Below, piece by piece: positions 1 to 64,000 of a DNA stretch of 64,000 nt. Made by a program: the position numbers and the translations under genes. A model generated the notes under the pieces. The model was given only the letters and a program-made list of their open reading frames with translations, was not told where the DNA came from and did no database searches. The DNA comes from Selenomonadaceae bacterium. GTDB taxonomy: Bacteria; Bacillota; Negativicutes; Selenomonadales; Selenomonadaceae. The DNA lies in the NCBI GenBank assembly GCA_022773425.1, contig JALFBM010000027.1, forward strand, positions 1 to 64,000, given 5' to 3'. Numbering within the stretch: position 1 is the stretch's first letter; every line of letters starts with the position of its first letter.

Positions 1-1
1 T

Positions 2-700
2 ACGCGGCGCGGTTCCGCTACGGCCAATGCCAGATGGGACAATCAGATCGCGATTTTAAGCGGCGATTATATTTTTGCGCGCGCGTTTGCGCTCATTGCT
101 GACGGTGATTACGGCGCCCATGTGTCGAAGCGGCTGGCGGAGCTGGTCGGTAATCTGAGCGTGGGTGAAATCATTCAGGATCATACGGTGTATCAGGCCG
201 TCCGGGATTTGAATCATTATTATGACCGCATCCGTAAAAAGACGGCAGATTTTCTTGAGATCTGCTGCGAGCTTGGCGCGGATATCGGCGGAATGAATCA
301 GGCAGATCAGCAAAAAATGGCAGAGTACGGTCATTGCATTGGCATGGCGTTTCAGATCACGGATGATCTGCTGGATATCTGGCAGACCTCAGAACAGATC
401 GGCAAGCCGGCTGGCAACGATATCCGGCAGGGCATCGTGACGTTGCCGGTCATTCGGGCGCTGCAGAAGAGCCCGCATGGAGAGGAACTCGAGCGCATTG
501 TGACCGATCCGGAGATGACGGACGATATGGTCGCCCGCGCACTGGAAATCGTCAAGGCGACGGACGGCGCAGACTACGCGAAGCGGAAGGCGGATGCGTT
601 CCTGCTCGATGCCAAGCGTCACCTGCCCGCGCGTCTGCCGGACGATATCCGTAACGCATTCATCCAGCTGGCGGACTTTATTGGCAATCGGGATTTCTGA
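2..700 (+). CDS. Polyprenyl diphosphate synthase, 5'-truncated by window edge
   Basis: This is the C-terminal 232 residues of an isoprenyl diphosphate synthase, which condenses isopentenyl diphosphate onto an allylic diphosphate to make a long polyprenyl chain such as a quinone side chain. The reading frame is open from base 2, so the real start lies outside the window and the ORF-track ATG at 122 is internal. Visible are the RRGSATAN stretch that follows the first aspartate-rich motif in this family, and the second aspartate-rich motif in GMAFQITDDLLDIW, which binds magnesium-diphosphate. The first DDxxD motif lies upstream of the window. Chain length cannot be read from this part; hepta- or octaprenyl synthase are both possible. 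Confidence 0.9.
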   Translation, partial: TRRGSATANARWDNQIAILSGDYIFARAFALIADGDYGAHVSKRLAELVGNLSVGEIIQDHTVYQAVRDLNHYYDRIRKKTADFLEICCELGADIGGMNQADQQKMAEYGHCIGMAFQITDDLLDIWQTSEQIGKPAGNDIRQGIVTLPVIRALQKSPHGEELERIVTDPEMTDDMVARALEIVKATDGADYAKRKADAFLLDAKRHLPARLPDDIRNAFIQLADFIGNRDF

Positions 701-735
701 CCGGCTGCCTGATCCATGGACCTTAGGAGGAAACT

Positions 736-1182
736 ATGTTCGGTATTGGATTCCCGGAGCTCGTCCTCATCCTGATCATCGGGCTCATCGTATTCGGCCC
801 GGGCAAGCTGCCGGAGCTCGGGCGCACCATTGGAAAGGGCATGCGTGAATTCCGCAAGGCGTCGAGCGCCCTGCAGGCCGCTATGAACGAGGCCGATGCC
901 CCGGCAAAGCCGAAAACTGCGCCGCAGCCACAGCAGCCCATGCAGCAGGGCGCGCAGCAACAGGCCGCGCAGGAGAGAGAAGTGAAGGTGGAGCCAAAGA
1001 CGGCGGATCCGCAGGAGACGCCAAAGGAAAAGCCGGAGGAAGCGGCACGGGCAGAAGTCCCCATCGACCCGCCGGTAAGGCCGGCAGGCTATGAGCCGCC
1101 GACACAGGAGGGCGTGCGTCAGCAGCTTGAGAGCAGGGGAGCCGTTCCGGCAGCTGCGGAAACGCCGACGAAAACGGTATGA
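736..1182 (+). CDS. tatA: Sec-independent translocase subunit TatA/TatB family
   Basis: A 148-residue TatA-family protein that forms the membrane channel component for export of folded twin-arginine proteins. The N-terminus has the short hydrophobic helix (about residues 4-20) followed by the [10 protein letters not shown] hinge and the amphipathic helix [14 protein letters not shown], which is diagnostic. The remaining ~100 residues are a Gln, Ala, Pro and Glu-rich tail, longer than usual for TatA and closer to TatB in length. A strong AGGAGG precedes the ATG by six bases. No tatC lies in the window, so whether it acts as TatA or TatB cannot be decided here. It sits 35 bp after the polyprenyl synthase gene and is followed by a terminator. 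Confidence 0.88.
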
Positions 1183-1190
1183 CGGGAGAA

Positions 1191-1226
1191 GGGGCCGTTG
1201 CACGGGCATCGTGCAATGGTCCTTTT
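1191..1226 (+). terminator. Intrinsic terminator after tatA
   Basis: The stem CCGTTGCACG pairs with CGTGCAATGG around a short loop, followed by CCTTTT. It lies just after the tatA stop codon and closes that transcript. Confidence 0.7.
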
Positions 1227-1328
1227 CGGCGTTTCCTGTCTTTCGTCAAGGTGGATTTTGGATAATTTTCATTTCCGCATGGTAAACTAAACATGCGTAT
1301 CGTTTGGAACGGACAGGAGAGTTGGAAT

Positions 1329-2027
1329 ATGGGAAAGTATACGTTTACCGTCAACAAAATATGCCCGGTATGCGGGCAATCGACGCGCGTGATCAAGACG
1401 AAATCCAGGCTCGTTGCGCTGCATACGGATGTGGACTTCTGCGTGCATTACAAGGATTTCAACCCATATTACTATACGATTTGGTTCTGCGAGCACTGTG
1501 GGTATGCGGCCGAGGAGCGCACTTTCCTCGCGCCGATGCCGAAGCGGCATCGGGCAAAACTGTTGGAGTTCCTAAAGGGACGCCAGATGAACCTGAAATT
1601 CACGGAGGAGCGCGGTGTGCCGGAGGCCATCGCATCGTTTAAGCTCGCGATTTTCTACGCGCAGCTCGTCGATCAGCCGCTGGAGCGGCAGGCGGGACTC
1701 ATGCTCGAGATGGCCTGGATTTACCGCGACGCCGGGGAAGAGGAAAAGGAGAAGGAGACGCTGCAGAAAGCGGCGGATCTCTACGACCGCTCGCTGATGA
1801 CCGAGCGCTACCCGATGAACGGCAAGACCGATAATTTCGTCATTTATCTGATCGCGGCGATTTATTACCGTCTTGGCAATGTCGAAAAGACGACGCAGTA
1901 TCTCTCTCGGATCATCGGCGTGCAGTCTATCCGCTGCGATGACCCGCAGGTCTATGAAAAAGCGCGGAATCTCTGGATCGATATCCGTTCCGATAAGGAA
2001 CAGGCGAGAAAGGAAGCAGACGGATGA
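1329..2027 (+). CDS. DUF2225 family protein
   Basis: A 232-residue protein of the DUF2225 family, of unknown function. Near the N-terminus are two CxxC pairs (CPVCG at about residue 11 and CEHCG at about residue 56), consistent with a zinc-binding module. The C-terminal two thirds is helical and repeat-like, resembling tetratricopeptide repeats (AIYYRLGNVEKTTQYL). The ORF track starts at 1293, but the ATG at 1329 is preceded by AGGAGA at a good distance and places the protein directly before the first cysteine pair, so I chose it. The stop overlaps the start of the next gene (ATGA), so the two are probably translated together. Confidence 0.8.
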   Translation: MGKYTFTVNKICPVCGQSTRVIKTKSRLVALHTDVDFCVHYKDFNPYYYTIWFCEHCGYAAEERTFLAPMPKRHRAKLLEFLKGRQMNLKFTEERGVPEAIASFKLAIFYAQLVDQPLERQAGLMLEMAWIYRDAGEEEKEKETLQKAADLYDRSLMTERYPMNGKTDNFVIYLIAAIYYRLGNVEKTTQYLSRIIGVQSIRCDDPQVYEKARNLWIDIRSDKEQARKEADG

Positions 2028-2707
2028 TCAGTATGCCAGCGGACGTATCGGCGCGGCTCACAGCCATCGACTGGAGCGGCGTACAGAACGCCGTCAAGGA
2101 TTATGGGCCGGCGCTCAAGGTCCTGCAAAGCACATGGGACAGGGAGAGCCTGAGGGACATCGCGCAGGGAAAGCTTTTCGTACCCGACAGCACGATCAAT
2201 GCGGCCATCGAAAGGTCCATGACAGAGGATGCGCCGGTCAAGAGCATCCAGATCCAGTCCCATGAAAACGGGCGCATGGATATTGCACTGGACGGCACAA
2301 AGGCCGGCAGGGTTGAGCTTTCCGGCACGATCGAGGCCTTTGTGCACAACGGCGATCAATCGTATCTCGTCTATCATGTGCGCAGCAAGAATATCCCAAA
2401 GCACGGCCTCATGAGCTGGGTGTTTTCGCGCATCTCGCTCGGTATGGCGGAGCGGTTGGTCGGCTCGTTCCCGGTCAACGCGTCCATGCCGATGAAGATC
2501 CGGGGAAACCGCGTGTCCATCGATTACCGCGCGGCGCTCGCTGCCTCGAGCTTCGGACAGACCGAGTTTCGAGGGCATCGGTTGCTCGACATGATCGAGA
2601 TCAAGGGCGCGGTGCCGCGGGACGGCGGTATCGAGTTCCAGACCGAGCTCCATATGCCGGCGGATATGAAACAGTCTCTGCTCGCCATCCTGCAGCAGGG
2701 GGAATAA
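2024..2707 (+). CDS. Hypothetical protein, coupled to DUF2225 gene
   Basis: A 227-residue protein that I do not recognise. It has no signal peptide or membrane segment. The first ~100 residues include alternating polar and hydrophobic stretches, and the middle (SLGMAERLVGSFPV) is mildly hydrophobic. Its start codon overlaps the stop of the DUF2225 gene by four bases, which suggests translational coupling and possibly a shared role. An alternative ATG lies nine bases downstream. Its codon use and GC content look like its neighbours, so there is no sign of recent transfer. Real coding status is supported by the tight packing between two recognisable genes. Confidence 0.7.
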   Translation: MISMPADVSARLTAIDWSGVQNAVKDYGPALKVLQSTWDRESLRDIAQGKLFVPDSTINAAIERSMTEDAPVKSIQIQSHENGRMDIALDGTKAGRVELSGTIEAFVHNGDQSYLVYHVRSKNIPKHGLMSWVFSRISLGMAERLVGSFPVNASMPMKIRGNRVSIDYRAALAASSFGQTEFRGHRLLDMIEIKGAVPRDGGIEFQTELHMPADMKQSLLAILQQGE

Positions 2708-2742
2708 AACCATAGATCAGCAGACGAGAAGGGAGTCTTTTT

Positions 2743-4428
2743 TTGAAGTTCCGAAAACAGGGGAAACAAATCCTGCTCATTGCCGCGGTCTTTTTCTGTG
2801 CGGTCAGCATCGGCGCGCCGGCGGCGTCGGCGAAGCATAAGTCAGCGCCGGCCGGGCCGCAGAAGATCATCTACATCCCGCACGACAACCGGCCGATATC
2901 CGATAAGCAGACCGCTGAGGTCGTGCGAAAGCTCGGCTATCAGGTCGTCGTGCCGCCGGATCGCATGCTTGGCGGACGTGAGGATCTCGGCCACCCGGAT
3001 GAGCTCTGGTCGTGGCTCGATGAGAACGCGAAGGGTGCGGACGCCGCGGTCATCTCTTCGGATGCCATGCTTTACGGCAGCCTCGTCGCTTCGCGCAAGC
3101 ATTCGTACAGCGAGGAGGAGGTCATCAAGCGTGCGAACCGCTTCAAGGCGTTTCGGCAGGAATACCCGAAGATGAAGCTCTACGCGTTCGGCTCCATCAT
3201 GCGCACGCCGCGCAACGGCGAGGCATCCGGCCACGAGGAGCCCGCGTATTATCGGAACTACGGCGCGGATATCTTCCGCTATACGGTTCTCCGCGACAAA
3301 GAGGAGACCGGCGGACTCACGCGCCGCGAAAAGAAGGAATACGACTTCCTCAGCCAGCTCATCCCGAAGCATGCACTGAATGACTGGATGGGCCGCCGTG
3401 AGAAAAATTTTGCGGCCAATGAGGAGCTGATCCGCCTGACGCGGGACAAGACCTTTGATTATTTCGTGCTCGGCCGCGACGACAACGCGCCGCATTCGCA
3501 GACGCATATGGAGAGCCGCCATCTCGCGGACGCCGGAAAGGATCTCGGCAAGACGCGGTTCCAGGCGATGGCGGGCATCGATGAGATCGGCATGCTTCTC
3601 TTGACGCGTGCGGTCAACGACATGCGCCGGGACGTCCCGTTTGTCTACACGCGCTACAACTGGGGACACGGCGAGTTTACGGTGCCATCGTATTCCGATG
3701 AAAGCATCCGCGACTCGATTTCCTCTGCGGTCACGGCGGCGGGCGGCATGGAAGTGAACCAGGCGAAACGCGCGGACGTCGTGTTGACGGTCAACACAAA
3801 TCCGGACGGCAAGACCGGGGAAGCCAATGACCTGGACAATGACGGCACGCCGCGCAACGGCACAAAGTATTTCGCCGACATCGTCAGCGAATACGTCGGC
3901 AAGGGCTATCCGGTCGCCATCGCGGATATTGCGTACGCGAACGGATCGGATAACGCGCTGATGGAGGAGCTCAAGAACCGCGGCCTGCTGTTCAAGATCC
4001 GCGCCTATGCCGGCTGGAATACGGCGACGAACAGCACAGGCTTCGTGATCGGTGAGGGCATGCTCGCAAAGTATATGAAGGACGATGCGGTCGACGAGCT
4101 GCTCATCACGCGCTACCTCGACGACTGGGGCTATCAGGCGAACGTCCGCAACGTCATTGCACGCCAGCTGACCTGGCTGCGCGGAGATGGGTACTATGGC
4201 AGCCTCGGCTCGAAGCTGGACGCGGTGCGCTACCGTTCCGAGCAGATGCTGACGCGCTTTGTGGAGGATAATCTGCCGCCCTTCAAGGATCTCGAGGAGA
4301 TTCATGTGAATTTCCCGTGGAACCGCATGTTTGAGTCCGATATCGAGCATCATGCGGTGCGGCCGATTACCGACTATTTTCATCTCAGTGCGGCTGCCGA
4401 GCCGAAGTCCGTACAGGATGCAAGATAA
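2743..4428 (+). CDS. Secreted DUF4127 family protein
   Basis: A 561-residue protein of the DUF4127 family, of unknown biochemical function. It begins with a TTG codon preceded by GAAGGGAG. The N-terminus is a clear Sec signal peptide: KFRKQGKQ, a hydrophobic core (ILLIAAVFFCAVSIGA), then an Ala-x-Ala type cleavage region near residue 29. The mature part opens with IIYIPHDNRPIS, the conserved opening of this family, and contains FVLGRDDNAPHSQ and YNWGHGEF, conserved-looking polar clusters that may form an active site. It ends just before a terminator shared with serC. The function is unassigned; a hydrolase or sugar-related role would be guesswork. Confidence 0.82.
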   Translation: MKFRKQGKQILLIAAVFFCAVSIGAPAASAKHKSAPAGPQKIIYIPHDNRPISDKQTAEVVRKLGYQVVVPPDRMLGGREDLGHPDELWSWLDENAKGADAAVISSDAMLYGSLVASRKHSYSEEEVIKRANRFKAFRQEYPKMKLYAFGSIMRTPRNGEASGHEEPAYYRNYGADIFRYTVLRDKEETGGLTRREKKEYDFLSQLIPKHALNDWMGRREKNFAANEELIRLTRDKTFDYFVLGRDDNAPHSQTHMESRHLADAGKDLGKTRFQAMAGIDEIGMLLLTRAVNDMRRDVPFVYTRYNWGHGEFTVPSYSDESIRDSISSAVTAAGGMEVNQAKRADVVLTVNTNPDGKTGEANDLDNDGTPRNGTKYFADIVSEYVGKGYPVAIADIAYANGSDNALMEELKNRGLLFKIRAYAGWNTATNSTGFVIGEGMLAKYMKDDAVDELLITRYLDDWGYQANVRNVIARQLTWLRGDGYYGSLGSKLDAVRYRSEQMLTRFVEDNLPPFKDLEEIHVNFPWNRMFESDIEHHAVRPITDYFHLSAAAEPKSVQDAR

Positions 4429-4440
4429 AGAGCAAAAAAC

Positions 4441-4480
4441 AGCGGCACGAACCATGGCATGGCTCGTGCCGCTGTTTTTT
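4441..4480. terminator. Bidirectional terminator between DUF4127 gene and serC
   Basis: A perfect stem AGCGGCACGA / TCGTGCCGCT is flanked by AAAAAAC on the left and GTTTTTT on the right. It therefore works for both convergent transcripts. Confidence 0.88.
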
Positions 4481-4484
4481 GGAT

Positions 4485-5585
4485 TTATGCGTTGGCCCTG
4501 CGGAACTTCTCCATGAAGTCTGCGAGGAGCTCGGCACCCTCGATCGGCATCGCGTTGTAGATCGAGGTGCGGATACCGCCGACGGAGCGGTGCCCTTTGA
4601 CGCCGGCGAGTTTGTGCTCGGCGGCCTCGGCGATGAACTTCTTCTCGAGTTCTTCGTTTGGCAGGCGGAACGTGACATTCATGAACGAGCGGCTGTCTTT
4701 GTCCGCATGGCCGCGGTAGAAGCCGTTCGATGCGTCGATGGCTCCGTAGACGAGATCCGCGCGTTTCTTTGCGCGCTTGGCCATGACTTCGAGGCCGCCC
4801 TGCTCCTTGATCCAGGCGACGACCTTACCGACCATGTAGATGTTGAACGCCGGCGGCGTGTTGAACAGCGAGTCCTTCTTGAGGAACGTGCTGTAGCGGA
4901 ACATCGTCGGAAGCTTTTCCGGGCTCTTCTCGAACAGGGCCTTCTTGCCGATGACGAGCGTCACGCCAGCCGGGCCGAGGTTTTTCTGCACGCCGGCATA
5001 GATCAGATCGAATTTCGAGAAATCGAGTGGGCGAGAGAGCATATCGGAGGACATATCCGCGAACAGCGGCACGCCGTGCGTATCCGGGATGTAGTGGTAC
5101 TCCGTGCCGTAGATCGTGTTGTTGTAGCAGATATGGACGTAGGCGGCGTTCGGGTCAATCTTTAGCTCGTCCTGCGCTGGCACGTGATGATAGCCTGTTT
5201 CCTTGCTCGATGCGGCAATCGTGCCGATGCCGAGATGCGCGGCCTCCTTGTAGGATTTCTCTGCAAAGCTGCCGGAGAGCACATAGGTGCCAGGATGCTC
5301 TTTCGTCGCGAAATTCAGCGGGAGCAGCGCGAACTGCGTGCTGGCGCCACCCGTCATGAACAGGACCTCATACTCGTCGCCAAGCCCCATGAGCTCCTTG
5401 ATATCCGCCTTGGCTTTTTCGTGCACGGCTGCGTATTGCGGCGCGCGGTGGCTGATCTCGAGGATGGACTCGCCCGAGTGGTTGAAATTCAGGAACTCCG
5501 CCTGTGCCTCCTTGAGTACAGAAAGGGGCAGCATGGCCGGGCCTGGATTGAAGTTGTAGACGCGATCGGCTTCTAGCGTTTCCAT
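4485..5585 (-). CDS. serC: Phosphoserine aminotransferase
   Basis: A 366-residue pyridoxal phosphate enzyme that converts 3-phosphohydroxypyruvate and glutamate to phosphoserine in serine biosynthesis, and acts in pyridoxine synthesis in some bacteria. The sequence opens with VYNFNPGPAMLP, typical of SerC, has SHRAPQY and FMTGGASTQF in the cofactor pocket, and the lysine that binds PLP is in AGVQKNLGPAG. The C-terminus GHRSVGGIRTSIYNA is also classic. An AGG-rich ribosome site (GGAGG) lies just before the ATG. It is divergent from serA across a ~450 bp gap, so both serine enzymes are encoded side by side but transcribed separately. Confidence 0.96.
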   Translation of the reverse strand: METLEADRVYNFNPGPAMLPLSVLKEAQAEFLNFNHSGESILEISHRAPQYAAVHEKAKADIKELMGLGDEYEVLFMTGGASTQFALLPLNFATKEHPGTYVLSGSFAEKSYKEAAHLGIGTIAASSKETGYHHVPAQDELKIDPNAAYVHICYNNTIYGTEYHYIPDTHGVPLFADMSSDMLSRPLDFSKFDLIYAGVQKNLGPAGVTLVIGKKALFEKSPEKLPTMFRYSTFLKKDSLFNTPPAFNIYMVGKVVAWIKEQGGLEVMAKRAKKRADLVYGAIDASNGFYRGHADKDSRSFMNVTFRLPNEELEKKFIAEAAEHKLAGVKGHRSVGGIRTSIYNAMPIEGAELLADFMEKFRRANA

Positions 5586-5699
5586 ATGCGAACCTCCAGT
5601 GAATAAATGTCTTAAATTTTTGTCATTTTGTTATATTCTAGCGCGAAAAGAGCAGAAAAGCAAGAACGAAAATAAATCCTGTTTTTATGAGAAATACAC

Positions 5700-5728
5700 T
5701 TGACGGCATAAGAGAGAGGAAGTATAAT
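5700..5728 (+). promoter_or_regulatory. Promoter of the T-box/serA transcript
   Basis: TTGACG and TATAAT are separated by 17 bp, a near-consensus housekeeping promoter. It is placed about 8 bp before the expected start of the T-box leader. Confidence 0.88.
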
Positions 5729-5734
5729 AGGGCC

Positions 5735-5974
5735 ATAGGTTAAAAGGCAAGAGAGCAACGCGATGAATGGGAAGCGTTTTCCGGTATGCCCGAAGAGAGC
5801 CAGCGGACGGTGTGAGCTGGCGGCAGATGGAAGAGGTTCCGCCCGGGAGCGGCTGGCGAGGAGTCAGACGGGAAAGCCCGATACAGCATACAAGAGTGGT
5901 GCGGCAAAGCCGTATCAACTGGGTGGTACCACGGAAGTAACGCTTCGTCCCAAGGCATGGGACGAAGCGTTTTT
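5735..5974 (+). ncRNA. T-box leader of serA (tRNA-sensing riboswitch)
   Basis: This leader RNA senses uncharged tRNA and allows transcription of serA when the cognate amino acid is short. Stem I carries AGAGAGCC and the GGTGTGAGCTGG arm. The antiterminator bears the T-box core TGGTACCACGG (around 5924-5934), which pairs with the tRNA acceptor end. A strong terminator hairpin follows. Its position before serA implies tRNA-Ser. A candidate serine specifier triplet AGC lies at about 5848-5850 on the 3' side of stem I, but I could not fix the fold by eye, so the specifier is tentative. Confidence 0.92.
5939..5974 (+). terminator. Regulated terminator of the serA T-box
   Basis: A 12-bp perfect stem ACGCTTCGTCCC / GGGACGAAGCGT is followed by TTTTT. 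It lies directly after the T-box core, so it is the hairpin that competes with the antiterminator. Confidence 0.9.
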
Positions 5975-6039
5975 GCTTTATTCCCGTAAATCTTGGTCAT
6001 CTTACGCCGCAGCATTGTGTGTTCAGGAGGTTTTACAGC

Positions 6040-7629
6040 ATGAAGATTCTTGCAGCAGACGGTATTTCGCCAAAAGGGATTGCGCTTCTCAAAGAACAGG
6101 ACGGGTTCGAGGTCGTCGTCAAGGATAAGCTTCCGGCAGAGGAACTTCTCGCGATCATTCCGGAATACGACGCCATCATGGTGCGCTCGGCATCGAAGAT
6201 CACGAAAGAGGTTATCGATCGCGCGAAGAACCTCAAGATCATCGGCCGCGCCGGCGTTGGCGTCGATAACATCGATATTCCGGCGGCGACGGCGCGCGGC
6301 ATCATCGTCATCAATTCCCCAGGCGGAAATACGATTGCGGCGACGGAGCACACGATGGCCATGATGCTCGCGATGTCGCGCAATATCCCGATCGCGAACG
6401 AGACCATGCAGAAGGGTGAGTGGAACCGCAAGAAATACGTCGGCGTAGAGTTGCGCGGCAAGACGCTCGGCGTCATCGGCATGGGCCGCATCGGTTCCGG
6501 CGTCGCAAAGCGCGCGCTCGCCTTTGAGATGAACGTCATCGCTTACGATCCGTACATCAACGAGGAGCGCGCCAAGGCACTCGGCGTCAAGGTTGCGACC
6601 TTCGATGAGGTCATCCGGAACGCAGACTTCATCACCGTGCATATGCCTCTGACGAAAGAGACACGCGGCATGATCGGCATGGAGCAGATGAAGCAGATGA
6701 AGAAGGGCGTCCGTCTCATCAATTGCGCGCGCGGCGGCATCATCGTCGAGGAGGATCTTGCCGAAGCGGTGAAGCAGGGGATCGTCGCCGGCGCGGCCAT
6801 CGATGTCTATACGAGCGAGCCGGTCACGAAGGATCATCCGCTCGTTGGCGTTCCGGGCATCGTGCTGACGCCGCATCTCGGCGCTTCGACGGTCGAGGCG
6901 CAGATCAACGTCTCGACGGATGTCGCGAAGGGGATCATTGCGGCACTGCACGGCGAGCCGGTCGCGACGGCGGTCAACATGGCGCCGGTATCCCCGCAGG
7001 TCATGCAGGTCGTCGGGCCGTACCTGACGCTTGCCGAGCGTCTCGGCGGCACGGCTGTCGCCCTCGCAGACGGCGCCATCGAGAAGGTGGAAGTCACGTA
7101 TAACGGCGAGATCACGGATGTCAACACGGGCCTGTTGACGACGGCGGTCGTCAAGGGCCTGCTGAACCCGGTCATGGAAAACGAGGTCAACTACGTCAAC
7201 GCGCCGGGTCTCGCGAAGGAACGCGGCATCGAGGTCAAGGAAGTCAAGCAGAAAGAAGCCGAGAACTTCGCCAACCTCATCACGGTCACCGTCACGGCGA
7301 AAGGCAAGCCTCTCTCCGTCGCCGGCACACTGTTCGGCAAGGAAGGCCGCATCGTCCGCATCGATGCGTTCCGCGTCGATGTCGATCCGCACGCGCGCAT
7401 TGTCGTCTGCCCGCATATCAATCGTCCGGGCGTTATCGGAACCGTCGGCTCTCTGCTCGGCCGCCACGGCATCAACATCTCGGCCATGCAGGTCGGCAAA
7501 GATGTCGAGCCGGGCAAGAACCTCATGGTCTTGACCGTCGACAATGAGCTTTCCGACGACGTGCTCGCGGAGCTCAAGAAAATCGATGGGATCTTTGACG
7601 CGAAGGTCGTCGACTTCTACGCGATTTGA
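6040..7629 (+). CDS. serA: D-3-phosphoglycerate dehydrogenase
   Basis: A 529-residue NAD-dependent enzyme that oxidises 3-phosphoglycerate, the committed step of serine synthesis. The NAD-binding fold has GMGRIGSGVAKRA, with ARGGIIVEEDLAEA further on and the catalytic histidine in TPHLGASTVEAQ. The C-terminal third holds the intervening substrate-binding domain and an ACT domain (HINRPGVIGTVGSLL), the usual site of serine feedback. This is the long, three-domain form. The ORF track begins at a GTG at 6019, but the ATG at 6040 follows AGGAGG at proper spacing and starts MKILAADG, the normal family start. Expression is controlled by the upstream T-box. Confidence 0.97.
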   Translation: MKILAADGISPKGIALLKEQDGFEVVVKDKLPAEELLAIIPEYDAIMVRSASKITKEVIDRAKNLKIIGRAGVGVDNIDIPAATARGIIVINSPGGNTIAATEHTMAMMLAMSRNIPIANETMQKGEWNRKKYVGVELRGKTLGVIGMGRIGSGVAKRALAFEMNVIAYDPYINEERAKALGVKVATFDEVIRNADFITVHMPLTKETRGMIGMEQMKQMKKGVRLINCARGGIIVEEDLAEAVKQGIVAGAAIDVYTSEPVTKDHPLVGVPGIVLTPHLGASTVEAQINVSTDVAKGIIAALHGEPVATAVNMAPVSPQVMQVVGPYLTLAERLGGTAVALADGAIEKVEVTYNGEITDVNTGLLTTAVVKGLLNPVMENEVNYVNAPGLAKERGIEVKEVKQKEAENFANLITVTVTAKGKPLSVAGTLFGKEGRIVRIDAFRVDVDPHARIVVCPHINRPGVIGTVGSLLGRHGINISAMQVGKDVEPGKNLMVLTVDNELSDDVLAELKKIDGIFDAKVVDFYAI

Positions 7630-7681
7630 TCGAAAGACGCTATTGAATGGAAAGGGCGCATTCGGCGCCCGGGGAAATGCA

Positions 7682-7723
7682 AAAAGGAGCGGTGCACGGA
7701 GATCTCCGTGCACCGCTCCTTTT
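7682..7723. terminator. Bidirectional terminator after serA
   Basis: A perfect 42-bp palindrome centred on GGAGATCTCC, beginning AAAAGGAGC and ending GCTCCTTTT. It serves serA on the plus strand and the small minus-strand gene that ends at 7743. Confidence 0.9.
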
Positions 7724-7742
7724 CTATCGTTTTTTTCAGAAA

Positions 7743-8108
7743 TCAGACGGCCACCGTGCGGAAGAAGGCCTCGACGACCTGGTTCCAGCCCATCTCGTAC
7801 ACGTTGCGCTCGCCAATTTCGTTTTGGTAGGCGGCGAGCGCGAGGGTCATGAGGGAGTCGGCGATGTAGCCGTCGTCCTCCATACCGACTTCCGCGTAGC
7901 TGTCGTGCAGCTTCTTTACGGTGTCCGTAAGCCTTGCCTTCGGGAGATTGTCGATGATATCGTACATGGCGTCACAGTATTCGCCTGTGTCTTTCTTGTA
8001 TGCCTGCGGTGCGGCTTTCCATCCGTCTTCGATCTGACGGATCCGGGAAAGGGCAATCCATTGGATCTTCGCCGCGTAGAAATCGAGCGCATCGTCATTT
8101 CTTTCCAT
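7743..8108 (-). CDS. Small hypothetical protein
   Basis: A 121-residue, probably cytoplasmic and all-helical protein that I do not recognise. It has no signal peptide or obvious motif, is acidic, and ends in MGWNQVVEAFF. A ribosome site GGGAGG precedes the ATG, and a promoter is visible 30-55 bp upstream. It shares a terminator with the convergent serA, which supports it being a real single-gene transcript. No functional call is possible from sequence alone. Confidence 0.7.
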   Translation of the reverse strand: MERNDDALDFYAAKIQWIALSRIRQIEDGWKAAPQAYKKDTGEYCDAMYDIIDNLPKARLTDTVKKLHDSYAEVGMEDDGYIADSLMTLALAAYQNEIGERNVYEMGWNQVVEAFFRTVAV

Positions 8109-8135
8109 ATAACATACCTCCCTGAGCGTGTTTAC

Positions 8136-8164
8136 AGTGTAACACTTATTTTATAAAAAAGCAA
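8136..8164 (-). promoter_or_regulatory. Promoter of the small hypothetical gene
   Basis: On the minus strand TTGCTT and TACACT are separated by 17 bp. The -10 lies about 28 bp upstream of the start codon. The nearby GTGTT and AACAC arms around the -10 could be part of an operator, but this is weak. Confidence 0.5.
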
Positions 8165-8327
8165 ACTGTATGCATGTATACATTGGACGAAATGACGGGT
8201 ACAGGGAAAAAAGACCTTGCTACAAGCGTCAATGATTCCCTTATATTTTGTGTAAAATGACCAGAAAATGGACGATTCCTGCGATTTCTTTGTAAACTGC
8301 CACTCGTCTGTATTCTATATGCCTGGT

Positions 8328-9494
8328 TCAGGAATAGTTGCGCACGGTCAGGGCGAAGTACAGGACGAACCGTGTCTCTGCGTCCTCGAGGCTGCACCCG
8401 CAGATCTCTTCGATATGGTGCAGGCGGTACTTCAGCGTATTTCGGTGGATGAACAACCGGTTGGATGTGCGGAGCAGATTGCCATTTTCCTGCAGGTAGA
8501 CCTCGAGCGTCTGGATCAGCAGGGATTTGTTTTTTTTGTCGTAGATCTCGAGTGGCAGCAGGACATGCTGGACGAACTCCGTCATGTGCTCGGACCCCTT
8601 CGATTCCGGCATGGTCAGGATGAATTCGGAGAGGCCGCACGGATTGAATAGATATGGTTTCTGCAGATCCCGCTGGCGCGAAATCTGCAGGGCGACCTGC
8701 GCATTCCGGTAGCTTTGTTCGAGGGACAGCGCGTCCTCGGAGAGGGCGCCGCCAATGTGAAAGGAGACTTCGCTCTCGTCCTCCTTGATGCGCTTGTAGA
8801 GTTCCTGCAGGACCTTGGCGGCCGCCGCGTGTTTCCCGGGGAAAAGCAGCAGGAGCTGATCGTAATGGACGAGCGTGCTGAACGGGAGGTTTTGCGTTTG
8901 GAACCACATTTTGCAGAGTTCATCCGCGTTTGCGACGGCGTTGCGGCGCGGCATCTGGGCCATCGGGAGTCGCTGATAGCCGACGATGGCGAGGCATTGC
9001 GGCGAGCCGAATGGATAGCCGATATTCTGCAGCAGGCTGCCCTTGTCGGCGTACGACAGGCCGCCGAAGACCGCGGCCTGCAGGATGTTCGGCTGGCCGG
9101 TCTCGCGGGGCATCAGGATGGCGCGGCCGACCTCCTGCGTGATATCGACGAGCGGGATATCCCATGGGATCGTCATCAGTGCAAAATCGTGCTCTTTGGC
9201 ATAGCGGATGGCGGAGGAAGAGATATCGTTGAAATAACCGTCCCCGCAGAGGAAAATGATGCCCGCGAGATTCAGACGGATCGAAAGGCGCACGAGACGC
9301 ATCATGTCGAAATCTGGGCTCTGCGATACGGGGCCGCTGATGAACAGCAGCTCGCCGCCGCGGATCCAGCGGGAAAAATCGGTCGTTTCCGCGGTGTAGA
9401 CCCAACGGATCAAGCGGTCCTGGCCGCTCTTTCCCGTCAGGTAGGTCAGCTTCTGCAGAGAGGTCAGATAACGTAAATCCTTGCAGCGAAGCAT
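8328..9494 (-). CDS. PucR family transcriptional regulator
   Basis: A 388-residue regulator of the PucR/CdaR type. The N-terminal ~125 residues match the purine-catabolism regulatory (PucR) domain (GGELLFISG, LAGIIFLCGDGYFNDI). The C-terminus has the helix-turn-helix region NLLRTSNRLFIHRNTLKYRLHHIEE, with the typical NTLxYRL recognition helix. The gene lies 26 bp downstream of codA on the same strand, so it is probably co-transcribed and may control nucleobase or nitrogen-source use. The effector is not known. The gene ends before a ~220 bp gap that holds only the promoter of the next minus-strand gene. Confidence 0.88.
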   Translation of the reverse strand: MLRCKDLRYLTSLQKLTYLTGKSGQDRLIRWVYTAETTDFSRWIRGGELLFISGPVSQSPDFDMMRLVRLSIRLNLAGIIFLCGDGYFNDISSSAIRYAKEHDFALMTIPWDIPLVDITQEVGRAILMPRETGQPNILQAAVFGGLSYADKGSLLQNIGYPFGSPQCLAIVGYQRLPMAQMPRRNAVANADELCKMWFQTQNLPFSTLVHYDQLLLLFPGKHAAAAKVLQELYKRIKEDESEVSFHIGGALSEDALSLEQSYRNAQVALQISRQRDLQKPYLFNPCGLSEFILTMPESKGSEHMTEFVQHVLLPLEIYDKKNKSLLIQTLEVYLQENGNLLRTSNRLFIHRNTLKYRLHHIEEICGCSLEDAETRFVLYFALTVRNYS

Positions 9495-9520
9495 TTCCGC
9501 AAGCCTCCTTTTGGTTTCGG

Positions 9521-10774
9521 TCAGGCGAGCAGCGAGAAGCCACTCTGTACCTTGGCCGGGATTTTTGTGAACAGTTCTTTGCCGCCGCGGACGGAGCGGA
9601 TGACGCCCGCGCGCTGGCGGATGGCCTCGAACGGCGAATCGGCGTCGAGCACGATGAAGTTCGCGGGCTTGCCGGCCTCGATGCCGTACTGGTCGAGAAT
9701 ATGCATCGTGCGCGCGCCGTTGATCGTGATGAGGTCGAGTGCGTGGTCGATTTCGTCGAACGACATCATCTGAGCGATGTGGATGCCGGCGTCAAGCACG
9801 TTCATGAGGTTGCCGTTGCCGAGCGGGTACCACGGATCCGAGATGGAATCCTGTGCAAAGCAGACGTTGATGCCGGCGTCGTGAAGCTCCTTGACGCGCG
9901 TCAGGCCGCGGCGCTTCGGATAGGAGTCCTGACGGCCTTCGAGATAGATGTTTTCGGTCGGGCACGAGATGAAATTGAGCTTTGCGCGCACGAGCGTTTT
10001 CATGAGGCGGAATGCGTAGGCGTTGTTGGCGGAGCCGAAGGAGCAGGTATGGCTGGCCGTCGTGAGCTCGCCGATGCCGGCCTGGTAGGTCAGTGCGGTT
10101 AGCAACTCGAGGAAGCGCGACTGATCGTCGTCGGTCTCGTCGCAGTGCAGGTCGATGAGCTTGTCGTATTTCAGCGCGAGCTCGACCGCCTTGTGTACGG
10201 ACTTCTCGCCGAACTCACGGGCCAGTTCGAAATGGGGGATGGCGCCGACGCAGTCCGCGCCCATGCGCAGCCCCTCCTCAACGAGTTCGTCGCCGCCTTT
10301 GTACGCGTACATGCCCTCCTGCGGGAATGCGACGATCTGGATCGTCACGATATCCTTCAGCTCCTCGCGAAGCTCGAGCAGCGCCGTGAGCGAGGTCTGC
10401 GATGGATCCGTGACATCGGCATGCGTGCGGATGTACTGGACGCCGGCGGTGACTTCCTCGCGGACGGCTTTGCGCGCGCGCTGCTTGATTTCTTCGGTCG
10501 TTGCGTCGGCTTTTGTCTCGCTCCACCGCTGGATGCCTTCAAACAGCGTGCCAGTTTGGTTCGTCGCGCCCTCCTGGCGGGCCGTATAGACATAGTCGAG
10601 GTGGATATGCGGATCGACATAGGGCGGGACCGTCAGCTTCCCGCCGAGGTCGATGACCACTGCGTCCGCTGCTTCGAGATGGGGCGCAATGGCCGCGAAT
10701 TTGTCGTCCTCAACGAGAATATCCTGACATTCGGCCGTATCCTGCAGGCGTGCGTTACGATAAAGCTTTTTCAT
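9521..10774 (-). CDS. codA: Cytosine deaminase / CodA-like amidohydrolase
   Basis: A 417-residue metal-dependent amidohydrolase most like cytosine deaminase, which hydrolyses cytosine to uracil and ammonia in pyrimidine salvage. Metal ligands are visible in PYVDPHIHLD, in LIDLHCDETDD and in CFAQDSISDPW, and the segment IVAFPQEGMYAYKGG is characteristic of CodA. Related isocytosine or creatinine deaminases share these motifs, so exact substrate is inferred. The ORF track starts 23 codons upstream at 10843, but that extension covers a terminator-like hairpin. The ATG at 10774 follows GGGAGG at good spacing. It heads a two-gene unit with the PucR-type regulator. Confidence 0.88.
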   Translation of the reverse strand: MKKLYRNARLQDTAECQDILVEDDKFAAIAPHLEAADAVVIDLGGKLTVPPYVDPHIHLDYVYTARQEGATNQTGTLFEGIQRWSETKADATTEEIKQRARKAVREEVTAGVQYIRTHADVTDPSQTSLTALLELREELKDIVTIQIVAFPQEGMYAYKGGDELVEEGLRMGADCVGAIPHFELAREFGEKSVHKAVELALKYDKLIDLHCDETDDDQSRFLELLTALTYQAGIGELTTASHTCSFGSANNAYAFRLMKTLVRAKLNFISCPTENIYLEGRQDSYPKRRGLTRVKELHDAGINVCFAQDSISDPWYPLGNGNLMNVLDAGIHIAQMMSFDEIDHALDLITINGARTMHILDQYGIEAGKPANFIVLDADSPFEAIRQRAGVIRSVRGGKELFTKIPAKVQSGFSLLA

Positions 10775-10794
10775 GGTAAAACCTCCCGAAATAG

Positions 10795-10830
10795 AAAAAT
10801 TCCGCCCGCTGCCAAAGCAGCGGAGCGGAA
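10795..10830 (-). terminator. Terminator-like hairpin inside the codA leader
   Basis: On the minus strand TTCCGC-CCGCTGC pairs with GCAGCGG-GCGGAA around TTTG, followed by TTTTT. It lies between the codA promoter and the start codon, so it can only act as an attenuator. No known riboswitch class was recognised in the ~35 nt preceding it. Confidence 0.7.
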
Positions 10831-10872
10831 CTTCGTTGTCCAACCGTCTATGATGTTTGTTTTGATGCGTTT

Positions 10873-10901
10873 AGTATAAATCTTTTGTGCATATTTGTCA
10901 A
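10873..10901 (-). promoter_or_regulatory. Promoter of codA-pucR
   Basis: Minus-strand TTGACA and TATACT are separated by 17 bp, nearly perfect consensus. The expected transcript start near 10866 gives a leader of about 90 nt. Confidence 0.88.
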
Positions 10902-11004
10902 ACCCCTCGAATCTGTTCGTTCGTTTTGTTTACAGAAAGCGGGATGACGACGAGAAAACTTGTGCATTTTGTATAGGACTGTTTTACCGTATCTCTTTGG
11001 CGCA

Positions 11005-13113
11005 TCAAAGCGAGAGGTAGCGCCGTTCCTCTTCGACCTCCGGCGGAAGGGCCTCCGGATGCGAGCGTTCGATCTTGCGCACGACGAGGTCGAGGTTGTG
11101 AATCCGGCCGCTCTGTTTGACCGACCACCGCTCCATGAGCTGCCGGTACTGCGGATTCGAGCCGCGAAGCGTCCGGAGGTCTTTGGCGAACGTGCAGTAG
11201 CGGAACAGGATTTCCCGCGCGGGTTTTGTCAGCTTTGGCATGCCGGCGGACTCGTTTTGGATGTATTTCAGATAGTCGCTCATGAAGACTTTTTTGTAGT
11301 CGTTGCGGGCTTTCTGCAGCGAGAGCTTGATATGCTCCTTGGCCTCGCTTGACAGGTAGCCGTCGCGGCGGTAAAAGAGCAGATAGTTCATGTATTCCGC
11401 GGTCAGCGACGGATCCTGGATATCGGCGTAGCGCACGCCCTGAATGCGGCGGCAGAGTTCCCAGCGGAAAATCGCGCACATCTTGATCACGGTTTCGTAC
11501 AGATCCTCGGAATGGAAGATGGAGAGCATCATGTGGGCGGGCGTCGTGCGGCGCGCACCCTCGATCTCCTGCCACATAACCCCGCGGCTGCCGACGTTCG
11601 GCATCAATAGGATATAGGGCTTGACCTCCGTGTGGTAAAAGAAATACGGGATCTTGAACTGCGGCAGCGCGACGCGCGTCTGACGATAGAAGCAGCCGTA
11701 GTCGATGGCGAGCACGCGGTCAAAGGTCTCGCGGACTTTTGCGGGGCTCGCGAGGCTCTTGTCGAGCGGGCGCAAGACGTTCTGCGCGTGGAACACCGGG
11801 ACGAACGAGGACAGGCGGCCGTAAGTGTTCCGGTTGACCAGTTTGAACATATGTTGGATCTCAAACTGCACCATCGCGCGGCGGTCGGTCTGCAGCTCCT
11901 TTTCCTCGTCTGCGGAGATGGTTTTGTTGCGCTTCTCCTCGCGGAGGTGCGACTCCCAGTCGTTGTCGAACTCATCCTTGGACGGGACCGCCGTTCCGCG
12001 GTAAATCCGTGCGAGCCATTCGTAGGCGGAGAGAATCCGGCCCTCGGGATCCTCCTCCCAGTCTAACGCGATGCGGGCGAGCAGGTCTGTATTGCTGCGG
12101 CCGGCGAGCGTCTCGTCGACGAAGCCAAACAGAAAGAACATCCGCACCTCGAGCGGGACGGTCTCCGCGTCCATGCTGCGCCAAAACGCCGATTCGTAGA
12201 TGGCGTAGAAGGTATCGGTGATGCGTCGGCGGAGCAGCCGCATCGCGTCCGATTTCGCGAAGCGGTCTTCGGCCGCCGTATAGGCCTCGATGTCCTTGCG
12301 GAACGCATCGGCGAGCTCCGGGGCGACGCCCGAGAACGCGAGGATCATGTCGAGGGCGTGCGCGATGACCGGCACATCGCCGGAACCGTTGCGCATCTGC
12401 TCTTCGACGCGCGCCTTCGCCTGATAGTACGCGGAGACGAAGGGCGAGACCGCGGTTTTCGTCTGCTCCTGGAACGCGGCATAGGCGGCGAGCTCCTGCC
12501 GGACCTTGGCTTCGAAATGCGAGGCGCGCAGAACCGTGGCAAAACAAAAGCTCAGGTCGAGCGCGTAAAAGGCTTTTTTCAGCTCGCCCTGATGGTCGCA
12601 GGCGGCGCGGCAGAGCGAGGCCTCCCAGCCGGAAGAGAGTCCCGATGGCTCTGGCGCCGAAAGGCACTCGACAACCGGGAAAGACGCGGGGGCCTTCTTG
12701 GCCTTGACGCAGAGAATCGCGTATTCCCGGTACTGTTCGGCGAGCTCCTTGCAGAGCGCGTCCGCGGCGTCGGACGCAGCGGACAGGGCATCGAGCATTG
12801 CCGCTGCGTTCCGCATGCTCGCGGCGGCGATGACCGGCGCGATGGCCGGTGTGTTCGTCACAGCCTCGAAAATATCGTCCTCCGATGCGTAGTCAAAGAC
12901 AACGAGCGTGGAATCGCTGTCTGCCGTATAATCAAAGGCGTAGGTATCTCCTGGCGCATATGAGGCGCCGAGAATGGTACCGCCGCTCAGCCGGATATCC
13001 AGATCATCGCCGTCCTCCATCTGGATGGCCCCGGCGAGCAGGAGCTCCAGCGATTGCACCGGTTCGCCCTTCCGGTGCAGAACTTGTCCCTTTTGTACTG
13101 TAATCTTATCCAC
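11005..13113 (-). CDS. Cyclic nucleotide-binding domain protein of unknown function
   Basis: A 702-residue protein. The first ~110 residues look like a cyclic nucleotide-binding (cupin-like) fold: ITVQKGQVLHRKGEPVQSLELLLAGAI is the standard opening of such domains. The remaining ~590 residues are mostly helical, rich in aromatic residues and acidic or basic patches, with no membrane segments and no catalytic signature or DNA-binding helix that I can identify. The C-terminal part (AHMMLSIFHSEDLYETVIKMCAIFRWEL) is the most structured-looking region. It is a single-gene minus-strand unit with its own promoter. It may sense a nucleotide, but the output is unknown. Confidence 0.75.
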   Translation of the reverse strand: MDKITVQKGQVLHRKGEPVQSLELLLAGAIQMEDGDDLDIRLSGGTILGASYAPGDTYAFDYTADSDSTLVVFDYASEDDIFEAVTNTPAIAPVIAAASMRNAAAMLDALSAASDAADALCKELAEQYREYAILCVKAKKAPASFPVVECLSAPEPSGLSSGWEASLCRAACDHQGELKKAFYALDLSFCFATVLRASHFEAKVRQELAAYAAFQEQTKTAVSPFVSAYYQAKARVEEQMRNGSGDVPVIAHALDMILAFSGVAPELADAFRKDIEAYTAAEDRFAKSDAMRLLRRRITDTFYAIYESAFWRSMDAETVPLEVRMFFLFGFVDETLAGRSNTDLLARIALDWEEDPEGRILSAYEWLARIYRGTAVPSKDEFDNDWESHLREEKRNKTISADEEKELQTDRRAMVQFEIQHMFKLVNRNTYGRLSSFVPVFHAQNVLRPLDKSLASPAKVRETFDRVLAIDYGCFYRQTRVALPQFKIPYFFYHTEVKPYILLMPNVGSRGVMWQEIEGARRTTPAHMMLSIFHSEDLYETVIKMCAIFRWELCRRIQGVRYADIQDPSLTAEYMNYLLFYRRDGYLSSEAKEHIKLSLQKARNDYKKVFMSDYLKYIQNESAGMPKLTKPAREILFRYCTFAKDLRTLRGSNPQYRQLMERWSVKQSGRIHNLDLVVRKIERSHPEALPPEVEEERRYLSL

Positions 13114-13155
13114 AGTAATCCTCCCGTGCGGCTTGTTCCCTGTACTTCCTTTCCT

Positions 13156-13184
13156 ATTTTACTGGAAAGCGCTGCGCTTGACAA
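13156..13184 (-). promoter_or_regulatory. Promoter of the cyclic nucleotide-binding domain gene
   Basis: Minus-strand TTGTCA and TAAAAT with 17 bp spacing, about 43 bp before the start codon. Confidence 0.65.
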
Positions 13185-13419
13185 GCGGCCGGGACGTTTT
13201 TTCAGGCAGGGTAGGTACAGAGTCCCACCTATCGAGAAATTATGAAAATGCCGCTTCGCCTTCGCACGGAAATCCACGATTCCATTTCGTTTTCATGGCA
13301 CACTTTCCTCCGGAAAAATTGCTTTTTCTAGAAGAAAGTGCATAGGAGGCGTCGAATAGGCATAGAGAAAGGGTTCGATACGGCGGCTTGCTTTGCAGAA
13401 AAGCGCGCTGTGCCGTTAG

Positions 13420-13596
13420 GAAAATACGGACAATGCGGTCACGTCGATGCAGGCGGGCTCGACGCAGGTGGCAGACGGTACGGCGGCCACCGAGGAGCAG
13501 AGTGCTTCGACCGAGGAGATCGCTTCGGCCTCGCAGTCCCTCGCTCAGATGGCGACGGATCTGCAGGAGGGCACGAGCCATTTCAAGCTCAGTTGA
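13420..13596 (+). pseudogene. 3' remnant of a methyl-accepting chemotaxis protein gene
   Basis: These ~58 codons encode the end of a chemoreceptor. In frame 1 they read NAVTSMQAGSTQVADGT directly followed by AATEEQSASTEEIASASQ and SLAQMATDLQEG, then a stop. AATEEQSASTEEIA is a signature of receptor cytoplasmic tips and their flanks. In intact receptors tens of residues lie between the VxxGT helix and the TEEQSAS helix, so besides the missing 5' end there is probably an internal in-frame deletion. The frame is closed upstream by TAG at 13417. The original terminator is preserved just downstream. It is too short for the ORF track. Confidence 0.85.
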
Positions 13597-13614
13597 GTTT
13601 GCAGATATCACAAA

Positions 13615-13658
13615 GTCGCAGTACGAGCCAGGTTTTCGCTTGTGCTGCGGCTTTTTTT
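13615..13658 (+). terminator. Terminator of the lost chemoreceptor gene
   Basis: GTCGCAGTACGAGC pairs along 14 positions (with G-U pairs) with GCTTGTGCTGCGGC, followed by TTTTTTT. It now isolates comEA from upstream transcription. Confidence 0.82.
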
Positions 13659-13750
13659 GCAAAAAAAAGAAAAACTTTTGTTTCTGCCAGCAGGAGAAAT
13701 CCCTTTCGTGTGGAAGTATGTTCTTGAACAAAACGACGGGAGGGATGGAC

Positions 13751-14326
13751 ATGCCGATGATGAAACGGTCACTAATTATCCTGCTGGTGCTGCTGGCGGC
13801 GGTGGCGTTCGGAACCATTTGGGGACTTACGCGGAGCGGGGATGGCGTCGAGCTGACAGAGAGCAGCCGGGAGACGGTGCAGCCCGCGCAGGAGAGCGTG
13901 ATGGTCTACGTGACGGGTGCCGTGAACAATCCAGGCCTGGTTACGCTGGGGGCGGATGCGCGCGTCGCTGATGCGGTGCGCGCCTGCGGCGGGCTTTTGC
14001 CGACCGCGGATGCTGAGCACATCAACATGGCGCAGGAGATCAAGGATGGCCAGCAGATCAAGGTGCCGGAGAAGCAGGGCTTGGCGCAGAAGGAGGGAAA
14101 GGCACAGGCGGACGGGAAGGCCGGGGCGCAGGGCGGACGCATTAACATCAACACGGCGGACGAGAAGGAACTCGACAGTCTGCCTGGCGTCGGCCCGTCG
14201 ACGGCAAAGCGCATCATCGAATACCGCGAAACGGAGGGGAACTTCCAAAAGCCGGAGGACATCAAGAAGGTCAAGGGCATCGGGGACGGCAAGTACAACA
14301 AGCTAAAGGATAAGATCTGCGTATGA
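13751..14326 (+). CDS. comEA: Competence protein ComEA
   Basis: A 191-residue membrane-anchored DNA receptor for transformation. It has an N-terminal hydrophobic anchor (LIILLVLLAAVAFGTIWGL), an SLBB-type region (VMVYVTGAVNNPGLV) and two C-terminal helix-hairpin-helix DNA-binding motifs (ININTADEKELDSLPGVG and KVKGIGDGKYNKL). The ORF track starts far upstream at 13388 through the receptor remnant in another frame. I placed the start at the ATG at 13751, seven bases after GGGAGGG; 13757 is also possible. The stop overlaps the comEC start by four bases, so the two are coupled. Confidence 0.93.
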   Translation: MPMMKRSLIILLVLLAAVAFGTIWGLTRSGDGVELTESSRETVQPAQESVMVYVTGAVNNPGLVTLGADARVADAVRACGGLLPTADAEHINMAQEIKDGQQIKVPEKQGLAQKEGKAQADGKAGAQGGRININTADEKELDSLPGVGPSTAKRIIEYRETEGNFQKPEDIKKVKGIGDGKYNKLKDKICV

Positions 14327-16788
14327 GCGGCGAGGAGAACCGTTCCTGGGCGAGATGGGGCCAGGACACGTACCTGCTTTTCCTGCTTTTCGCGCTCTGC
14401 GCCGGCATTGCGGCCGGATATGTCCTGCCGTTCCTCCCCTTTGGCGGACAGGTGCTTTGCGTCGCCCTGCTCGCCGTGATTGCCGCGGTCGGCGTTTTCC
14501 GCGGCCGTGCCTGGACGGGGATTCTCCTTCTCCTGCTCGCGTTCGCCGTCGGCATTTTCCGCATGCAGGCGGTCTGGCAACTGCCGGAAACGGATATCTC
14601 GCATTTCGCGAAACAGGAAGTGCGTGTCAAAGGGACACTGACGGAGGAACCCCGCCGGACCCTCGATGCACGCGGACAAGAACGCGTACGCTACACGGTC
14701 GAGGCCCAAAAGGTGCGAACTGGCGGCGTGGAGCAGAAGGCAGGCGGCGGCCTCTACGTCTACGCCGCTGCGCCAAAGGACGGCGCCCTGCCGCAGATCG
14801 GCGATACGGTAACCGCGCGCGGGAAAATCCGCACGCCACACGGGTATCTCAATCCTGGTCAGATCGATACGGAGCTGTTGCTGCGCGCGGACGGCATCAC
14901 GGCGTCGCTCGCCGCGGGGAAAGCCGGGGCGACGTTCGAACAGAACACAAATCCGACGGCTTACCAGCGTCTGCAGCGCGTACTGTCTCAGGTGCGGCAG
15001 CATTATCGGGACCGTATGGGCGAGGTCATGCCCAAGGAGGACGCGGCGGTCCTGTTCGCGATGCTGTTCGGCGGCTACGACGGCATCAAACCGGAGGTCG
15101 TCGAAGACTTTACGACGACGGGGATCGTGCATATCCTGTCGGTATCCGGCTCGCATATCAGTCTGCTCGCGGCCGCGACGGCATGGCTCGCCCTGCTGCT
15201 TCATCTGCCGCGAAAGGCGACGGGGGCGCTCGCCGTGCTTTTTATCGCGCTTTACGCGATGCTCGCGGGTTGCGTGCCGCCCGTGCTACGCGCGGCTATC
15301 ATGGGCTCGCTTGCGTTTCTCGCGGCGGTGCTGGGCCGCGAACGCGACGCGCGGCGCCTGTTGCTACTCTCAGGGCTTATGATGCTGCTGGTTTCGCCGC
15401 TGCTGCTCTTTCATATCAGCTTTGAGCTTTCGTTTGCCGCGACGGCAGGTTTGCTGTATCTCGCGCCCGCGTGGGGAAAAGGTATGGTGAGACGCGGGAT
15501 CCCGCGCGCTCTCGCGGGGAGCCTCTCGATCACGCTCGCGGCGCAGATGGCCACGCTCCCTCTGCTCGCCTGGTACTTCCATCAGGTCTCGCTTTCGTCG
15601 CTGCTTGCGAACCTGTTTGTCGTGCCGATTCTTGAGGGCATCATCGTGGTCTGCCTCGCGGCGGGGCTGATTGCCTTCGTCCTGCCCTTTTTCGGCAAGG
15701 GAATTTTCCTGCTCAGCAGCCTGGCGTTTGGTCTTGCGGAGGAGCTGACGCATCTTTTCGCGCAGATGCCGGGGAGTCAGGTCTGGGTTCCCGTGCTGCC
15801 CCTGCCGCTTTGTGCGGTCTTTTACGCTGTGCTTGCCCTTTCGGCTCTTTCGGAAGAGGAACGCGGCCGCCTTTGGCAGCTGGCAGGAAAATGGGGTCGA
15901 AAAAAAGAAAAGTTATGGAAGGGACTCGGCGCAGGAATGGCATGCGTCACCGTGCTCTTTGCGGCGGCTAGCCTGTTTCGCCCGGCTGAGCTCACGGTAC
16001 ACTTCCTCGACGTCGGGCAGGGCGATGCCGCGCTGGTCGTGACGCCACACGGGCATGCGTTCCTGTTCGATACGGGCGGTGTGCGCGAGGGGCGCTTTGA
16101 TGTCGGCAGCCGCGTCGATGTACCCTATCTGCTGCATTATGGCATCCGGCGGGTGGACGCCGTATTCTTGACGCATGCGCACGAGGATCATGCGGCGGGC
16201 TGCGGCGGGATTCTCGCGAAGCTGCCGGTCGGCGCGGTCTACACGGCGGGCGAGGGCGTGCAGGCGTACGCGCGCAGCATGCGCCTGGGCGACGCGAGCC
16301 CGTTCCTGCTGAAATTCCATCCGGCGCAGCAGGGACAGAAGCTGTCCGTGGACGGCGTGACCATCGAGGTACTCTACGCGCCCCAGCCCAGCGGGACGGC
16401 GAGTGGCGGCGGAAACGAGTTTTCCAATGTCTATCGTGTGAGCTATGGGGCGGCGTCGTTCCTGTTCACGGGGGACCTCGTGGCGGGGCAGGAGCAACGC
16501 CTGCTCGAGGAGAGCATTTCCCCGAAAGCGACGGTCCTGAAAGTCGGCCATCACGGGTCGGATACCTCCTCGTCGGCTGCCTTCCTGAGGGCCGTATCGC
16601 CGCAGGCGGCGGTGATCTGCGTCGGCCGGGATAATTCGTTCGGGCACCCGAAGCCGGTGATCCTCGAGCGTTTGCGCGAGGCGCATATCCCGTACTATCG
16701 GACGGATGAGGATGGCGCTGTCGTATTTCACACGGATGGAAAAAGGCTCTGGCAGGAGACTTATACGGGGAGAGAAGCGGAAGAATGA
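14323..16788 (+). CDS. comEC: DNA internalization protein ComEC/Rec2
   Basis: An 821-residue membrane protein forming the channel that brings single-stranded DNA across the cytoplasmic membrane. After two to three N-terminal membrane helices comes a soluble OB-like segment, then the Competence domain with many membrane helices starting near VHILSVSGSHISLLAA. From about residue 556 there is a metallo-beta-lactamase-like domain: VHFLDVGQGDAALV, FLTHAHEDHAAG and KVGHHGSDTSSS provide the metal ligands expected for a nuclease. It overlaps comEA upstream and the helicase gene downstream, both by ATGA. Confidence 0.95.
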   Translation: MSGEENRSWARWGQDTYLLFLLFALCAGIAAGYVLPFLPFGGQVLCVALLAVIAAVGVFRGRAWTGILLLLLAFAVGIFRMQAVWQLPETDISHFAKQEVRVKGTLTEEPRRTLDARGQERVRYTVEAQKVRTGGVEQKAGGGLYVYAAAPKDGALPQIGDTVTARGKIRTPHGYLNPGQIDTELLLRADGITASLAAGKAGATFEQNTNPTAYQRLQRVLSQVRQHYRDRMGEVMPKEDAAVLFAMLFGGYDGIKPEVVEDFTTTGIVHILSVSGSHISLLAAATAWLALLLHLPRKATGALAVLFIALYAMLAGCVPPVLRAAIMGSLAFLAAVLGRERDARRLLLLSGLMMLLVSPLLLFHISFELSFAATAGLLYLAPAWGKGMVRRGIPRALAGSLSITLAAQMATLPLLAWYFHQVSLSSLLANLFVVPILEGIIVVCLAAGLIAFVLPFFGKGIFLLSSLAFGLAEELTHLFAQMPGSQVWVPVLPLPLCAVFYAVLALSALSEEERGRLWQLAGKWGRKKEKLWKGLGAGMACVTVLFAAASLFRPAELTVHFLDVGQGDAALVVTPHGHAFLFDTGGVREGRFDVGSRVDVPYLLHYGIRRVDAVFLTHAHEDHAAGCGGILAKLPVGAVYTAGEGVQAYARSMRLGDASPFLLKFHPAQQGQKLSVDGVTIEVLYAPQPSGTASGGGNEFSNVYRVSYGAASFLFTGDLVAGQEQRLLEESISPKATVLKVGHHGSDTSSSAAFLRAVSPQAAVICVGRDNSFGHPKPVILERLREAHIPYYRTDEDGAVVFHTDGKRLWQETYTGREAEE

Positions 16789-19403
16789 GCAAAAGAAACG
16801 ATGCCGGGAATCCGGCCATGCAGCTAAATCGCAGACAGCAAAGCGTCGTGGATACGCTTGACGAGAACATCCTGCTACTGGCAGCGGCGGGGACGGGGAA
16901 GACGAATGCCATGGCGTGCCGCATCGCGCATATCCTGTCTCGCGCTCTCGCGGAGCCGGAGGAGATCCTATGCCTGACCTTTACGAACAAGGCATGCCGG
17001 GAGATGCGCAGCCGTCTCGAATCCATCGTCGGTGACGCGGCGGACCGCGTGATCACGCGGACGTTTCACGGCCTCTGCTACGATATTGTCAAGGCGGAGA
17101 CAAAAAAGCATTCGGATCTTTTTGCGGACTTCACGATATTTGATGAAGTGGACTGCCGCAGTATTCTGCGGGAAATTTTTCAGCAGCGCGGGGAGACCTG
17201 GCCGGTCCAGGCGGTACAAAATCTGATCGGCATGATGAAGCTGGCGCGCGGGGAAGCGCTGCTGTCTGGCGACAGGCCGTCTGATTATGCGGAAATCCTG
17301 CACGAGCTCCTGGAGGAGCGGCCGCAGGAGTTGCAGAAGCGGTGCCTCGATGGAACATGGCGCTACAACGAGGCTATGTATCAAGGGTGGCGGAAATACG
17401 GCGCGCAGATCGCAGCGCTCTACGATCAGCGGCTGCACGATGTGCACGGGCTGGATTTTGACGACCTGCTCGTCGAGGCGGGGCGGCTGCTCTCGCGGCC
17501 GGAAATCGCGGCGTACTGGGCGCAGCGGTTCCGCTTCATTCACATCGATGAGGTCCAGGATACGAGCGCCTTTGAGTACGCGGTGCTCGAGAAGCTTTTT
17601 GGTGCGAGCCGTCTGATGCTCGCCGGCGATTTCTTCCAGACCATTTACGCGTGGCGCGGATCCCGCCCGGAAATCGTGCTCGGCGCGTATCGGGAAAAGT
17701 ATCACCCGACAACTATCGTGTTCCGTGAGAATTATCGATCGACCCAGATCCTGCTCGACGCGTCGTTTGGCTGCCTGCAGAGCCTTTTCCCCGAACGCGT
17801 CGCGGCGGTCTACCCGGATGGGCTCGAGGCGGAAAGCGAGGAGGCCGGCGTGCCGATCCTGCTAAAGGGCGCGCTCGATTTCGCCGAGGAAGCGCAGTGG
17901 ATTTACGATACGATCGCGCAGCTCCCGGCGAAGGATTATGCGAAAATCTGCATCCTGACGCGGAATAACCGTTACAACAAGGCGCTTTCCCAGCAGTTCC
18001 GCTACCTCGGCCGGGACGTGCCGGCCGAGGAGCGCATCCCGTTCATGCTGATCGACGACCAAAAGTTTTTCCGGCGGCAGGAGATCAAGGATGCGCTCGC
18101 CTTCTTGCGCTTGCTCGTAAGTCCGCATGACGTGACGAGCTTCATGCGGATCCTGCACCGGTTTGGCGGTGGGATCGGCCCTGCGCTGATTCACCGCATT
18201 TCTTCGCCGCCTTACCGCGAGGCGGGCATCCGGCTGACAGACTATCTGGACCCCGTGGCGCGGCAGACCGGGGATCCCTATTCGGCGCTGCTCGAGGCGC
18301 TCCGGGCGGAACAGGTCGTCGTCTTCGATGTCGAGGCGACGGGCGTTGATCCGACACGCGATGAGATCATCCAGATCGCAGGCATCCGCCTTGACGCAGA
18401 GGGGCACGTAAAAAAGACCTTCAAGCGGCTGCTGCATCCGGCGCGTCCGGTCGGTGATTCCGTGAAGGTACACAAGCTCACGGACGCGTTTCTCGCGGAG
18501 CATGGCGAGAAACCGGAGAAAGTCTTGAAGGATTTTTGCGCTTTCGTTCGCGGCAGCATGGTTGTCGGGCACAACGTCACCTACGATATCGGCATTTTGC
18601 AGAGCCAGCTCGCGCGGCTCGGTCTGCCGCCGGCCGATTTCCTCGGTTTCTACGATACGCTCGATATCTTCCGGCGGTTCTATCCGAATCTGCCCAACCA
18701 CCGTCTCGAGACCATCGGCGCTTACTGCCAGGTCAAGCACGCGTCGAGCCACGACGCGATGGACGATATCCTCGCGACGGCGGAGATCCTGCTCTATGCC
18801 GTGAAGCGGAATATCGCGCCGCGGGCGGCCGATCGCCGACAGTTTATGCAAGAGGATCTGCCAAAATTCGCGGGACTCGCGGCGATGATGGATGGGTTTC
18901 GCGAGCAGGCGGGGATTGTGCGCCCGTGGCAGCTGCTCGGGCAGATTGTCGTCGAGGCCGGTATCGACGCGTATTACCGGAAACGACATGAGGAAGAACG
19001 GATTGAGAATCTGCGCGAACTGTTTCGCCAGGCAAGGGATACCGACGACCCGGCCATCCGGCCGCTCGATGCGGTCTTCAGGTTTCTGCGCTATACAACG
19101 CTTTCGAGTACGGAGCTCGACGCGCTGACGAAAAAGACGCAGATCCCGATTATCACGGTGCATCAGGCCAAGGGCACGGAATTTGATTATGTGTTCCTCG
19201 CGGGGCTGCAGGAGGGGACCTTTCCGGGTTTCCAAGCCATGCAGTCGGGCTGCCTCGACGAGGAAAAGCGCCTGTTCTACGTCGCGGTCACACGGGCGCG
19301 CAAACGGCTTTTTCTGTCGTGGAGCCAGCGTGTAAACAGCCACTACCAGCATATGAGCCCATTTATCCACGCGATACCGGCACGCTATCTGCGCAATGTC
19401 TGA
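16785..19403 (+). CDS. UvrD/PcrA-type helicase with inserted DnaQ-like exonuclease domain
   Basis: An 872-residue superfamily 1 helicase. Visible motifs in order: Walker A AAAGTGKT (about 33-40), LTFTNKACREM, Walker B FIHIDEVQDT, GDFFQTIYAWRGS, FRENYRST, then late motifs VHQAKGTEFDYV and YVAVTRARKRLFLSW. Between the 2B region and the late motifs, at about residues 505-675, sits a complete DEDDh 3'-5' exonuclease domain: VFDVEATGVD, GHNVTYDIG and SSHDAMDD supply the acidic residues and the histidine. The start codon overlaps the comEC stop, so it is translationally coupled to the DNA uptake channel. A role on incoming DNA is inference; a general repair role is equally possible. Confidence 0.9.
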   Translation: MSKRNDAGNPAMQLNRRQQSVVDTLDENILLLAAAGTGKTNAMACRIAHILSRALAEPEEILCLTFTNKACREMRSRLESIVGDAADRVITRTFHGLCYDIVKAETKKHSDLFADFTIFDEVDCRSILREIFQQRGETWPVQAVQNLIGMMKLARGEALLSGDRPSDYAEILHELLEERPQELQKRCLDGTWRYNEAMYQGWRKYGAQIAALYDQRLHDVHGLDFDDLLVEAGRLLSRPEIAAYWAQRFRFIHIDEVQDTSAFEYAVLEKLFGASRLMLAGDFFQTIYAWRGSRPEIVLGAYREKYHPTTIVFRENYRSTQILLDASFGCLQSLFPERVAAVYPDGLEAESEEAGVPILLKGALDFAEEAQWIYDTIAQLPAKDYAKICILTRNNRYNKALSQQFRYLGRDVPAEERIPFMLIDDQKFFRRQEIKDALAFLRLLVSPHDVTSFMRILHRFGGGIGPALIHRISSPPYREAGIRLTDYLDPVARQTGDPYSALLEALRAEQVVVFDVEATGVDPTRDEIIQIAGIRLDAEGHVKKTFKRLLHPARPVGDSVKVHKLTDAFLAEHGEKPEKVLKDFCAFVRGSMVVGHNVTYDIGILQSQLARLGLPPADFLGFYDTLDIFRRFYPNLPNHRLETIGAYCQVKHASSHDAMDDILATAEILLYAVKRNIAPRAADRRQFMQEDLPKFAGLAAMMDGFREQAGIVRPWQLLGQIVVEAGIDAYYRKRHEEERIENLRELFRQARDTDDPAIRPLDAVFRFLRYTTLSSTELDALTKKTQIPIITVHQAKGTEFDYVFLAGLQEGTFPGFQAMQSGCLDEEKRLFYVAVTRARKRLFLSWSQRVNSHYQHMSPFIHAIPARYLRNV

Positions 19404-19417
19404 GAATATGGTATACT

Positions 19418-19459
19418 AAAAAAGGCCCCGTCAAGTTTCCACGCGTGACGGCGCCTTTT
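19418..19459 (+). terminator. Terminator of the comEA-comEC-helicase unit
   Basis: AAAAAAGGC followed by CCGTCA pairs with TGACGG-CGCCTTTT around a 12-nt loop. It lies 15 bp after the helicase stop. Confidence 0.65.
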
Positions 19460-19599
19460 GCAGGAAGGGAAGATCCTGCAGATGATGTTATGCGGGCATC
19501 GGGAATATGCCCCCTATACACAGTATAAGGAAAAATATATTTTATGTCAAGACAGAAATGGGACAGAAGACATATAAAATTTATGGGAGAGGTGTAAGC

Positions 19600-20652
19600 T
19601 TGTTATTTTCTCCTTTTATGGCAGAGCTCCGAAAGGGAAAGGCAGAGGGGTGCCATGTGTTCCTGATGGCCGGTGAGGAATCGTATTTCATCGACAAGGC
19701 GCGCGAATGGATTCTCTCCATGCTGTTTCCCGACGCGGCGGGGAGGCAGGACGGGCTCGAAAAGCTGCAGGGGGCGGTCGATACCGATAAGGTCATCCGT
19801 CTGCTTGAGAACGCGCCGTTTCTGACGGACAAGAACGTGGTATTCTGGCAGGATCCGCCTTTCCTGGCGGTGAAAAAAACCGACGGGGAAAAGCCGGAAA
19901 AAAAGACGAAGGACAAAAAACAGGCGCGGTGGCTCGATTATCTGCAGAACCTGCCTCCGTACAGTTATCTGATCCTTCAGGCGGCGCATAAGCCGGATAA
20001 ACGAAAAAAAATCTATAAGACCCTCGAGCAGTATGGCATGGTGCTCGAGGCGGAACCCATCCGCGCATGGAATATCGGCGAATGGCTGCAGGGCAAGCTC
20101 CAGTCGATGCACCGCGATATGGACCGCGGTGCGCGCGCGTATTTCGCCCGTGCGGTCAGCGTCATGGACAAAATTGACCTGACCTACCTCGATACGGAGC
20201 TCAGCAAGCTCCCGCTTTACAGCGACAGGCAGCGGTATACGCAGCAGGATCTTGAGACGGTATTCTCGAGTCTCCCGGAGGTCTCTTCGTTTGCGCTGCT
20301 CGACGCGGTCAGTGAGCGGAACGGGCGGCGCGCGTTGATGCTGCTGCGGCGTCAGTTCGAGGACGGCACGTATTTCACGCGGATCCTCGCGCTGCTCGTC
20401 CGTCACGTGCGCCAGCTCTGGCAGGCAAAGGTTCTCATGGGGCAGGGCATTCGCGGCAGGGAGCTCGCGAAGCCGATGAGCCTGAACCCCTATATTGCGG
20501 AAAAAGTCGGCCAGGCCGCGGCGGCTTTTCCAGAATCCGTGCTTGAGCGTGGCATGCTCGAGCTCATCGATGCGGACTACCTGTTGAAAACGGGACAGGC
20601 CGGTAATGAGAGGCTGGAACATGCCATCATCACGCTATGCGGCGGGGCATGA
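19600..20652 (+). CDS. holA: DNA polymerase III subunit delta
   Basis: A 350-residue clamp-loader subunit that opens the beta clamp. Family features include VFLMAGEESYFIDKA near the N-terminus (position of the AAA+ fold lacking a full Walker A) and the C-terminal helical domain LLRRQFEDGTYFTRILALLVRHVRQLWQAK. holA commonly follows comEC in Firmicutes, which supports the call. The ORF track starts at 19507; I prefer TTG at 19600, preceded by GGGAGAGGTG, or the ATG at 19618, because upstream residues are not family-like. The gene is separated from the helicase gene by a terminator. Confidence 0.92.
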   Translation: MLFSPFMAELRKGKAEGCHVFLMAGEESYFIDKAREWILSMLFPDAAGRQDGLEKLQGAVDTDKVIRLLENAPFLTDKNVVFWQDPPFLAVKKTDGEKPEKKTKDKKQARWLDYLQNLPPYSYLILQAAHKPDKRKKIYKTLEQYGMVLEAEPIRAWNIGEWLQGKLQSMHRDMDRGARAYFARAVSVMDKIDLTYLDTELSKLPLYSDRQRYTQQDLETVFSSLPEVSSFALLDAVSERNGRRALMLLRRQFEDGTYFTRILALLVRHVRQLWQAKVLMGQGIRGRELAKPMSLNPYIAEKVGQAAAAFPESVLERGMLELIDADYLLKTGQAGNERLEHAIITLCGGA

Positions 20653-20738
20653 AGACACGGAAACATCCAGCAAAACAGAGGGCTCAAATATAGAAACAAA
20701 GAGAGAAACGAAAAAATAGAGAGGTTTTAGGACCAGGG

Positions 20739-20767
20739 TTGACATACACCTGCTAAATTGCTATAAT
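20739..20767 (+). promoter_or_regulatory. Promoter of rnpB
   Basis: TTGACA and TATAAT, both perfect, with 17 bp spacing, ending about 10 bp before the P1 helix of RNase P RNA. Confidence 0.93.
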
Positions 20768-20775
20768 AGACACTG

Positions 20776-21137
20776 TTAATACGAGTCTTCAAGACAATCG
20801 CGGCTGGTTTATACCAGATGAGGAAAGTCCGGGCTCCACAGGGCAGTGTGCTGGATAACGTCCAGCGGGGGCAACCCCAGGGAAAGTGCCATAGAGATTT
20901 AGACCGCCCGCTTCTGCGGGTAAGGGTGGAAAGGTGCGGTAAGAGCGCACCAGCGGTCAGGTGACTGGCCGGCTAGGTAAACCCCACATGGAGCAAGACC
21001 AAATAGGGAAGGGATGATGCGGCCCGCGGATCCTTCCGGGTTGCGTCGCTTGAGCCTGCAGGCAACTGCAGCGCCTAGATAAATGATTGTCGCCGCGCAA
21101 GCGGAACAGAACTCGGCTTATTGATCGCTTGTATTGA
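20776..21137 (+). ncRNA. rnpB: RNase P RNA, class A
   Basis: This is the catalytic RNA of RNase P, which removes 5' leaders from tRNA precursors. The universal core segments are present: GAGGAAAGTCCGGGCTCC near the 5' end, GGTAAACCCCACATGGAGCAA in the middle, and GATAAATGATTGTCGCC with ACAGAACTCGGCTTA near the 3' end. The outer P1 helix can be drawn between AATACGAGT (from 20778) and GCTTGTATT (to 21135), fixing the ends. The presence of GGGTAAGG-type arms rather than the Bacillus form supports class A. Confidence 0.97.
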
Positions 21138-21157
21138 CCTTTGATTTGCATATGGCT

Positions 21158-21187
21158 TGGCTGATGGAAAACCGTCAGCCAGTTTTT
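21158..21187 (+). terminator. Terminator of rnpB
   Basis: TGGCTGATGG pairs with CCGTCAGCCA (one G-U pair) around AAAA, followed by GTTTTT. Confidence 0.88.
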
Positions 21188-21258
21188 ATTTCCGGGTTAA
21201 ATCTGAAAGTTATCTGAAAGAATCCAGAAATGGATGGAACAATCCGGGGATCTTGCCT

Positions 21259-21287
21259 TACTTCGAAGTACGACGACATACGTCGTA
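21259..21287. repeat. Two abutting palindromes upstream of the c-di-AMP riboswitch
   Basis: A perfect 12-bp palindrome TACTTCGAAGTA (21259-21270) shares its final TA with a second inverted repeat, TACGACG-ACATA-CGTCGTA (21269-21287). A TATGAT -10-like sequence begins at 21286. The location suggests operator sites over the promoter of the cell-wall hydrolase gene, but no regulator family could be matched. Confidence 0.6.
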
Positions 21288-21324
21288 TGATAAATAAAAC
21301 GTATTGGGTTTCAAAGATACAGCC

Positions 21325-21474
21325 GAATCTAACCCAGGAGCGGGGGAACCATGGAAAACGCGCAGCCGTTTTCTTTTTGGGGTGAACGCGTGGATCTAGC
21401 CCGGCGGGACCGGTGCGATGAAATCTGCGAGGGTGGTCTTCTCTACCCTAACCCGGCAGCTAACCTCGTAGGCG
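21325..21474 (+). ncRNA. ydaO/yuaA-type cyclic di-AMP riboswitch
   Basis: Conserved blocks of this riboswitch are present in order: TAACCCAGGAGCGGGGGAACCA, TTTTGGGGTGAA, GAGGGTGGTCTTCTCTACCCTAACCCGGCAGCTAACCTCGTAGGCG. It precedes a secreted NlpC/P60 hydrolase, a standard partner, consistent with c-di-AMP turning off cell-wall lytic enzymes. No terminator follows. The aptamer ends only ~22 bases before the start codon and the Shine-Dalgarno sequence GAGAGGAG is immediately adjacent, so control may be translational here; that part is inference. Confidence 0.93.
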
Positions 21475-21496
21475 ATTTAAGAGAGGAGTTGGCTTT

Positions 21497-22162
21497 TTGA
21501 GTAAAGCAGCACGTATCTTCACATTGACGGTGGCTCTGGTCTTATGCCTTTCGAGCATGGCAGGGGCATCGGCCTTCCGCGTTGGCGATCAGGGTACGGA
21601 TGTAGCAGAAATCCAGGGACAGCTTCATAGCCTCGGCTACGATGTCAAGGCTGATGGGGATTACGGTCCGGCAACAGCCGAGGCAGTCAAGGCGTTCCAG
21701 CTATCCCGTGGCCTTTCCGCTGATGGTCTGGTGGGGTCAGCAACCTATTCTGCACTGCTCGGCAAAACGATGCCGGAGGTGGTGCACAGCACGAACGCGG
21801 TTTCGAATGCGGTGGTTTCCGAGTCGATGAACTATCTCGGCGTGCCGTACGTCTTTGGCGGTACGACGCCGAGCGGCTTTGACTGCTCGGGCTATGTGCG
21901 CTATGTCTTCGCGCAGGCGGGCATTTACCTGCCGCGCACGGCAGACGCACAGTATGAGTGCGGCTATGCGGTCTCGACCGCAGAGCTCCAGCCGGGCGAC
22001 CTGGTGTTCTTCTCCACGTACGAGCCGGGCGCGTCGCATGTCGGCATCTATCTCGGTGACGGCAACTTCATCAACGCGTCCTCGAGCCGCGGCGTTTCCG
22101 TCGCTTCGCTCTACAGCTCTTACTGGGGTTCCTGCTATATCGGTGCCCGCCGCGTCATGTAA
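21497..22162 (+). CDS. Secreted NlpC/P60 cell-wall hydrolase with peptidoglycan-binding domain
   Basis: A 221-residue exported peptidoglycan hydrolase. It starts at TTG after AGAGGAG and has a signal peptide ending near ASA (residue ~26). Residues ~27-95 form a PG_binding_1 domain (GTDVAEIQGQLHSLGYD, GDYGPATAEAVKAFQ). The C-terminal ~115 residues are an NlpC/P60 catalytic domain with the cysteine in FDCSGYVRYVFAQAG and the histidine in ASHVGIYLGDG; such enzymes cleave peptide stems, often between D-Glu and diamino acid. The upstream c-di-AMP riboswitch links expression to osmotic and wall stress. A terminator follows. Confidence 0.95.
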   Translation: MSKAARIFTLTVALVLCLSSMAGASAFRVGDQGTDVAEIQGQLHSLGYDVKADGDYGPATAEAVKAFQLSRGLSADGLVGSATYSALLGKTMPEVVHSTNAVSNAVVSESMNYLGVPYVFGGTTPSGFDCSGYVRYVFAQAGIYLPRTADAQYECGYAVSTAELQPGDLVFFSTYEPGASHVGIYLGDGNFINASSSRGVSVASLYSSYWGSCYIGARRVM

Positions 22163-22179
22163 CAACGAGACGATTTTTT

Positions 22180-22208
22180 GGGAGAGGCAGAACCTCTCCT
22201 CTTTTTTT
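22180..22208 (+). terminator. Terminator of the NlpC/P60 gene
   Basis: GGAGAGG / CCTCTCC stem with a 5-nt loop, followed by seven T after TC. Confidence 0.85.
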
Positions 22209-22239
22209 CTATGCTTTGCTGCAGGCAGGGGGATTGAGC

Positions 22240-22317
22240 ATGGGCGATTTGTTTTTGTGGCTGCTCATCGCAATGATGTTGGCCTATACGTTTTGGGATG
22301 AACTCTTTACGGACTAA
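22240..22317 (+). CDS. Possible 25-residue membrane microprotein
   Basis: A short reading frame of 25 codons beginning MGDLFLWLLIAMMLAYTFWDE and ending in a charged tail. It is too short for the ORF track. A purine-rich AGGGGGA lies 7-8 bases before the ATG, and the first ~17 residues form one continuous hydrophobic segment, so a single-pass membrane peptide is plausible. It lies between a terminator and folB with no neighbour sharing its frame. Chance occurrence cannot be excluded. Confidence 0.4.
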   Translation: MGDLFLWLLIAMMLAYTFWDELFTD

Positions 22318-22404
22318 ATCTTTTTTCGAAAAGGATTTTACCAGGGAGATATCGAATAGAGAAGTATAGCAGAAGAATCGGTTCGTTTAGAGGGGGAGAC
22401 AACG

Positions 22405-22767
22405 ATGACAAAGGTCAGGATCATGAATATGATGTTCTACGGTTTCCACGGCGTCTATGAATACGAGCGGGAACAGGGACAGAAATTCTATGTGGATATC
22501 GAGGTCGAGACGAAGGACGATACCGTCGCAAAGACCGACGACATGAAGGACGGCGTCGATCCGGCGGCTGTCTACGAGTTCGTCAAGGAGGCCATGGAGA
22601 AAAAACGGTATCAGAATCTCACGGCACTTGCGGCGCATATCGGTGACGACCTGCTCGGGAAATATCCGCATTTCCGCGCGGTGACGGCGCGCATCCGCAA
22701 ACCGTCCGTACCGATTTCCGGCCCGCTCGATTACGTCGAGGCCGAGGTCACGCGCGAGGCAAAATAA
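22405..22767 (+). CDS. folB: Dihydroneopterin aldolase
   Basis: A 120-residue enzyme of folate synthesis that converts 7,8-dihydroneopterin to 6-hydroxymethyl-dihydropterin and glycolaldehyde. The N-terminal FYGFHGVYEYEREQGQKFYVDIEV contains the conserved glutamate and FHG signature, and the C-terminal RIRKPSVPISGPLDYVEAEV carries the catalytic lysine region. Length is typical. It stands apart from other folate genes here and is followed by its own terminator. Confidence 0.94.
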   Translation: MTKVRIMNMMFYGFHGVYEYEREQGQKFYVDIEVETKDDTVAKTDDMKDGVDPAAVYEFVKEAMEKKRYQNLTALAAHIGDDLLGKYPHFRAVTARIRKPSVPISGPLDYVEAEVTREAK

Positions 22768-22781
22768 TCGGAGGTTTTTGG

Positions 22782-22809
22782 GTGCTGCGCGGCGCGCGGC
22801 ACTCTTTTT
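22782..22809 (+). terminator. Terminator of folB
   Basis: GTGC-T-GCGC pairs with GCGC-G-GCAC, followed by TCTTTTT. Confidence 0.7.
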
Positions 22810-22901
22810 CTATTTTATAGTTGCATTTCGTAACAATTTTCTGTAAGATTGTATATCGTATAGGGGTATTCTATCTTTATGGGTGGAAGCTGGGGATAAG
22901 T

Positions 22902-23999
22902 GTGAGTGAGGAAACGAAGGAACGATATCTTCTCGCGGCCTTATCGGAGGTCCCCGGGTTCGGGAGCCGACGGCTCCGTCGGCTGCTCGAGGCGTTCCCG
23001 GCAGCGGAGCTTTGGCGGATTCCTGTGGAGGAAATGCGCGAGGTCGAGCCATCGGCGGCGCTGCGCGGCCGACTTGCCGCGTTCCGCGCCGAGCATCCGG
23101 ATGAGCCGGAAAGGCTGCGGGAGCGTTGCGAGAAAGCGGGCGCGGCGGTCTGCACGATCCATTCTGCGGTGTATCCCGATGCCTTGCGCGAGATTTTCGA
23201 TCCGCCGATTGTGCTTTACTACCGCGGTACCATGATCCCCGACGCACGTCGTGTCGCCATGGTCGGGTCCCGCCGCTGCAGCAGCTACGGCGAGGGCATC
23301 GCTCAGCATTTTGCACGGGATTTCGTTGCGGCTGGCCTGACCGTCGTCAGCGGTGCCGCGCGCGGCATCGATACGAACGCGCACAAGGGCGCGCTAAGGG
23401 GCGGCGGCCGCACGGCCGCCGTGCTCGGCTGCGGGATCGACATCGCCTATCCGCGGGAGAACCGGCGCCTGCTCGAGGAAATCGCGGAACACGGCGTGGT
23501 GATCAGCGAGTACGGGCCGGGCGTGCAGCCTCTGCCCGCGTTTTTCCCAGCGCGCAATCGCATCATCAGCGGCCTTTCGGAGGGAACGCTGGTCGTCGAG
23601 GCGGCGCGTCGCAGCGGGTCATTGATCACGGCGGAGCTCGCGCTTTCGGAGGGGCGGAACGTCTACGCGGTGCCGGGCAGCATCTGGTCGGCATCCTCCG
23701 CTGGCTGCCATCATCTGATTCAGCAAGGGGCAAAGCTCGTGACTGCGCCGCCGGATGTCCTCGAGGACTATGGCGTCGAGGCTGTGCCATCGCGGGAAAA
23801 ACGCCTTTCGTTGAGCCCCGAGGAGAGAAAAATCTGGCAGGTGCTTTCCTTTGACCATTATCTGACCCCGGACGAAATCGTCCTGAGCCTGCCGGACGGC
23901 GATATCGCGAATCTTCCCCTGCTGCTCCTGCAAATGGAGCTTAAGGGATTGATCCTACAGAACGATTTGCACGCCTATCGGCGCGCGGAGAGGGAGTGA
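22902..23999 (+). CDS. dprA: DNA processing protein DprA
   Basis: A 365-residue protein that loads RecA onto single-stranded DNA during transformation. The N-terminus has a SAM-like fold (VPGFGSRRLRRLLEAF); the Rossmann core has VAMVGSRRCSSYGEG and VSGAARGIDTNAHKGAL; and a C-terminal winged-helix region follows (LSPEERKIWQVLSFDHYLTPDEI). The ORF track begins at 22821, but the upstream residues are not family-like. GTG at 22902, with GGGGAT upstream, gives the normal length. With comEA and comEC in the same window it completes much of a natural transformation set. topA follows by 4 bp. Confidence 0.93.
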   Translation: MSEETKERYLLAALSEVPGFGSRRLRRLLEAFPAAELWRIPVEEMREVEPSAALRGRLAAFRAEHPDEPERLRERCEKAGAAVCTIHSAVYPDALREIFDPPIVLYYRGTMIPDARRVAMVGSRRCSSYGEGIAQHFARDFVAAGLTVVSGAARGIDTNAHKGALRGGGRTAAVLGCGIDIAYPRENRRLLEEIAEHGVVISEYGPGVQPLPAFFPARNRIISGLSEGTLVVEAARRSGSLITAELALSEGRNVYAVPGSIWSASSAGCHHLIQQGAKLVTAPPDVLEDYGVEAVPSREKRLSLSPEERKIWQVLSFDHYLTPDEIVLSLPDGDIANLPLLLLQMELKGLILQNDLHAYRRAERE

Positions 24000-24003
24000 A
24001 CTT

Positions 24004-26265
24004 TTGGCGGCTACAGCAGAAAAGAAAAAAACGGCTTCGTCCAAAATGAAAACGAAGAAGAAAAGAACGGCGCCGAAGAAAATCCTCGTCATCGTGGAGT
24101 CTCCGGCGAAGGCCAAAACCATAGAGAAGTATCTGGGACGCCGGTACATGGTTCGCGCGTCGATGGGACATCTGCGCGACCTGCCGAAAAGTCAGTTCGG
24201 CATCGACGTGGAGCACGATTTCGCGCCGAAATATATCAATATCCGCGGCAAGGGCGATCTGATCAAAGCGCTCAAGAAGGATGCGAAGCACGCGAGCAAA
24301 ATCTATCTCGCAAGCGATCCCGATCGCGAGGGAGAAGCTATCGCGTGGCATCTGGCGTATATCCTCGGTTTGGATCCGTCCGATGACTGCCGCATCGTGT
24401 TCAACGAGATTACGAAGCCGGCCATCCAGGAGGCGGTCAAGCATCCGCGCAAAATCAATCTCGACCAGGTAGACGCGCAGCAGGCGCGCCGCATGCTCGA
24501 CCGCATCGTCGGCTACAAGCTCTCGCCGCTGCTCTGGCGGAAAATCCGCAAGGGCCTTTCGGCCGGTCGCGTGCAGTCGGTGACGGTCAAGCTGATCTGC
24601 GACCGGGAGAAAGAGATCCAGGCTTTCCAGTCGGAAGAATACTGGACGGTCGGCATGAAGCTCCGCAAGGAGAAATCCGCTATGTTTGACGCGGAGCTCA
24701 CGCAGATCGACGGGGAAAAGCTAAGCCTCAGGAACAAGGAGGAAACGGAGAAGGTCGTCGCGGATCTCAAGGAACAGGCGCTGACGGTAAAAGCCGTGAA
24801 GCGCAGCGAGCGCAAGCGCCGCGCGCCGGCTCCTTTTACGACGAGCTCGCTGCAGCAGGACGCCGCGCGCAAGCTCGGTTTTGTCTCCCGGCGCACGATG
24901 CGCATTGCGCAGCAGCTCTACGAAGGCATCGAGCTCGGTCATCACGGGGCCACCGGTCTGATTACCTATATGCGTACGGACTCGACGCGTATCTCGGAGT
25001 TGGCGCAGGGCGAGGCGAGAACGTTCCTGGAGAGCAGTCTCGGTGCGGCTTATGTGCCGGAAAAACCAAACGTCTACGCGGCCGGCAAAAAGGCGCAGGA
25101 CGCCCATGAGGCCATCCGCCCGACGAATATTGAGCTGACTCCGGCGAGCCTCGAGAAATATCTCGACAAGGACCAGATGAAGCTCTACACGCTGATCTGG
25201 CAGCGCTTCGCGGCGAGTCAGATGACGCCTGCCATCTACGACACGATGAGCGTGACGATTCAAGCGGGCACGCGCTATACGATCCGCACGAATGGTTCGA
25301 AGCTGAAATTCCCGGGCTTTACGGCGGTTTACGCGGGCGCGGACAGCAAGAAGAAGGAAAAGGATATCGTACTGCCGGATATGGAAGCCGGCGACAGCCT
25401 GCATCTCGCCAAGACCTTGCCGGAACAGCATTTCACGGAGCCGCCTCCGCGCTACAACGACGCTTCGCTCGTCAAGACACTCGAGGAGAAGGAAATCGGC
25501 CGTCCGAGCACCTACGCACCGATCATCGACACGATCCAGGCGCGCGGCTATGTACAGCGCATCGACAAGCATTTCCAGCCGACGGAGCTCGGCTTCGTCG
25601 TCATCGATATGCTGGAGAAGTACTTCAAGGATATCGTCAACGTGAAGTTCACGGCGAATCTCGAGAACGAGCTCGATGAAATCGCGGAGGGAAAGGTGGA
25701 GAAAAACGACCTGCTGCGCGAGTTCTACGGACCGTTCGAGCAAACGGTTGAGAAGGCGGACGAAGCCATCGGCAAGGTCGAGATGCCGGTCGAGGTATCG
25801 AACGTGCGCTGCGAGAAATGCGGCCGCATGATGGTCGTGAAGCAGGGCCGCTACGGCAAGTTCCTCGCCTGCCCAGGTTTCCCGGAGTGCCGGAATACAA
25901 AACCGCTGCTCGTCGATACCGGCGTTAAATGTCCGAAATGCGGCGGCGCGATCGTCGAGCGCAAAACGCGCCGCGGCCGGAAATTCTATGGCTGCGAGAA
26001 CTACCCGGACTGCGACTACACGACCTGGGACGCACCGCAGAAAGAGACGTGCAAGGTGTGCGGATCGTTCCTGCTGCTGCACCGGTTTAAAAATGGGCGC
26101 ACGATGCTCTACTGCAGCAACGACGCCTGCCCGTCGCGCATCGACCACCCCATCAACCAGGAGCTTGAGAGGATCCGCGCGCGCATGGAAGCGAAGAAAA
26201 AGCGCGATGCGGAAAAAGCGGCGGAAGAGGCGCAGAAAAAAGAAGAAAAGGAACAGAAGGCATGA
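24004..26265 (+). CDS. topA: DNA topoisomerase I
   Basis: A 753-residue type IA topoisomerase that relaxes negative supercoils. After a Lys-rich N-terminal tail comes the TOPRIM domain ([33 protein letters not shown]). The catalytic tyrosine is in [14 protein letters not shown]. The C-terminus has three four-cysteine zinc ribbons starting [16 protein letters not shown] and CKVCGSFL, and ends in a charged helix. Translation starts at TTG 24004, after GAGGGAG. The gene follows dprA at once and overlaps trmFO by four bases; the dprA-topA-trmFO-hslVU-codY order is widespread in Firmicutes. Confidence 0.97.
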
Positions 26266-27596
26266 AAAAGGTTCTTGTCATCGGCGCCGGCCTCGCCGGC
26301 TCCGAGGCCGCCTGGCAGGCGGCGCAGCGCGGTGCGGAGGTCACGCTTTTTGAGATGCGTCCGGCGCATCAGACACCGGCGCATAAGACGGGCGGCTTTG
26401 CCGAGCTCGTCTGCAGCAATTCCCTGCGCGGCGCAGGCCTTGAGAACGCCGTCGGCGTACTCAAGGAGGAGATGCGCCGCATGGGTTCCATCGTCATGGA
26501 AGCGGCCGACGCGACGCGCGTGCCGGCGGGCGGCGCCCTCGCGGTCGACCGCCACGGCTTCAGCGACTACATCACGGAAAAGGTCATGAACCATCCGCAC
26601 ATTCATGTCGTCTGTGAAGAGGTGCAGGAAATCCCGCTTTCCGAGGATGCTGTGACCATCGTGGCGAGCGGCCCGCTGACGGCGGGGCGCCTCGCTGACG
26701 CCATCGGCGATCTCGTCGGGCATGACAGCCTGTCGTTTTTTGATGCGGCAGCGCCGATCGTGAGTCTCGAGTCCATCGACATGCGCGTGGCGTGGCGTGC
26801 CTCACGCTATGGAAAGGGGACGGCGGACTATCTGAACTGTCCTATGACGGAACCGGAGTACCGCGCGTTCTGGCAGGAGCTCGTGCACGCTGAGGAGGCT
26901 CCGGTGCACGGATTCGAGAAGAAGAAGGTCTTCGACGGCTGCATGCCGGTCGAGGTCATGGCCGCGCGCGGCGAGGATACGCTGCTGTATGGACCGCTGA
27001 AACCGGTTGGGCTCGAGGATCCGCGTACGGGGAAACGGCCGTTCGCGGTCGTGCAGCTCCGGCAGGACAATGCGGCGGCGACGCTGTACAATATCGTCGG
27101 GTTCCAGACACATCTCAAGTGGCCGGAACAGCGCCGCGTCTTCGGCATGATCCCGGGACTCGAGCATGCCGAATTCGTCCGCTACGGCGTCATGCACCGC
27201 AATACGTTCCTGAATTCGCCGAAGCATATGCGGCAGACCATGCAGTTCCGTGGCCTGGACAACCTGTTCTTCGCCGGCCAGATGACGGGCGTTGAGGGCT
27301 ATATCGAATCCGCTTCGTCGGGGCTCGTGGCCGGCGTCAACGCCGCACGGCTCGCGCGTGGCTGGCAGCCGCTCGTATTCCCGGAAAAGACCTGTCACGG
27401 CGCGCTCGCACACTATATCGTCACGAGCGAAGCGAAGCATTTTCAGCCGATGAATGTGAATTTCGGCATTCTGCCGGAACTCGGCGAGCGGATCCGCGAT
27501 AAGAAGGAAAAGAAGCTTTGCCTGGCGCGCCGCGCGCTGGATGCGCTTCAGGCATTTTTACCGGAACTGGATCAGGAAGAAACGGGAGTGGAATAA
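26262..27596 (+). CDS. trmFO: Methylenetetrahydrofolate-tRNA (uracil-5-)-methyltransferase TrmFO
   Basis: A 444-residue flavoprotein that makes 5-methyluridine at position 54 of tRNA using methylenetetrahydrofolate and FADH2. The N-terminal FAD-binding motif is [25 protein letters not shown] is conserved, and the [25 protein letters not shown] stretch closes the FAD pocket. The start overlaps the topA stop by four bases, indicating translational coupling, and hslV follows after one base. Confidence 0.96.
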
Positions 27597-27597
27597 C

Positions 27598-28143
27598 ATG
27601 GCTTACAGTTTTCACGCGACGACCATCTGCGCCGTTCGCAAGAATGGAAGGACGGCAATCGCCGGCGATGGACAGGTCACGTTCGGTGAGCATACGATCA
27701 TGAAGGCGAACGCGCGCAAGGTGCGGCGCCTCTATCACGGCAAGGTCTTGTCCGGTTTTGCGGGATCGGTAGCCGACGCCTTTACGCTGTTTGAGAAATT
27801 CGAGGCAAAGCTCGAGTCCTATCACGGCAATCTTGAGCGTGCAGCCGTTGAGCTCGCGAAGGAATGGCGCACGGACAAGGTCCTCCACAAGCTTGAGGCC
27901 TTGCTGCTCGTCGCGGATACTGAGCACATCCTGATGATATCGGGCGGCGGCGAGGTCATCGAGCCGGACGGAGATTGTGCGGCCATCGGCTCGGGCGGCT
28001 TTTATGCCCTGTCTGCGGCGCGCGCGCTCGTCCGTCACACGGAGATGAGCGCGGCGGAAATCGCGAAGGAATCGCTGTCGATTGCCTCAGATATCTGTGT
28101 TTATACGAACCACAATATCATCGTAGAGGAGCTGGAGAACTGA
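27598..28143 (+). CDS. hslV: ATP-dependent protease subunit HslV (ClpQ)
   Basis: A 181-residue proteasome-like peptidase subunit. The start [17 protein letters not shown] shows a short leader before the threonine pair that begins the mature catalytic chain in HslV, similar to the SSFHATT leader of Bacillus ClpQ. The segment [15 protein letters not shown] and [14 protein letters not shown] are typical. The ORF track extends upstream to 27541, but the ATG at 27598 lies right after the trmFO stop and gives the usual length. The stop overlaps the hslU start (TGATG). Confidence 0.95.
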
Positions 28144-29549
28144 TGGAGAAGCAGAGCATGCTCGGCGTAAACGAACAGACGCCAAGGCAGATCGTAGAGG
28201 AACTGAATCGGTACATCGTCGGGCAGGACGAGGCGAAGCGCTCGGTTGCCATTGCGCTGCGCAACCGCTGGCGCAGCCGCCAGCTGAGCTCGGCTATGCA
28301 GGACGAGGTCGTCCCGAAGAACATCTTGATGATCGGTTCAACAGGCGTCGGTAAAACCGAGATCGCGCGCCGTCTCGCAAAGCTCGTCAAGGCTCCTTTC
28401 GTCAAGGTTGAGGCGACGAAGTTCACGGAAGTCGGCTACGTCGGCCGCGATGTCGAGACCATCGTGCGCGATCTCGCGGAGGTGGCGGTCCGCATGGTGC
28501 GCAAGGACCGTATGGACGCGGTACAGGAAAAGGCGAAAAAGCTTGCGGAGGAACGCATCCTCGATGTTTTCGTGCCGCAGCCGAAGAAGACGCAGAATCC
28601 GCTCGGCCGCCTGTTCGGCGGCGACGACGAGGAAGAGAAGGACGAGGACGGGCAGGAACCGAAGAAGTATCAGGCGGGCCGCGAATGGGTCCGCAAGCGC
28701 CTCGAAAAGGGCGAACTTGAAACGGAAATGATCGAGGTCGAGGTCGAAGAGGACGCGAAGCCGATGGTCGGTATGTTCGCGGGCTCGAGCCTCGAGAACA
28801 TGGGGGATAACCTGCAGGACATGCTCGGCAGCATGATGCCGAAGCGGCACAAGAAGCGCAAGGTCTCTGTCGAGGAGGCGCGCCGCATCTTCACGCAGCA
28901 GGAGGCCGAGAAGCTCATCGATATGGACGCCGTCGCGGAGGAGGCCTGCAAGACGGCCGAGCGGTCGGGCATCGTTTTCCTCGATGAGATCGACAAGGTC
29001 GCGGTTCGCGGTGATGCGGGCGGCCAGGATGTTTCCCGCGGGGGCGTGCAGCGCGATATCCTGCCGATCGTCGAGGGCACGACGGTTATGACGAAGTACG
29101 GGCCGATCAAGACGGATCATGTGCTGTTCATCGCGGCCGGGGCGTTCCATCTCGCGAAGCCCTCGGACCTCATCCCGGAGCTGCAGGGCCGCTTCCCGAT
29201 CCGCGTGGAACTGCAGTCGCTGCGCAAGGAAGACTTCGAAAAGATCCTGACCGAGCCGCAGAATGCGCTGATCAAACAGTACCAGGCGCTGCTCGAAACC
29301 GAGGGACTCGAGCTCGAATTCCGGCCGGATGCCATCAGCCGCATTGCGCAGCTCGCCTGCGACGTTAATGAGCAGGCCGAGGATATCGGCGCGCGCCGCC
29401 TGCACACGCTTCTCGAGAAGCTGCTGGAGGATGTGAGCTTCGATGCGCCGGAGCTCGAGGAGAAGCACATCGTCATCGATGAGGCTTATGTGGATAACAA
29501 ACTCAAGGATATTGTCGTGAACCCGGATTTAAGTCAATTCATTCTTTAA
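28143..29549 (+). CDS. hslU: ATP-dependent protease ATPase subunit HslU (ClpY)
   Basis: A 468-residue AAA+ unfoldase that feeds substrates to HslV. Walker A is [14 protein letters not shown] and Walker B is [12 protein letters not shown]; the central I domain, rich in Glu and Lys, lies between them. The C-terminus ends LSQFIL, the type of hydrophobic tail that inserts into HslV to activate it. The ORF track starts at 27975 inside hslV; the ATG at 28143 overlapping the hslV stop is the right start. It likely shares a transcript with topA-trmFO-hslV. Confidence 0.96.
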
Positions 29550-29630
29550 CTTTGCGCGGAAATATGGTAAACTGTAGCCATAGTTTGAAAATTTTGTCAG
29601 TTTTTGAGATCAGAAAGAAGGATACGCGAG

Positions 29631-30413
29631 ATGGCATCGCTGCTGGAAAAAACGCGCAAACTGGATAAATTGCTGCAGAGCTCTGAGGTCGTCGAGTACG
29701 ATGGGATTTCCCGCGTGCTCAGCAACGTCCTGGACGCGAACGTCTATATCACGGATAACAAGGGTAAGATTTACGGCTACGCATTCGTCGATGATTTCGA
29801 GTGCAGCCTGATGATCGACAAAGTCATCAATCAGGGGGAATTCCCAAAAAAATATGTAAACTGGCTCATGCGCATCGACGAGACGCGCGCGAATCTCCGC
29901 TCCAAGACAGGGATGTGCGCGTACGACGAAGCGAAGGAATGCAAATTCCATGGCAAGAACACGACCATCGTTCCAATTTACGGTGTTGGCAACCGGATCG
30001 GCACCCTGATCGTCGCGAAGTACAATGGGGAGTTTACCGAGGATGACCTGTTGCTCGCGGAGTACAGTGCGACGGTCGTCGGCATGGAGATGTTCCGCGC
30101 TATCGCGGAGAAAAAGCGCGAGGAGACGCACAAGCGCGCGGTCGTTCACACAGCAATGTACCGCCTGTCTCCATCGGAAAAAGAGGCGGCGGTCGCCATC
30201 TTCACGGAGTTCGATCCGGAGGAAGGCCAGCTCATCGCCTCGAAGGTCGCGGACGAGGCGCGCATCACGCGCTCGGTCATTGTGAACGTCCTGCGCAAGC
30301 TCGAATCCGCCGGTATCATCCATACGGATTCCATGGGCATGAAGGGCACGCGGATCCGGATTCTCAATGACAAGCTCTTTGAGGGCATTCAGGAGCTGCG
30401 CCGCGAAGTTTGA
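29631..30413 (+). CDS. codY: GTP-sensing pleiotropic repressor CodY
   Basis: A 260-residue global regulator responding to GTP and branched-chain amino acids. The N-terminal GAF-like domain starts LLEKTRKLDKLLQSS, and the C-terminal winged-helix recognition region is RITRSVIVNVLRKLESAGII, a hallmark of CodY. The start at ATG 29631 follows GAAGGA; the ORF-track start at 29604 is upstream. TAAACT about 60 bp upstream may be a -10, so the gene may have a promoter of its own despite following hslU. It is the last gene before the flagellar cluster and is followed by a terminator. Confidence 0.96.
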   Translation: MASLLEKTRKLDKLLQSSEVVEYDGISRVLSNVLDANVYITDNKGKIYGYAFVDDFECSLMIDKVINQGEFPKKYVNWLMRIDETRANLRSKTGMCAYDEAKECKFHGKNTTIVPIYGVGNRIGTLIVAKYNGEFTEDDLLLAEYSATVVGMEMFRAIAEKKREETHKRAVVHTAMYRLSPSEKEAAVAIFTEFDPEEGQLIASKVADEARITRSVIVNVLRKLESAGIIHTDSMGMKGTRIRILNDKLFEGIQELRREV

Positions 30414-30442
30414 AATCGTAGGACGAAAGAGCTAAAAAATAG

Positions 30443-30486
30443 AAAAGCATACGACAGACTTGAGGCCTGCCGCGTGCTTTTTTTTT
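30443..30486 (+). terminator. Terminator of codY
   Basis: AAAAGCA and nearby bases pair imperfectly with the TGCTTTT arm across CAG/CTG steps, followed by a run of nine T. It separates codY from the flagellar genes. Confidence 0.65.
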
Positions 30487-30611
30487 GGATACCTTCTAAA
30501 TTTCCGGAAAAAGTGATAGAATGAAAAGGAATTGTATGATAGACGTAGAAGTATCTCTAATAGGCGGCGAATATATACGGCCGCTTTTCCATAGAGAACA
30601 GGAGGCTTAAG

Positions 30612-31034
30612 ATGTTCCTCGACCAGATTATGAACGCGCCTTCGATGGATTATTTATCGAGAGGATTGATGGCCGCGAATCTGCGGCATGAGGTCATCAG
30701 CAACAATATCGCGAACGTCAATACGCCGAACTTCAAGCGCAGCCAGGTAAATTTTGAGGACCTGCTCGCGAAGGAAATGCATCTTGACGATGCTCCGAAC
30801 CAATTGAAGCTCGTGCGCACGCACGACAAGCATCTTCCGATCGGGTTGCCGGGCAAGGCGAGCCCGGTCATCGAGGAGGATGATTCGACGACCATGCGCG
30901 TGGACGGTAACAACGTCGATATCGATATCGAGATGGCCGGCCTCGCGAAGAATCAGCTGTATTATAATTCCATGGCGACGGAGCTCGGAAACTATATCTC
31001 GAGGCTGCGCAGCTCCATTACGAGCCAGAGCTGA
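30612..31034 (+). CDS. flgB: Flagellar basal-body rod protein FlgB
   Basis: A 140-residue proximal rod subunit, assembled outside the membrane after export through the flagellar apparatus. ANLRHEVISNNIANVNTPNFKRS is the conserved N-terminal rod-protein motif. It is the first gene of the flagellar cluster. Upstream, TAGAAT at 30517 with a weak TTCTAA 17 bp before it may be a promoter, and GCGGC/GCCGC arms (30564-30584) form a small hairpin in the leader, function unknown. An AGGAGG-type site precedes the ATG. Confidence 0.95.
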   Translation: MFLDQIMNAPSMDYLSRGLMAANLRHEVISNNIANVNTPNFKRSQVNFEDLLAKEMHLDDAPNQLKLVRTHDKHLPIGLPGKASPVIEEDDSTTMRVDGNNVDIDIEMAGLAKNQLYYNSMATELGNYISRLRSSITSQS

Positions 31035-31086
31035 TCGGACGGTCGGATACGTCCGGCAGGCTTTAGGACAACCAGGAGGAAAAAAG

Positions 31087-31533
31087 ATGAGTATGTTTAT
31101 GGGAATCGATGCGGCGGCCTCCGGTCTCACGGCAGAGCGTCTGCGCATGGATGTCATCAGCAACAATATCGCGAACGCGAACACGACGCGGACGCGGGAG
31201 GGCGGCGCCTATCACCGCCGCTATGTCATTTTCGAGCCGCGCGAAAACGACGAGAGCTCGTTCACGAGCTTTCTGCAGAAGTCGATGCATAAGACGGCGG
31301 CGGGCAACGGTGTCCGCGCCGTCGGCATTGCCGCGGACAATGAGCAGGGCCCGCTGGTCTACGACCCGGGGCACCCGGACGCGAACGCGCAGGGCTACGT
31401 CGAGCGGCCAAATGTCAACATCGTGTCGGAAATGGTCGATATGATCACGGCCTCGCGCGCCTATGAGGCGAACACGACAACCATCGATGCTGCAAAATCG
31501 ATGGTTACGAAAGCACTGGATATCGGGAAATAA
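31087..31533 (+). CDS. flgC: Flagellar basal-body rod protein FlgC
   Basis: A 148-residue rod subunit. The N-terminus has LRMDVISNNIANANTTRT and the C-terminus NIVSEMVDMITASRAYEANTTTIDAAKSM, the paired termini that form coiled coils in rod proteins. The ORF track starts at 30880, overlapping flgB in another frame; ATG 31087 after AGGAGGAAAAAAG is the real start. It lies 52 bp after flgB. Confidence 0.95.
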   Translation: MSMFMGIDAAASGLTAERLRMDVISNNIANANTTRTREGGAYHRRYVIFEPRENDESSFTSFLQKSMHKTAAGNGVRAVGIAADNEQGPLVYDPGHPDANAQGYVERPNVNIVSEMVDMITASRAYEANTTTIDAAKSMVTKALDIGK

Positions 31534-31576
31534 CGGGCCGACTGCCTGACAGCGGTCAGCAGAAAGGATAAAGCGA

Positions 31577-31879
31577 ATGGATATTACGCCCCTGCAGATG
31601 ACGCCGGTGCAAATGCATGCGGAGAGCCATCTCGGTGAAACGCAGCCAAAGGAAGAAGTCAAGAGCTTCGGCGATTATCTCGTCGACGCGCTGAAGAAAA
31701 CCAATGACCTTCAGCTCAACGCGGATCGTGAGAACGCGCTGCTCGCTGCCAGACAAATTGACGATGTCTCGGAAGTCGTCCTTGCGAGCCAGAAGGCGGA
31801 TCTCGCGCTGCAGCTGACCCTACAGCTCCGGAACCGCGCAGTTTCCGCTTATCAGGAAATCATGCGGATGCAGGTATAA
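31577..31879 (+). CDS. fliE: Flagellar hook-basal body complex protein FliE
   Basis: A 100-residue junction protein linking the MS ring to the rod. The C-terminal VVLASQKADLALQLTLQLRNRAVSAYQEIMRMQV is diagnostic of FliE. It follows flgC by 43 bp. The 122 bp between it and fliF shows only a 24-codon frame that I do not consider a gene. Confidence 0.94.
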   Translation: MDITPLQMTPVQMHAESHLGETQPKEEVKSFGDYLVDALKKTNDLQLNADRENALLAARQIDDVSEVVLASQKADLALQLTLQLRNRAVSAYQEIMRMQV

Positions 31880-32001
31880 GCATGGCAGCCACCGCACCGG
31901 ATGTTATGCGAAAAGGGAAGAAACGGGCAGAGAAGAGGGGCCGGACGGCCGCATAAAGCCCGCACTTCCAAGAGAGCTCAGGGTTTGAAGGGATTGAGAT
32001 C

Positions 32002-33597
32002 ATGGGAGACTTAAAAGAGCGGTTCAAGCAGCTAAGCGACCGTTTCACAAAACGGCAGCGCTATATCATGCTTGGCGTCGCTTTGGCACTCCTGCTCGCT
32101 ATATTGGGCGTTTGTTTTTGGTATGGCAGTAAGCCGGATATGGTTCCGCTCTTTACGAATATGGAGCAGAAGGACGCCGGTGAGGTAGCCGCGAAACTGA
32201 AAGAGGACAAGGTCGAGTACAAGGTCGAGGAAACAAAACAGGGCACGACGATTCTCGTCCCGTCGAAGAATGTGCACGACGAGCGGCTGAAGCTCGCTGT
32301 GGACGGGCTGCCGCGCGGGCAGAAAGGCTTTGAGATCTTTGACGACAGCAAGCTCGGTGTCACGGAGTTCCAGAACAAGGTGAACTACCTGCAGGCCCTG
32401 CAGGGCGAGCTCACGCGCACCATCGAGCAGCTGGACGCCGTCGAGAAATGCCGCGTGCATATCGTCCTGCCGGAGGACAGCCTCTACAAGAAGAACGAAA
32501 AGCCGGCGACGGCGTCGATCATGCTGCGCCTGAAGCCCAATCAGGAGCTCACCAAAAAGGAAATCAAAGGCATCACGAACCTCGTTGCGCACAGCATCCA
32601 GGGCTTGCAGCCAGAGAACATCACCATCGTCGATGAGAGCGGCAAGCTGCTCAATGATCCGGACGACCAGGACGAGCAGAGCGTCACCGCGAAGACAATG
32701 ACGCAGCTCGACATGACGAAAAAAGTCCAGGACAACATCCAGAAGAATATCCAGTCCCTGCTCGATCAGTCGCTCGGGCGCGGCAAGGCGGTGGCGCGCG
32801 TCAGCGTGGAACTTGATTTCGACGACAAGACGACGGACCGCCAGACGTTCTCGCCGGTCGTCGATGACTCGGGGATTATCCGCAGCCAGCAGGACAGCGA
32901 CGAGACCTATAACGGCACGTCGACGAATCCTGGCGGGCCGGCCGGCGTGCAGTCGAATGTCCCGGGCTACGTTGCGCAGCAGGGCAACGCCAACGCGAAC
33001 TATGAGAAGAAAGAGTCGACGAAGAACTACGAGATCAACGAAGAGAAGCAGAAGATCGTCGCTTCCCCTGGATCGATCCGCCGCCTGAACGTCGCGGTAC
33101 TCGTCAACGACAGTGTGACCGCCGCGCAGCAGGACAGCATTATGAATGCGGTTTCCAGCGCGGCCGGCATCAACCAGGACCGCGGTGACACGATCTCGGT
33201 CGAGCCGTTGCCGTTCAGCTCGGCGGATGCGGATGCGCAGGCCGCTGAGGAACAGGCCGCCAAGGACCGCGCGAACCGCAACGTCTACATGATCCTCGCC
33301 GGATTCCTGCTCGTGCTCGCGCTGCTGACGGGCGCCTACGCGATCCACCGCCGCAAAAAGCAGCAGGAGCCCGAGGCCCTGGAAGAGGAGAAAAGGCAGC
33401 AGGAAGAGGAGCGCCGCGAGCGCGACGAGGCAAGAAGGAAAGCTATGGCAGAAGCAGGAGAGACCGAGGACGAGGGGGAACTCTCGGAAGAGGAGCAGCA
33501 GCATCTCAACGAGAAGCAGACCATCCAGGAACTCATCGACAAAAAACCTGCGGAGATGGCGATGCTCATCAAGACCTGGCTATCGGAGGAAGAGTAA
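32002..33597 (+). CDS. fliF: Flagellar M-ring protein FliF
   Basis: A 531-residue protein that forms the MS ring on which the motor is built. It has an N-terminal membrane helix (MLGVALALLLAILGVCFW), the ring-building domains with LPRGQKGFEIFDDSKLG and VHIVLPEDSLY, a second membrane helix near residue 440 (NVYMILAGFLLVLALLTGAYAI) and a highly charged cytoplasmic tail rich in Glu and Lys, whose last part binds FliG. The start has GGGATTGAG upstream. fliG follows after three bases. Confidence 0.96.
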   Translation: MGDLKERFKQLSDRFTKRQRYIMLGVALALLLAILGVCFWYGSKPDMVPLFTNMEQKDAGEVAAKLKEDKVEYKVEETKQGTTILVPSKNVHDERLKLAVDGLPRGQKGFEIFDDSKLGVTEFQNKVNYLQALQGELTRTIEQLDAVEKCRVHIVLPEDSLYKKNEKPATASIMLRLKPNQELTKKEIKGITNLVAHSIQGLQPENITIVDESGKLLNDPDDQDEQSVTAKTMTQLDMTKKVQDNIQKNIQSLLDQSLGRGKAVARVSVELDFDDKTTDRQTFSPVVDDSGIIRSQQDSDETYNGTSTNPGGPAGVQSNVPGYVAQQGNANANYEKKESTKNYEINEEKQKIVASPGSIRRLNVAVLVNDSVTAAQQDSIMNAVSSAAGINQDRGDTISVEPLPFSSADADAQAAEEQAAKDRANRNVYMILAGFLLVLALLTGAYAIHRRKKQQEPEALEEEKRQQEEERRERDEARRKAMAEAGETEDEGELSEEEQQHLNEKQTIQELIDKKPAEMAMLIKTWLSEEE

Positions 33598-33600
33598 GCT

Positions 33601-34626
33601 ATGGCAGATATGTACGGACAAAGCGAACAGGAGCTCTCCAACGAGGAGAAAGCCGCGGTATTGTTTATCGCGCTGGGACCGGAGTATTCCGCAAAGCTCT
33701 TTCAGCATCTTGACGACGACGAAATCGAGAAGATCACGCTCGGCATCGCGAACCATAAGCAGGTGAGCGCGGAGCAGAAGCAGGCCGTCATCAGCGAATT
33801 CTACCAGATGGCGATGGCGAAGGACTACATTTCGACTGGTGGCCTTGAGTACGCGCAGGGCGTACTCGAAAAGGCGCTCGGTGCCGAAAAGGCCAACGAG
33901 ATCATCAGCCGCCTCACGACGAGCTTGCAGGTCCGCCCGTTCGACTTCCTGCGCAAGACGGATCCGTCGCAGCTGCTGAACTTTATCCAGAACGAACATC
34001 CGCAGACCATCGCGCTGATCATGGCGTATCTCGAGCCGGATCAGGCCGCGACGGTCCTGTCCGCGCTGTCTCCGGACGCGCAGGCCGATGTCGCGAAGCG
34101 CATCGCACAGATGGACCGTACGTCGCCGGAGATCATCCGCGAGGTCGAGCGCGTGCTCGAGCGCAAGCTCTCGTCCCTCGTCACGCAGGATTTTACGTCG
34201 GCAGGCGGCATTCAGTCCATCGTCGACGTGCTCAACAACGTCGACCGCACGACGGAGAAATCCATTCTCGAACAGCTCGAGGTCGACTCGCCGGAGCTCG
34301 CCGAGGAAATCAAGAAGCGCATGTTCGTGTTCGAGGACATCGTGCAGCTCGACGACCGCTCGCTGCAGCTCGTGCTGCGCGGCGTCGATACGAAAGATCT
34401 TTCTCTCGCACTCAAGGCGACGCCGAAGGAAGTGGCCGACAAGGTCTACAAGAATATGTCGAAGCGTGCGGGCGATATGCTGCGCGAGGAAATCGAGTTC
34501 ATGGGCCCGGTCAAGATCCGCGACGTCGAGGAGGCACAGCAGAAGATCGTCGGTATCATCCGCAACCTCGAGGACAAGGGCGAGATTGTGGTCGCACATG
34601 GCAAGGGGGACGAGATGATTGTCTAA
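33601..34626 (+). CDS. fliG: Flagellar motor switch protein FliG
   Basis: A 341-residue rotor protein that meets the stator and converts ion flow into rotation. LLNFIQNEHPQTIALIMAYL and the C-terminal charged helix MSKRAGDMLREEIEFMGPVKIRDVEEAQQKI, which contacts MotA, are typical. It is packed against fliF (3 bp) and overlaps the fliH start. Confidence 0.97.
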   Translation: MADMYGQSEQELSNEEKAAVLFIALGPEYSAKLFQHLDDDEIEKITLGIANHKQVSAEQKQAVISEFYQMAMAKDYISTGGLEYAQGVLEKALGAEKANEIISRLTTSLQVRPFDFLRKTDPSQLLNFIQNEHPQTIALIMAYLEPDQAATVLSALSPDAQADVAKRIAQMDRTSPEIIREVERVLERKLSSLVTQDFTSAGGIQSIVDVLNNVDRTTEKSILEQLEVDSPELAEEIKKRMFVFEDIVQLDDRSLQLVLRGVDTKDLSLALKATPKEVADKVYKNMSKRAGDMLREEIEFMGPVKIRDVEEAQQKIVGIIRNLEDKGEIVVAHGKGDEMIV

Positions 34627-35422
34627 GGTCATCAAGGCGCCGGTTTTCGAGGATGACCCGCGTTCCATCGAGACGCCGAAGGTTTCTCCGGAACCGGAGG
34701 CCGCCGTCGCTGCCAGCGGTGGGAACGACGGTTTCAACGATGAGACACGCGCGACGATGCTGCAGGAGATTGCGGCGAAAGAGGACCGCGCGAATCAGCT
34801 GTTGCGCGACGCACAGGTGCAGGCGGATATCCTGCGGCAGAATGCGCAGACCGATTACGACAAGCGCATGAACGAGGCGCAGACGGAGATCGACGCGAAA
34901 CGCGAGGAGGCTCGCCAGCAGGGACATGACGAAGGGTTTGCCGAGGGAAAGGCCGAGGGAACCGAGCAGGCAAAAAAAGACATGGCCGAGGCCATAAGCG
35001 CGGCCAACGCCAAGGCGGAAAAGACGCTGCAGGACGCGAAGGAAGCCGCGCAGGATTACGTGCAGCACGCGGAGGAGCAGATTGCAACCCTGGCGATGGC
35101 GGCCGTCGAGAAAATCCTGCCGCAACATTTCATCGATGTACCGCAGGTCGTGTTGCCGGTCGTCCGCGATGCCATCGCGCAGGTCAAGGACCAGAAGGAG
35201 ATCGTCGTGCACGTCCCGCCGGAGGCCTACGATATGGTGCTGATGGCGCGCGATGAGTTCCGCAGCATGTTGCCGGGCGGTGACACGAGCCTTGAAATCC
35301 GGTCCGACGAGGCGTTGAAGCCCGGCGACTGCATGGTCGAGACGCCGAACGGCAGCGTGGACGCGCGGCTTTCCACGCAGCTCGCGGCCGTCAGGCAGGC
35401 AGTACAGGATGTCATGGCATAG
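34619..35422 (+). CDS. fliH: Flagellar assembly protein FliH
   Basis: A 267-residue export-apparatus protein that binds and restrains the FliI ATPase. The middle is a long charged coiled coil containing GHDEGFAEGKAEGTEQAKK, in the style of the glycine-rich repeats of FliH. The C-terminal domain (LATMAAVEKILPQHF-like, VHVPPEAYDMVL) is also typical. It starts at TTG 34619, overlapping the fliG stop by eight bases. It directly precedes fliI, the standard order. Confidence 0.88.
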   Translation: MSKVIKAPVFEDDPRSIETPKVSPEPEAAVAASGGNDGFNDETRATMLQEIAAKEDRANQLLRDAQVQADILRQNAQTDYDKRMNEAQTEIDAKREEARQQGHDEGFAEGKAEGTEQAKKDMAEAISAANAKAEKTLQDAKEAAQDYVQHAEEQIATLAMAAVEKILPQHFIDVPQVVLPVVRDAIAQVKDQKEIVVHVPPEAYDMVLMARDEFRSMLPGGDTSLEIRSDEALKPGDCMVETPNGSVDARLSTQLAAVRQAVQDVMA

Positions 35423-35436
35423 AGGAATGGCGGAAT

Positions 35437-36750
35437 ATGCAGATCGATGTTCAAAAGTTTAAGGACGCCATTGCGTCCTGTCACACGATGAAGCTCACTG
35501 GCAAGGTCACACAGGTCATCGGACTCGTCATCGAGTCGCAGGGGCCGACGGTCAGCGTCGGGGAGCTCTGCTACGTGCGTTCGCATTTCCCCCACGTGCC
35601 GCCGCTCCCGGCAGAGGTTGTCGGATTCCGCGAGGGCTATGTCATGCTGATGCCGATCGGTGACATGCGGGGCATTGGCCCTGGCTGTGAGGTCGTCTCT
35701 GCACAGAAGACGCTTCGCGTCAAGGTCGGCCGCGAGTTGCTCGGGCGGGTCCTCGACGGTCTCGGCAACCCCATGGACGGCAAAGGGCCCATTCTGTCGG
35801 AAAAAGAATATCCGCTGCAGGCGGCGCCGCCGGATCCGCTGAAACGGCCGCGCATCCACAACAGCCTCTACGTCGGCGTCCGAGCCATCGACGGTCTGAT
35901 CACCATGGGCGAGGGACAGCGCATCGGCATCATGGCTGGTTCCGGTGTCGGGAAATCCACGCTGCTCTCGATGATCGCGCGGAACACCGAGGCGGACATC
36001 AGCGTCATCGCACTGGTCGGCGAGCGCGGCCGTGAGGTTCGCGATTTCATCGAGCGCGACCTCGGCGAGGAGGGCATGAAGCGTTCCGTCGTCGTTGTCG
36101 CGACGTCGGATCAGCCGGCCCTCGTCCGCATCAAAGGGGCGATGACCGCAACGGCGATTGCGGAGTATTTTCGCGACCAGGGACACAAGGTTATCTTGAT
36201 GATGGATTCGGTCACGCGTTTTGCGATGGCGCAGCGCGAGGTCGGCCTGACCATCGGGGAGCCGCCGGCGACGCGCGGCTATACGCCGTCGGTCTTCGCG
36301 ATGCTGCCGAAATTGCTCGAGCGCGCGGGCACGAGCGACAAGGGCTCGATCACCGGGATCTACACGGTGCTCGTCGACGGCGACGATATGAACGAGCCGA
36401 TCGCCGATGCGGTTCGCTCGATTCTCGACGGACATATCGTGCTGTCGCGCGATATCGCGGCGCAGAATCATTTCCCGGCCATCGACATCATGACGAGCGT
36501 CAGCCGTGTCATGGGCGATGTCGTTTCGAAGGAACACCTGAAGGCGGCACAGCGCATGCGCCAGCTCATGGCGGTTTATCGCGACGCGGAGGACCTCATC
36601 CACATCGGCGCGTACGTCAAGGGCTCGAGTGCGAAAATCGATGCGTCCATCGAAAAGATCGACGCCATCAACGATTTCCTTTGCCAGGGGATCTTTGAAG
36701 TGGATACCTATGAAGATACGGAGAAGAAGCTCGAAAGCATCACGGGATGA
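35437..36750 (+). CDS. fliI: Flagellum-specific ATP synthase FliI
   Basis: A 437-residue ATPase that energises export of flagellar parts. Walker A is IMAGSGVGKSTLLS and Walker B region is VILMMDSVTRFAMAQREV; EPPATRGYTPSVFAMLPKLLERAG is the conserved catalytic loop. The protein is of F1-beta type. It follows fliH by 14 bp. Confidence 0.97.
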   Translation: MQIDVQKFKDAIASCHTMKLTGKVTQVIGLVIESQGPTVSVGELCYVRSHFPHVPPLPAEVVGFREGYVMLMPIGDMRGIGPGCEVVSAQKTLRVKVGRELLGRVLDGLGNPMDGKGPILSEKEYPLQAAPPDPLKRPRIHNSLYVGVRAIDGLITMGEGQRIGIMAGSGVGKSTLLSMIARNTEADISVIALVGERGREVRDFIERDLGEEGMKRSVVVVATSDQPALVRIKGAMTATAIAEYFRDQGHKVILMMDSVTRFAMAQREVGLTIGEPPATRGYTPSVFAMLPKLLERAGTSDKGSITGIYTVLVDGDDMNEPIADAVRSILDGHIVLSRDIAAQNHFPAIDIMTSVSRVMGDVVSKEHLKAAQRMRQLMAVYRDAEDLIHIGAYVKGSSAKIDASIEKIDAINDFLCQGIFEVDTYEDTEKKLESITG

Positions 36751-36755
36751 GATAG

Positions 36756-37217
36756 ATGAAGAAATTCAAGTTTCAGCTCGAAACCCTGCTGAAAGTTACG
36801 CGCATGAAGAAGGAGAACGCGGAGGCCGCCTATGCGGAAGCCACGAGGAAGCTCGAGGATCAGCGTGCACATCTGCAGCTTCTGCTCGATGAGATGCAGC
36901 AGGGGCAGCGCGACTACGAGAAGATTTCCCGCGAGGGAACGCGCATCAAGGTCGGCCGCATTATGCAGTTCAACAGTTTCTTTGCGTGGAAGCGCGAGCA
37001 GATCGAGATGCAGAACAACCTGATCCTGCAGAGCCGCGCCGAAAAACAGAAAAAACTCAAAGAGCTCATGGAGGTCATGCGCTACTTGAAAAGCATCGAG
37101 CAGCTCAAGGACCGGAAATGGCAGGAATACAAAGACGAAATGATGCATGAGGAGCAGAAGGTGCTCGATGAGCTCGGGCAACAGCTCGTCATGCGCAGAA
37201 AGGAAGCGGCTTCATGA
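36756..37217 (+). CDS. fliJ: Flagellar export protein FliJ
   Basis: A 153-residue protein, almost wholly coiled coil (KFKFQLETLLKVTRMKKENAE onwards), that couples FliI to the export gate. The opening FxFxLETLLKVxRxKE is the FliJ signature. It follows fliI by five bases and overlaps the next gene by four. Confidence 0.92.
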   Translation: MKKFKFQLETLLKVTRMKKENAEAAYAEATRKLEDQRAHLQLLLDEMQQGQRDYEKISREGTRIKVGRIMQFNSFFAWKREQIEMQNNLILQSRAEKQKKLKELMEVMRYLKSIEQLKDRKWQEYKDEMMHEEQKVLDELGQQLVMRRKEAAS

Positions 37218-37831
37218 TCAACTTGAACGGGGTTCATGAGATTCAGGCGCGCATCGCGGCCATTCAGCAGAAATTCGGCATCCCCGGCGGCGTGCCGGGA
37301 ATGGATTTCGGCAGTACGCTGCAGAAAGAAATCGATAAGGGCAGCGGCGGGACACAGGGCGTGCCTGCGCGCCATCCGTCCGCGCAGGCACGTCCTGCAC
37401 AGGATAGCGCAGCGCCGTCGATGGCTGCACCGGCCATCGACGCGGATCTGCCGCCGGCGAATCCGACGCTCTCGAACCTGATTCAGGAGGCTGCGCAGAA
37501 ATATCAGGTGGATCCCAAGCTCGTTTCGGCGATCGCCGAGGTGGAATCCGGAGGAAATCCGTCCGCCATATCGCCAGCCGGAGCCATCGGCGTCATGCAG
37601 CTGATGCCCGGAACAGCAGAGGGCCTTGGCGTCAATCCCTACGACGAGCGTCAGAACATCGAGGGCGGGGCGAAATACCTCCGGCAGATGCTCGACGCAT
37701 TCGGTGGTGATGTGCGCAAGGCCGTCGCCGCGTACAACGCGGGCCCGCAGGCCGTCAAGGAGTACGGCGGCGTGCCGCCGTATCGTGAGACGCAGAACTA
37801 TGTGAACAAGGTGCTCGATCTCTATCGATAA
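37214..37831 (+). CDS. Lytic transglycosylase (SLT domain), flagellar cluster
   Basis: A 205-residue protein with a C-terminal goose-type lysozyme fold (about residues 90-205). The catalytic glutamate is in ISAIAEVESGGNPSAISPAGAIGVMQLMPGTA-like sequence, followed by VAAYNAGPQAVKEYGG. The first ~90 residues are a linker without a clear signal peptide, so export may use the flagellar route as for rod-associated transglycosylases; that is inference. Its ATG overlaps the fliJ stop, tying it to flagellar assembly where it would clear peptidoglycan for the rod. Confidence 0.88.
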   Translation: MINLNGVHEIQARIAAIQQKFGIPGGVPGMDFGSTLQKEIDKGSGGTQGVPARHPSAQARPAQDSAAPSMAAPAIDADLPPANPTLSNLIQEAAQKYQVDPKLVSAIAEVESGGNPSAISPAGAIGVMQLMPGTAEGLGVNPYDERQNIEGGAKYLRQMLDAFGGDVRKAVAAYNAGPQAVKEYGGVPPYRETQNYVNKVLDLYR

Positions 37832-37859
37832 GAGAAGCTAGCAGAAGGCAGGGGAAGAC

Positions 37860-38459
37860 ATGGCCGGAAAGAAAGAGAAAGTCAAGAAGTTTTTTAAGGG
37901 ATTTATCGTCCTTTTACTGCTTCTGGCTTTGATTATCGGTGGGTTTGCGCTTGGCATCTATCTGCGCATTTTCAATACGCAAGACGCGAACGAGAAATTC
38001 GGGCTATACAATCTGCCGGTGATCGGCCGCTATTTTGTGAAGCCTGCGCCGAAAGAATCCCCGATCGAGGAGGATACATCGTCCGGTGAAAATCCGGCGG
38101 CACAGGAAGACCAGCAGAAACAGAAGCAGAAGAAAATTTCACAAAAGGATATCGAAAAGCAGCAGAAGGAACGCGAAGCCGCCGAACGCAAGCGCGTGTC
38201 GAAACTTGCCCGTCTCTACAACAACATGAAGCCGCAGGACGCCGCGAGTGCGATGGATACGCTTGACGATGACCTCTGCGTCGCTATCTTGCAGCGCATG
38301 GATGAAGGGCAGGCGGCAAAGATTCTGTCGGCGTTCCAGCCATCGAAGGCGGGACGGCTGACGCAACTCATGTATGAGGGCACGAAGAAGCAGATGATGC
38401 CGACGAGCGGCGCGGATGGTCAGCAGCCGGGCAGCGGTGCGGATGGCCAAAACGGCTAA
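37860..38459 (+). CDS. MotE/YlxF-like flagellar protein
   Basis: A 199-residue protein with a single N-terminal membrane helix (GFIVLLLLLALIIGGFALGIYL), a polar Gln and Lys-rich coiled-coil stretch, and a C-terminal MgtE-N-like domain (RLYNNMKPQDAASAMDTLDDDLCVAILQRM). This architecture matches MotE/YlxF proteins found between fliJ and fliK in Firmicutes, which may chaperone the stator. It begins 28 bp after the transglycosylase gene. The tail GADGQQPGSGADGQNG is low complexity. Confidence 0.8.
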   Translation: MAGKKEKVKKFFKGFIVLLLLLALIIGGFALGIYLRIFNTQDANEKFGLYNLPVIGRYFVKPAPKESPIEEDTSSGENPAAQEDQQKQKQKKISQKDIEKQQKEREAAERKRVSKLARLYNNMKPQDAASAMDTLDDDLCVAILQRMDEGQAAKILSAFQPSKAGRLTQLMYEGTKKQMMPTSGADGQQPGSGADGQNG

Positions 38460-38569
38460 AAAGGGATGGTTCTGGTGGATTTCCCCCTATCGTTGGATTT
38501 AAGTTCTTGAAACGATCCAACGATATATTTTTTGTGAGAAAGAACTCACCCGTGAAGGGAAGTGAATCT

Positions 38570-40567
38570 ATGGCAGATACGAATATCGCGAGTCTGCTGA
38601 GCGTGCAGGCTTCGACGTCGTCGTCTGCACCGGCATCCAGGACGGCGGGTGTGGATCCTGCCGGGAGCAAGGCTGCTCCTGACGATACGCATACCTTTGG
38701 TCAGGCCTTGCATCGCGTTTCGGCGCGGGAGGATTCCAGCAGCCAGGGCACTCAGAATGGCGCGGCGGCAAAGGATTCTCTGCAGGGCAGCGCGGATGGC
38801 AGGGATGTGCAGGACGCGCAGGGAAAACAGAATAGCGGAAAGGCAGACGCAAAGAGCAGGGATGCGGCGCAAAGCCATGCCAAGAATGTGGCAGAGAAAA
38901 CGGCGGATACGCCAGCGCTAACACAGGATGCGGAGGATGACGGCAAGGCGGTAAAGGCCGACGCGCAGCCGACACAGATGGTGAACCTGCTTTTTTCTGT
39001 GCTCGAAATGCAGGAGCAGCCGTCTGAGGTGCCGGATGAGGCCAGTGGCTTGACGGACGCAGTCATGCCGACGAGCACGGCGGTTTGTGCAACGGATACG
39101 AGGTATGCTGCAAATCCGGTGAATTCCGCGAATCCGGCGCTGCAGACGATTCTCCCGCAAGCGGAGGACGTGTCGGCCAAGGGGCAGGATATGCTGAAGG
39201 TCTTGTCCGGTCAAGGATGGCAGACCACCGAAGCCAGGGCATCGCAGCATGCACAGGCCGTCGCGGAAACGGCTCTTGCGGAAGCGGCTTCCGTTCAGGA
39301 AGCCGTGCATGCCATGCTCCAGGAAAGCGGAACCTCCGCCGATCTGACGGCTGCGCTGCAGGGCTTGAGCAGTCCGGCGATCCTACAGGCAAAGCGAGGT
39401 AGCGCTGCAGAGCCTGATTCGGCGTTGTCGAAACTGGTCAGCTTGACGCGGCAGACGGTCGCGGAAACAGCTTCTGTTGATATGGACACCGCCGAAGCGA
39501 TAGCTCAGCAAAATGCGGCTGCCACTACGACGGATGTTTTAACCGGCGAAGCGCCAAAGCCTGCGCCCACGTTACAGCAGCCTTCCGCGCAGGTCGAAGC
39601 GCTTTCCCCCATGACGGGGCGCGTAGAGGTGGTAACGGAAGGAGCGCCGCAGGAACTGCAGACACAGTCCCGTCTGGTCCATCTGACCAGCCCGGCCGAT
39701 GCCGCGCAGGCCACCAGTGGGGCAGATACCGATGCCGTGCAGACCGCAGCGCTTTCCCCCATGACGGGGCGCGTAGAGGTGGTAACGGAGGGAGCGCCGC
39801 AGGAACTGCAGACACCGTCCCGTCTGGTCCATCTGACCAGCCCGGCCGATGCCGCGCAAGCCACCAGTGGGGCAGATGCCGATGCCGTGCAGACCGCACT
39901 GCAACAGGCGGTGCGGTCTTTCAAGGACGCACCGTTCGGAGACAGTTCGTCGAACGGGCAGGATACGACCGGTTCACAGGAAACGGGAAAGGCCGAGACC
40001 GTGTCTCAGACCGGCTCCGGCAGCCCGACGGCCTCTGTCAGCGCGTTCCAGCAGGCGGTGCATCAGAGCATCCACGGCGCGCAGGACACCACGCAGACAC
40101 CGCAGACGGCGCAGCAGGACTACCACATCCAGCAGCAGATCGTCGATCAGGCGCGGCTTATCCGCCGTGGCGAGGATACGCAGATGGTCATCCGGTTGAA
40201 GCCAGAGCATCTCGGCAACCTGATGCTGAAGGTTTCCGTTTCGGCGGATGGCAGCGTCACTGCGTCGTTCCACAGCGATAATGCGCAGGTTCGCACGATC
40301 ATCGAGAATTCCCTTAGCCAGCTTCGGACGGAGCTCAATCAACAGGGCATCAAGGTCGATCAGGTCGAAGTCTATGCGGGCCTCGCAGACGGCGGCTTGC
40401 CGCAGCAGAGCGGTCAACACCAGAGCGGTCAGCGGCAGGGCGGCCGGCATGCGATGCGCAGCACGCGGGAGGGTGTCGAAGCCCTGGAGGACGAACAGAA
40501 TCTTCAGGCGGTGCTCGCCCAGCAGAGCGGCGAGAATTCGGCAGCTGGCATCGACTACCGCGTATGA
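38570..40567 (+). CDS. fliK: Flagellar hook-length control protein FliK
   Basis: A 665-residue ruler and substrate-switch protein. The N-terminal two thirds is Ala, Gln, Asp and Ser-rich and low in complexity, as expected for a ruler. It includes two in-frame copies of a 50-residue unit. The C-terminal domain from about residue 520 (MVIRLKPEHLGNLMLKVSVSADGSV, LRTELNQQGIKVDQVEVYAG) is the Flg_hook switch domain. The ORF track starts at TTG 38507; ATG 38570 after AAGGGAAGTGA is preferred. It lies before flgD, as usual, but its hook partner FlgE is missing downstream. Confidence 0.92.
   Translation: MADTNIASLLSVQASTSSSAPASRTAGVDPAGSKAAPDDTHTFGQALHRVSAREDSSSQGTQNGAAAKDSLQGSADGRDVQDAQGKQNSGKADAKSRDAAQSHAKNVAEKTADTPALTQDAEDDGKAVKADAQPTQMVNLLFSVLEMQEQPSEVPDEASGLTDAVMPTSTAVCATDTRYAANPVNSANPALQTILPQAEDVSAKGQDMLKVLSGQGWQTTEARASQHAQAVAETALAEAASVQEAVHAMLQESGTSADLTAALQGLSSPAILQAKRGSAAEPDSALSKLVSLTRQTVAETASVDMDTAEAIAQQNAAATTTDVLTGEAPKPAPTLQQPSAQVEALSPMTGRVEVVTEGAPQELQTQSRLVHLTSPADAAQATSGADTDAVQTAALSPMTGRVEVVTEGAPQELQTPSRLVHLTSPADAAQATSGADADAVQTALQQAVRSFKDAPFGDSSSNGQDTTGSQETGKAETVSQTGSGSPTASVSAFQQAVHQSIHGAQDTTQTPQTAQQDYHIQQQIVDQARLIRRGEDTQMVIRLKPEHLGNLMLKVSVSADGSVTASFHSDNAQVRTIIENSLSQLRTELNQQGIKVDQVEVYAGLADGGLPQQSGQHQSGQRQGGRHAMRSTREGVEALEDEQNLQAVLAQQSGENSAAGIDYRV
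39599..39898 (+). repeat. Tandem duplication of 150 bp within fliK
   Basis: Two adjacent 150-bp copies (39599-39748 and 39749-39898), each starting GCGCTTTCCCCCATGACGGG and ending GTGCAGACCGCA, differ at only four positions by eye. The period is a multiple of three, so the frame is kept and 50 residues are added to the ruler. Confidence 0.93.
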
Positions 40568-40601
40568 TTCTATTTCATAGAAAAAGTTTGGAGGGATAAG
40601 C

Positions 40602-41099
40602 ATGTCGGATTCGACCTCGCTGAATACGATTACCGTGGACGGCGTGACGAAGACGGTCTCCCAGTACAACGCGGAGAAGGCTGGCGCTTCGTCGACGTCC
40701 TCGTCGAGCGCGTCGAACAGCGCGCTCGGCAAAGACGCGTTTCTCGAGTTGCTGGTGACGCAGATGAAATACCAGGATCCGCTGGATCCGCAGGACAACA
40801 GTGAATACCTTTCGCAGCTCGCGCAGTTCTCCGCGCTCGAGCAGATGACGAACGTCGCGGAGGGGCTCACGAACGTTTCGAGTACCGTCTCGGGGATTTC
40901 GTCCATCCTGACCGCGAGCAAGGCGAGCGGGCTGATCGGTCAGACGGTCAGCTGGGAACAGGACAAGACGACGATGACCGGTACGGTCGAGGGCGTCAAG
41001 ATGAAAGATGATGCGGCGAGCCTCGTCGTCAAGGCGACCGATGGCAAGACCTATACGGTTTCGGCCAGCGACCTGACCGTTATCGGAAAATTGGAGTAA
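40602..41099 (+). CDS. flgD: Flagellar hook assembly (capping) protein FlgD
   Basis: A 165-residue scaffold that caps the growing hook. The core LGKDAFLELLVTQMKYQDPLDPQDNSEYLSQLAQFSALEQM is the conserved FlgD motif. The C-terminal part is short, without a long Tudor or Fn3 addition, as in many Firmicutes. An upstream GGAGG is present. FlgD is only useful with a hook gene, which here appears lost downstream. Confidence 0.94.
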   Translation: MSDSTSLNTITVDGVTKTVSQYNAEKAGASSTSSSSASNSALGKDAFLELLVTQMKYQDPLDPQDNSEYLSQLAQFSALEQMTNVAEGLTNVSSTVSGISSILTASKASGLIGQTVSWEQDKTTMTGTVEGVKMKDDAASLVVKATDGKTYTVSASDLTVIGKLE

Positions 41100-41134
41100 A
41101 ACCAAGAGATTAAGACAAAGAGGAGGCAGGGGAA

Positions 41135-41248
41135 ATGGCAGATTCACGTATTTTCTTTTCGTCATAGCCGTTCCTGCCTATCGATAAACACAGAAATGTC
41201 ACGGGGCCTTCAACAGGGCCCCGTGCGGATTTCCGGGATTTTGCACAG
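41135..41248 (+). pseudogene. 5' remnant of the gene normally between flgD and flgE
   Basis: An intact ribosome site AGGAGGCAGGGGAA and an ATG start MADSRIFFSS, then an in-frame TAG at 41165. Reading continues PFLPIDKHRN-VTGPSTGPRADFRDFAQ before running into flgE-derived sequence. By position and style it matches the small flagellar operon protein (TIGR02530 type) between flgD and flgE in Firmicutes; this identity is tentative because the conserved middle of that protein is gone. Confidence 0.6.
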
Positions 41249-41334
41249 ATTTACGAGGCGGCTTCCAGTCGAACTCCAAGATGATCACGGTCGGCGACGA
41301 GATGCTCCAGACGCTGATCAATATGAAACAGTAA
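41248..41334 (+). pseudogene. flgE: 3' remnant of flgE (flagellar hook protein)
   Basis: About 28 codons in frame 1 reading DLRGGFQSNSKMITV then GDEMLQTLINMKQ and a stop. This matches the C-terminal end of FlgE, where RGFQANSR and DEMLQxLIxLK are strongly conserved. The normal four or so residues between TDL and RGF are missing, so even the remnant is scarred. It is out of frame with the remnant upstream of it, and there is no FlgE N-terminus anywhere in the window. Confidence 0.85.
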
Positions 41335-41364
41335 TTTTTGAAGAAAACCCCTTGGAAGGGATTC

Positions 41365-41405
41365 GGGCAGAGGTACCGTTATGGCATTTCTGCCCAATTT
41401 TTTTT
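41365..41405 (+). terminator. Terminator after the flgE remnant
   Basis: GGGCAGA pairs with TCTGCCC around a 17-nt inner stem-loop, followed by AATTTTTTTT. In the intact locus it would end or attenuate the flgB-flgE transcript. Confidence 0.75.
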
Positions 41406-41530
41406 GAAAAAGCGGGAATTTCCGGGAAAAGAAAAAGGAAAATCCGGTACGCGTGACGAAAACAAATAGAATAGAGACTGGAATATCCAGGGAAAATACA
41501 GGACTTAGGGAAGATGGGAGATCGAAACGG

Positions 41531-41731
41531 ATGATAAAACTGACCAGGTTCAATTCGCAGACGAACCAAAAGGGAGAGTTTGTCCTAAACGCCGAAATCA
41601 TAGAGACGATCGAGGAAACGCCGGATACTGTCATTACGCTGACCAACGGCAAAAAGCTGATTGTCGAGGAATCGATGGATGAGATCGTACGCCGTGTCAT
41701 GAAATATCGGCGGGCCTTAAAACAATTTTAG
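41531..41731 (+). CDS. flbD: FlbD family flagellar protein
   Basis: A 66-residue protein of the FlbD family (IKLTRFNSQTNQKGEFVLNAEIIETIEETPDTVITLTNGKK), a small conserved flagellar protein found after flgE in Firmicutes whose role is unclear. The ATG at 41531 has GGGAGAT upstream; the ORF track extends to 41453. In many clostridia motA and motB follow; here fliL follows directly, so the stator genes must be elsewhere. Confidence 0.88.
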   Translation: MIKLTRFNSQTNQKGEFVLNAEIIETIEETPDTVITLTNGKKLIVEESMDEIVRRVMKYRRALKQF

Positions 41732-41744
41732 GACAATTTCAGTA

Positions 41745-41772
41745 TAGACTTTTTTCTATCGCTTGATATAAT
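41745..41772 (+). promoter_or_regulatory. Putative promoter of fliL
   Basis: TAGACT and a perfect TATAAT are separated by 16 bp. It lies just after flbD and ~60 bp before fliL, so the fliL onward block may have a start site of its own. Confidence 0.55.
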
Positions 41773-41834
41773 GGAAGGGTAGCGATCTAGGAAGAATCAA
41801 CGGTTCAGTCATTCCTATAAGAAGGGAGAAGCGT

Positions 41835-42353
41835 ATGGCTGCGGAAGAGAAAAAAACAGAGGAAGCCCCCGTCGAGACGGAAACACCGAAAAGGAAGTCT
41901 CCGATCCTTCTGGTGGTTGTCCTGGTCATCATCGGCCTGGTTTTGGCCGGCGGCATCTCGTTCTTTGTTACGACCAAGATGATGGCCAATACGAGCACGG
42001 CGGCGAATGCCAGCGAGCATCATGACCCCGGCACGTTCGTCAAGCTCGGCGACGAGAAGGAGGGCATCCTCGTGAACGTCGGCGGTCCGAAAGCGGGCAA
42101 GTTCCTGAAATGCGGCATCGTCCTCGAGATGAATCCGTCGAGGAAAGATAACGTCGAGGAAGGGAAGCTCAAGCCGATGGCGGAAACCAAGATCCTCGAC
42201 TCGACGATGCAGATTTTACGTTCCGCATCGCTTGATGAGTTCGATGCCAACAAACAGGATGACCTGAAGAAGAAAATCAAAGACGAGCTCAACGACAAAC
42301 TCGGTCAAGGTTCCGTCTATGATGTGTATTTCACCAGCTTCCTGCTGCAATGA
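41835..42353 (+). CDS. fliL: Flagellar basal body-associated protein FliL
   Basis: A 172-residue stator-associated protein. It has an acidic cytoplasmic start, one membrane helix (ILLVVVLVIIGLVLAGGISFFV) and a periplasmic domain with GTFVKLGDEKEGILVNVGG and the end LNDKLGQGSVYDVYFTSFLLQ, typical of FliL. It precedes fliM by 39 bp. Confidence 0.92.
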   Translation: MAAEEKKTEEAPVETETPKRKSPILLVVVLVIIGLVLAGGISFFVTTKMMANTSTAANASEHHDPGTFVKLGDEKEGILVNVGGPKAGKFLKCGIVLEMNPSRKDNVEEGKLKPMAETKILDSTMQILRSASLDEFDANKQDDLKKKIKDELNDKLGQGSVYDVYFTSFLLQ

Positions 42354-42392
42354 GGGAAAAGATAAGCGTTCAGGCAGGAAGGAGGACGAAGT

Positions 42393-43421
42393 TTGGCAGA
42401 TGATGTCCTGTCTCAATCCGAGATAGATAAGCTGCTGTCCGCCCTGTCGGATGGCTCTGTATCCGCTGAGGAAGTTAAGGCAGACGAAGAACAGAAGAAA
42501 ATCAAGACCTACGATTTTCGTCGTCCAGATAAATTTTCGAAAGATCAAATCCGCACCCTGTTCATGCTCCACGAGAGCTTTTCCAGGCTGCTGAATACGT
42601 ATCTTTCCACGCATTTGCGGACGATGGTCAAAGTAGAGGTCGCTTCCGTGGAGCAGCTGACCTATCAGGAGTTTGTCCAGTCACTGGCGAATCCATCGGT
42701 CATCAGCATCCTGGCGGTGCCGCCCCTGAAGGGCAACATCATCATGGAAATCAACACGGAGATCGCGTTTGCGTTCATCGACCGCGTGTTCGGCGGCGAG
42801 GGGAATACCTCGCTAAAGCCGCGGGTGCTGACGGAAATCGAGGAAACGGTCATGCGGCGTTTTATCGATGTCGCGGACAATCTGCTGCGCGAGGCGTGGT
42901 CGACCGTCATCGACATCCATCCAACCCTTGAGGCGACGGAATCGAACCCGCAGTTCACGCAGATTGTTCCGCCGAGCGATATGGTCGTCATCGTGACGAT
43001 CCAGATGAAGGTCGGCGAGGTCGAGGGCATGATGAATATCTGTGTACCGTATCTGGTGCTGGAGCCCATCATGTCCAAGCTGACGACGACGTTTTGGGTG
43101 GCTTCGTCGGTCACAAAGGACGACGATCCGAAACAGGTCAAGATCCTGCAAAAGAAGATCGAGCGTACGAAGGTGCCGTTTGTCGTCGAGCTCGGGCGCG
43201 TGAATCTGACGATTCGCGAGTTCTTGACACTGGGCTTTGGCGACGTCTTACAACTGGATACTGGTGTGAAGGATGAGCTGCGCTGCCTGGTCGGCAAGCG
43301 GCCGAAGTTCTACGCGCGGCCTGGCACTTCAGGAAAGAAGATGGCGGTTCAGATTACGAAGATCATGAATCAGGATGAGGAAGAGGAATCAGAAGAAGGA
43401 GATGAAGGAACGGATGAGTGA
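42393..43421 (+). CDS. fliM: Flagellar motor switch protein FliM
   Basis: A 342-residue switch protein that binds phosphorylated CheY. The N-terminal LSQSEIDKLLSAL is the CheY-binding peptide; the middle is a CheC-like domain and the C-terminus a SpoA domain (VNLTIREFLTLGFGDVLQLDTG). It starts with TTG after GGAGG. The stop overlaps fliY by eight bases. Confidence 0.96.
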   Translation: MADDVLSQSEIDKLLSALSDGSVSAEEVKADEEQKKIKTYDFRRPDKFSKDQIRTLFMLHESFSRLLNTYLSTHLRTMVKVEVASVEQLTYQEFVQSLANPSVISILAVPPLKGNIIMEINTEIAFAFIDRVFGGEGNTSLKPRVLTEIEETVMRRFIDVADNLLREAWSTVIDIHPTLEATESNPQFTQIVPPSDMVVIVTIQMKVGEVEGMMNICVPYLVLEPIMSKLTTTFWVASSVTKDDDPKQVKILQKKIERTKVPFVVELGRVNLTIREFLTLGFGDVLQLDTGVKDELRCLVGKRPKFYARPGTSGKKMAVQITKIMNQDEEEESEEGDEGTDE

Positions 43422-44730
43422 CGATGCAATCTCGCAAGAGGAAATTGATGCCCTGCTGAATGGCGGAATCCCGTCGGCAGATGGCGGAGACGCACCCGCG
43501 GGAGGTTCGGACTCAGGCAAGGCGGCGGATAAAGCGCCTGCAGATGCAGGAGCGGCTACTCCTGCTGGGACGGATTCATCTCAGTTCGATGATGTACTCT
43601 CCGATATGGAGAAGGACGCTCTCGGCGAAATCGGCAACATTTCGATGGGAAGTGCGGCGACGACGCTGTCCGTACTGCTCGGCCATAAGGTAAACATCAC
43701 GACCCCGTCCGTGGCGGTCTCGACGATGGGCATCATCAAGGAAAACTACCCGATGCCGTATCTGATCGTCGAGGTCGGTTACACGACGGGCATCGATGGC
43801 AACAACGTCCTCGCGATCCAGGCACAAGATGCGGCCATCATTGCGGACCTCATGATGGGTGGCGATGGGACGACGCCGGACAGCGAACTCAATGAAATCC
43901 ATATGAGTGCGGTCGGCGAGGCCATGAACCAGATGATGGGGACGGTCGCCACGTCGCTGTCGACGATGTTCAACAAAAAAATCGATATCTCGCCTCCGAC
44001 GACGAACCTGATCGACCTCAGCACGGAGGATAAGGTCACGGATATCGTTGGCGACAACAACGAGCCGGTCGCGCGCATTTCCTTCCGCATGGAGGTCGAT
44101 GGCCTCATCGACAGCGAAATCATGCAGATCCTGCCGATCCACGTCGCAAAGGAAATGGTGCAGTCCCTGATGAACCCAGGGGCGGATGAGGAGGATCCTG
44201 CGTCGCAGCCGGCGGCCCCTGCGGCACCAACGCCGAGTCCCGCACCGACGCCGAGTCCTGCACCGCAGCCGGCACCGGCACCGCAGCCAGCTTCCACACC
44301 GACGCCAGCACCCGCACCGCAGCCGGCACCCGCACCGCAGCCAGCCGCTGCACCGGCACCGGGCTTTGGCTACGCGGCGGCGCCTCCGGCACAACCGCAT
44401 GTCGCCACGAACGTCCCCGTGCAGCAGGCGCAGTTCACGCCGCTCAATACACAGCCGGTGCAGGTGAACGACGCGAACATCGGGTTGATCCTCGACGTAC
44501 CGTTGGAGGTCACGGTCGAGCTCGGCCGCACGCGAAAATCCATCAAGGAAATCCTCGAGCTAACCAACGGTTCGATTATCGAGCTCAACAAGCTCGCCGG
44601 TGAGCCGGTCGATATCCAGGTCAATGGCAAATTCCTGGCAAAGGGTGAAGTCGTTGTCATCGATGAGAATTTCGGCGTGCGCATCACCGAGATTGTGAGC
44701 CCGGAGGAAAGAGCAAGCAAGCTCCAGTGA
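43414..44730 (+). CDS. fliY: Flagellar motor switch phosphatase FliY
   Basis: A 438-residue switch protein joining a FliM-like CheC phosphatase domain to a C-terminal FliN (SpoA) domain. The N-terminus ISQEEIDALLNGG copies the CheY-binding peptide; the phosphatase part has DALGEIGNISMGSAATTLS and SAVGEAMNQMMGT, each with the Glu and Asn pair. At about residues 260-330 there is a Pro and Ala-rich linker. The C-terminus (LEVTVELGRTRKSIKEILEL) matches FliN. The ORF track starts at 43375; ATG 43414, overlapping fliM, is preferred. Confidence 0.95.
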   Translation: MSDDAISQEEIDALLNGGIPSADGGDAPAGGSDSGKAADKAPADAGAATPAGTDSSQFDDVLSDMEKDALGEIGNISMGSAATTLSVLLGHKVNITTPSVAVSTMGIIKENYPMPYLIVEVGYTTGIDGNNVLAIQAQDAAIIADLMMGGDGTTPDSELNEIHMSAVGEAMNQMMGTVATSLSTMFNKKIDISPPTTNLIDLSTEDKVTDIVGDNNEPVARISFRMEVDGLIDSEIMQILPIHVAKEMVQSLMNPGADEEDPASQPAAPAAPTPSPAPTPSPAPQPAPAPQPASTPTPAPAPQPAPAPQPAAAPAPGFGYAAAPPAQPHVATNVPVQQAQFTPLNTQPVQVNDANIGLILDVPLEVTVELGRTRKSIKEILELTNGSIIELNKLAGEPVDIQVNGKFLAKGEVVVIDENFGVRITEIVSPEERASKLQ

Positions 44731-44743
44731 TCCGGGGATTGAC

Positions 44744-44772
44744 TTGTTTAATCGGTGATTTTCCGATATAAT
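44744..44772 (+). promoter_or_regulatory. Putative promoter before cheY
   Basis: TTGTTT and a perfect TATAAT are spaced 17 bp. It lies in the 120-bp gap between fliY and cheY. Confidence 0.6.
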
Positions 44773-44850
44773 AGCTTCAGGGGAAATCAAAAGGAATATC
44801 AGGGGCAAGGCATACGCCGATGCTCATTCAAAGATGAGGAGAGATGAAAC

Positions 44851-45213
44851 ATGGCAGTACGGGTATTAGTCGTAGATGACGCAGCGTTCATGCGGATGAT
44901 GGTTAAAGATATCCTGACAAAGAACGGTTACGAGGTCGTCGGAGAAGCAGAAAATGGCATGAAGGCCCTGGAAAAATACCAGGAACTCAAGCCGGATCTG
45001 GTCACGATGGATATCACGATGCCGGAGATGGATGGCATTTCCGCCGTCAAAGAAATCAAAAAGGTCGATCCGAACGCGAAGATCGTTATGTGCAGCGCCA
45101 TGGGCCAGCAGGCCATGGTCATCGAGGCCATCCAGGCCGGCGCGCGTGACTTTATCGTCAAGCCGTTCCAGGCGGACCGCGTTTTGGAGGCTGTGCGCAA
45201 AGCAGTAGGCTGA
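44851..45213 (+). CDS. cheY: Chemotaxis response regulator CheY
   Basis: A 120-residue single-domain receiver. The acidic pocket is D9, D10, and the phosphoacceptor is D54 in VTMDITMPEMDG; the conserved Thr/Ser in VMCSAMG and Lys in FIVKPF are also present. Phospho-CheY binds FliM and FliY. It is placed among switch genes and its stop overlaps the fliO start by one base. Confidence 0.95.
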   Translation: MAVRVLVVDDAAFMRMMVKDILTKNGYEVVGEAENGMKALEKYQELKPDLVTMDITMPEMDGISAVKEIKKVDPNAKIVMCSAMGQQAMVIEAIQAGARDFIVKPFQADRVLEAVRKAVG

Positions 45214-45746
45214 TGACAGGAAAAAAGCAAAAGATTGTATTGGTGGGACTGGCAGGGTTGGCGGCAATTTTGTTGCTGACCATGGATCCCGCATCAGCTG
45301 CTGAGGAAGCGACTTCAGGCGGATACCTATCCGGCTATGAAAACACGGATCCCCGGCCTACGACGGTATCCTTGTGGTCGACTGCGGCCTATTTGCTCAG
45401 TTTATTCGCCATTTTTGCCTTTGTGGTGGGGATGGCCTATTTTGTTGCAAAGTATTTAGGCGGGCATTTTGCCAGGCAGCAGGCGGGAAACGGGGGAAGG
45501 CTTCTTTCGCACCTGCCGCTTGGGCCGAACCGGTCGGTCTGCGTCGTGGAGATGGCGGGCCGTTGTCTGTTGCTCGGTGTGACCGAACATCAGATTACGC
45601 TGCTCGCAGAGATCACCGACCCCGGGGAAATCGAACGCCTCGAACACGACGCGGAGCATCACCCGGTGCAGCCGGATATGTTCGCAAAACAGTTCGGGAC
45701 GCTCGGGGATTTCGTACAGAAAATTCCGCCGATGTTCCGGAAGTAA
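45213..45746 (+). CDS. fliO: Flagellar biosynthetic protein FliO
   Basis: A 177-residue membrane protein assisting assembly of the export gate. It has a signal-like N-terminal hydrophobic stretch, a second membrane helix (STAAYLLSLFAIFAFVVGMAYFVAKYLG) and a cytoplasmic part with LPLGPNRSVCVVEMAGRCLLLGVTEHQITLL, typical of FliO. It lies just before fliP. Confidence 0.9.
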   Translation: MTGKKQKIVLVGLAGLAAILLLTMDPASAAEEATSGGYLSGYENTDPRPTTVSLWSTAAYLLSLFAIFAFVVGMAYFVAKYLGGHFARQQAGNGGRLLSHLPLGPNRSVCVVEMAGRCLLLGVTEHQITLLAEITDPGEIERLEHDAEHHPVQPDMFAKQFGTLGDFVQKIPPMFRK

Positions 45747-45753
45747 GGTCAGA

Positions 45754-46533
45754 ATGAAAAGGGGTTGTAGGCGTTTGAGACGCCCAAATGTTTTACTTTT
45801 ACTGGGCGGCGTGCTGGTGCTTTTGGCCTGGTGGGCCGGGAGCGCGGATGCAGCACCGGTGATTCCTTCTGTGAACGTCGACGTCGGAACGGCGGCCAAA
45901 CCGCAGGACGTCGCCGCGACCTTGCAGGTCGCGGCCGTCCTGACCATCGTTTCGCTTGCGCCGGGCATTTTGATGATGACGACGTCTTTCGTACGCATTG
46001 TCGTCGTGCTCGGTTTCCTGCGGAACGCGCTGTCGACGCAGAACGTCCCGCCAAACCAGGTCGTTATCGCGTTGTCCCTGTTCCTGACGTTCTACATCAT
46101 GGCGCCGTATTGGGGGCAGGCGAACGAGCAGGGCATACAGCCCTACTTGAACGGGCAGATTACCCAGGAGCAGGCCATCGACAACACGGTGGAACCGATC
46201 CGCGAATTCATGTTTAAGCAGACGCGGGAATCGGATCTCGCGCTCTTCGTCAATCTATCCAATGCCGAACGGCCGGATGGTCCGGAGGACGTTTCGACGG
46301 TTACGCTGATTCCGGCGTTTATTATCAGCGAGCTCAAGACGGCATTTCAGATCGGCTTCATGATCTACATCCCGTTTATCGTCATCGATATGATCGTCGC
46401 GAGTACGCTGATGTCGATGGGCATGATGATGCTACCGCCGGTTATGATCTCGTTGCCGTTTAAGATCCTGTTGTTCGTCATGGTCGATGGCTGGCATTTG
46501 CTGATCAAGTCGCTGATCGTCAGCTTCAAATAA
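45754..46533 (+). CDS. fliP: Flagellar type III export gate protein FliP
   Basis: A 259-residue membrane protein of the export gate, with a cleavable-looking signal sequence (VLLLLGGVLVLLAWWAGSADA). MMTTSFVRIVVVLGFLRNALSTQNVPPNQVVIALSLFLTFYIM and PAFIISELKTAFQIGFMIYIPF are diagnostic. fliO and fliQ flank it. Confidence 0.97.
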   Translation: MKRGCRRLRRPNVLLLLGGVLVLLAWWAGSADAAPVIPSVNVDVGTAAKPQDVAATLQVAAVLTIVSLAPGILMMTTSFVRIVVVLGFLRNALSTQNVPPNQVVIALSLFLTFYIMAPYWGQANEQGIQPYLNGQITQEQAIDNTVEPIREFMFKQTRESDLALFVNLSNAERPDGPEDVSTVTLIPAFIISELKTAFQIGFMIYIPFIVIDMIVASTLMSMGMMMLPPVMISLPFKILLFVMVDGWHLLIKSLIVSFK

Positions 46534-46573
46534 CCTTGTGCGTTGCTTTCATCGGGAAAGGGGAGAGGAGAAG

Positions 46574-46843
46574 ATGTCCGGAGATCTGGTTATCCAGCTG
46601 GGGCAGCAGGCGCTCTGGATCGTCATGATCGTCTCCGCACCGATGCTTGGGCTCGGGCTCATCGTCGGCCTCGCGGTCAGCGTGTTCCAGGCGACGACGT
46701 CTATCCAGGAGCAGACGCTCGCGTTCATCCCAAAGATCATCGCGGTGTTTGTCGCCATTCTGCTGTTCGGCCCGTGGATGCTCCGCATTATGGTCGAGTA
46801 TTTGACGAATCTTTTGGTGAATTTGCCGAGTTACATCAGCTAA
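46574..46843 (+). CDS. fliQ: Flagellar export gate protein FliQ
   Basis: An 89-residue, two-helix membrane protein of the export gate. GLGLIVGLAVSVFQATTSIQEQTLAFIPKIIAV is the FliQ signature. The ORF track starts at 46538; ATG 46574 after AGGAGAAG is the right start. Confidence 0.95.
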   Translation: MSGDLVIQLGQQALWIVMIVSAPMLGLGLIVGLAVSVFQATTSIQEQTLAFIPKIIAVFVAILLFGPWMLRIMVEYLTNLLVNLPSYIS

Positions 46844-46855
46844 AGGGAGAATTCT

Positions 46856-47638
46856 ATGGATTATTTTACCCTTATGCAGGATCACGCAGCGGTTTTTCTG
46901 CTGATGCTGACCCGTGTCAGCGGTATTTTCATCATTTCTCCTTTCTTCGGCAGTATCAATGTTCCCGTGTATATCCGCGCGGCGGCATCGTTTGTCTTCA
47001 CGGTTGTGCTGTTTCCCGTCGTGGACGGTCTCGGGACCGTGCAGACGCCGCCATCGGTGCTTGCCTATTCCGTTGCTGTACTTGAGGAACTTTTTATCGG
47101 CTGGCTCATCGGCTTTGTCGCCTATGTGGCCTTCTCTGCGATCCAAATGGCCGGCAAGATCATGGATATGCAGGTGGGCTTTGCCATTGTCAATGTGATG
47201 GATCCAACTTCCGGTCAGCAGATGCCGCTTATCGGGAGTTTTCTTTATAATTTAGGGATTATCATTTTTCTCGCGACGAACGGGCATCATATGATCATTG
47301 CGTCGCTGGTCGAGAGTTTTCGCGCCGTGCCGATTCTGACGATGCAGCCGAGTTTGTCTCTGCCGGTTATCCTGACGGATTTTGTGGCTGGGACGTTCGT
47401 GACGGGCATGAAAATCGCCATGCCGGTCACGTTCGCGATCCTGCTGACGAATGTCGGCCTCGGGATTCTCGCGCGCACGATGCCGCAGATGAACATCTTT
47501 GTCGTCGGCATCCCGCTGCAGCTCATCATCGGCGTCGGCGTGCTCTCGATGCTCCTGCCGTTCTACGTTCTGTTTCTGGATGTGTTGTTCAATGAAATGT
47601 ATGGGAATATCAGCATTGCCCTGCGCGCACTCCAGTAG
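46856..47638 (+). CDS. fliR: Flagellar export gate protein FliR
   Basis: A 260-residue membrane protein with about six helices. FLLMLTRVSGIFIISPFFGSINVPVYIRAA and GEVLVGW-like LEELFIGWLIGFVAYVAFSAIQMAG are typical of FliR. It follows fliQ by 12 bp and its end overlaps the probable flhB start. Confidence 0.95.
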   Translation: MDYFTLMQDHAAVFLLMLTRVSGIFIISPFFGSINVPVYIRAAASFVFTVVLFPVVDGLGTVQTPPSVLAYSVAVLEELFIGWLIGFVAYVAFSAIQMAGKIMDMQVGFAIVNVMDPTSGQQMPLIGSFLYNLGIIIFLATNGHHMIIASLVESFRAVPILTMQPSLSLPVILTDFVAGTFVTGMKIAMPVTFAILLTNVGLGILARTMPQMNIFVVGIPLQLIIGVGVLSMLLPFYVLFLDVLFNEMYGNISIALRALQ

Positions 47639-48740
47639 CGGGGCATGGGAGGAGACGGCCCCGTTTGTCCTGGATCTGCAGCTCTTTGCGGACGGGGACA
47701 AGACCGAGGAGCCGACGAGCAAACGGCGGAGCGACGCGAAGAAAAAGGGCCAGGTCGGCCGGAGTACGGAGCTCAGCACGGCATTCGTGCTGCTGATCGG
47801 CTTCTTTACCATCAAGATGCTCGCGCAGTCCATTTATCACGAGCTGAACGCGTATATGACCTATATATTCGGGCATCTCGATCAGACGCTCGACGCCGAG
47901 AATCTCGTCAATTTGTTTGCCGAGGCATCGATTGTCTTCGCGAAAACCGCGCTGCCGATCATGCTCGCTGTCATGCTGATCGGTCTCGGCATCAATTTTT
48001 TTCAGGTCGGGCTCAACTTCAATACGGAGAAAATCCAGCCGAAGCTCAGCAACCTGAACCCCATCAACGGCGTTGGCCGCATGTTTTCCAAGCGTTCGCT
48101 CGTCGAGCTCGTGAAATCCCTGCTGAAGATCCTCGTCATCGGGGCATTCCTCTACATGGTGCTCAAGGATCAGATCCTCGCAATGCCGCAGTTCATCTAC
48201 TACGACCTCGACACGAGCCTCGGGCAGATGGTCAACATCGTGCTGAAGATGGCGTTTCAGATCTGCGGCGTCATCATGATCATCGGTGTCCTCGACTATG
48301 GCTACCAGAAATGGCAGACGACACAGGATCTGAAGATGACGAAGCAAGAAGTCAAGGACGAGTTCAAGCAGACCGAGGGGGATCCGCAGATCAAGGGCAA
48401 GATCCGGCAGAAACAGCGCCAGATGGCTATGTCCCGCATGATGAAGGAAGTCCCGAAGGCGGACGTCATTGTCACGAATCCGACGCATTTTGCGGTCGCG
48501 CTCGAGTATCACAAGGGCATGTCAGCGCCGAAAGTCCTCGCGAAAGGCCAGGATCTCGTCGCACAGAAGATCAAGGCCATCGGCCGTGAGCACCACGTGC
48601 CGCTGGTCGAGAATGTGCCGCTGGCGCGCGCACTTTACCGGACCACCGAAATCGGCGATTTCATCCCGCCGGAGCTTTACCAGTCCGTCGCGGAGGTCCT
48701 CGCATATATCTATCGTCTGAAGCATCACCAGACGGCGTGA
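47601..48740 (+). CDS. flhB: Flagellar export protein FlhB (start uncertain)
   Basis: An export switch protein of ~379 residues as drawn. FVLDLQLFADGDKTEEPTSKRRSDAKKKGQV is the family opening; four membrane helices follow, then the autocleavage site in DVIVTNPTHFAVALEY (NPTH). The first recognisable residues FVLDLQLFA have no ATG, GTG or TTG immediately before them. In-frame starts are ATG 47592, ATG 47601 and TTG 47616, all inside fliR and none with a good ribosome site. I chose 47601; translational coupling with fliR or a non-standard start is possible. Confidence 0.93.
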   Translation: MGISALPCAHSSSGAWEETAPFVLDLQLFADGDKTEEPTSKRRSDAKKKGQVGRSTELSTAFVLLIGFFTIKMLAQSIYHELNAYMTYIFGHLDQTLDAENLVNLFAEASIVFAKTALPIMLAVMLIGLGINFFQVGLNFNTEKIQPKLSNLNPINGVGRMFSKRSLVELVKSLLKILVIGAFLYMVLKDQILAMPQFIYYDLDTSLGQMVNIVLKMAFQICGVIMIIGVLDYGYQKWQTTQDLKMTKQEVKDEFKQTEGDPQIKGKIRQKQRQMAMSRMMKEVPKADVIVTNPTHFAVALEYHKGMSAPKVLAKGQDLVAQKIKAIGREHHVPLVENVPLARALYRTTEIGDFIPPELYQSVAEVLAYIYRLKHHQTA

Positions 48741-48782
48741 TCCGTCGGATATCATTGCGTTTAACAAGAAGGAGAAATGCGT

Positions 48783-50870
48783 ATGGCTGCAACCGGAGCC
48801 GCTTCCCTGAAGTCGGGTGGCAACTTCATCCAACGATACAGCGATGTCCTCATCGCGGTAGCCATCGTTACGATCGTCGTCATGATGATCATTCCGCTGC
48901 CGACGTTCCTGCTCGATCTGCTGATCTGCCTGAACATCACCATCGCGCTGCTCGTCGTCATGGCGGTCATCTACAACGTCGAGGCCCTCGACCTCTCGAT
49001 TTTTCCATCGCTGCTGCTGATTACGACACTCTTCCGGCTGGCGCTGAACATCTCGTCGACGCGCTTGATCTTGCTCGACGGCTTTGCCGGCGAGGTCATC
49101 ACGGCGTTTGGTAACTTTGTCGTCGGCGGCAACGCGGTCGTCGGCTTCATCGTGTTCATCATCCTTGTCATCATCAACTTCCTCGTCATCACGAAGGGCT
49201 CGGAACGCGTGGCAGAAGTTTCCGCTCGTTTCACCCTCGACGCGATGCCGGGCAAGCAGATGTCCATCGACGCGGATCTGAATCAGGGTGCTATCACCGA
49301 CGCGGAGGCGCGCCGCCGCCGCGAAAAGATTCAACGCGAAGCGGACTTCTTCGGCGCAATGGATGGTGCTTCGAAGTTCGTCAAGGGCGATGCCGTGGCG
49401 GCCATCATCATCATGTTTATCAACATTTCCGCGGGCTTCGTCATCGGCATGCTGCAGCGAGGACTCGACGCACAGGCGGCGCTGCAGCAGTACACCCTGC
49501 TGACCGTCGGCGAAGGCCTCGTTTCGCAGATCCCGGCCCTGCTGATCTCGACGGCTACGGGCCTCATCGTCACGCGCGCCGGCGCGGAGGGCAACCTCGG
49601 ACGCGACCTCGTCGACCAGCTGTTCCGCAACGACCGCATTTTCTTCATCCTGTCCGGGGTATTGGTGTTCTTTGCCGTCGTGCCGGGCCTGCCAGGCATC
49701 CCGTTTGCGACCCTTTCGCTCCTCTGTGCGTTCATCGGCTATCAGCTCAAACGCGGGACGGAGAAAGTGCTGCCGACCGAGGAAAAGAAGAAGGAGACGC
49801 AGAAGGCGGTCGCGCGCCGCGAGGCCGCGAAACCGGAAAACATCGTCTCGCTGCTGCATGTCGATCCGATGGAACTCGAAATCGGCTACAGTCTGATCCC
49901 GCTCGTCGATACGGGACAGGGCGGCGACCTGCTCGACCGCATCGTCATGATCCGGCGGCAGTGCGCGCTGGAGCTCGGCCTCGTCGTGCCGACCATCCGC
50001 ATCCGCGATAACATCCAGATCAAGCCGAACGCCTATATCATCAAGCTCAAGGGCATTGAGATCGCGAAAGGCGAGCTCATGCTCGATCATTACCTCGCGA
50101 TGAACTCCGGTACGGTGTTCGAAGAGGTGCCGGGTATCGAAACGACGGAGCCGGCTTTCGGGCTGCCGGCGCTTTGGATCCCGGAGAACGAGCGTGAGCA
50201 GGCGGAACTCAACGGTTACACGGTCGTCGATGCCGTATCCGTGCTTGCAACGCATCTCACGGAGGTCATCAAGCAGCACGCCGACGAGATCCTCGGCCGT
50301 CAGGAGACGCAGAACCTCATCGACAATCTCAAAAAGACCAACGAGGCACTGGTCAGCGAGGTCGTCCCGAATCTCATGAGCGTCGGCGAGGTGCAGAAGG
50401 TCCTGCAGGGTCTTCTGCACGAGCGCGTTTCCATCCGCGATATGGAGACGATTCTCGAGGTGCTTTCCGACTATGCGCGCGCGACAAAGGACCCGGAGGT
50501 TCTCACGGAGTACGTGCGGCACGCGATGGCGCGCCAGATCACGCAGCAAAACGTACAGAACGGCGTGTTGCCATGCGTAACACTCGATCCGGCGCTCGAG
50601 AATCGTATTGCAGGCGGCATCCAGCGCACGGATCACGGCTCCTATGTGAGCCTTGACCCGGATTCGATGCAAAAGCTCATCGACGCGCTGAACAAAGAAC
50701 TCGAGAAGCTCACCAATATGGGCTATCAGCCTATCGTTCTGACGAGCCCGGCCGTCCGGCCGTACTTCCGCAAGCTTGTCGAGCGCTCCGTGCCGGGCAT
50801 CATCGTGCTCTCACATGCGGAGATCGAGCAGTCCGTAGAAATTCAGATTCTTGGGGTGGTGAAGATCTAA
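48783..50870 (+). CDS. flhA: Flagellar export protein FlhA
   Basis: A 695-residue export gate protein. The N-terminal half carries about eight membrane helices (PLPTFLLDLLICLNITIALLVVMAVIY, ALNISSTRLILL) and the conserved cytoplasmic loop VSARFTLDAMPGKQMSIDADLNQGAI; the C-terminal half is the soluble docking platform. The ATG at 48783 stands eight bases after AAGGAG, better than 48777. flhF starts one base after its stop. Confidence 0.96.
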   Translation: MAATGAASLKSGGNFIQRYSDVLIAVAIVTIVVMMIIPLPTFLLDLLICLNITIALLVVMAVIYNVEALDLSIFPSLLLITTLFRLALNISSTRLILLDGFAGEVITAFGNFVVGGNAVVGFIVFIILVIINFLVITKGSERVAEVSARFTLDAMPGKQMSIDADLNQGAITDAEARRRREKIQREADFFGAMDGASKFVKGDAVAAIIIMFINISAGFVIGMLQRGLDAQAALQQYTLLTVGEGLVSQIPALLISTATGLIVTRAGAEGNLGRDLVDQLFRNDRIFFILSGVLVFFAVVPGLPGIPFATLSLLCAFIGYQLKRGTEKVLPTEEKKKETQKAVARREAAKPENIVSLLHVDPMELEIGYSLIPLVDTGQGGDLLDRIVMIRRQCALELGLVVPTIRIRDNIQIKPNAYIIKLKGIEIAKGELMLDHYLAMNSGTVFEEVPGIETTEPAFGLPALWIPENEREQAELNGYTVVDAVSVLATHLTEVIKQHADEILGRQETQNLIDNLKKTNEALVSEVVPNLMSVGEVQKVLQGLLHERVSIRDMETILEVLSDYARATKDPEVLTEYVRHAMARQITQQNVQNGVLPCVTLDPALENRIAGGIQRTDHGSYVSLDPDSMQKLIDALNKELEKLTNMGYQPIVLTSPAVRPYFRKLVERSVPGIIVLSHAEIEQSVEIQILGVVKI

Positions 50871-52142
50871 GTGCAGATCAAGGTATTCAAGGCTCCTACG
50901 ATGAAAGAATGTATGGAGCAGGTGAAACGAGAACTAGGCAGGGATGCCGTGATTCTCCATACGAAGAAATACAAGGACGGCGGATTTTTCGGCTACGGCG
51001 GCTCTGAGGTTGTCGAAGTCACGGCGGCCATCGAGGATCAGCCGGAGAATCAGCGCGAGACGACGAAAAAAACGGCGCCGAAGCCCGTGATGCCGGCAAA
51101 CGTTCTCGGCCAGTATAAGACAGCGGGTACGCAGGCCGGCGTGGATATCGCCGCCAAGGAGACGATGCCCGAAAGTCAGGCGGCCTATATGCCGCCGCGC
51201 AAGCCCGCTGCCGCAGTGGCGCCGGTGCAGGCCGCCATGCCACAGGGAAGTTCGGCAGCACAGGCTGGCCGGCCCGAAGACCAGCAGAAAATCGAGCAGC
51301 TCGAGACCGAGCTCGCCCAGATGAAATCCATGCTCGCGCAGGTGATGAGCAAGAACGAGACGCCGGGCAAGGTGACGCTCCAGGAAACGCTGCAGCGTCA
51401 GGGCGTTGCGGAGCATATCCTGAAGGATTTTGCGGCGCAGGCCTCAGCCGGCGATACGCTCGTCGATGAGATGGATCCAGAGGCGCAGAAAATCCTGGCC
51501 GGATTCCTGGAGCGGAATGTGCCATTCCAGCAGGGCCTCCGGCAGGATGGGGAAAAGCCGCATATCGCCGCGCTGATCGGCCCGACCGGCGTCGGCAAGA
51601 CGACGACGCTCGCGAAGATCGCGGCGCGGCTCGTGCTCGAGAAAAACGTTCGGGCTGCGCTGATTACGGCGGACACCTACCGGATCTCCGCGGTCGAACA
51701 GCTCAAGACGTATTCCGATATCATCGGGCTGCCGCTGGAGATCGTCTACACGCCGGACGAACTGCGCGTCGCCATGCACAAGCATCGCGACAAGGATCTG
51801 ATTCTGATCGATACGGCCGGGCGCAGCCAGCATAACGCATACCAGATGAAGGAGCTGCAGGATTTTCTGAAGGTCTCGCCGCGCATCGAGAAACATCTCG
51901 TCATGAGCGCGACGACGAAGGATCTCGACGCGGCCGATATCCTGCAGAAATTCTCCGTCTGCAAACCGGATGGGCTTATCTTTACCAAGACGGACGAAAC
52001 GCGCAGCCTCGGGCTCATTGTGAATCTGCTCTATCAGCACAAGGATATCCGGCTTTCTTTCTTGACGAATGGACAGAGCGTACCGGATGATATCCGCGCG
52101 GCGGATGCCGGGGCGCTCGCGGAACTTCTACTCGGAGTTTGA
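50871..52142 (+). CDS. flhF: Flagellar biosynthesis GTPase FlhF
   Basis: A 423-residue SRP-type GTPase that sets flagellar placement. It has an N-terminal FKAPTMKECMEQVKRELGRDAVILHTK, a Gln and Ala-rich linker, and the G domain with GPTGVGKTTTLAKIAA, LIDTAGRS and ITFTKTDE-like FTKTDETRSLG. Translation begins at GTG right at the flhA stop. flhG follows with a short overlap. Confidence 0.95.
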   Translation: MQIKVFKAPTMKECMEQVKRELGRDAVILHTKKYKDGGFFGYGGSEVVEVTAAIEDQPENQRETTKKTAPKPVMPANVLGQYKTAGTQAGVDIAAKETMPESQAAYMPPRKPAAAVAPVQAAMPQGSSAAQAGRPEDQQKIEQLETELAQMKSMLAQVMSKNETPGKVTLQETLQRQGVAEHILKDFAAQASAGDTLVDEMDPEAQKILAGFLERNVPFQQGLRQDGEKPHIAALIGPTGVGKTTTLAKIAARLVLEKNVRAALITADTYRISAVEQLKTYSDIIGLPLEIVYTPDELRVAMHKHRDKDLILIDTAGRSQHNAYQMKELQDFLKVSPRIEKHLVMSATTKDLDAADILQKFSVCKPDGLIFTKTDETRSLGLIVNLLYQHKDIRLSFLTNGQSVPDDIRAADAGALAELLLGV

Positions 52143-52147
52143 GGCCT

Positions 52148-53041
52148 ATGGCGGATCAAGCGGCAAGGCTGCGGCAGATCGTCGGCAGCCGGAAAGAACA
52201 GAAGCAAGAGGAAACGCAGCGCGAAACGGGCGGAGCGGATCTGCCCCGCGTCATCGCGGTCACGAGCGGAAAGGGAGGCGTCGGCAAGACCAATCTTGCC
52301 GTGAACCTGTCCATTGCACTCGGCATGATGGGGAAGCGCGTGCTGCTTATCGACGCGGACCTCGGTATGGCGAATGTCGACGTCGTTCTCGGCAGCCATG
52401 CGCGGAAGCATCTCCTGAATCTCATCGAGGAGGATGTGACCCTCGACGATGTCCTCGTGCATGGCCCCTATGGGCTCAACTACATCCCCGGCGGTTCGGG
52501 CATCGAGAAAGCGCGGACCTTCAGCGATTGGGAGCAGTTCTGTCTCCTGCAGAAGCTCGCGGCCTGCGGCGATATCGCGGATATCATCCTGATCGATACC
52601 GGCGCGGGGCTCGGCAAAAACGTCATGGATTTCGTGCTGGCGGCGGATGAAGTGCTGCTCGTCACGACACCGGAGCCGACCGCACTGACCGACGCCTACG
52701 CGATGATGAAGGCCTACAGCCTCTACGCCAAGGAAAAGAACTTGAAGCTCATCGTGAACCGCGTCTACGAGCCGGCCGAGAGCCGCGATGTCGTCGCGAA
52801 GCTCGAGCAGACTTCGGCGCGCTTTCTGCACATGCGCGTCTCGTGTCTCGGCTATCTCTACGAGGACCGCGCGGTGCAGCTGGCCGTGCGGCACCAGGTT
52901 CCCTTCCTGATCGACGCGCCGGATTCCGTGGCGGCACGCTGCATCAAAGGGCTTACGGACAGCCTGCTCTACGGGACGCAGATGAAGGTGAGCCGCGGCT
53001 GGAAGGGATTTTTGCAACAAATTTTTCACTTTCCACGTTAA
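52148..53041 (+). CDS. flhG: Flagellar number regulator FlhG (MinD-like ATPase)
   Basis: A 297-residue MinD-type ATPase that pairs with FlhF to control number and position of flagella. The N-terminal QAARLRQIVGSRK resembles the FlhF-activating DQAxxLR peptide, and the deviant Walker A is TSGKGGVGKTNLAVN. DTGAGLGKNVMDFV and TTPEPTALTDAYAMMK are also typical. I chose ATG 52148 after GGAG; the ORF track uses an upstream TTG. Confidence 0.94.
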   Translation: MADQAARLRQIVGSRKEQKQEETQRETGGADLPRVIAVTSGKGGVGKTNLAVNLSIALGMMGKRVLLIDADLGMANVDVVLGSHARKHLLNLIEEDVTLDDVLVHGPYGLNYIPGGSGIEKARTFSDWEQFCLLQKLAACGDIADIILIDTGAGLGKNVMDFVLAADEVLLVTTPEPTALTDAYAMMKAYSLYAKEKNLKLIVNRVYEPAESRDVVAKLEQTSARFLHMRVSCLGYLYEDRAVQLAVRHQVPFLIDAPDSVAARCIKGLTDSLLYGTQMKVSRGWKGFLQQIFHFPR

Positions 53042-53059
53042 ACATGGAGGAACTTTACG

Positions 53060-53746
53060 ATGGCAGGCGAAATAATAAAAGCAGAGAAAGTCTTAAAGAT
53101 AGGTCAGCGTCTGGAATTTTATTTGGAAGGCAGCGAAGAAGGGTATAAGAGCCGGATCGAGGATATCCAGAAGGACCGCCTGATCGTGGCCATGCCGTTT
53201 GACAAGAAACGCGTGCCGATCATCCCGGTCCGCGGGGATTCCATCTACGGGCTTGCCAGTGGTGAACAGTGCCGCTACCGCTTTCTGACGATGTTTCAGG
53301 GGGCGGCGCTTGATGGTCAGCTCCCGACCTGGACCATCGTGAAGCCGGAGACGGTCGAGCGGCATCAGAACCGTGAGTTCGTGCGCGTTCGCGTGAGCCT
53401 GCATCTCCGCGTTCATCTGATCGACGAGGAAGGCCGTATCGAGAAGCCATTCGAGACGGATTCCATCGACCTCAGTGGCAACGGCATCGGCTTCGTGGTG
53501 CGTCATCCGGTCAAGGTGAATTCGCAGGCCACGATCGAGCTCAGCGAGATCCCGAATGTCGGTACGCTCAATATCCTATGCCGCATTGTCCGCGCCGCGC
53601 GTGTCGAGCGCGACGACGGGACGAGCATTTGGCGGATCGGCGCGGCGTTTCAGAATGTGCCGCGGAACGTGACCAATAAGATTGTTCGCTTTATTTTTAC
53701 AATACAGCGGCAGAGCATTGCCAGGGGCATCTCCATCGTAGATTGA
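53060..53746 (+). CDS. PilZ domain protein, YcgR-like flagellar brake
   Basis: A 228-residue protein with an N-terminal YcgR-type domain and a C-terminal PilZ domain. The c-di-GMP-binding signature is present: RHQNREFVRVRVSL (RxxxR) and, about 30 residues on, DLSGNGIGF (D/NxSxxG). Binding would slow or stop the motor when c-di-GMP is high. It starts 19 bp after flhG, in the position of the Bacillus dgrA/ypfA relatives in other clusters. Confidence 0.92.
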   Translation: MAGEIIKAEKVLKIGQRLEFYLEGSEEGYKSRIEDIQKDRLIVAMPFDKKRVPIIPVRGDSIYGLASGEQCRYRFLTMFQGAALDGQLPTWTIVKPETVERHQNREFVRVRVSLHLRVHLIDEEGRIEKPFETDSIDLSGNGIGFVVRHPVKVNSQATIELSEIPNVGTLNILCRIVRAARVERDDGTSIWRIGAAFQNVPRNVTNKIVRFIFTIQRQSIARGISIVD

Positions 53747-53800
53747 CCGCCGGACGGCGGTATCGGCTTCTGACTGTCCTGTGGTAGCGAGGTGATGGGA

Positions 53801-54970
53801 ATGATTCGTATCTTGATCGCGGATGACTCCGCCTTCATGCGGAAGGTGCTTTCGGACCTGTTCCGAAAGCAGCCGGATTTTGAGGTCGTCGGGACCGCGA
53901 GAAACGGGCAGGAGGCGATAAAGCTTGTCAAGCAGGAGAAACCGGATCTGCTGACGCTTGACGTCAATATGCCGGTCATGGATGGGCTTAATGCACTCGC
54001 CGTCATCATGGAGGAAAGCCCGATACCGGTCGTGATGCTCAGCAGCCTGACGCAGGAGGGTACGGAAGCTACGGTGCGTGCGCTGAGCCTCGGCGCGGTG
54101 GACTTCATCAGCAAGGCTGGCGGCTCGATTTCGAGAATCGATACGATAGAGCCTGAGATCCTGCAGAAATGCCGAAACGCGGTAAAAGCCCATGTGCAGA
54201 AGCCGAAGAAGCAGGAGTCTCCGCCAAAGCCCGCCGTGCCCGTTATGCGACGCGTTGCGTTCCCAGGATTGAAAAGGGAGCCGCCACGGCAGAAATCGCC
54301 AAGCCACGCGAAGCTGGCTTTGGCCCGGACACCGAATCCGCTGCTCCAGCGCCGAAAGCCGGAATTTCAGCCAAAGCCGTTGGTCATCGAGAGAGGCAGC
54401 GGGCAGAAGCTCGTCGCTATCGGGACTTCGACGGGTGGGCCGCAGGCTCTGCAGAACGTCATTACGCGGCTGCCGGCGGACCTCCCCTGCGGAGTCGTCG
54501 TCGTGCAGCATATGCCGCCGCATTTTACGAAAGCGCTGGCAGATCGCCTGAACACGATCTCGGCCATCTCGGTCAAGGAGGCGGAAGACGGGGAGGTCAT
54601 CCGGCCCGGCCAGGTCTACATCGCGCCGGGAGGTTTCCACCTCCGCGTGAGGCCGGACGGTACTGACCGGCGCATCGCGCTCGGCACTGATCCGCCGGTC
54701 GGCAATCACCGGCCCTGCGTCAACGTGATGTTCGATTCTGTCGCGCCGTTCGGACAGAAGGTCACGGCGGTCATCATGACCGGTATGGGCTCTGACGGCT
54801 GCGAGGGAATGAAGAAGATAAAAGCCGCCGGCGGTTATAGCATCGCGCAGGATGAAGACAGCTGCGTGGTCTACGGCATGCCGCGCGCGGTCGTGGAGGC
54901 AGGCCTTGCCGACGAGGTGAAGCCAGTGGAGCAGATTGCCAGCGCCATCGTATCGGCTGTGAAGCGCTAA
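53801..54970 (+). CDS. cheB: Chemotaxis response regulator protein-glutamate methylesterase CheB
   Basis: A 389-residue adaptation enzyme that removes methyl groups from chemoreceptors. The receiver domain has ADDSAFMRK and phosphoacceptor D54 in LLTLDVNMPVMDG. After a Pro and Lys-rich linker, the methylesterase domain has the catalytic Ser in AIGTSTGGPQAL, His in VVVQHMPPHF and Asp in TGMGSDG. The start at 53801 follows GAGGTG. No cheR is in the window. Confidence 0.96.
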   Translation: MIRILIADDSAFMRKVLSDLFRKQPDFEVVGTARNGQEAIKLVKQEKPDLLTLDVNMPVMDGLNALAVIMEESPIPVVMLSSLTQEGTEATVRALSLGAVDFISKAGGSISRIDTIEPEILQKCRNAVKAHVQKPKKQESPPKPAVPVMRRVAFPGLKREPPRQKSPSHAKLALARTPNPLLQRRKPEFQPKPLVIERGSGQKLVAIGTSTGGPQALQNVITRLPADLPCGVVVVQHMPPHFTKALADRLNTISAISVKEAEDGEVIRPGQVYIAPGGFHLRVRPDGTDRRIALGTDPPVGNHRPCVNVMFDSVAPFGQKVTAVIMTGMGSDGCEGMKKIKAAGGYSIAQDEDSCVVYGMPRAVVEAGLADEVKPVEQIASAIVSAVKR

Positions 54971-54988
54971 TTTTTAGGGGGAATACAA

Positions 54989-57040
54989 ATGGACACGAAT
55001 CAGTATATGGATATGTTCCTGGACGAGTCCCATGAACACCTGCAATCCTTGAACGACGGGCTTCTCAGCCTCGAGGACAACATGGAGGACACCTCGGTCG
55101 TCAACGAGATCTTCCGCAATGCGCATACCCTGAAGGGCATGTCGGCAACCATGGGCTACAACAAGATTGCTGAGCTCACGCATGAGATGGAGGATGTGCT
55201 CGACCTCATCCGCAACGATAAGCTGCGGCTTGATGAGAACATCATTGACATTCTGTTCAAATGCGTCGATTCGCTCGAGCAGATGATCGATAACGTCGGC
55301 AACGGCGATCCGGAGGATCTCGTCGACGTTTCGGATCTTGTCAAACAGCTCAGCAAAATCTCGAAGGGCGATGTGCCGGAGGCCAAGGGAGCCGCAGCGC
55401 CGGCCGCGGCACCGGAAAAAGCAGCGGAACCGGCGGCGCCGTCCATCGAGCTGACGGACGTCGACCGCGACGTCATCAAGCAGGCGAAGGAGAAGGGCCT
55501 GCTCGCGATTCACGTCAAGGTCACGCTCGCCGAAACCTGCCTGCTGAAATCCGCGCGCTCTTACATGGTTATGAACACGCTCGATGAGCTCGGCGATGTC
55601 ATCAAATCCGTACCGTCGGCCGAAGATCTTGAGCAGGAGAAATTCGACCGCTCGTTCGATGTCATCATCATTACGGCGTCGGAGCCCAAACAGGTAGAAG
55701 AAGCCATCAACTCGATCTCGGAGATCGCTGAGATCCAGACGAATGTTATTGATCCGGACGCGCAGGCTGAACCGAAAGCAGCGGAAAAGGCGCCGGAGAA
55801 GAAGGCGGAGGCTGCAAAGGCCACGCCGGCAAAGAAGGCCGCTCCAGCCAAGAAGGCACCGGCTAAAAAACCGGCCGCGCACAAGAAGCCGCATCAGAGC
55901 CAGTCGGTTCGCGTCGATATTGACAAGCTCGACAGCCTCATGAACCTCATGGGCGAGCTCGTCATCAACAAGGTTCGTCTCGAACAGATCGGGCAGACGC
56001 ACCGCATTGCAGAGCTCACGGAGACGCTCGAGCAGATGGACCGTGTTACGACAGACCTCCAGAACATCGTCATGAAGGTCCGCATGGTTCCGGTAAGCTC
56101 GGTGTTCAACCGCTTCCCACGCATGGTTCGCGATATCGCAAAGGAACTGAATAAGGAAATCAACCTGACCATCGAAGGCGAGGAGACCGAGCTCGACCGC
56201 ACGGTCATCGATGAGATCGGCGACCCGATCATGCATCTGCTGCGCAACTCCTGTGACCACGGCGTCGAGGAACCAGATGTCCGCGAGGCGAAGGGCAAGC
56301 CGCGTACCGGTGAGGTCGGACTCATCGCCCGTCATGAGGGCAACAACGTCGTCATCATGGTCACCGATGACGGCGCGGGCATCGATGCTGACAAGATCCG
56401 CTCGAAGGCGGTCGAAAAAGGCATGATCAGCCAGGAGGAAGCCGACAAGATGGACGACGCGGAAGCGGTCCGTTTGATTTTCCTGCCGGGCTTCTCGACG
56501 GCAGATCATATCTCCGATATCTCCGGCCGCGGCGTCGGTATGGACGTCGTGCGCAGCAAGATCGAGGCGCTGTCCGGCCATGTCGATGTCGAGACGAAGA
56601 TCGACGAGGGTTCCGTATTTAAGATCAAGCTGCCGCTGACCCTCGCGATCATCCAGGCGATGATGGTCCAGGTACAGGAGGAGATGTACGCGATTCCTCT
56701 CGGCTCCATCGACAGCACGATCAACATCCAGCCGACGGATATCCAGACCATCCAGAACAAGGAGGTCATCGTCCTGCGCGGCGAGATCATCCCGATCATC
56801 CGCATGGAGCAGGTGTTGCAGGTACCACACGTCAAGGACGCCGAGGATATGTTCGTCGTCGTCGTGCATACCGGTGAAGCCAAGGCCGGCATTGTGGTCG
56901 ACAATCTGATCGGTCAGCAAGAAATCGTCATCAAGGCGCTTGGCAGCCTGTTCTCGGGACTCAAGATGTTCACCGGCGCGACGGTCCTCGGCGATGGCCG
57001 CATCGCCCTGATCCTTGACGTCGCAGCGATGATGCAGTAA
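54989..57040 (+). CDS. cheA: Chemotaxis histidine kinase CheA
   Basis: A 683-residue kinase. P1 holds the phosphorylated H46 in NAHTLKGMSATMGY. A second regulatory domain follows, then a Lys, Ala and Pro-rich linker at about residues 255-305, the P3 dimer domain, the ATP-binding P4 (LRNSCDHGVE, DDGAGID, GRGVGMDVV) and the C-terminal CheW-like P5. It passes phosphate to CheY and CheB. cheW follows after 16 bp. Confidence 0.96.
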   Translation: MDTNQYMDMFLDESHEHLQSLNDGLLSLEDNMEDTSVVNEIFRNAHTLKGMSATMGYNKIAELTHEMEDVLDLIRNDKLRLDENIIDILFKCVDSLEQMIDNVGNGDPEDLVDVSDLVKQLSKISKGDVPEAKGAAAPAAAPEKAAEPAAPSIELTDVDRDVIKQAKEKGLLAIHVKVTLAETCLLKSARSYMVMNTLDELGDVIKSVPSAEDLEQEKFDRSFDVIIITASEPKQVEEAINSISEIAEIQTNVIDPDAQAEPKAAEKAPEKKAEAAKATPAKKAAPAKKAPAKKPAAHKKPHQSQSVRVDIDKLDSLMNLMGELVINKVRLEQIGQTHRIAELTETLEQMDRVTTDLQNIVMKVRMVPVSSVFNRFPRMVRDIAKELNKEINLTIEGEETELDRTVIDEIGDPIMHLLRNSCDHGVEEPDVREAKGKPRTGEVGLIARHEGNNVVIMVTDDGAGIDADKIRSKAVEKGMISQEEADKMDDAEAVRLIFLPGFSTADHISDISGRGVGMDVVRSKIEALSGHVDVETKIDEGSVFKIKLPLTLAIIQAMMVQVQEEMYAIPLGSIDSTINIQPTDIQTIQNKEVIVLRGEIIPIIRMEQVLQVPHVKDAEDMFVVVVHTGEAKAGIVVDNLIGQQEIVIKALGSLFSGLKMFTGATVLGDGRIALILDVAAMMQ

Positions 57041-57056
57041 GAGGAGGTACAGCGAC

Positions 57057-57530
57057 ATGGCTAACGAAGAAATCAAACAGAATGATAATGGCGAAGGGAT
57101 TCAGGTCGTCGCCTTCAAACTCCTGAACGAAGAATATGGGATCAGCATCCTCAATGTACAGGAAATCCGCAATCTGACGGATATCACGCGCGTCCCATTT
57201 GCCGCCGACTATATCAAGGGCGTCATCAACCTGCGCGGATCCGTGCTCCCGGTCATCGACCTCAAGAAGCGGCTCGGCCTCGCCGACGCGCCGTATACAG
57301 ACAATACGCGCATTGTGACAGTCAACGTCGGCGAAGTGCATGTCGGTATGCTCGTTGACGCTGTGACCGAGGTCCTGACCATCCACAGCAAGCCGATTGA
57401 CCCGAAGAAAGCCATCAACGGCAAGGAAATCACCAAGTACCTGAGCGGGATCGGCAATGTGGACGGCAGACTCATCATCATGCTCAATCTTGAAGAAATC
57501 GTCGGATTGGAGAAAAAAGACGAGAAATAA
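57057..57530 (+). CDS. cheW: Chemotaxis coupling protein CheW
   Basis: A 157-residue adaptor that links CheA to receptors. VVAFKLLNEEYGISILNVQEI, FAADYIKGVINLRGSVLPVIDLKKRLGL and the C-terminal ILNLEEI motif are typical. It lies between cheA and cheC in the chemosensory block. Confidence 0.95.
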   Translation: MANEEIKQNDNGEGIQVVAFKLLNEEYGISILNVQEIRNLTDITRVPFAADYIKGVINLRGSVLPVIDLKKRLGLADAPYTDNTRIVTVNVGEVHVGMLVDAVTEVLTIHSKPIDPKKAINGKEITKYLSGIGNVDGRLIIMLNLEEIVGLEKKDEK

Positions 57531-57584
57531 TCAGTGCTTCCATCGAGCGGCCTGTCCGATGGACGCAGGATGAGGTGTTACGAT

Positions 57585-58199
57585 ATGTCAGATGAATTGA
57601 ACCTTACGCCGAGTCAGCTCGACGCGCTTCGGGAGATCGGCAATGTCGGAGCGGGCAACTCTGCGACCGCTTTGTCACAGATCATCAACCGGCGCATCGA
57701 TATGAATGTGCCGAAGGTTGCGCTGGTGCCGCTCGATGCGGTGCCAGATATGGTCGGCGGGCCGGACGCCATCGTCGTCGGCGTGTTCCTGCGCGTCTAC
57801 GGCAAGGCGCCGGGCAATATCCTGTTTCTGCTCCCGCAGAAAAGTGCGTTCTACCTCGTAGATACGCTGATGGGCCGGAAGCATGGGCAGACGCAGAAAT
57901 TGGATTTCATGGATGAATCAGCGTTGATGGAAATCGGCAACATTCTTTCCGGTGCGTATCTCAATGCGTTCTATACGTTTACCAACCTTTCCATGCTTCC
58001 GTCCATCCCCGCACTCGCGATGGATATGGCAGGCGCCATTTTAAATGTCGTGCTCGTACAGCTCGGCCAAATGGGCGACCAGGCACTGGTAATCGAGACG
58101 GAGTTCTTGTCGGAGGATGACGGCATCAGCGGACATTTCTTCCTGGTGCCGGATCCGGGATCGTTGCAGACCATCATATCTGCGGTAGGAGTTGAGTGA
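57585..58199 (+). CDS. cheC: Chemotaxis phosphatase CheC
   Basis: A 204-residue phosphatase of CheY-P and partner of CheD. The double active-site motif is present: LREIGNVGAGNSATALSQ and LMEIGNILSGAYLNAF, each with Glu and Asn. The start at ATG 57585 follows GAGGTG; the ORF track starts at 57534. cheD follows after one base, and the two proteins act together. Confidence 0.94.
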   Translation: MSDELNLTPSQLDALREIGNVGAGNSATALSQIINRRIDMNVPKVALVPLDAVPDMVGGPDAIVVGVFLRVYGKAPGNILFLLPQKSAFYLVDTLMGRKHGQTQKLDFMDESALMEIGNILSGAYLNAFYTFTNLSMLPSIPALAMDMAGAILNVVLVQLGQMGDQALVIETEFLSEDDGISGHFFLVPDPGSLQTIISAVGVE

Positions 58200-58200
58200 T

Positions 58201-58686
58201 ATGCCAGAACTGATCAAAGTCGGCATGGCGGACTATAAGGTCGGGAAAGCGCCGGATACCATCATCAGCTATGGCCTTGGATCCTGCATCGGCATTTCGC
58301 TTTACGACCCGCAGGCAAAGGTCGGCGGGCTCCTGCATATCATGCTGCCGGACAGTAAGCAGGCGCGGGCGAGCGATAACCCGGCGAAGTTTGCCGATAC
58401 CGGGATGCCGTTGTTGCTGCGGGATGTGCTCGCCCTCGGCGCCGTGCGCAGCCGCCTTGTCGCGAAGATGGCGGGAGGCGCGCAGATGTTCGCCTTTGCC
58501 AATGCGACGGACATCATGCGCGTTGGCGCGCGCAACGCCGAGGCCGTGAAGAGCATCCTCAATGAGATGAATATTCGCCTTTTGGCAGAGGATGTCGGCG
58601 GGACTTATGGACGTACCGTCTCCATCAACCTCGAGAACGGTTCCTATAAGGTTAAGACCATCAACAAGGGTGAGAAAGAGATCTGA
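58201..58686 (+). CDS. cheD: Chemoreceptor glutamine deamidase CheD
   Basis: A 161-residue enzyme that deamidates receptor glutamines. The conserved active site is seen in ISYGLGSCIGISLYDP (Cys) and GGLLHIMLPDS (His). ATG 58201 follows AGGAGTTGAG. It is placed directly after cheC, its regulatory partner. Confidence 0.95.
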   Translation: MPELIKVGMADYKVGKAPDTIISYGLGSCIGISLYDPQAKVGGLLHIMLPDSKQARASDNPAKFADTGMPLLLRDVLALGAVRSRLVAKMAGGAQMFAFANATDIMRVGARNAEAVKSILNEMNIRLLAEDVGGTYGRTVSINLENGSYKVKTINKGEKEI

Positions 58687-58700
58687 ACAGGTGATGGATT

Positions 58701-59090
58701 TTGGTTAAATTTCAGATGTCTCTGCTCATCGCCATCCTTGCGGCGCTCGCCATTTGCATCGCGGGCGTGTTGCGGGATATCCGCGGGACAACCGTGCTTT
58801 TCCGCATGGCCGTCGGTGCATGTGGCTCCGGTCTCTTCGTTTATCTCGTGACTTTTATCTTAGAGGCGAAGGGCTGGGTGTTTTTCGACAAGAGCCTCGA
58901 CGAGGCATTGGATGAGGCTGTCGAGGAAAAAGGGGACGCGGAGAAAATGGCAGAGGCCGCACCGCAGCCAAAAGCGCCGCAAGCGGAGGAGCAGAACGAT
59001 GAACAGCCGGAGGGCGGCGGAGAAGAAGGGGGCTTCCAGCCGCTGGCTTCCGAGAATTTGCGCCATGTGGACACAGAGAAGAGTCAGTAA
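58701..59090 (+). CDS. Small membrane protein in the che cluster
   Basis: A 129-residue protein with two N-terminal membrane helices (LLIAILAALAICIAGVL and VGACGSGLFVYLVTFIL) and an acidic, Pro and Glu-rich cytoplasmic tail. It starts at TTG after AGGTGATGGA. I do not recognise the family. Its place between cheD and the sigma-28 gene suggests a flagellar role, but nothing more can be said. Confidence 0.72.
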   Translation: MVKFQMSLLIAILAALAICIAGVLRDIRGTTVLFRMAVGACGSGLFVYLVTFILEAKGWVFFDKSLDEALDEAVEEKGDAEKMAEAAPQPKAPQAEEQNDEQPEGGGEEGGFQPLASENLRHVDTEKSQ

Positions 59091-59111
59091 AGGCGAAAGG
59101 GGGTCGATGGC

Positions 59112-59897
59112 ATGGATGCGGAGAGCAGAAAGAAAATCGACGTCGAATCGCTATGGCGGCGTTATCAGAAGGAACGGAATACGGAGCTGCGCAACGCGCT
59201 CGCGGAATACTATCTGCCGCTCGTCAAGATGACGGCCGGGCGCATTGCCATCAGCCTGCCGGCACATGTTGATCGGGAGGACCTGCTTTCGAGCGGATTC
59301 TTCGGCCTGCTCGACGCGATCGAGCGCTACGATCTGACGCGCAAGAATAAGTTCGAGACGTATGCGGGCGTCCGCGTGCGTGGCGCCATGCTCGATTACC
59401 TGCGTTCGAAGGACTGGGTGCCGGTCACGACGCGTCAGAAGATCCGGAAGTACGAGAAAGCGGTCAGTGACCTCGAAGGCGAGCTCGGCCGTCCGGCGAC
59501 GGACGAGGAACTCGGGGCGCGTCTCGGTGTGGACGAAAAAGAGCTGCGCAAGATCGAAAAGCAGGTCAGCGTTGCGACCGTCATCCCGCTCGAGGATTAT
59601 CTGCGGGTCGATGCCCCGGTTTCCGGGGAGGCAGGTCCGTCGGAGCAGGCGGAGAAGCAGGAACAGAAGGAAGAACTCGCGCGGGCCATCGACCAGCTTC
59701 CAGAAAAAGAGAAAATCGTCGTGACGCTGTATTACTATGAGGAAATGACGCTGAAGGAAATCAGCCTGGTCCTGCATCTGACAGAGGCACGCATTTCTCA
59801 GTTGCACACGAAGGCGGTCTTCCGCCTGCGCGGCTTTATGGCGCAGGGAAATGACGAACAGGGCGCGGAAGCGGGGAAAAGGGCCAGAAAAGGATGA
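59112..59897 (+). CDS. fliA: Flagellar RNA polymerase sigma factor FliA/SigD
   Basis: A 261-residue sigma-28 family factor that drives late flagellar and chemotaxis genes. Region 2 has LPAHVDREDLLSSGFFGLLDAIERYD and KFETYAGVRVRGAMLDYLRSKDW; region 4 has VVTLYYYEEMTLKEISLVLHLTEARISQLHTKA. It follows the small membrane gene by ~20 bp. Confidence 0.96.
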   Translation: MDAESRKKIDVESLWRRYQKERNTELRNALAEYYLPLVKMTAGRIAISLPAHVDREDLLSSGFFGLLDAIERYDLTRKNKFETYAGVRVRGAMLDYLRSKDWVPVTTRQKIRKYEKAVSDLEGELGRPATDEELGARLGVDEKELRKIEKQVSVATVIPLEDYLRVDAPVSGEAGPSEQAEKQEQKEELARAIDQLPEKEKIVVTLYYYEEMTLKEISLVLHLTEARISQLHTKAVFRLRGFMAQGNDEQGAEAGKRARKG

Positions 59898-59927
59898 ATC
59901 TATAGGGATAATGGGAGGCGGACAATC

Positions 59928-61565
59928 ATGGAGGATCGCGCAGCACATCCGACGGTGGGGAGCAAAGCCGATGGGTATCGGTTTGAATTCCGCGAGGATG
60001 GTGTCTATCTGACTGTCTATCCTTCCGAGGATGAGGTCCAGTTTGAGATGTCCGACCTGCAGCAGATTCTGCAGGATTACGCGGTGAAGGACTACGATGT
60101 CGCGGAGCTCGCGGCGGCTGTGCGTGCCGCGGCGGGAAAGCCGGTAAAGATCGGCAGCCAGTACCGCATTCCAAGCGACGATGCGGATCCAGAGGAGGAA
60201 ACGGAACCGCAGACCGCGGCTATCTTGATCGAGGTCAGCCGCGACAAAATGGAAGTCCGGGTCGCTTTTGACATGAGCGAGGGCGGCGCGCTGCCGAGCG
60301 TCGAACAGGTTCGCCAGGCGCTGGCCGAGAAAGAGATCGTCTTCGGCATCGATGAGGAGGCCATCGCGGAAGGCATCCAGTCCTCTGCACCGTTCATCGC
60401 GGCCAGGGGCCGCGCGCCAGTCGATGGCGAGAACGCGCGAATCGTTCGGTATTTCGATCTCAGCGTTAAGGGGAAACCGGCGCTGCAGGAGAACGGAAGC
60501 CGCGTGGACTACAAGAACATGAATTTGTTCATCCTCGCGAAGAAGGGCGATCTGCTTGCCGAGCGCATCCCGCAGACCGAGGGCAGGAAGGGCATGAATG
60601 TCTACGGCGTCACGGTGGCCGCGCGCAATGGTCGGCCGGTACCCATGCCGATCGGCAAGAATGTCCATGTCGAGGAAGAAGACAAAATCATCGCGGACAT
60701 GGATGGGCAGATCACGGATACCGGCAAGAAAGTTGGTATCGACCCGCATCTCGTCATTCAAAGCGATGTCGGTGTCGGCACCGGGAACATCGACTTCGTC
60801 GGCAGCGTGGAGATTCAGGGCGGCGTTGCCGACGGCTTCAGCGTCAAGGCGACCGGCGACATTGAGATCAAAGGGCTCGTCAACGGCAAGGTGGAGGGGC
60901 AGAACGTCTACATCACGGGCGGCATCAGCGGGACGGACCGCGGTTCGGTCAAGGCGCGTGAGGATATCCGCGCGGCTTTTGTCGAGAATGCGGAGGTCGA
61001 GGCCGGACGGGATGTCTACATTTCCGATGTCATCCTCCATTCGGAGGTACAGGCGGGAAAGCACGTCTACGTCGAGGAAGGGCGCGGACAGATCACCGGC
61101 GGCGCGGTTGCCGCGGGGGAGGAAGTCCGCGCGAAAAAGATCGGCAACCCCGCTTTCGTCGTTACGCGCATATCTGTCGGCGTCAATCCGCGCGTCGAGC
61201 GCCAGTACCGGCAGCTCTGCCGCGAGTACAAGCAAAACAAGGAGCGTTTGAAGCAGATCACGCAAATGCTCAATACGCTGCAGAAAATCGACACCTCCAA
61301 GCTGCCGCCAGAGCGTGTCAGCCAGATTGCGCAGCTCACGCGTTCGCAGTTCCCGCTCGCGGGCAAGCTCAAGCGCGATAAAGTCCTGATTCAAAATCTC
61401 GAGGCGGAGCTCGCCAATATGAAACACGGAAAGGTGCGGGTTTCGGATACCATGTATCCAGGAACGCGTCTATCCATCAATTCGGTGCTCGAGAACGTGC
61501 AGTCGGAGGTCCAGCACTCGACCGTGCAGGTTCGCGACGATGATATCGATATCGGTCCATACTGA
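59928..61565 (+). CDS. FapA/DUF342 family protein
   Basis: A 545-residue protein of the DUF342/FapA family. The middle (about residues 160-370) is a beta-helix-like series of short repeats such as GTGNIDFVGSVEIQGGVADGFSVKATGDIEIKG. A coiled coil follows near residues 425-490, then a C-terminal sheet. Members sit at the end of flagellar operons in Firmicutes and may act in polar localisation, but no activity is proven from sequence. Confidence 0.88.
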   Translation: MEDRAAHPTVGSKADGYRFEFREDGVYLTVYPSEDEVQFEMSDLQQILQDYAVKDYDVAELAAAVRAAAGKPVKIGSQYRIPSDDADPEEETEPQTAAILIEVSRDKMEVRVAFDMSEGGALPSVEQVRQALAEKEIVFGIDEEAIAEGIQSSAPFIAARGRAPVDGENARIVRYFDLSVKGKPALQENGSRVDYKNMNLFILAKKGDLLAERIPQTEGRKGMNVYGVTVAARNGRPVPMPIGKNVHVEEEDKIIADMDGQITDTGKKVGIDPHLVIQSDVGVGTGNIDFVGSVEIQGGVADGFSVKATGDIEIKGLVNGKVEGQNVYITGGISGTDRGSVKAREDIRAAFVENAEVEAGRDVYISDVILHSEVQAGKHVYVEEGRGQITGGAVAAGEEVRAKKIGNPAFVVTRISVGVNPRVERQYRQLCREYKQNKERLKQITQMLNTLQKIDTSKLPPERVSQIAQLTRSQFPLAGKLKRDKVLIQNLEAELANMKHGKVRVSDTMYPGTRLSINSVLENVQSEVQHSTVQVRDDDIDIGPY

Positions 61566-61639
61566 TTCCGCTGCGGGAGTCTCATCCCGCACAGAGAAAA
61601 CCGTTTTCCTATGTTTTCTAAGGAGAGAAGGTAAAGCCT

Positions 61640-61969
61640 ATGGATGTTACACCGATGAGCCTGCAGATGGTAGTCCCGCGCGCGGCGGATGCCGGTCAGG
61701 TCCAGCATAACCTGAATCAGGCGGCGGCGCTGCAGCAGGATTTTGAGGCCGTCCGGCAGAAAGCGGACGATAAGCTGAAGCAGTCGCAGGTCCGCGAAAA
61801 GGACAACGTCGAGGATGGGCGCGTAAAGGACGATCCAAACCGCAAGAAAGGGCAGGGCGGCTATGCCGGGGATGGCGGTCGCCACCGCGGCGGGGAAGAC
61901 GAGCAGGCGGCAGAGCCGCGCTACGCAGTCGATCCGACACGTGGGCATCATTTAGACATCAGCTTATGA
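61640..61969 (+). CDS. Small hypothetical protein, flagellar cluster
   Basis: A 109-residue, very hydrophilic protein (Gln, Asp, Lys and Arg-rich, likely disordered C-terminus with GHHLDISL). Its start MDVTPMSLQMVVPRAADAGQVQHNLNQAA resembles proteins found between FapA and SwrB genes in related genomes. It has AGGAGAGAAGG upstream and stands 74 bp after the FapA gene. Role unknown. Confidence 0.7.
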   Translation: MDVTPMSLQMVVPRAADAGQVQHNLNQAAALQQDFEAVRQKADDKLKQSQVREKDNVEDGRVKDDPNRKKGQGGYAGDGGRHRGGEDEQAAEPRYAVDPTRGHHLDISL

Positions 61970-62002
61970 CCGGTATCCGGTCGGATGGGGAGTAAAGAAC
62001 GA

Positions 62003-62737
62003 ATGGTTACGGAAGTCATGGGGTTCCTGATCCTATTCGGGGCCCTTCTTTTTTTTACGGCGCGCTATATCGCGCGGAAGCGGACGCAGCCCGCGCGCGA
62101 AAGGCAGGAGATCACGCAGTCGACCGCGCATTTGCGCGAGGAGCTCGAGCAGTCTGCCAACGCGATCATCGGGCGGCTCGGCGGCCATGTCGATCACCTC
62201 GAGGCATTGCTAAAGGACGCCGATGCGAAAACCGCGGTGCTTGACGCACGCCTGGCGGAATGCCGCAAGCTCGAGGCGGAACTCGAGCTGCGTTCGGCCG
62301 AACTCGCCCAGCGGGCGCAGCAGACGCTCGCGGCAGCGAAGCAGCAGGAAATGGCGGCCCGTTCTACGCTGGAGCCCGAGCGCGTGGACGCGAGGGACTT
62401 CGCTGCCGTGCTCGAGGATTCGATGCAGAGGGATGCGAAGAACCGGCAAAATGTCAGCTATGACCAGGCGGTCAGCCTCGCGGCGGCCATGCGGGAACCT
62501 CAAGGGCCTGCTGCTGGAGCTGCGGCACGCGAATTCGCTACGCCAGAGCAGCCGTATACTGCGGCGGAGCGCGAAATGGAACCGGAGCCGCAGCAGGAAA
62601 ACCTCGCGGCCAAGGCGCGGGCCATGCTGCTCGGCGGCTTCACGGTAGAGGAGGCCGCGCGGGAGACGGGGCTCGGCAAGGGCGCGGTCCAACTCATCCA
62701 GGAAATGACACAGCGAGAGATCGAAAAAAATGGATAA
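62003..62737 (+). CDS. SwrB-like (YlxL) membrane protein
   Basis: A 244-residue protein with one N-terminal membrane helix (MGFLILFGALLFFTARYIA), a long charged coiled coil and a C-terminal helix-turn-helix-like motif (AKARAMLLGGFTVEEAARETGLGKGAVQLIQEM). This layout and its place after the sigma-28 gene match SwrB of Bacillus, which aids the switch to export. ATG 62003 follows GGGGAG; the ORF track starts at 61985. It ends the flagellar cluster. Confidence 0.75.
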   Translation: MVTEVMGFLILFGALLFFTARYIARKRTQPARERQEITQSTAHLREELEQSANAIIGRLGGHVDHLEALLKDADAKTAVLDARLAECRKLEAELELRSAELAQRAQQTLAAAKQQEMAARSTLEPERVDARDFAAVLEDSMQRDAKNRQNVSYDQAVSLAAAMREPQGPAAGAAAREFATPEQPYTAAEREMEPEPQQENLAAKARAMLLGGFTVEEAARETGLGKGAVQLIQEMTQREIEKNG

Positions 62738-62749
62738 GGCCTTCAAGGG

Positions 62750-62795
62750 GCAGCAGAGCGATGGCGTTCCCATCCACTGGCTGTTCTTTTTTTTT
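62750..62795 (+). terminator. Terminator at the end of the flagellar cluster
   Basis: GATGG pairs with CCATC, and AGC with GCT on the outer, imperfect stem, followed by nine T. It lies 12 bp after the last gene. Confidence 0.7.
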
Positions 62796-62817
62796 GAGAA
62801 AAATTCTCTTTTGTCTA

Positions 62818-62846
62818 TTGACATATACCCCCGAGGGGTATATAAT
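62818..62846 (+). promoter_or_regulatory. CsoR-regulated promoter and operator
   Basis: A perfect TTGACA and TATAAT frame a 17-bp spacer. The spacer plus two bases is the inverted repeat TATACCCC-CGA-GGGGTATA (62824-62842), the sort of G and C-tract palindrome bound by CsoR copper sensors. Apo-CsoR here would block RNA polymerase, and copper would release it. Confidence 0.88.
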
Positions 62847-62869
62847 ACGGATGAAAAGGGGGAAGATCG

Positions 62870-63214
62870 ATGGCGAAAGACGTGATGGAAGATCGGGCAG
62901 AGGGCGGCTGTGCCTGCGGGCATGGCATCCATTCGCATAAATACCGCGAGAAGGACGGCGAGGAGTACAAATGCCTCGTGCGCCGGCTGAACCGTATCGA
63001 GGGGCAGATCCGCGGTATCCACAAGATGGTGGATGAGGACCGGTACTGTGTGGATATCCTGACGCAGGTCAGCGCCGTGCAGTCCGCGCTGAACGCGTTC
63101 ACAAAGGAACTGCTGAACCAGCACATCCGCGGCTGCGTCGTTCGGGACATCCGCGCGGGTAACGACGACGTTGTCGACGAGCTTTGCGCGCTTTTGCAGA
63201 AGGTCATGAAGTGA
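62870..63214 (+). CDS. csoR: Copper-sensing transcriptional repressor CsoR
   Basis: A 114-residue all-helical repressor. The copper ligands of CsoR are present as Cys in DRYCVDIL, then His and Cys in NQHIRGCV, and the arginine-rich RRLNRIEGQIRGI helix is typical. An N-terminal extension CACGHGIHSHKY adds more Cys and His. It starts after AGGGGGAAG and is placed behind a CsoR-like operator and before copA, which it likely represses along with itself. Confidence 0.94.
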   Translation: MAKDVMEDRAEGGCACGHGIHSHKYREKDGEEYKCLVRRLNRIEGQIRGIHKMVDEDRYCVDILTQVSAVQSALNAFTKELLNQHIRGCVVRDIRAGNDDVVDELCALLQKVMK

Positions 63215-63289
63215 CCCCTTTTCCCATGGTCATTCGTGGAACCGGTTGGCAACATCGGTTCACGCTTCCGAGGAGGCGGAAAATCCAAG

Positions 63290-64000
63290 ATGAAAAAAGA
63301 ACGTTTTGATGTGACCGGCATGAGCTGTGCTGCGTGTTCCGCACGCGTCGAGAAAGCCGTGTCGAAGGTTGAGGGCACGAAGGACGTCAGCGTCAATCTG
63401 CTGACGAATTCGATGCAGCTCGAATACGATGAGAGTCGGACGAGCCCGGCCGCCATCATTCAAGCCGTGGTCGACGCCGGCTACGGCGCGAGCGTAAAGG
63501 ACGGGCAGGCGGCTTCTGCACAACCTGTGGAGGATCCGGTAAAGAAGAATATCGAGGAAATCCGCCACCGCCTGATTGGCTCGGTGATTCTCGTGATTCC
63601 CGCGCTGTACCTTTCGCTGTATGGCCTGCTAAGCCGTGTGTTCGGCCTGCCCGTTCCGGATTGGATCTATGCACTGTTCTCCGGGCCTGAGAATGCCGTG
63701 ACCTACGCTTTGACGCTCGCGGTGTTCGTCCTGCCGATCTTGTATCTGAACCGGCGCTATTATATCGTCGGGTTTCGGAATCTGTTCCGGGGTGCGCCGA
63801 ACATGGACAGTCTCGTCGGCATGGGCTCGATGTCAGCTTTCTTGTTCGGTGTCTTCGCTCTGTTCCGCATGAGCTGGGGCATGGGGCATGGTGACTGGAC
63901 GCTGGTGTCAGAATACAGCACGAATCTGTATTTTGACTCCGCCGGCATGATCGTCACCTTGATCACCGTCGGCAAATACCTCGAGGCCCGCGCCAAGGGC
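63290..64000 (+). CDS. copA: Copper-translocating P-type ATPase, 3'-truncated by window edge
   Basis: The first 237 codons of a heavy-metal P1B ATPase. It starts MKKERFDVTGMSCAACSARVEKAV, an HMA domain with the CxxC copper site, then a linker and membrane helices (LIGSVILVIPALYLSLYGL, YALTLAVFVLPILYL, MDSLVGMGSMSAFLFGVFALF). The phosphorylation and CPC motifs lie beyond the window. The 75-bp gap after csoR contains only a GAACCG/CGGTTC hairpin. It would export Cu(I) when csoR repression is lifted. The frame runs open to base 64000. Confidence 0.94.
   Translation, partial: MKKERFDVTGMSCAACSARVEKAVSKVEGTKDVSVNLLTNSMQLEYDESRTSPAAIIQAVVDAGYGASVKDGQAASAQPVEDPVKKNIEEIRHRLIGSVILVIPALYLSLYGLLSRVFGLPVPDWIYALFSGPENAVTYALTLAVFVLPILYLNRRYYIVGFRNLFRGAPNMDSLVGMGSMSAFLFGVFALFRMSWGMGHGDWTLVSEYSTNLYFDSAGMIVTLITVGKYLEARAKG

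Follow-up and report, generated by a model that had tools for sequence, protein, structure and literature searches.

Single-stranded DNA is traversed in the 3'-to-5' direction by motors of the UvrD/PcrA type. DEDDh enzymes, which use two metal ions, degrade DNA in the 3'-to-5' direction. DinG-type exonuclease-helicases and WRN are SF2 helicases with an N-terminal exonuclease, whereas RecB, AddA and AdnAB possess a C-terminal nuclease of the RecB type (PD-(D/E)XK) and act together with a partner subunit. Within the UvrD family the 2B subdomain is regulatory: in the autoinhibited monomer, duplex DNA is contacted by its GIG motif, and this part of 2B is located near the 2B-2B interface of the active dimers (PMC13238157). 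In the UvrD-like GajB of Gabija the GIG motif is lacking (PMC10681800). Here we analyzed a gene of a Selenomonadaceae bacterium which encodes a helicase of this family with an exonuclease embedded in subdomain 2B. It lies within a DNA stretch of 64,000 nucleotides, referred to as the window. No description of such a fusion was found in the open-licence papers searched.

Architecture of the Fusion Protein

A preliminary description of the window had proposed that a complete DnaQ-like exonuclease is inserted in the 2B region of a UvrD-type helicase. This was borne out by Pfam, alignment and fold comparison. Both UvrD (PF00580/PF13361) and RNase_T (PF00929) are matched in one protein, the RNase_T match being full-length and nested within UvrD_C (Table 1), and the sequences VFDVEATGVD, GHNVTYDIG and SSHDAMDD, quoted for the exonuclease, are all present. 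The protein displays all hallmarks of SF1A helicases, namely the Walker A motif, the DExx box, motif VI and the UvrD_C domain, and its 2B subdomain contains the GIG motif. The motif residues of the motor (Walker A and motif II) are invariant across 22 relatives. An AlphaFold model of the protein reached a mean pLDDT of 86, and among PDB structures its fold is best matched by UvrD and PcrA. The whole-chain match is characterized by low TM-scores and a high rmsd, which is consistent with an inserted domain and the mobility of 2B. For the insert itself, NCBIfam reports PolC/DnaQ-type exonucleases, and the nearest solved chains are those of PolC and DnaQ.

Table 1. Features of the fusion gene and of the surrounding locus (window coordinates).
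Feature	Position	Strand	Evidence and remarks
702-aa protein	11005..13113	-	weak cyclic-nucleotide-binding match
comEA-like, SLBB and helix-hairpin-helix	13388..14326	+	TIGR01259 101 bits (below cut-off 152); TIGR00426 above cut-off
comEC	14323..16788	+	TIGR00361 276.7 bits, cut-off 190
UvrD-type SF1A helicase with embedded DEDDh exonuclease, 872 aa	16785..19403	+	ATG at 16785, stop at 19403
UvrD N-terminal motor region, residues 14-302	16824..17690	+	PF00580 2e-57; Walker A GTGKT, motif II DEVQD
UvrD C-terminal region (UvrD_C), residues 311-848, split by the exonuclease	17715..19328	+	PF13361 6.7e-91
GIG motif of subdomain 2B, residues 463-465	18171..18179	+	alignment with five PcrA-like proteins
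DEDDh exonuclease domain, residues 512-669	18318..18791	+	PF00929 (RNase_T) 8.1e-29
holA, DNA polymerase III delta subunit	19507..20652	+	TIGR01128 213 bits, cut-off 80
dprA	22821..23999	+	

Insertion Site and Catalytic Residues

For the determination of the insertion site the protein was aligned with PcrA-like proteins from five genomes, the window genome's own among them, which were labeled as PcrA-like because of their profile and alignment similarity and the absence of an exonuclease. In this alignment the 2B sequence runs through the GIG motif and the next helix, is interrupted soon afterwards by the exonuclease as a single clean insertion, and then continues. The same site is used in relatives from Negativicutes, Clostridia, Cyanobacteria, an acidobacterium and Bacteroidota plasmids. 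Given the regulatory role of 2B, the duplex contact of GIG and the nearby dimer interface in the homologs, the exonuclease would thus be placed at the switch of the motor.

The DEDDh signature (D-x-E, D, H-x4-D) is present in the window protein. The catalytic pentad D515, E517, D601, H656 and D661 is invariant in 22 relatives, and the loss of these acidic residues, which had been suggested as a point to be checked on an alignment, was not observed in any of the 34 members of a more diverse set, which came from Bacillota, Cyanobacteria, Bacteroidota plasmids and an acidobacterium. This conservation argues for retained catalysis, and a catalytically dead exonuclease was rejected on the same grounds.

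Origin and Distribution of the Family

In a tree calculated from the helicase part only (exonuclease columns left out), 34 fusions were separated from the five PcrA-like proteins with a support of 100/100; since these were the sole outgroups, exonuclease-free relatives could still nest within the fusion clade. With the fused helicases standing apart from PcrA, the simplest reading of the sequences is that the exonuclease was gained in one insertion event. A 2439-aa "giant fusion" from C. cadaveris (L098) was discarded as an artefact of a masked N run.

The fusion was detected in 24 of 61 sampled relatives of the window genome and in 27 out of a phylum-wide sample of 399 genomes. In the distribution tree, a quick tree with flagged long branches and therefore uncertain in its details, Clostridium sequences as well as Megasphaera branches fall among the Negativicutes/Selenomonadaceae, and both Megasphaera and Schwartzia are split into two groups. 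The placement of Clostridium and these splits suggest horizontal transfer or hidden paralogy. Judged by length and profile, the window genome additionally encodes a PcrA-like protein, an SF1 helicase without exonuclease, and an AddA-like protein, which indicates that the fusion is an additional enzyme and not a replacement. A substitution for AddAB or PcrA was rejected accordingly.

Gene Neighborhoods in Negativicutes and Proposed Function

Comparison of flanking sequences revealed no constant partner of the fusion among the sampled neighbors in Negativicutes. In Veillonella it follows dnaX-ybaB-recR, in Pectinatus a mltG-like gene and in Anaerovibrio an aldolase gene is found nearby, and further neighbors are genes for an aminotransferase, clostripain, prephenate dehydratase and glutamate dehydrogenase (gdh). 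The lack of a constant partner fits an enzyme that works alone. Some of the loci show peculiarities of their own. In the Veillonella loci, recR and the fusion are separated by a conserved ORF (7737-7985 in L071) which codes for about 80 aa and is not matched by any Pfam family. At L052 a free-standing DnaQ-like exonuclease (216 aa, 7338-7988, RNase_T by Pfam) is encoded 12 bases upstream of the fusion, and a homolog of this ORF is located 2 bases upstream at L101 (7327-7989), resulting in two predicted exonuclease domains in tandem at both loci.

The reading which we prefer, with slightly better than even confidence, is that of an ATP-driven 3'-5' translocase-exonuclease which stands alone and serves genome maintenance or the processing of foreign DNA. 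Thereby a UvrD/PcrA-type motor tracking in the 3'-to-5' direction would be equipped, on its regulatory 2B arm, with a DEDDh exonuclease of 3'-to-5' polarity. The motor would load on single-stranded DNA, and the exonuclease would digest 3' ends at or near the junction of single and double strand, ATP-driven movement being coupled to digestion. As 2B undergoes wide swings in enzymes of the UvrD family, its position probably gates the access of the nuclease. An additional influence of the insert on 2B-2B dimerization is possible. The likely task would be to remove unwanted DNA with 3' ends in the course of genome maintenance, or to attack foreign DNA. The proposal draws on the intact helicase motifs, the GIG motif and the pentad, on the single insertion site throughout the family and on the predicted UvrD fold. 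For genome maintenance or general DNA clean-up as the actual job the chances seem about even. "Genome maintenance" is partly a default, deduced from the absence of a constant partner, and the patchy distribution (24/61) together with the mixing of Clostridium and Megasphaera sequences is more in line with a gene that is accessory or was transferred than with core repair.

Defense Contexts and the Relation to RTasHel

Several distant relatives are found next to defense genes, the identities of which are profile annotations. Three cyanobacterial fusions of a named collection adjoin a protein of 1018-1155 aa that matches the UG35 defense reverse transcriptase with >1000 bits, in both gene orders, and a fourth one (L208), from the phylum sample, is likewise located beside a UG35 reverse transcriptase. 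The cyanobacterial loci L206, L207 and L208 have their flanking genes in common and represent one chromosomal site. At this site the place beside the fusion is taken by the reverse transcriptase in L208 and by a HindVP-type endonuclease and a C5 methyltransferase in L206 and L207, which suggests the exchange of a defense module. Furthermore, the fusion of L144, a Bacillota genome, lies within a cluster of UvrD-like and Mokosh-like proteins, a Tmt/Mokosh-like protein adjoins the fusion on a Chryseobacterium plasmid, and one relative adjoins an HsdR_N protein. In the L144 cluster (3224-16725) the fusion is flanked by three more UvrD-like proteins, and by a Mokosh-like helicase which also possesses a DUF559 nuclease domain.

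These contexts of distant relatives count against the genome-maintenance reading. Combined with the patchy distribution, they would agree with a defense enzyme that recognizes and degrades phage or plasmid DNA, acting alone in Negativicutes and elsewhere forming a module together with a reverse transcriptase or a restriction system. We consider this possible but doubtful. The sampled neighbors in Negativicutes are housekeeping genes, and a reverse transcriptase was found neither in the flanks of the fusion nor in the window genome, which is 82% complete and gave no match to RVT_1. The best PADLOC match of the window protein is indeed RTasHel (PDLC03802) with 460 bits, and the exonucleases of L104 and L105 occupy the same 2B site as that of the window protein. 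However, the PcrA-like protein of the same genome is about level with 412+53 bits in two pieces, so that the profile does not separate the fusion from another SF1 helicase without exonuclease. Because of this equal score and the missing reverse transcriptase, an assignment of the window gene as a component of a UG35 DRT system was rejected.

The comEC Locus

The fusion gene was described as overlapping comEC by ATGA (4 nt) and lying between comEC and holA, and both statements are correct. The comEA-like ORF as listed is probably over-long at its 5' end, and the true holA start is probably located downstream of 19507. A 702-aa protein is encoded divergently from comEA, and genes related to it are also found upstream of comEA in several Selenomonas loci. 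Moreover, dprA follows 3.4 kb downstream of the fusion; comEA, comEC and dprA are thus clustered in the window genome. At the other fusion loci examined dprA was not found.

The 4-nt overlap suggests that the fusion is co-transcribed with comEC in this genome. A competence factor of this kind would process incoming single strands or displaced recipient strands in transformation, and a role of this kind had been suggested in the preliminary description from the location in the DNA uptake operon. Besides the overlap, comEA upstream and dprA downstream speak in its favor, as does the retention of the comEC linkage over much of a Selenomonas/Mitsuokella clade. Nevertheless, we regard it as improbable. 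The preliminary description had itself named an occurrence mostly away from competence genes as the finding that would tell against it, and this is what the neighborhood survey returned. Only 18 of the 78 scorable family loci, window included, are near comEC, all of them from this one clade, with a minimum of four changes of the linkage state on the tree. In Veillonella, Pectinatus, Anaerovibrio, Megasphaera, Clostridium and cyanobacteria the fusion is unlinked to comEC. Conversely, comEC was present in all 61 sampled relatives, 37 of which lack the fusion, and can therefore do without it; among the 24 carriers, nine have both genes within 2 kb on one contig.

The interval between comEC and holA is not reserved for the fusion either. 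In 13 loci gdh is found directly downstream of the fusion inside this stretch, which shows that unrelated genes are taken in, and a GGDEF protein is encoded there at some loci of the clade. In three relatives (L168, L183, and L185) comEC is directly followed by holA without the fusion, and in relatives the gap between the fusion and comEC often amounts to hundreds of bases or is occupied by another gene. In streptococci the transforming DNA is taken up with its 3' end leading, and given such an entry the donor strand would be at risk from a 3'-5' exonuclease. The survey led us to reject a general coupling of the family to competence, and it illustrates how little a common operon with comEC says about a role in transformation. 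The fusion is probably not a dedicated competence factor. Most simply, its comEC address in this lineage is explained by an insertion into the comEA-comEC-holA locus, with a lineage-specific co-option into transformation being conceivable.

To regard the exonuclease as a remnant or a structural insert which solely regulates the helicase via 2B would suit its position in this regulatory subdomain, near the surface used in UvrD dimerization (PMC13238157), but is hardly credible with the pentad kept in 34/34 diverse members.

Significance and Comparison with Known Systems

To judge from the sequences, the helicase-exonuclease design recurs in several bacterial phyla and the adjacency to comEC is local to one bacterial group. 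Since 2B is the regulatory switch of UvrD-family motors, an exonuclease built into it with the GIG motif kept provides a natural experiment on the coupling of motor and nuclease. In addition, the helicase partner of the UG35 reverse transcriptase is itself a helicase-exonuclease, which helps to explain this partner, and at one cyanobacterial site such an enzyme is paired with a restriction system instead of the reverse transcriptase. A more far-reaching interpretation, which we consider rather unlikely, would be that of a widespread SF1A helicase-exonuclease family with the nuclease on the swinging 2B arm and its access switched by the rotation of 2B, a portable DNA-degrading engine that works with reverse transcriptases or restriction enzymes in some phyla and alone in Negativicutes.

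The window protein has the motor, the fold and the GIG motif in common with the SF1A helicases PcrA, UvrD and Rep and differs from them by the DEDDh exonuclease in 2B. In NCBIfam it scores far below the respective equivalog cut-offs (PcrA 345.5 vs. 911.2, UvrD 286 vs. 1144, Rep 278 vs. 951). With the DnaQ/PolC-type DEDDh exonucleases the insert shares the domain and the pentad; those enzymes are free-standing or part of a polymerase, whereas here the exonuclease is embedded in a helicase. DinG-type exonuclease-helicases (TIGR01407) and, by analogy, WRN likewise combine a DEDD exonuclease and a helicase in one chain, but the window protein belongs to SF1A and its exonuclease is internal. As in RecB, AddA and AdnAB, a nuclease is joined to a UvrD-type motor; a RecB-type nuclease domain was not found in the window protein by Pfam, and its scores are far below the addA and recB cut-offs. 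GajB has the UvrD-like fold in common, and the window protein matches many GajB profiles; in contrast to GajB it retains the GIG motif and carries an exonuclease, and it does not qualify as the GajB of a Gabija system. The cyanobacterial RTasHel proteins beside UG35 are about 35% identical to the window protein, whose gene has no reverse transcriptase nearby. Both the 2B insertion site of their exonuclease and its catalytic residues agree with those of the window protein.
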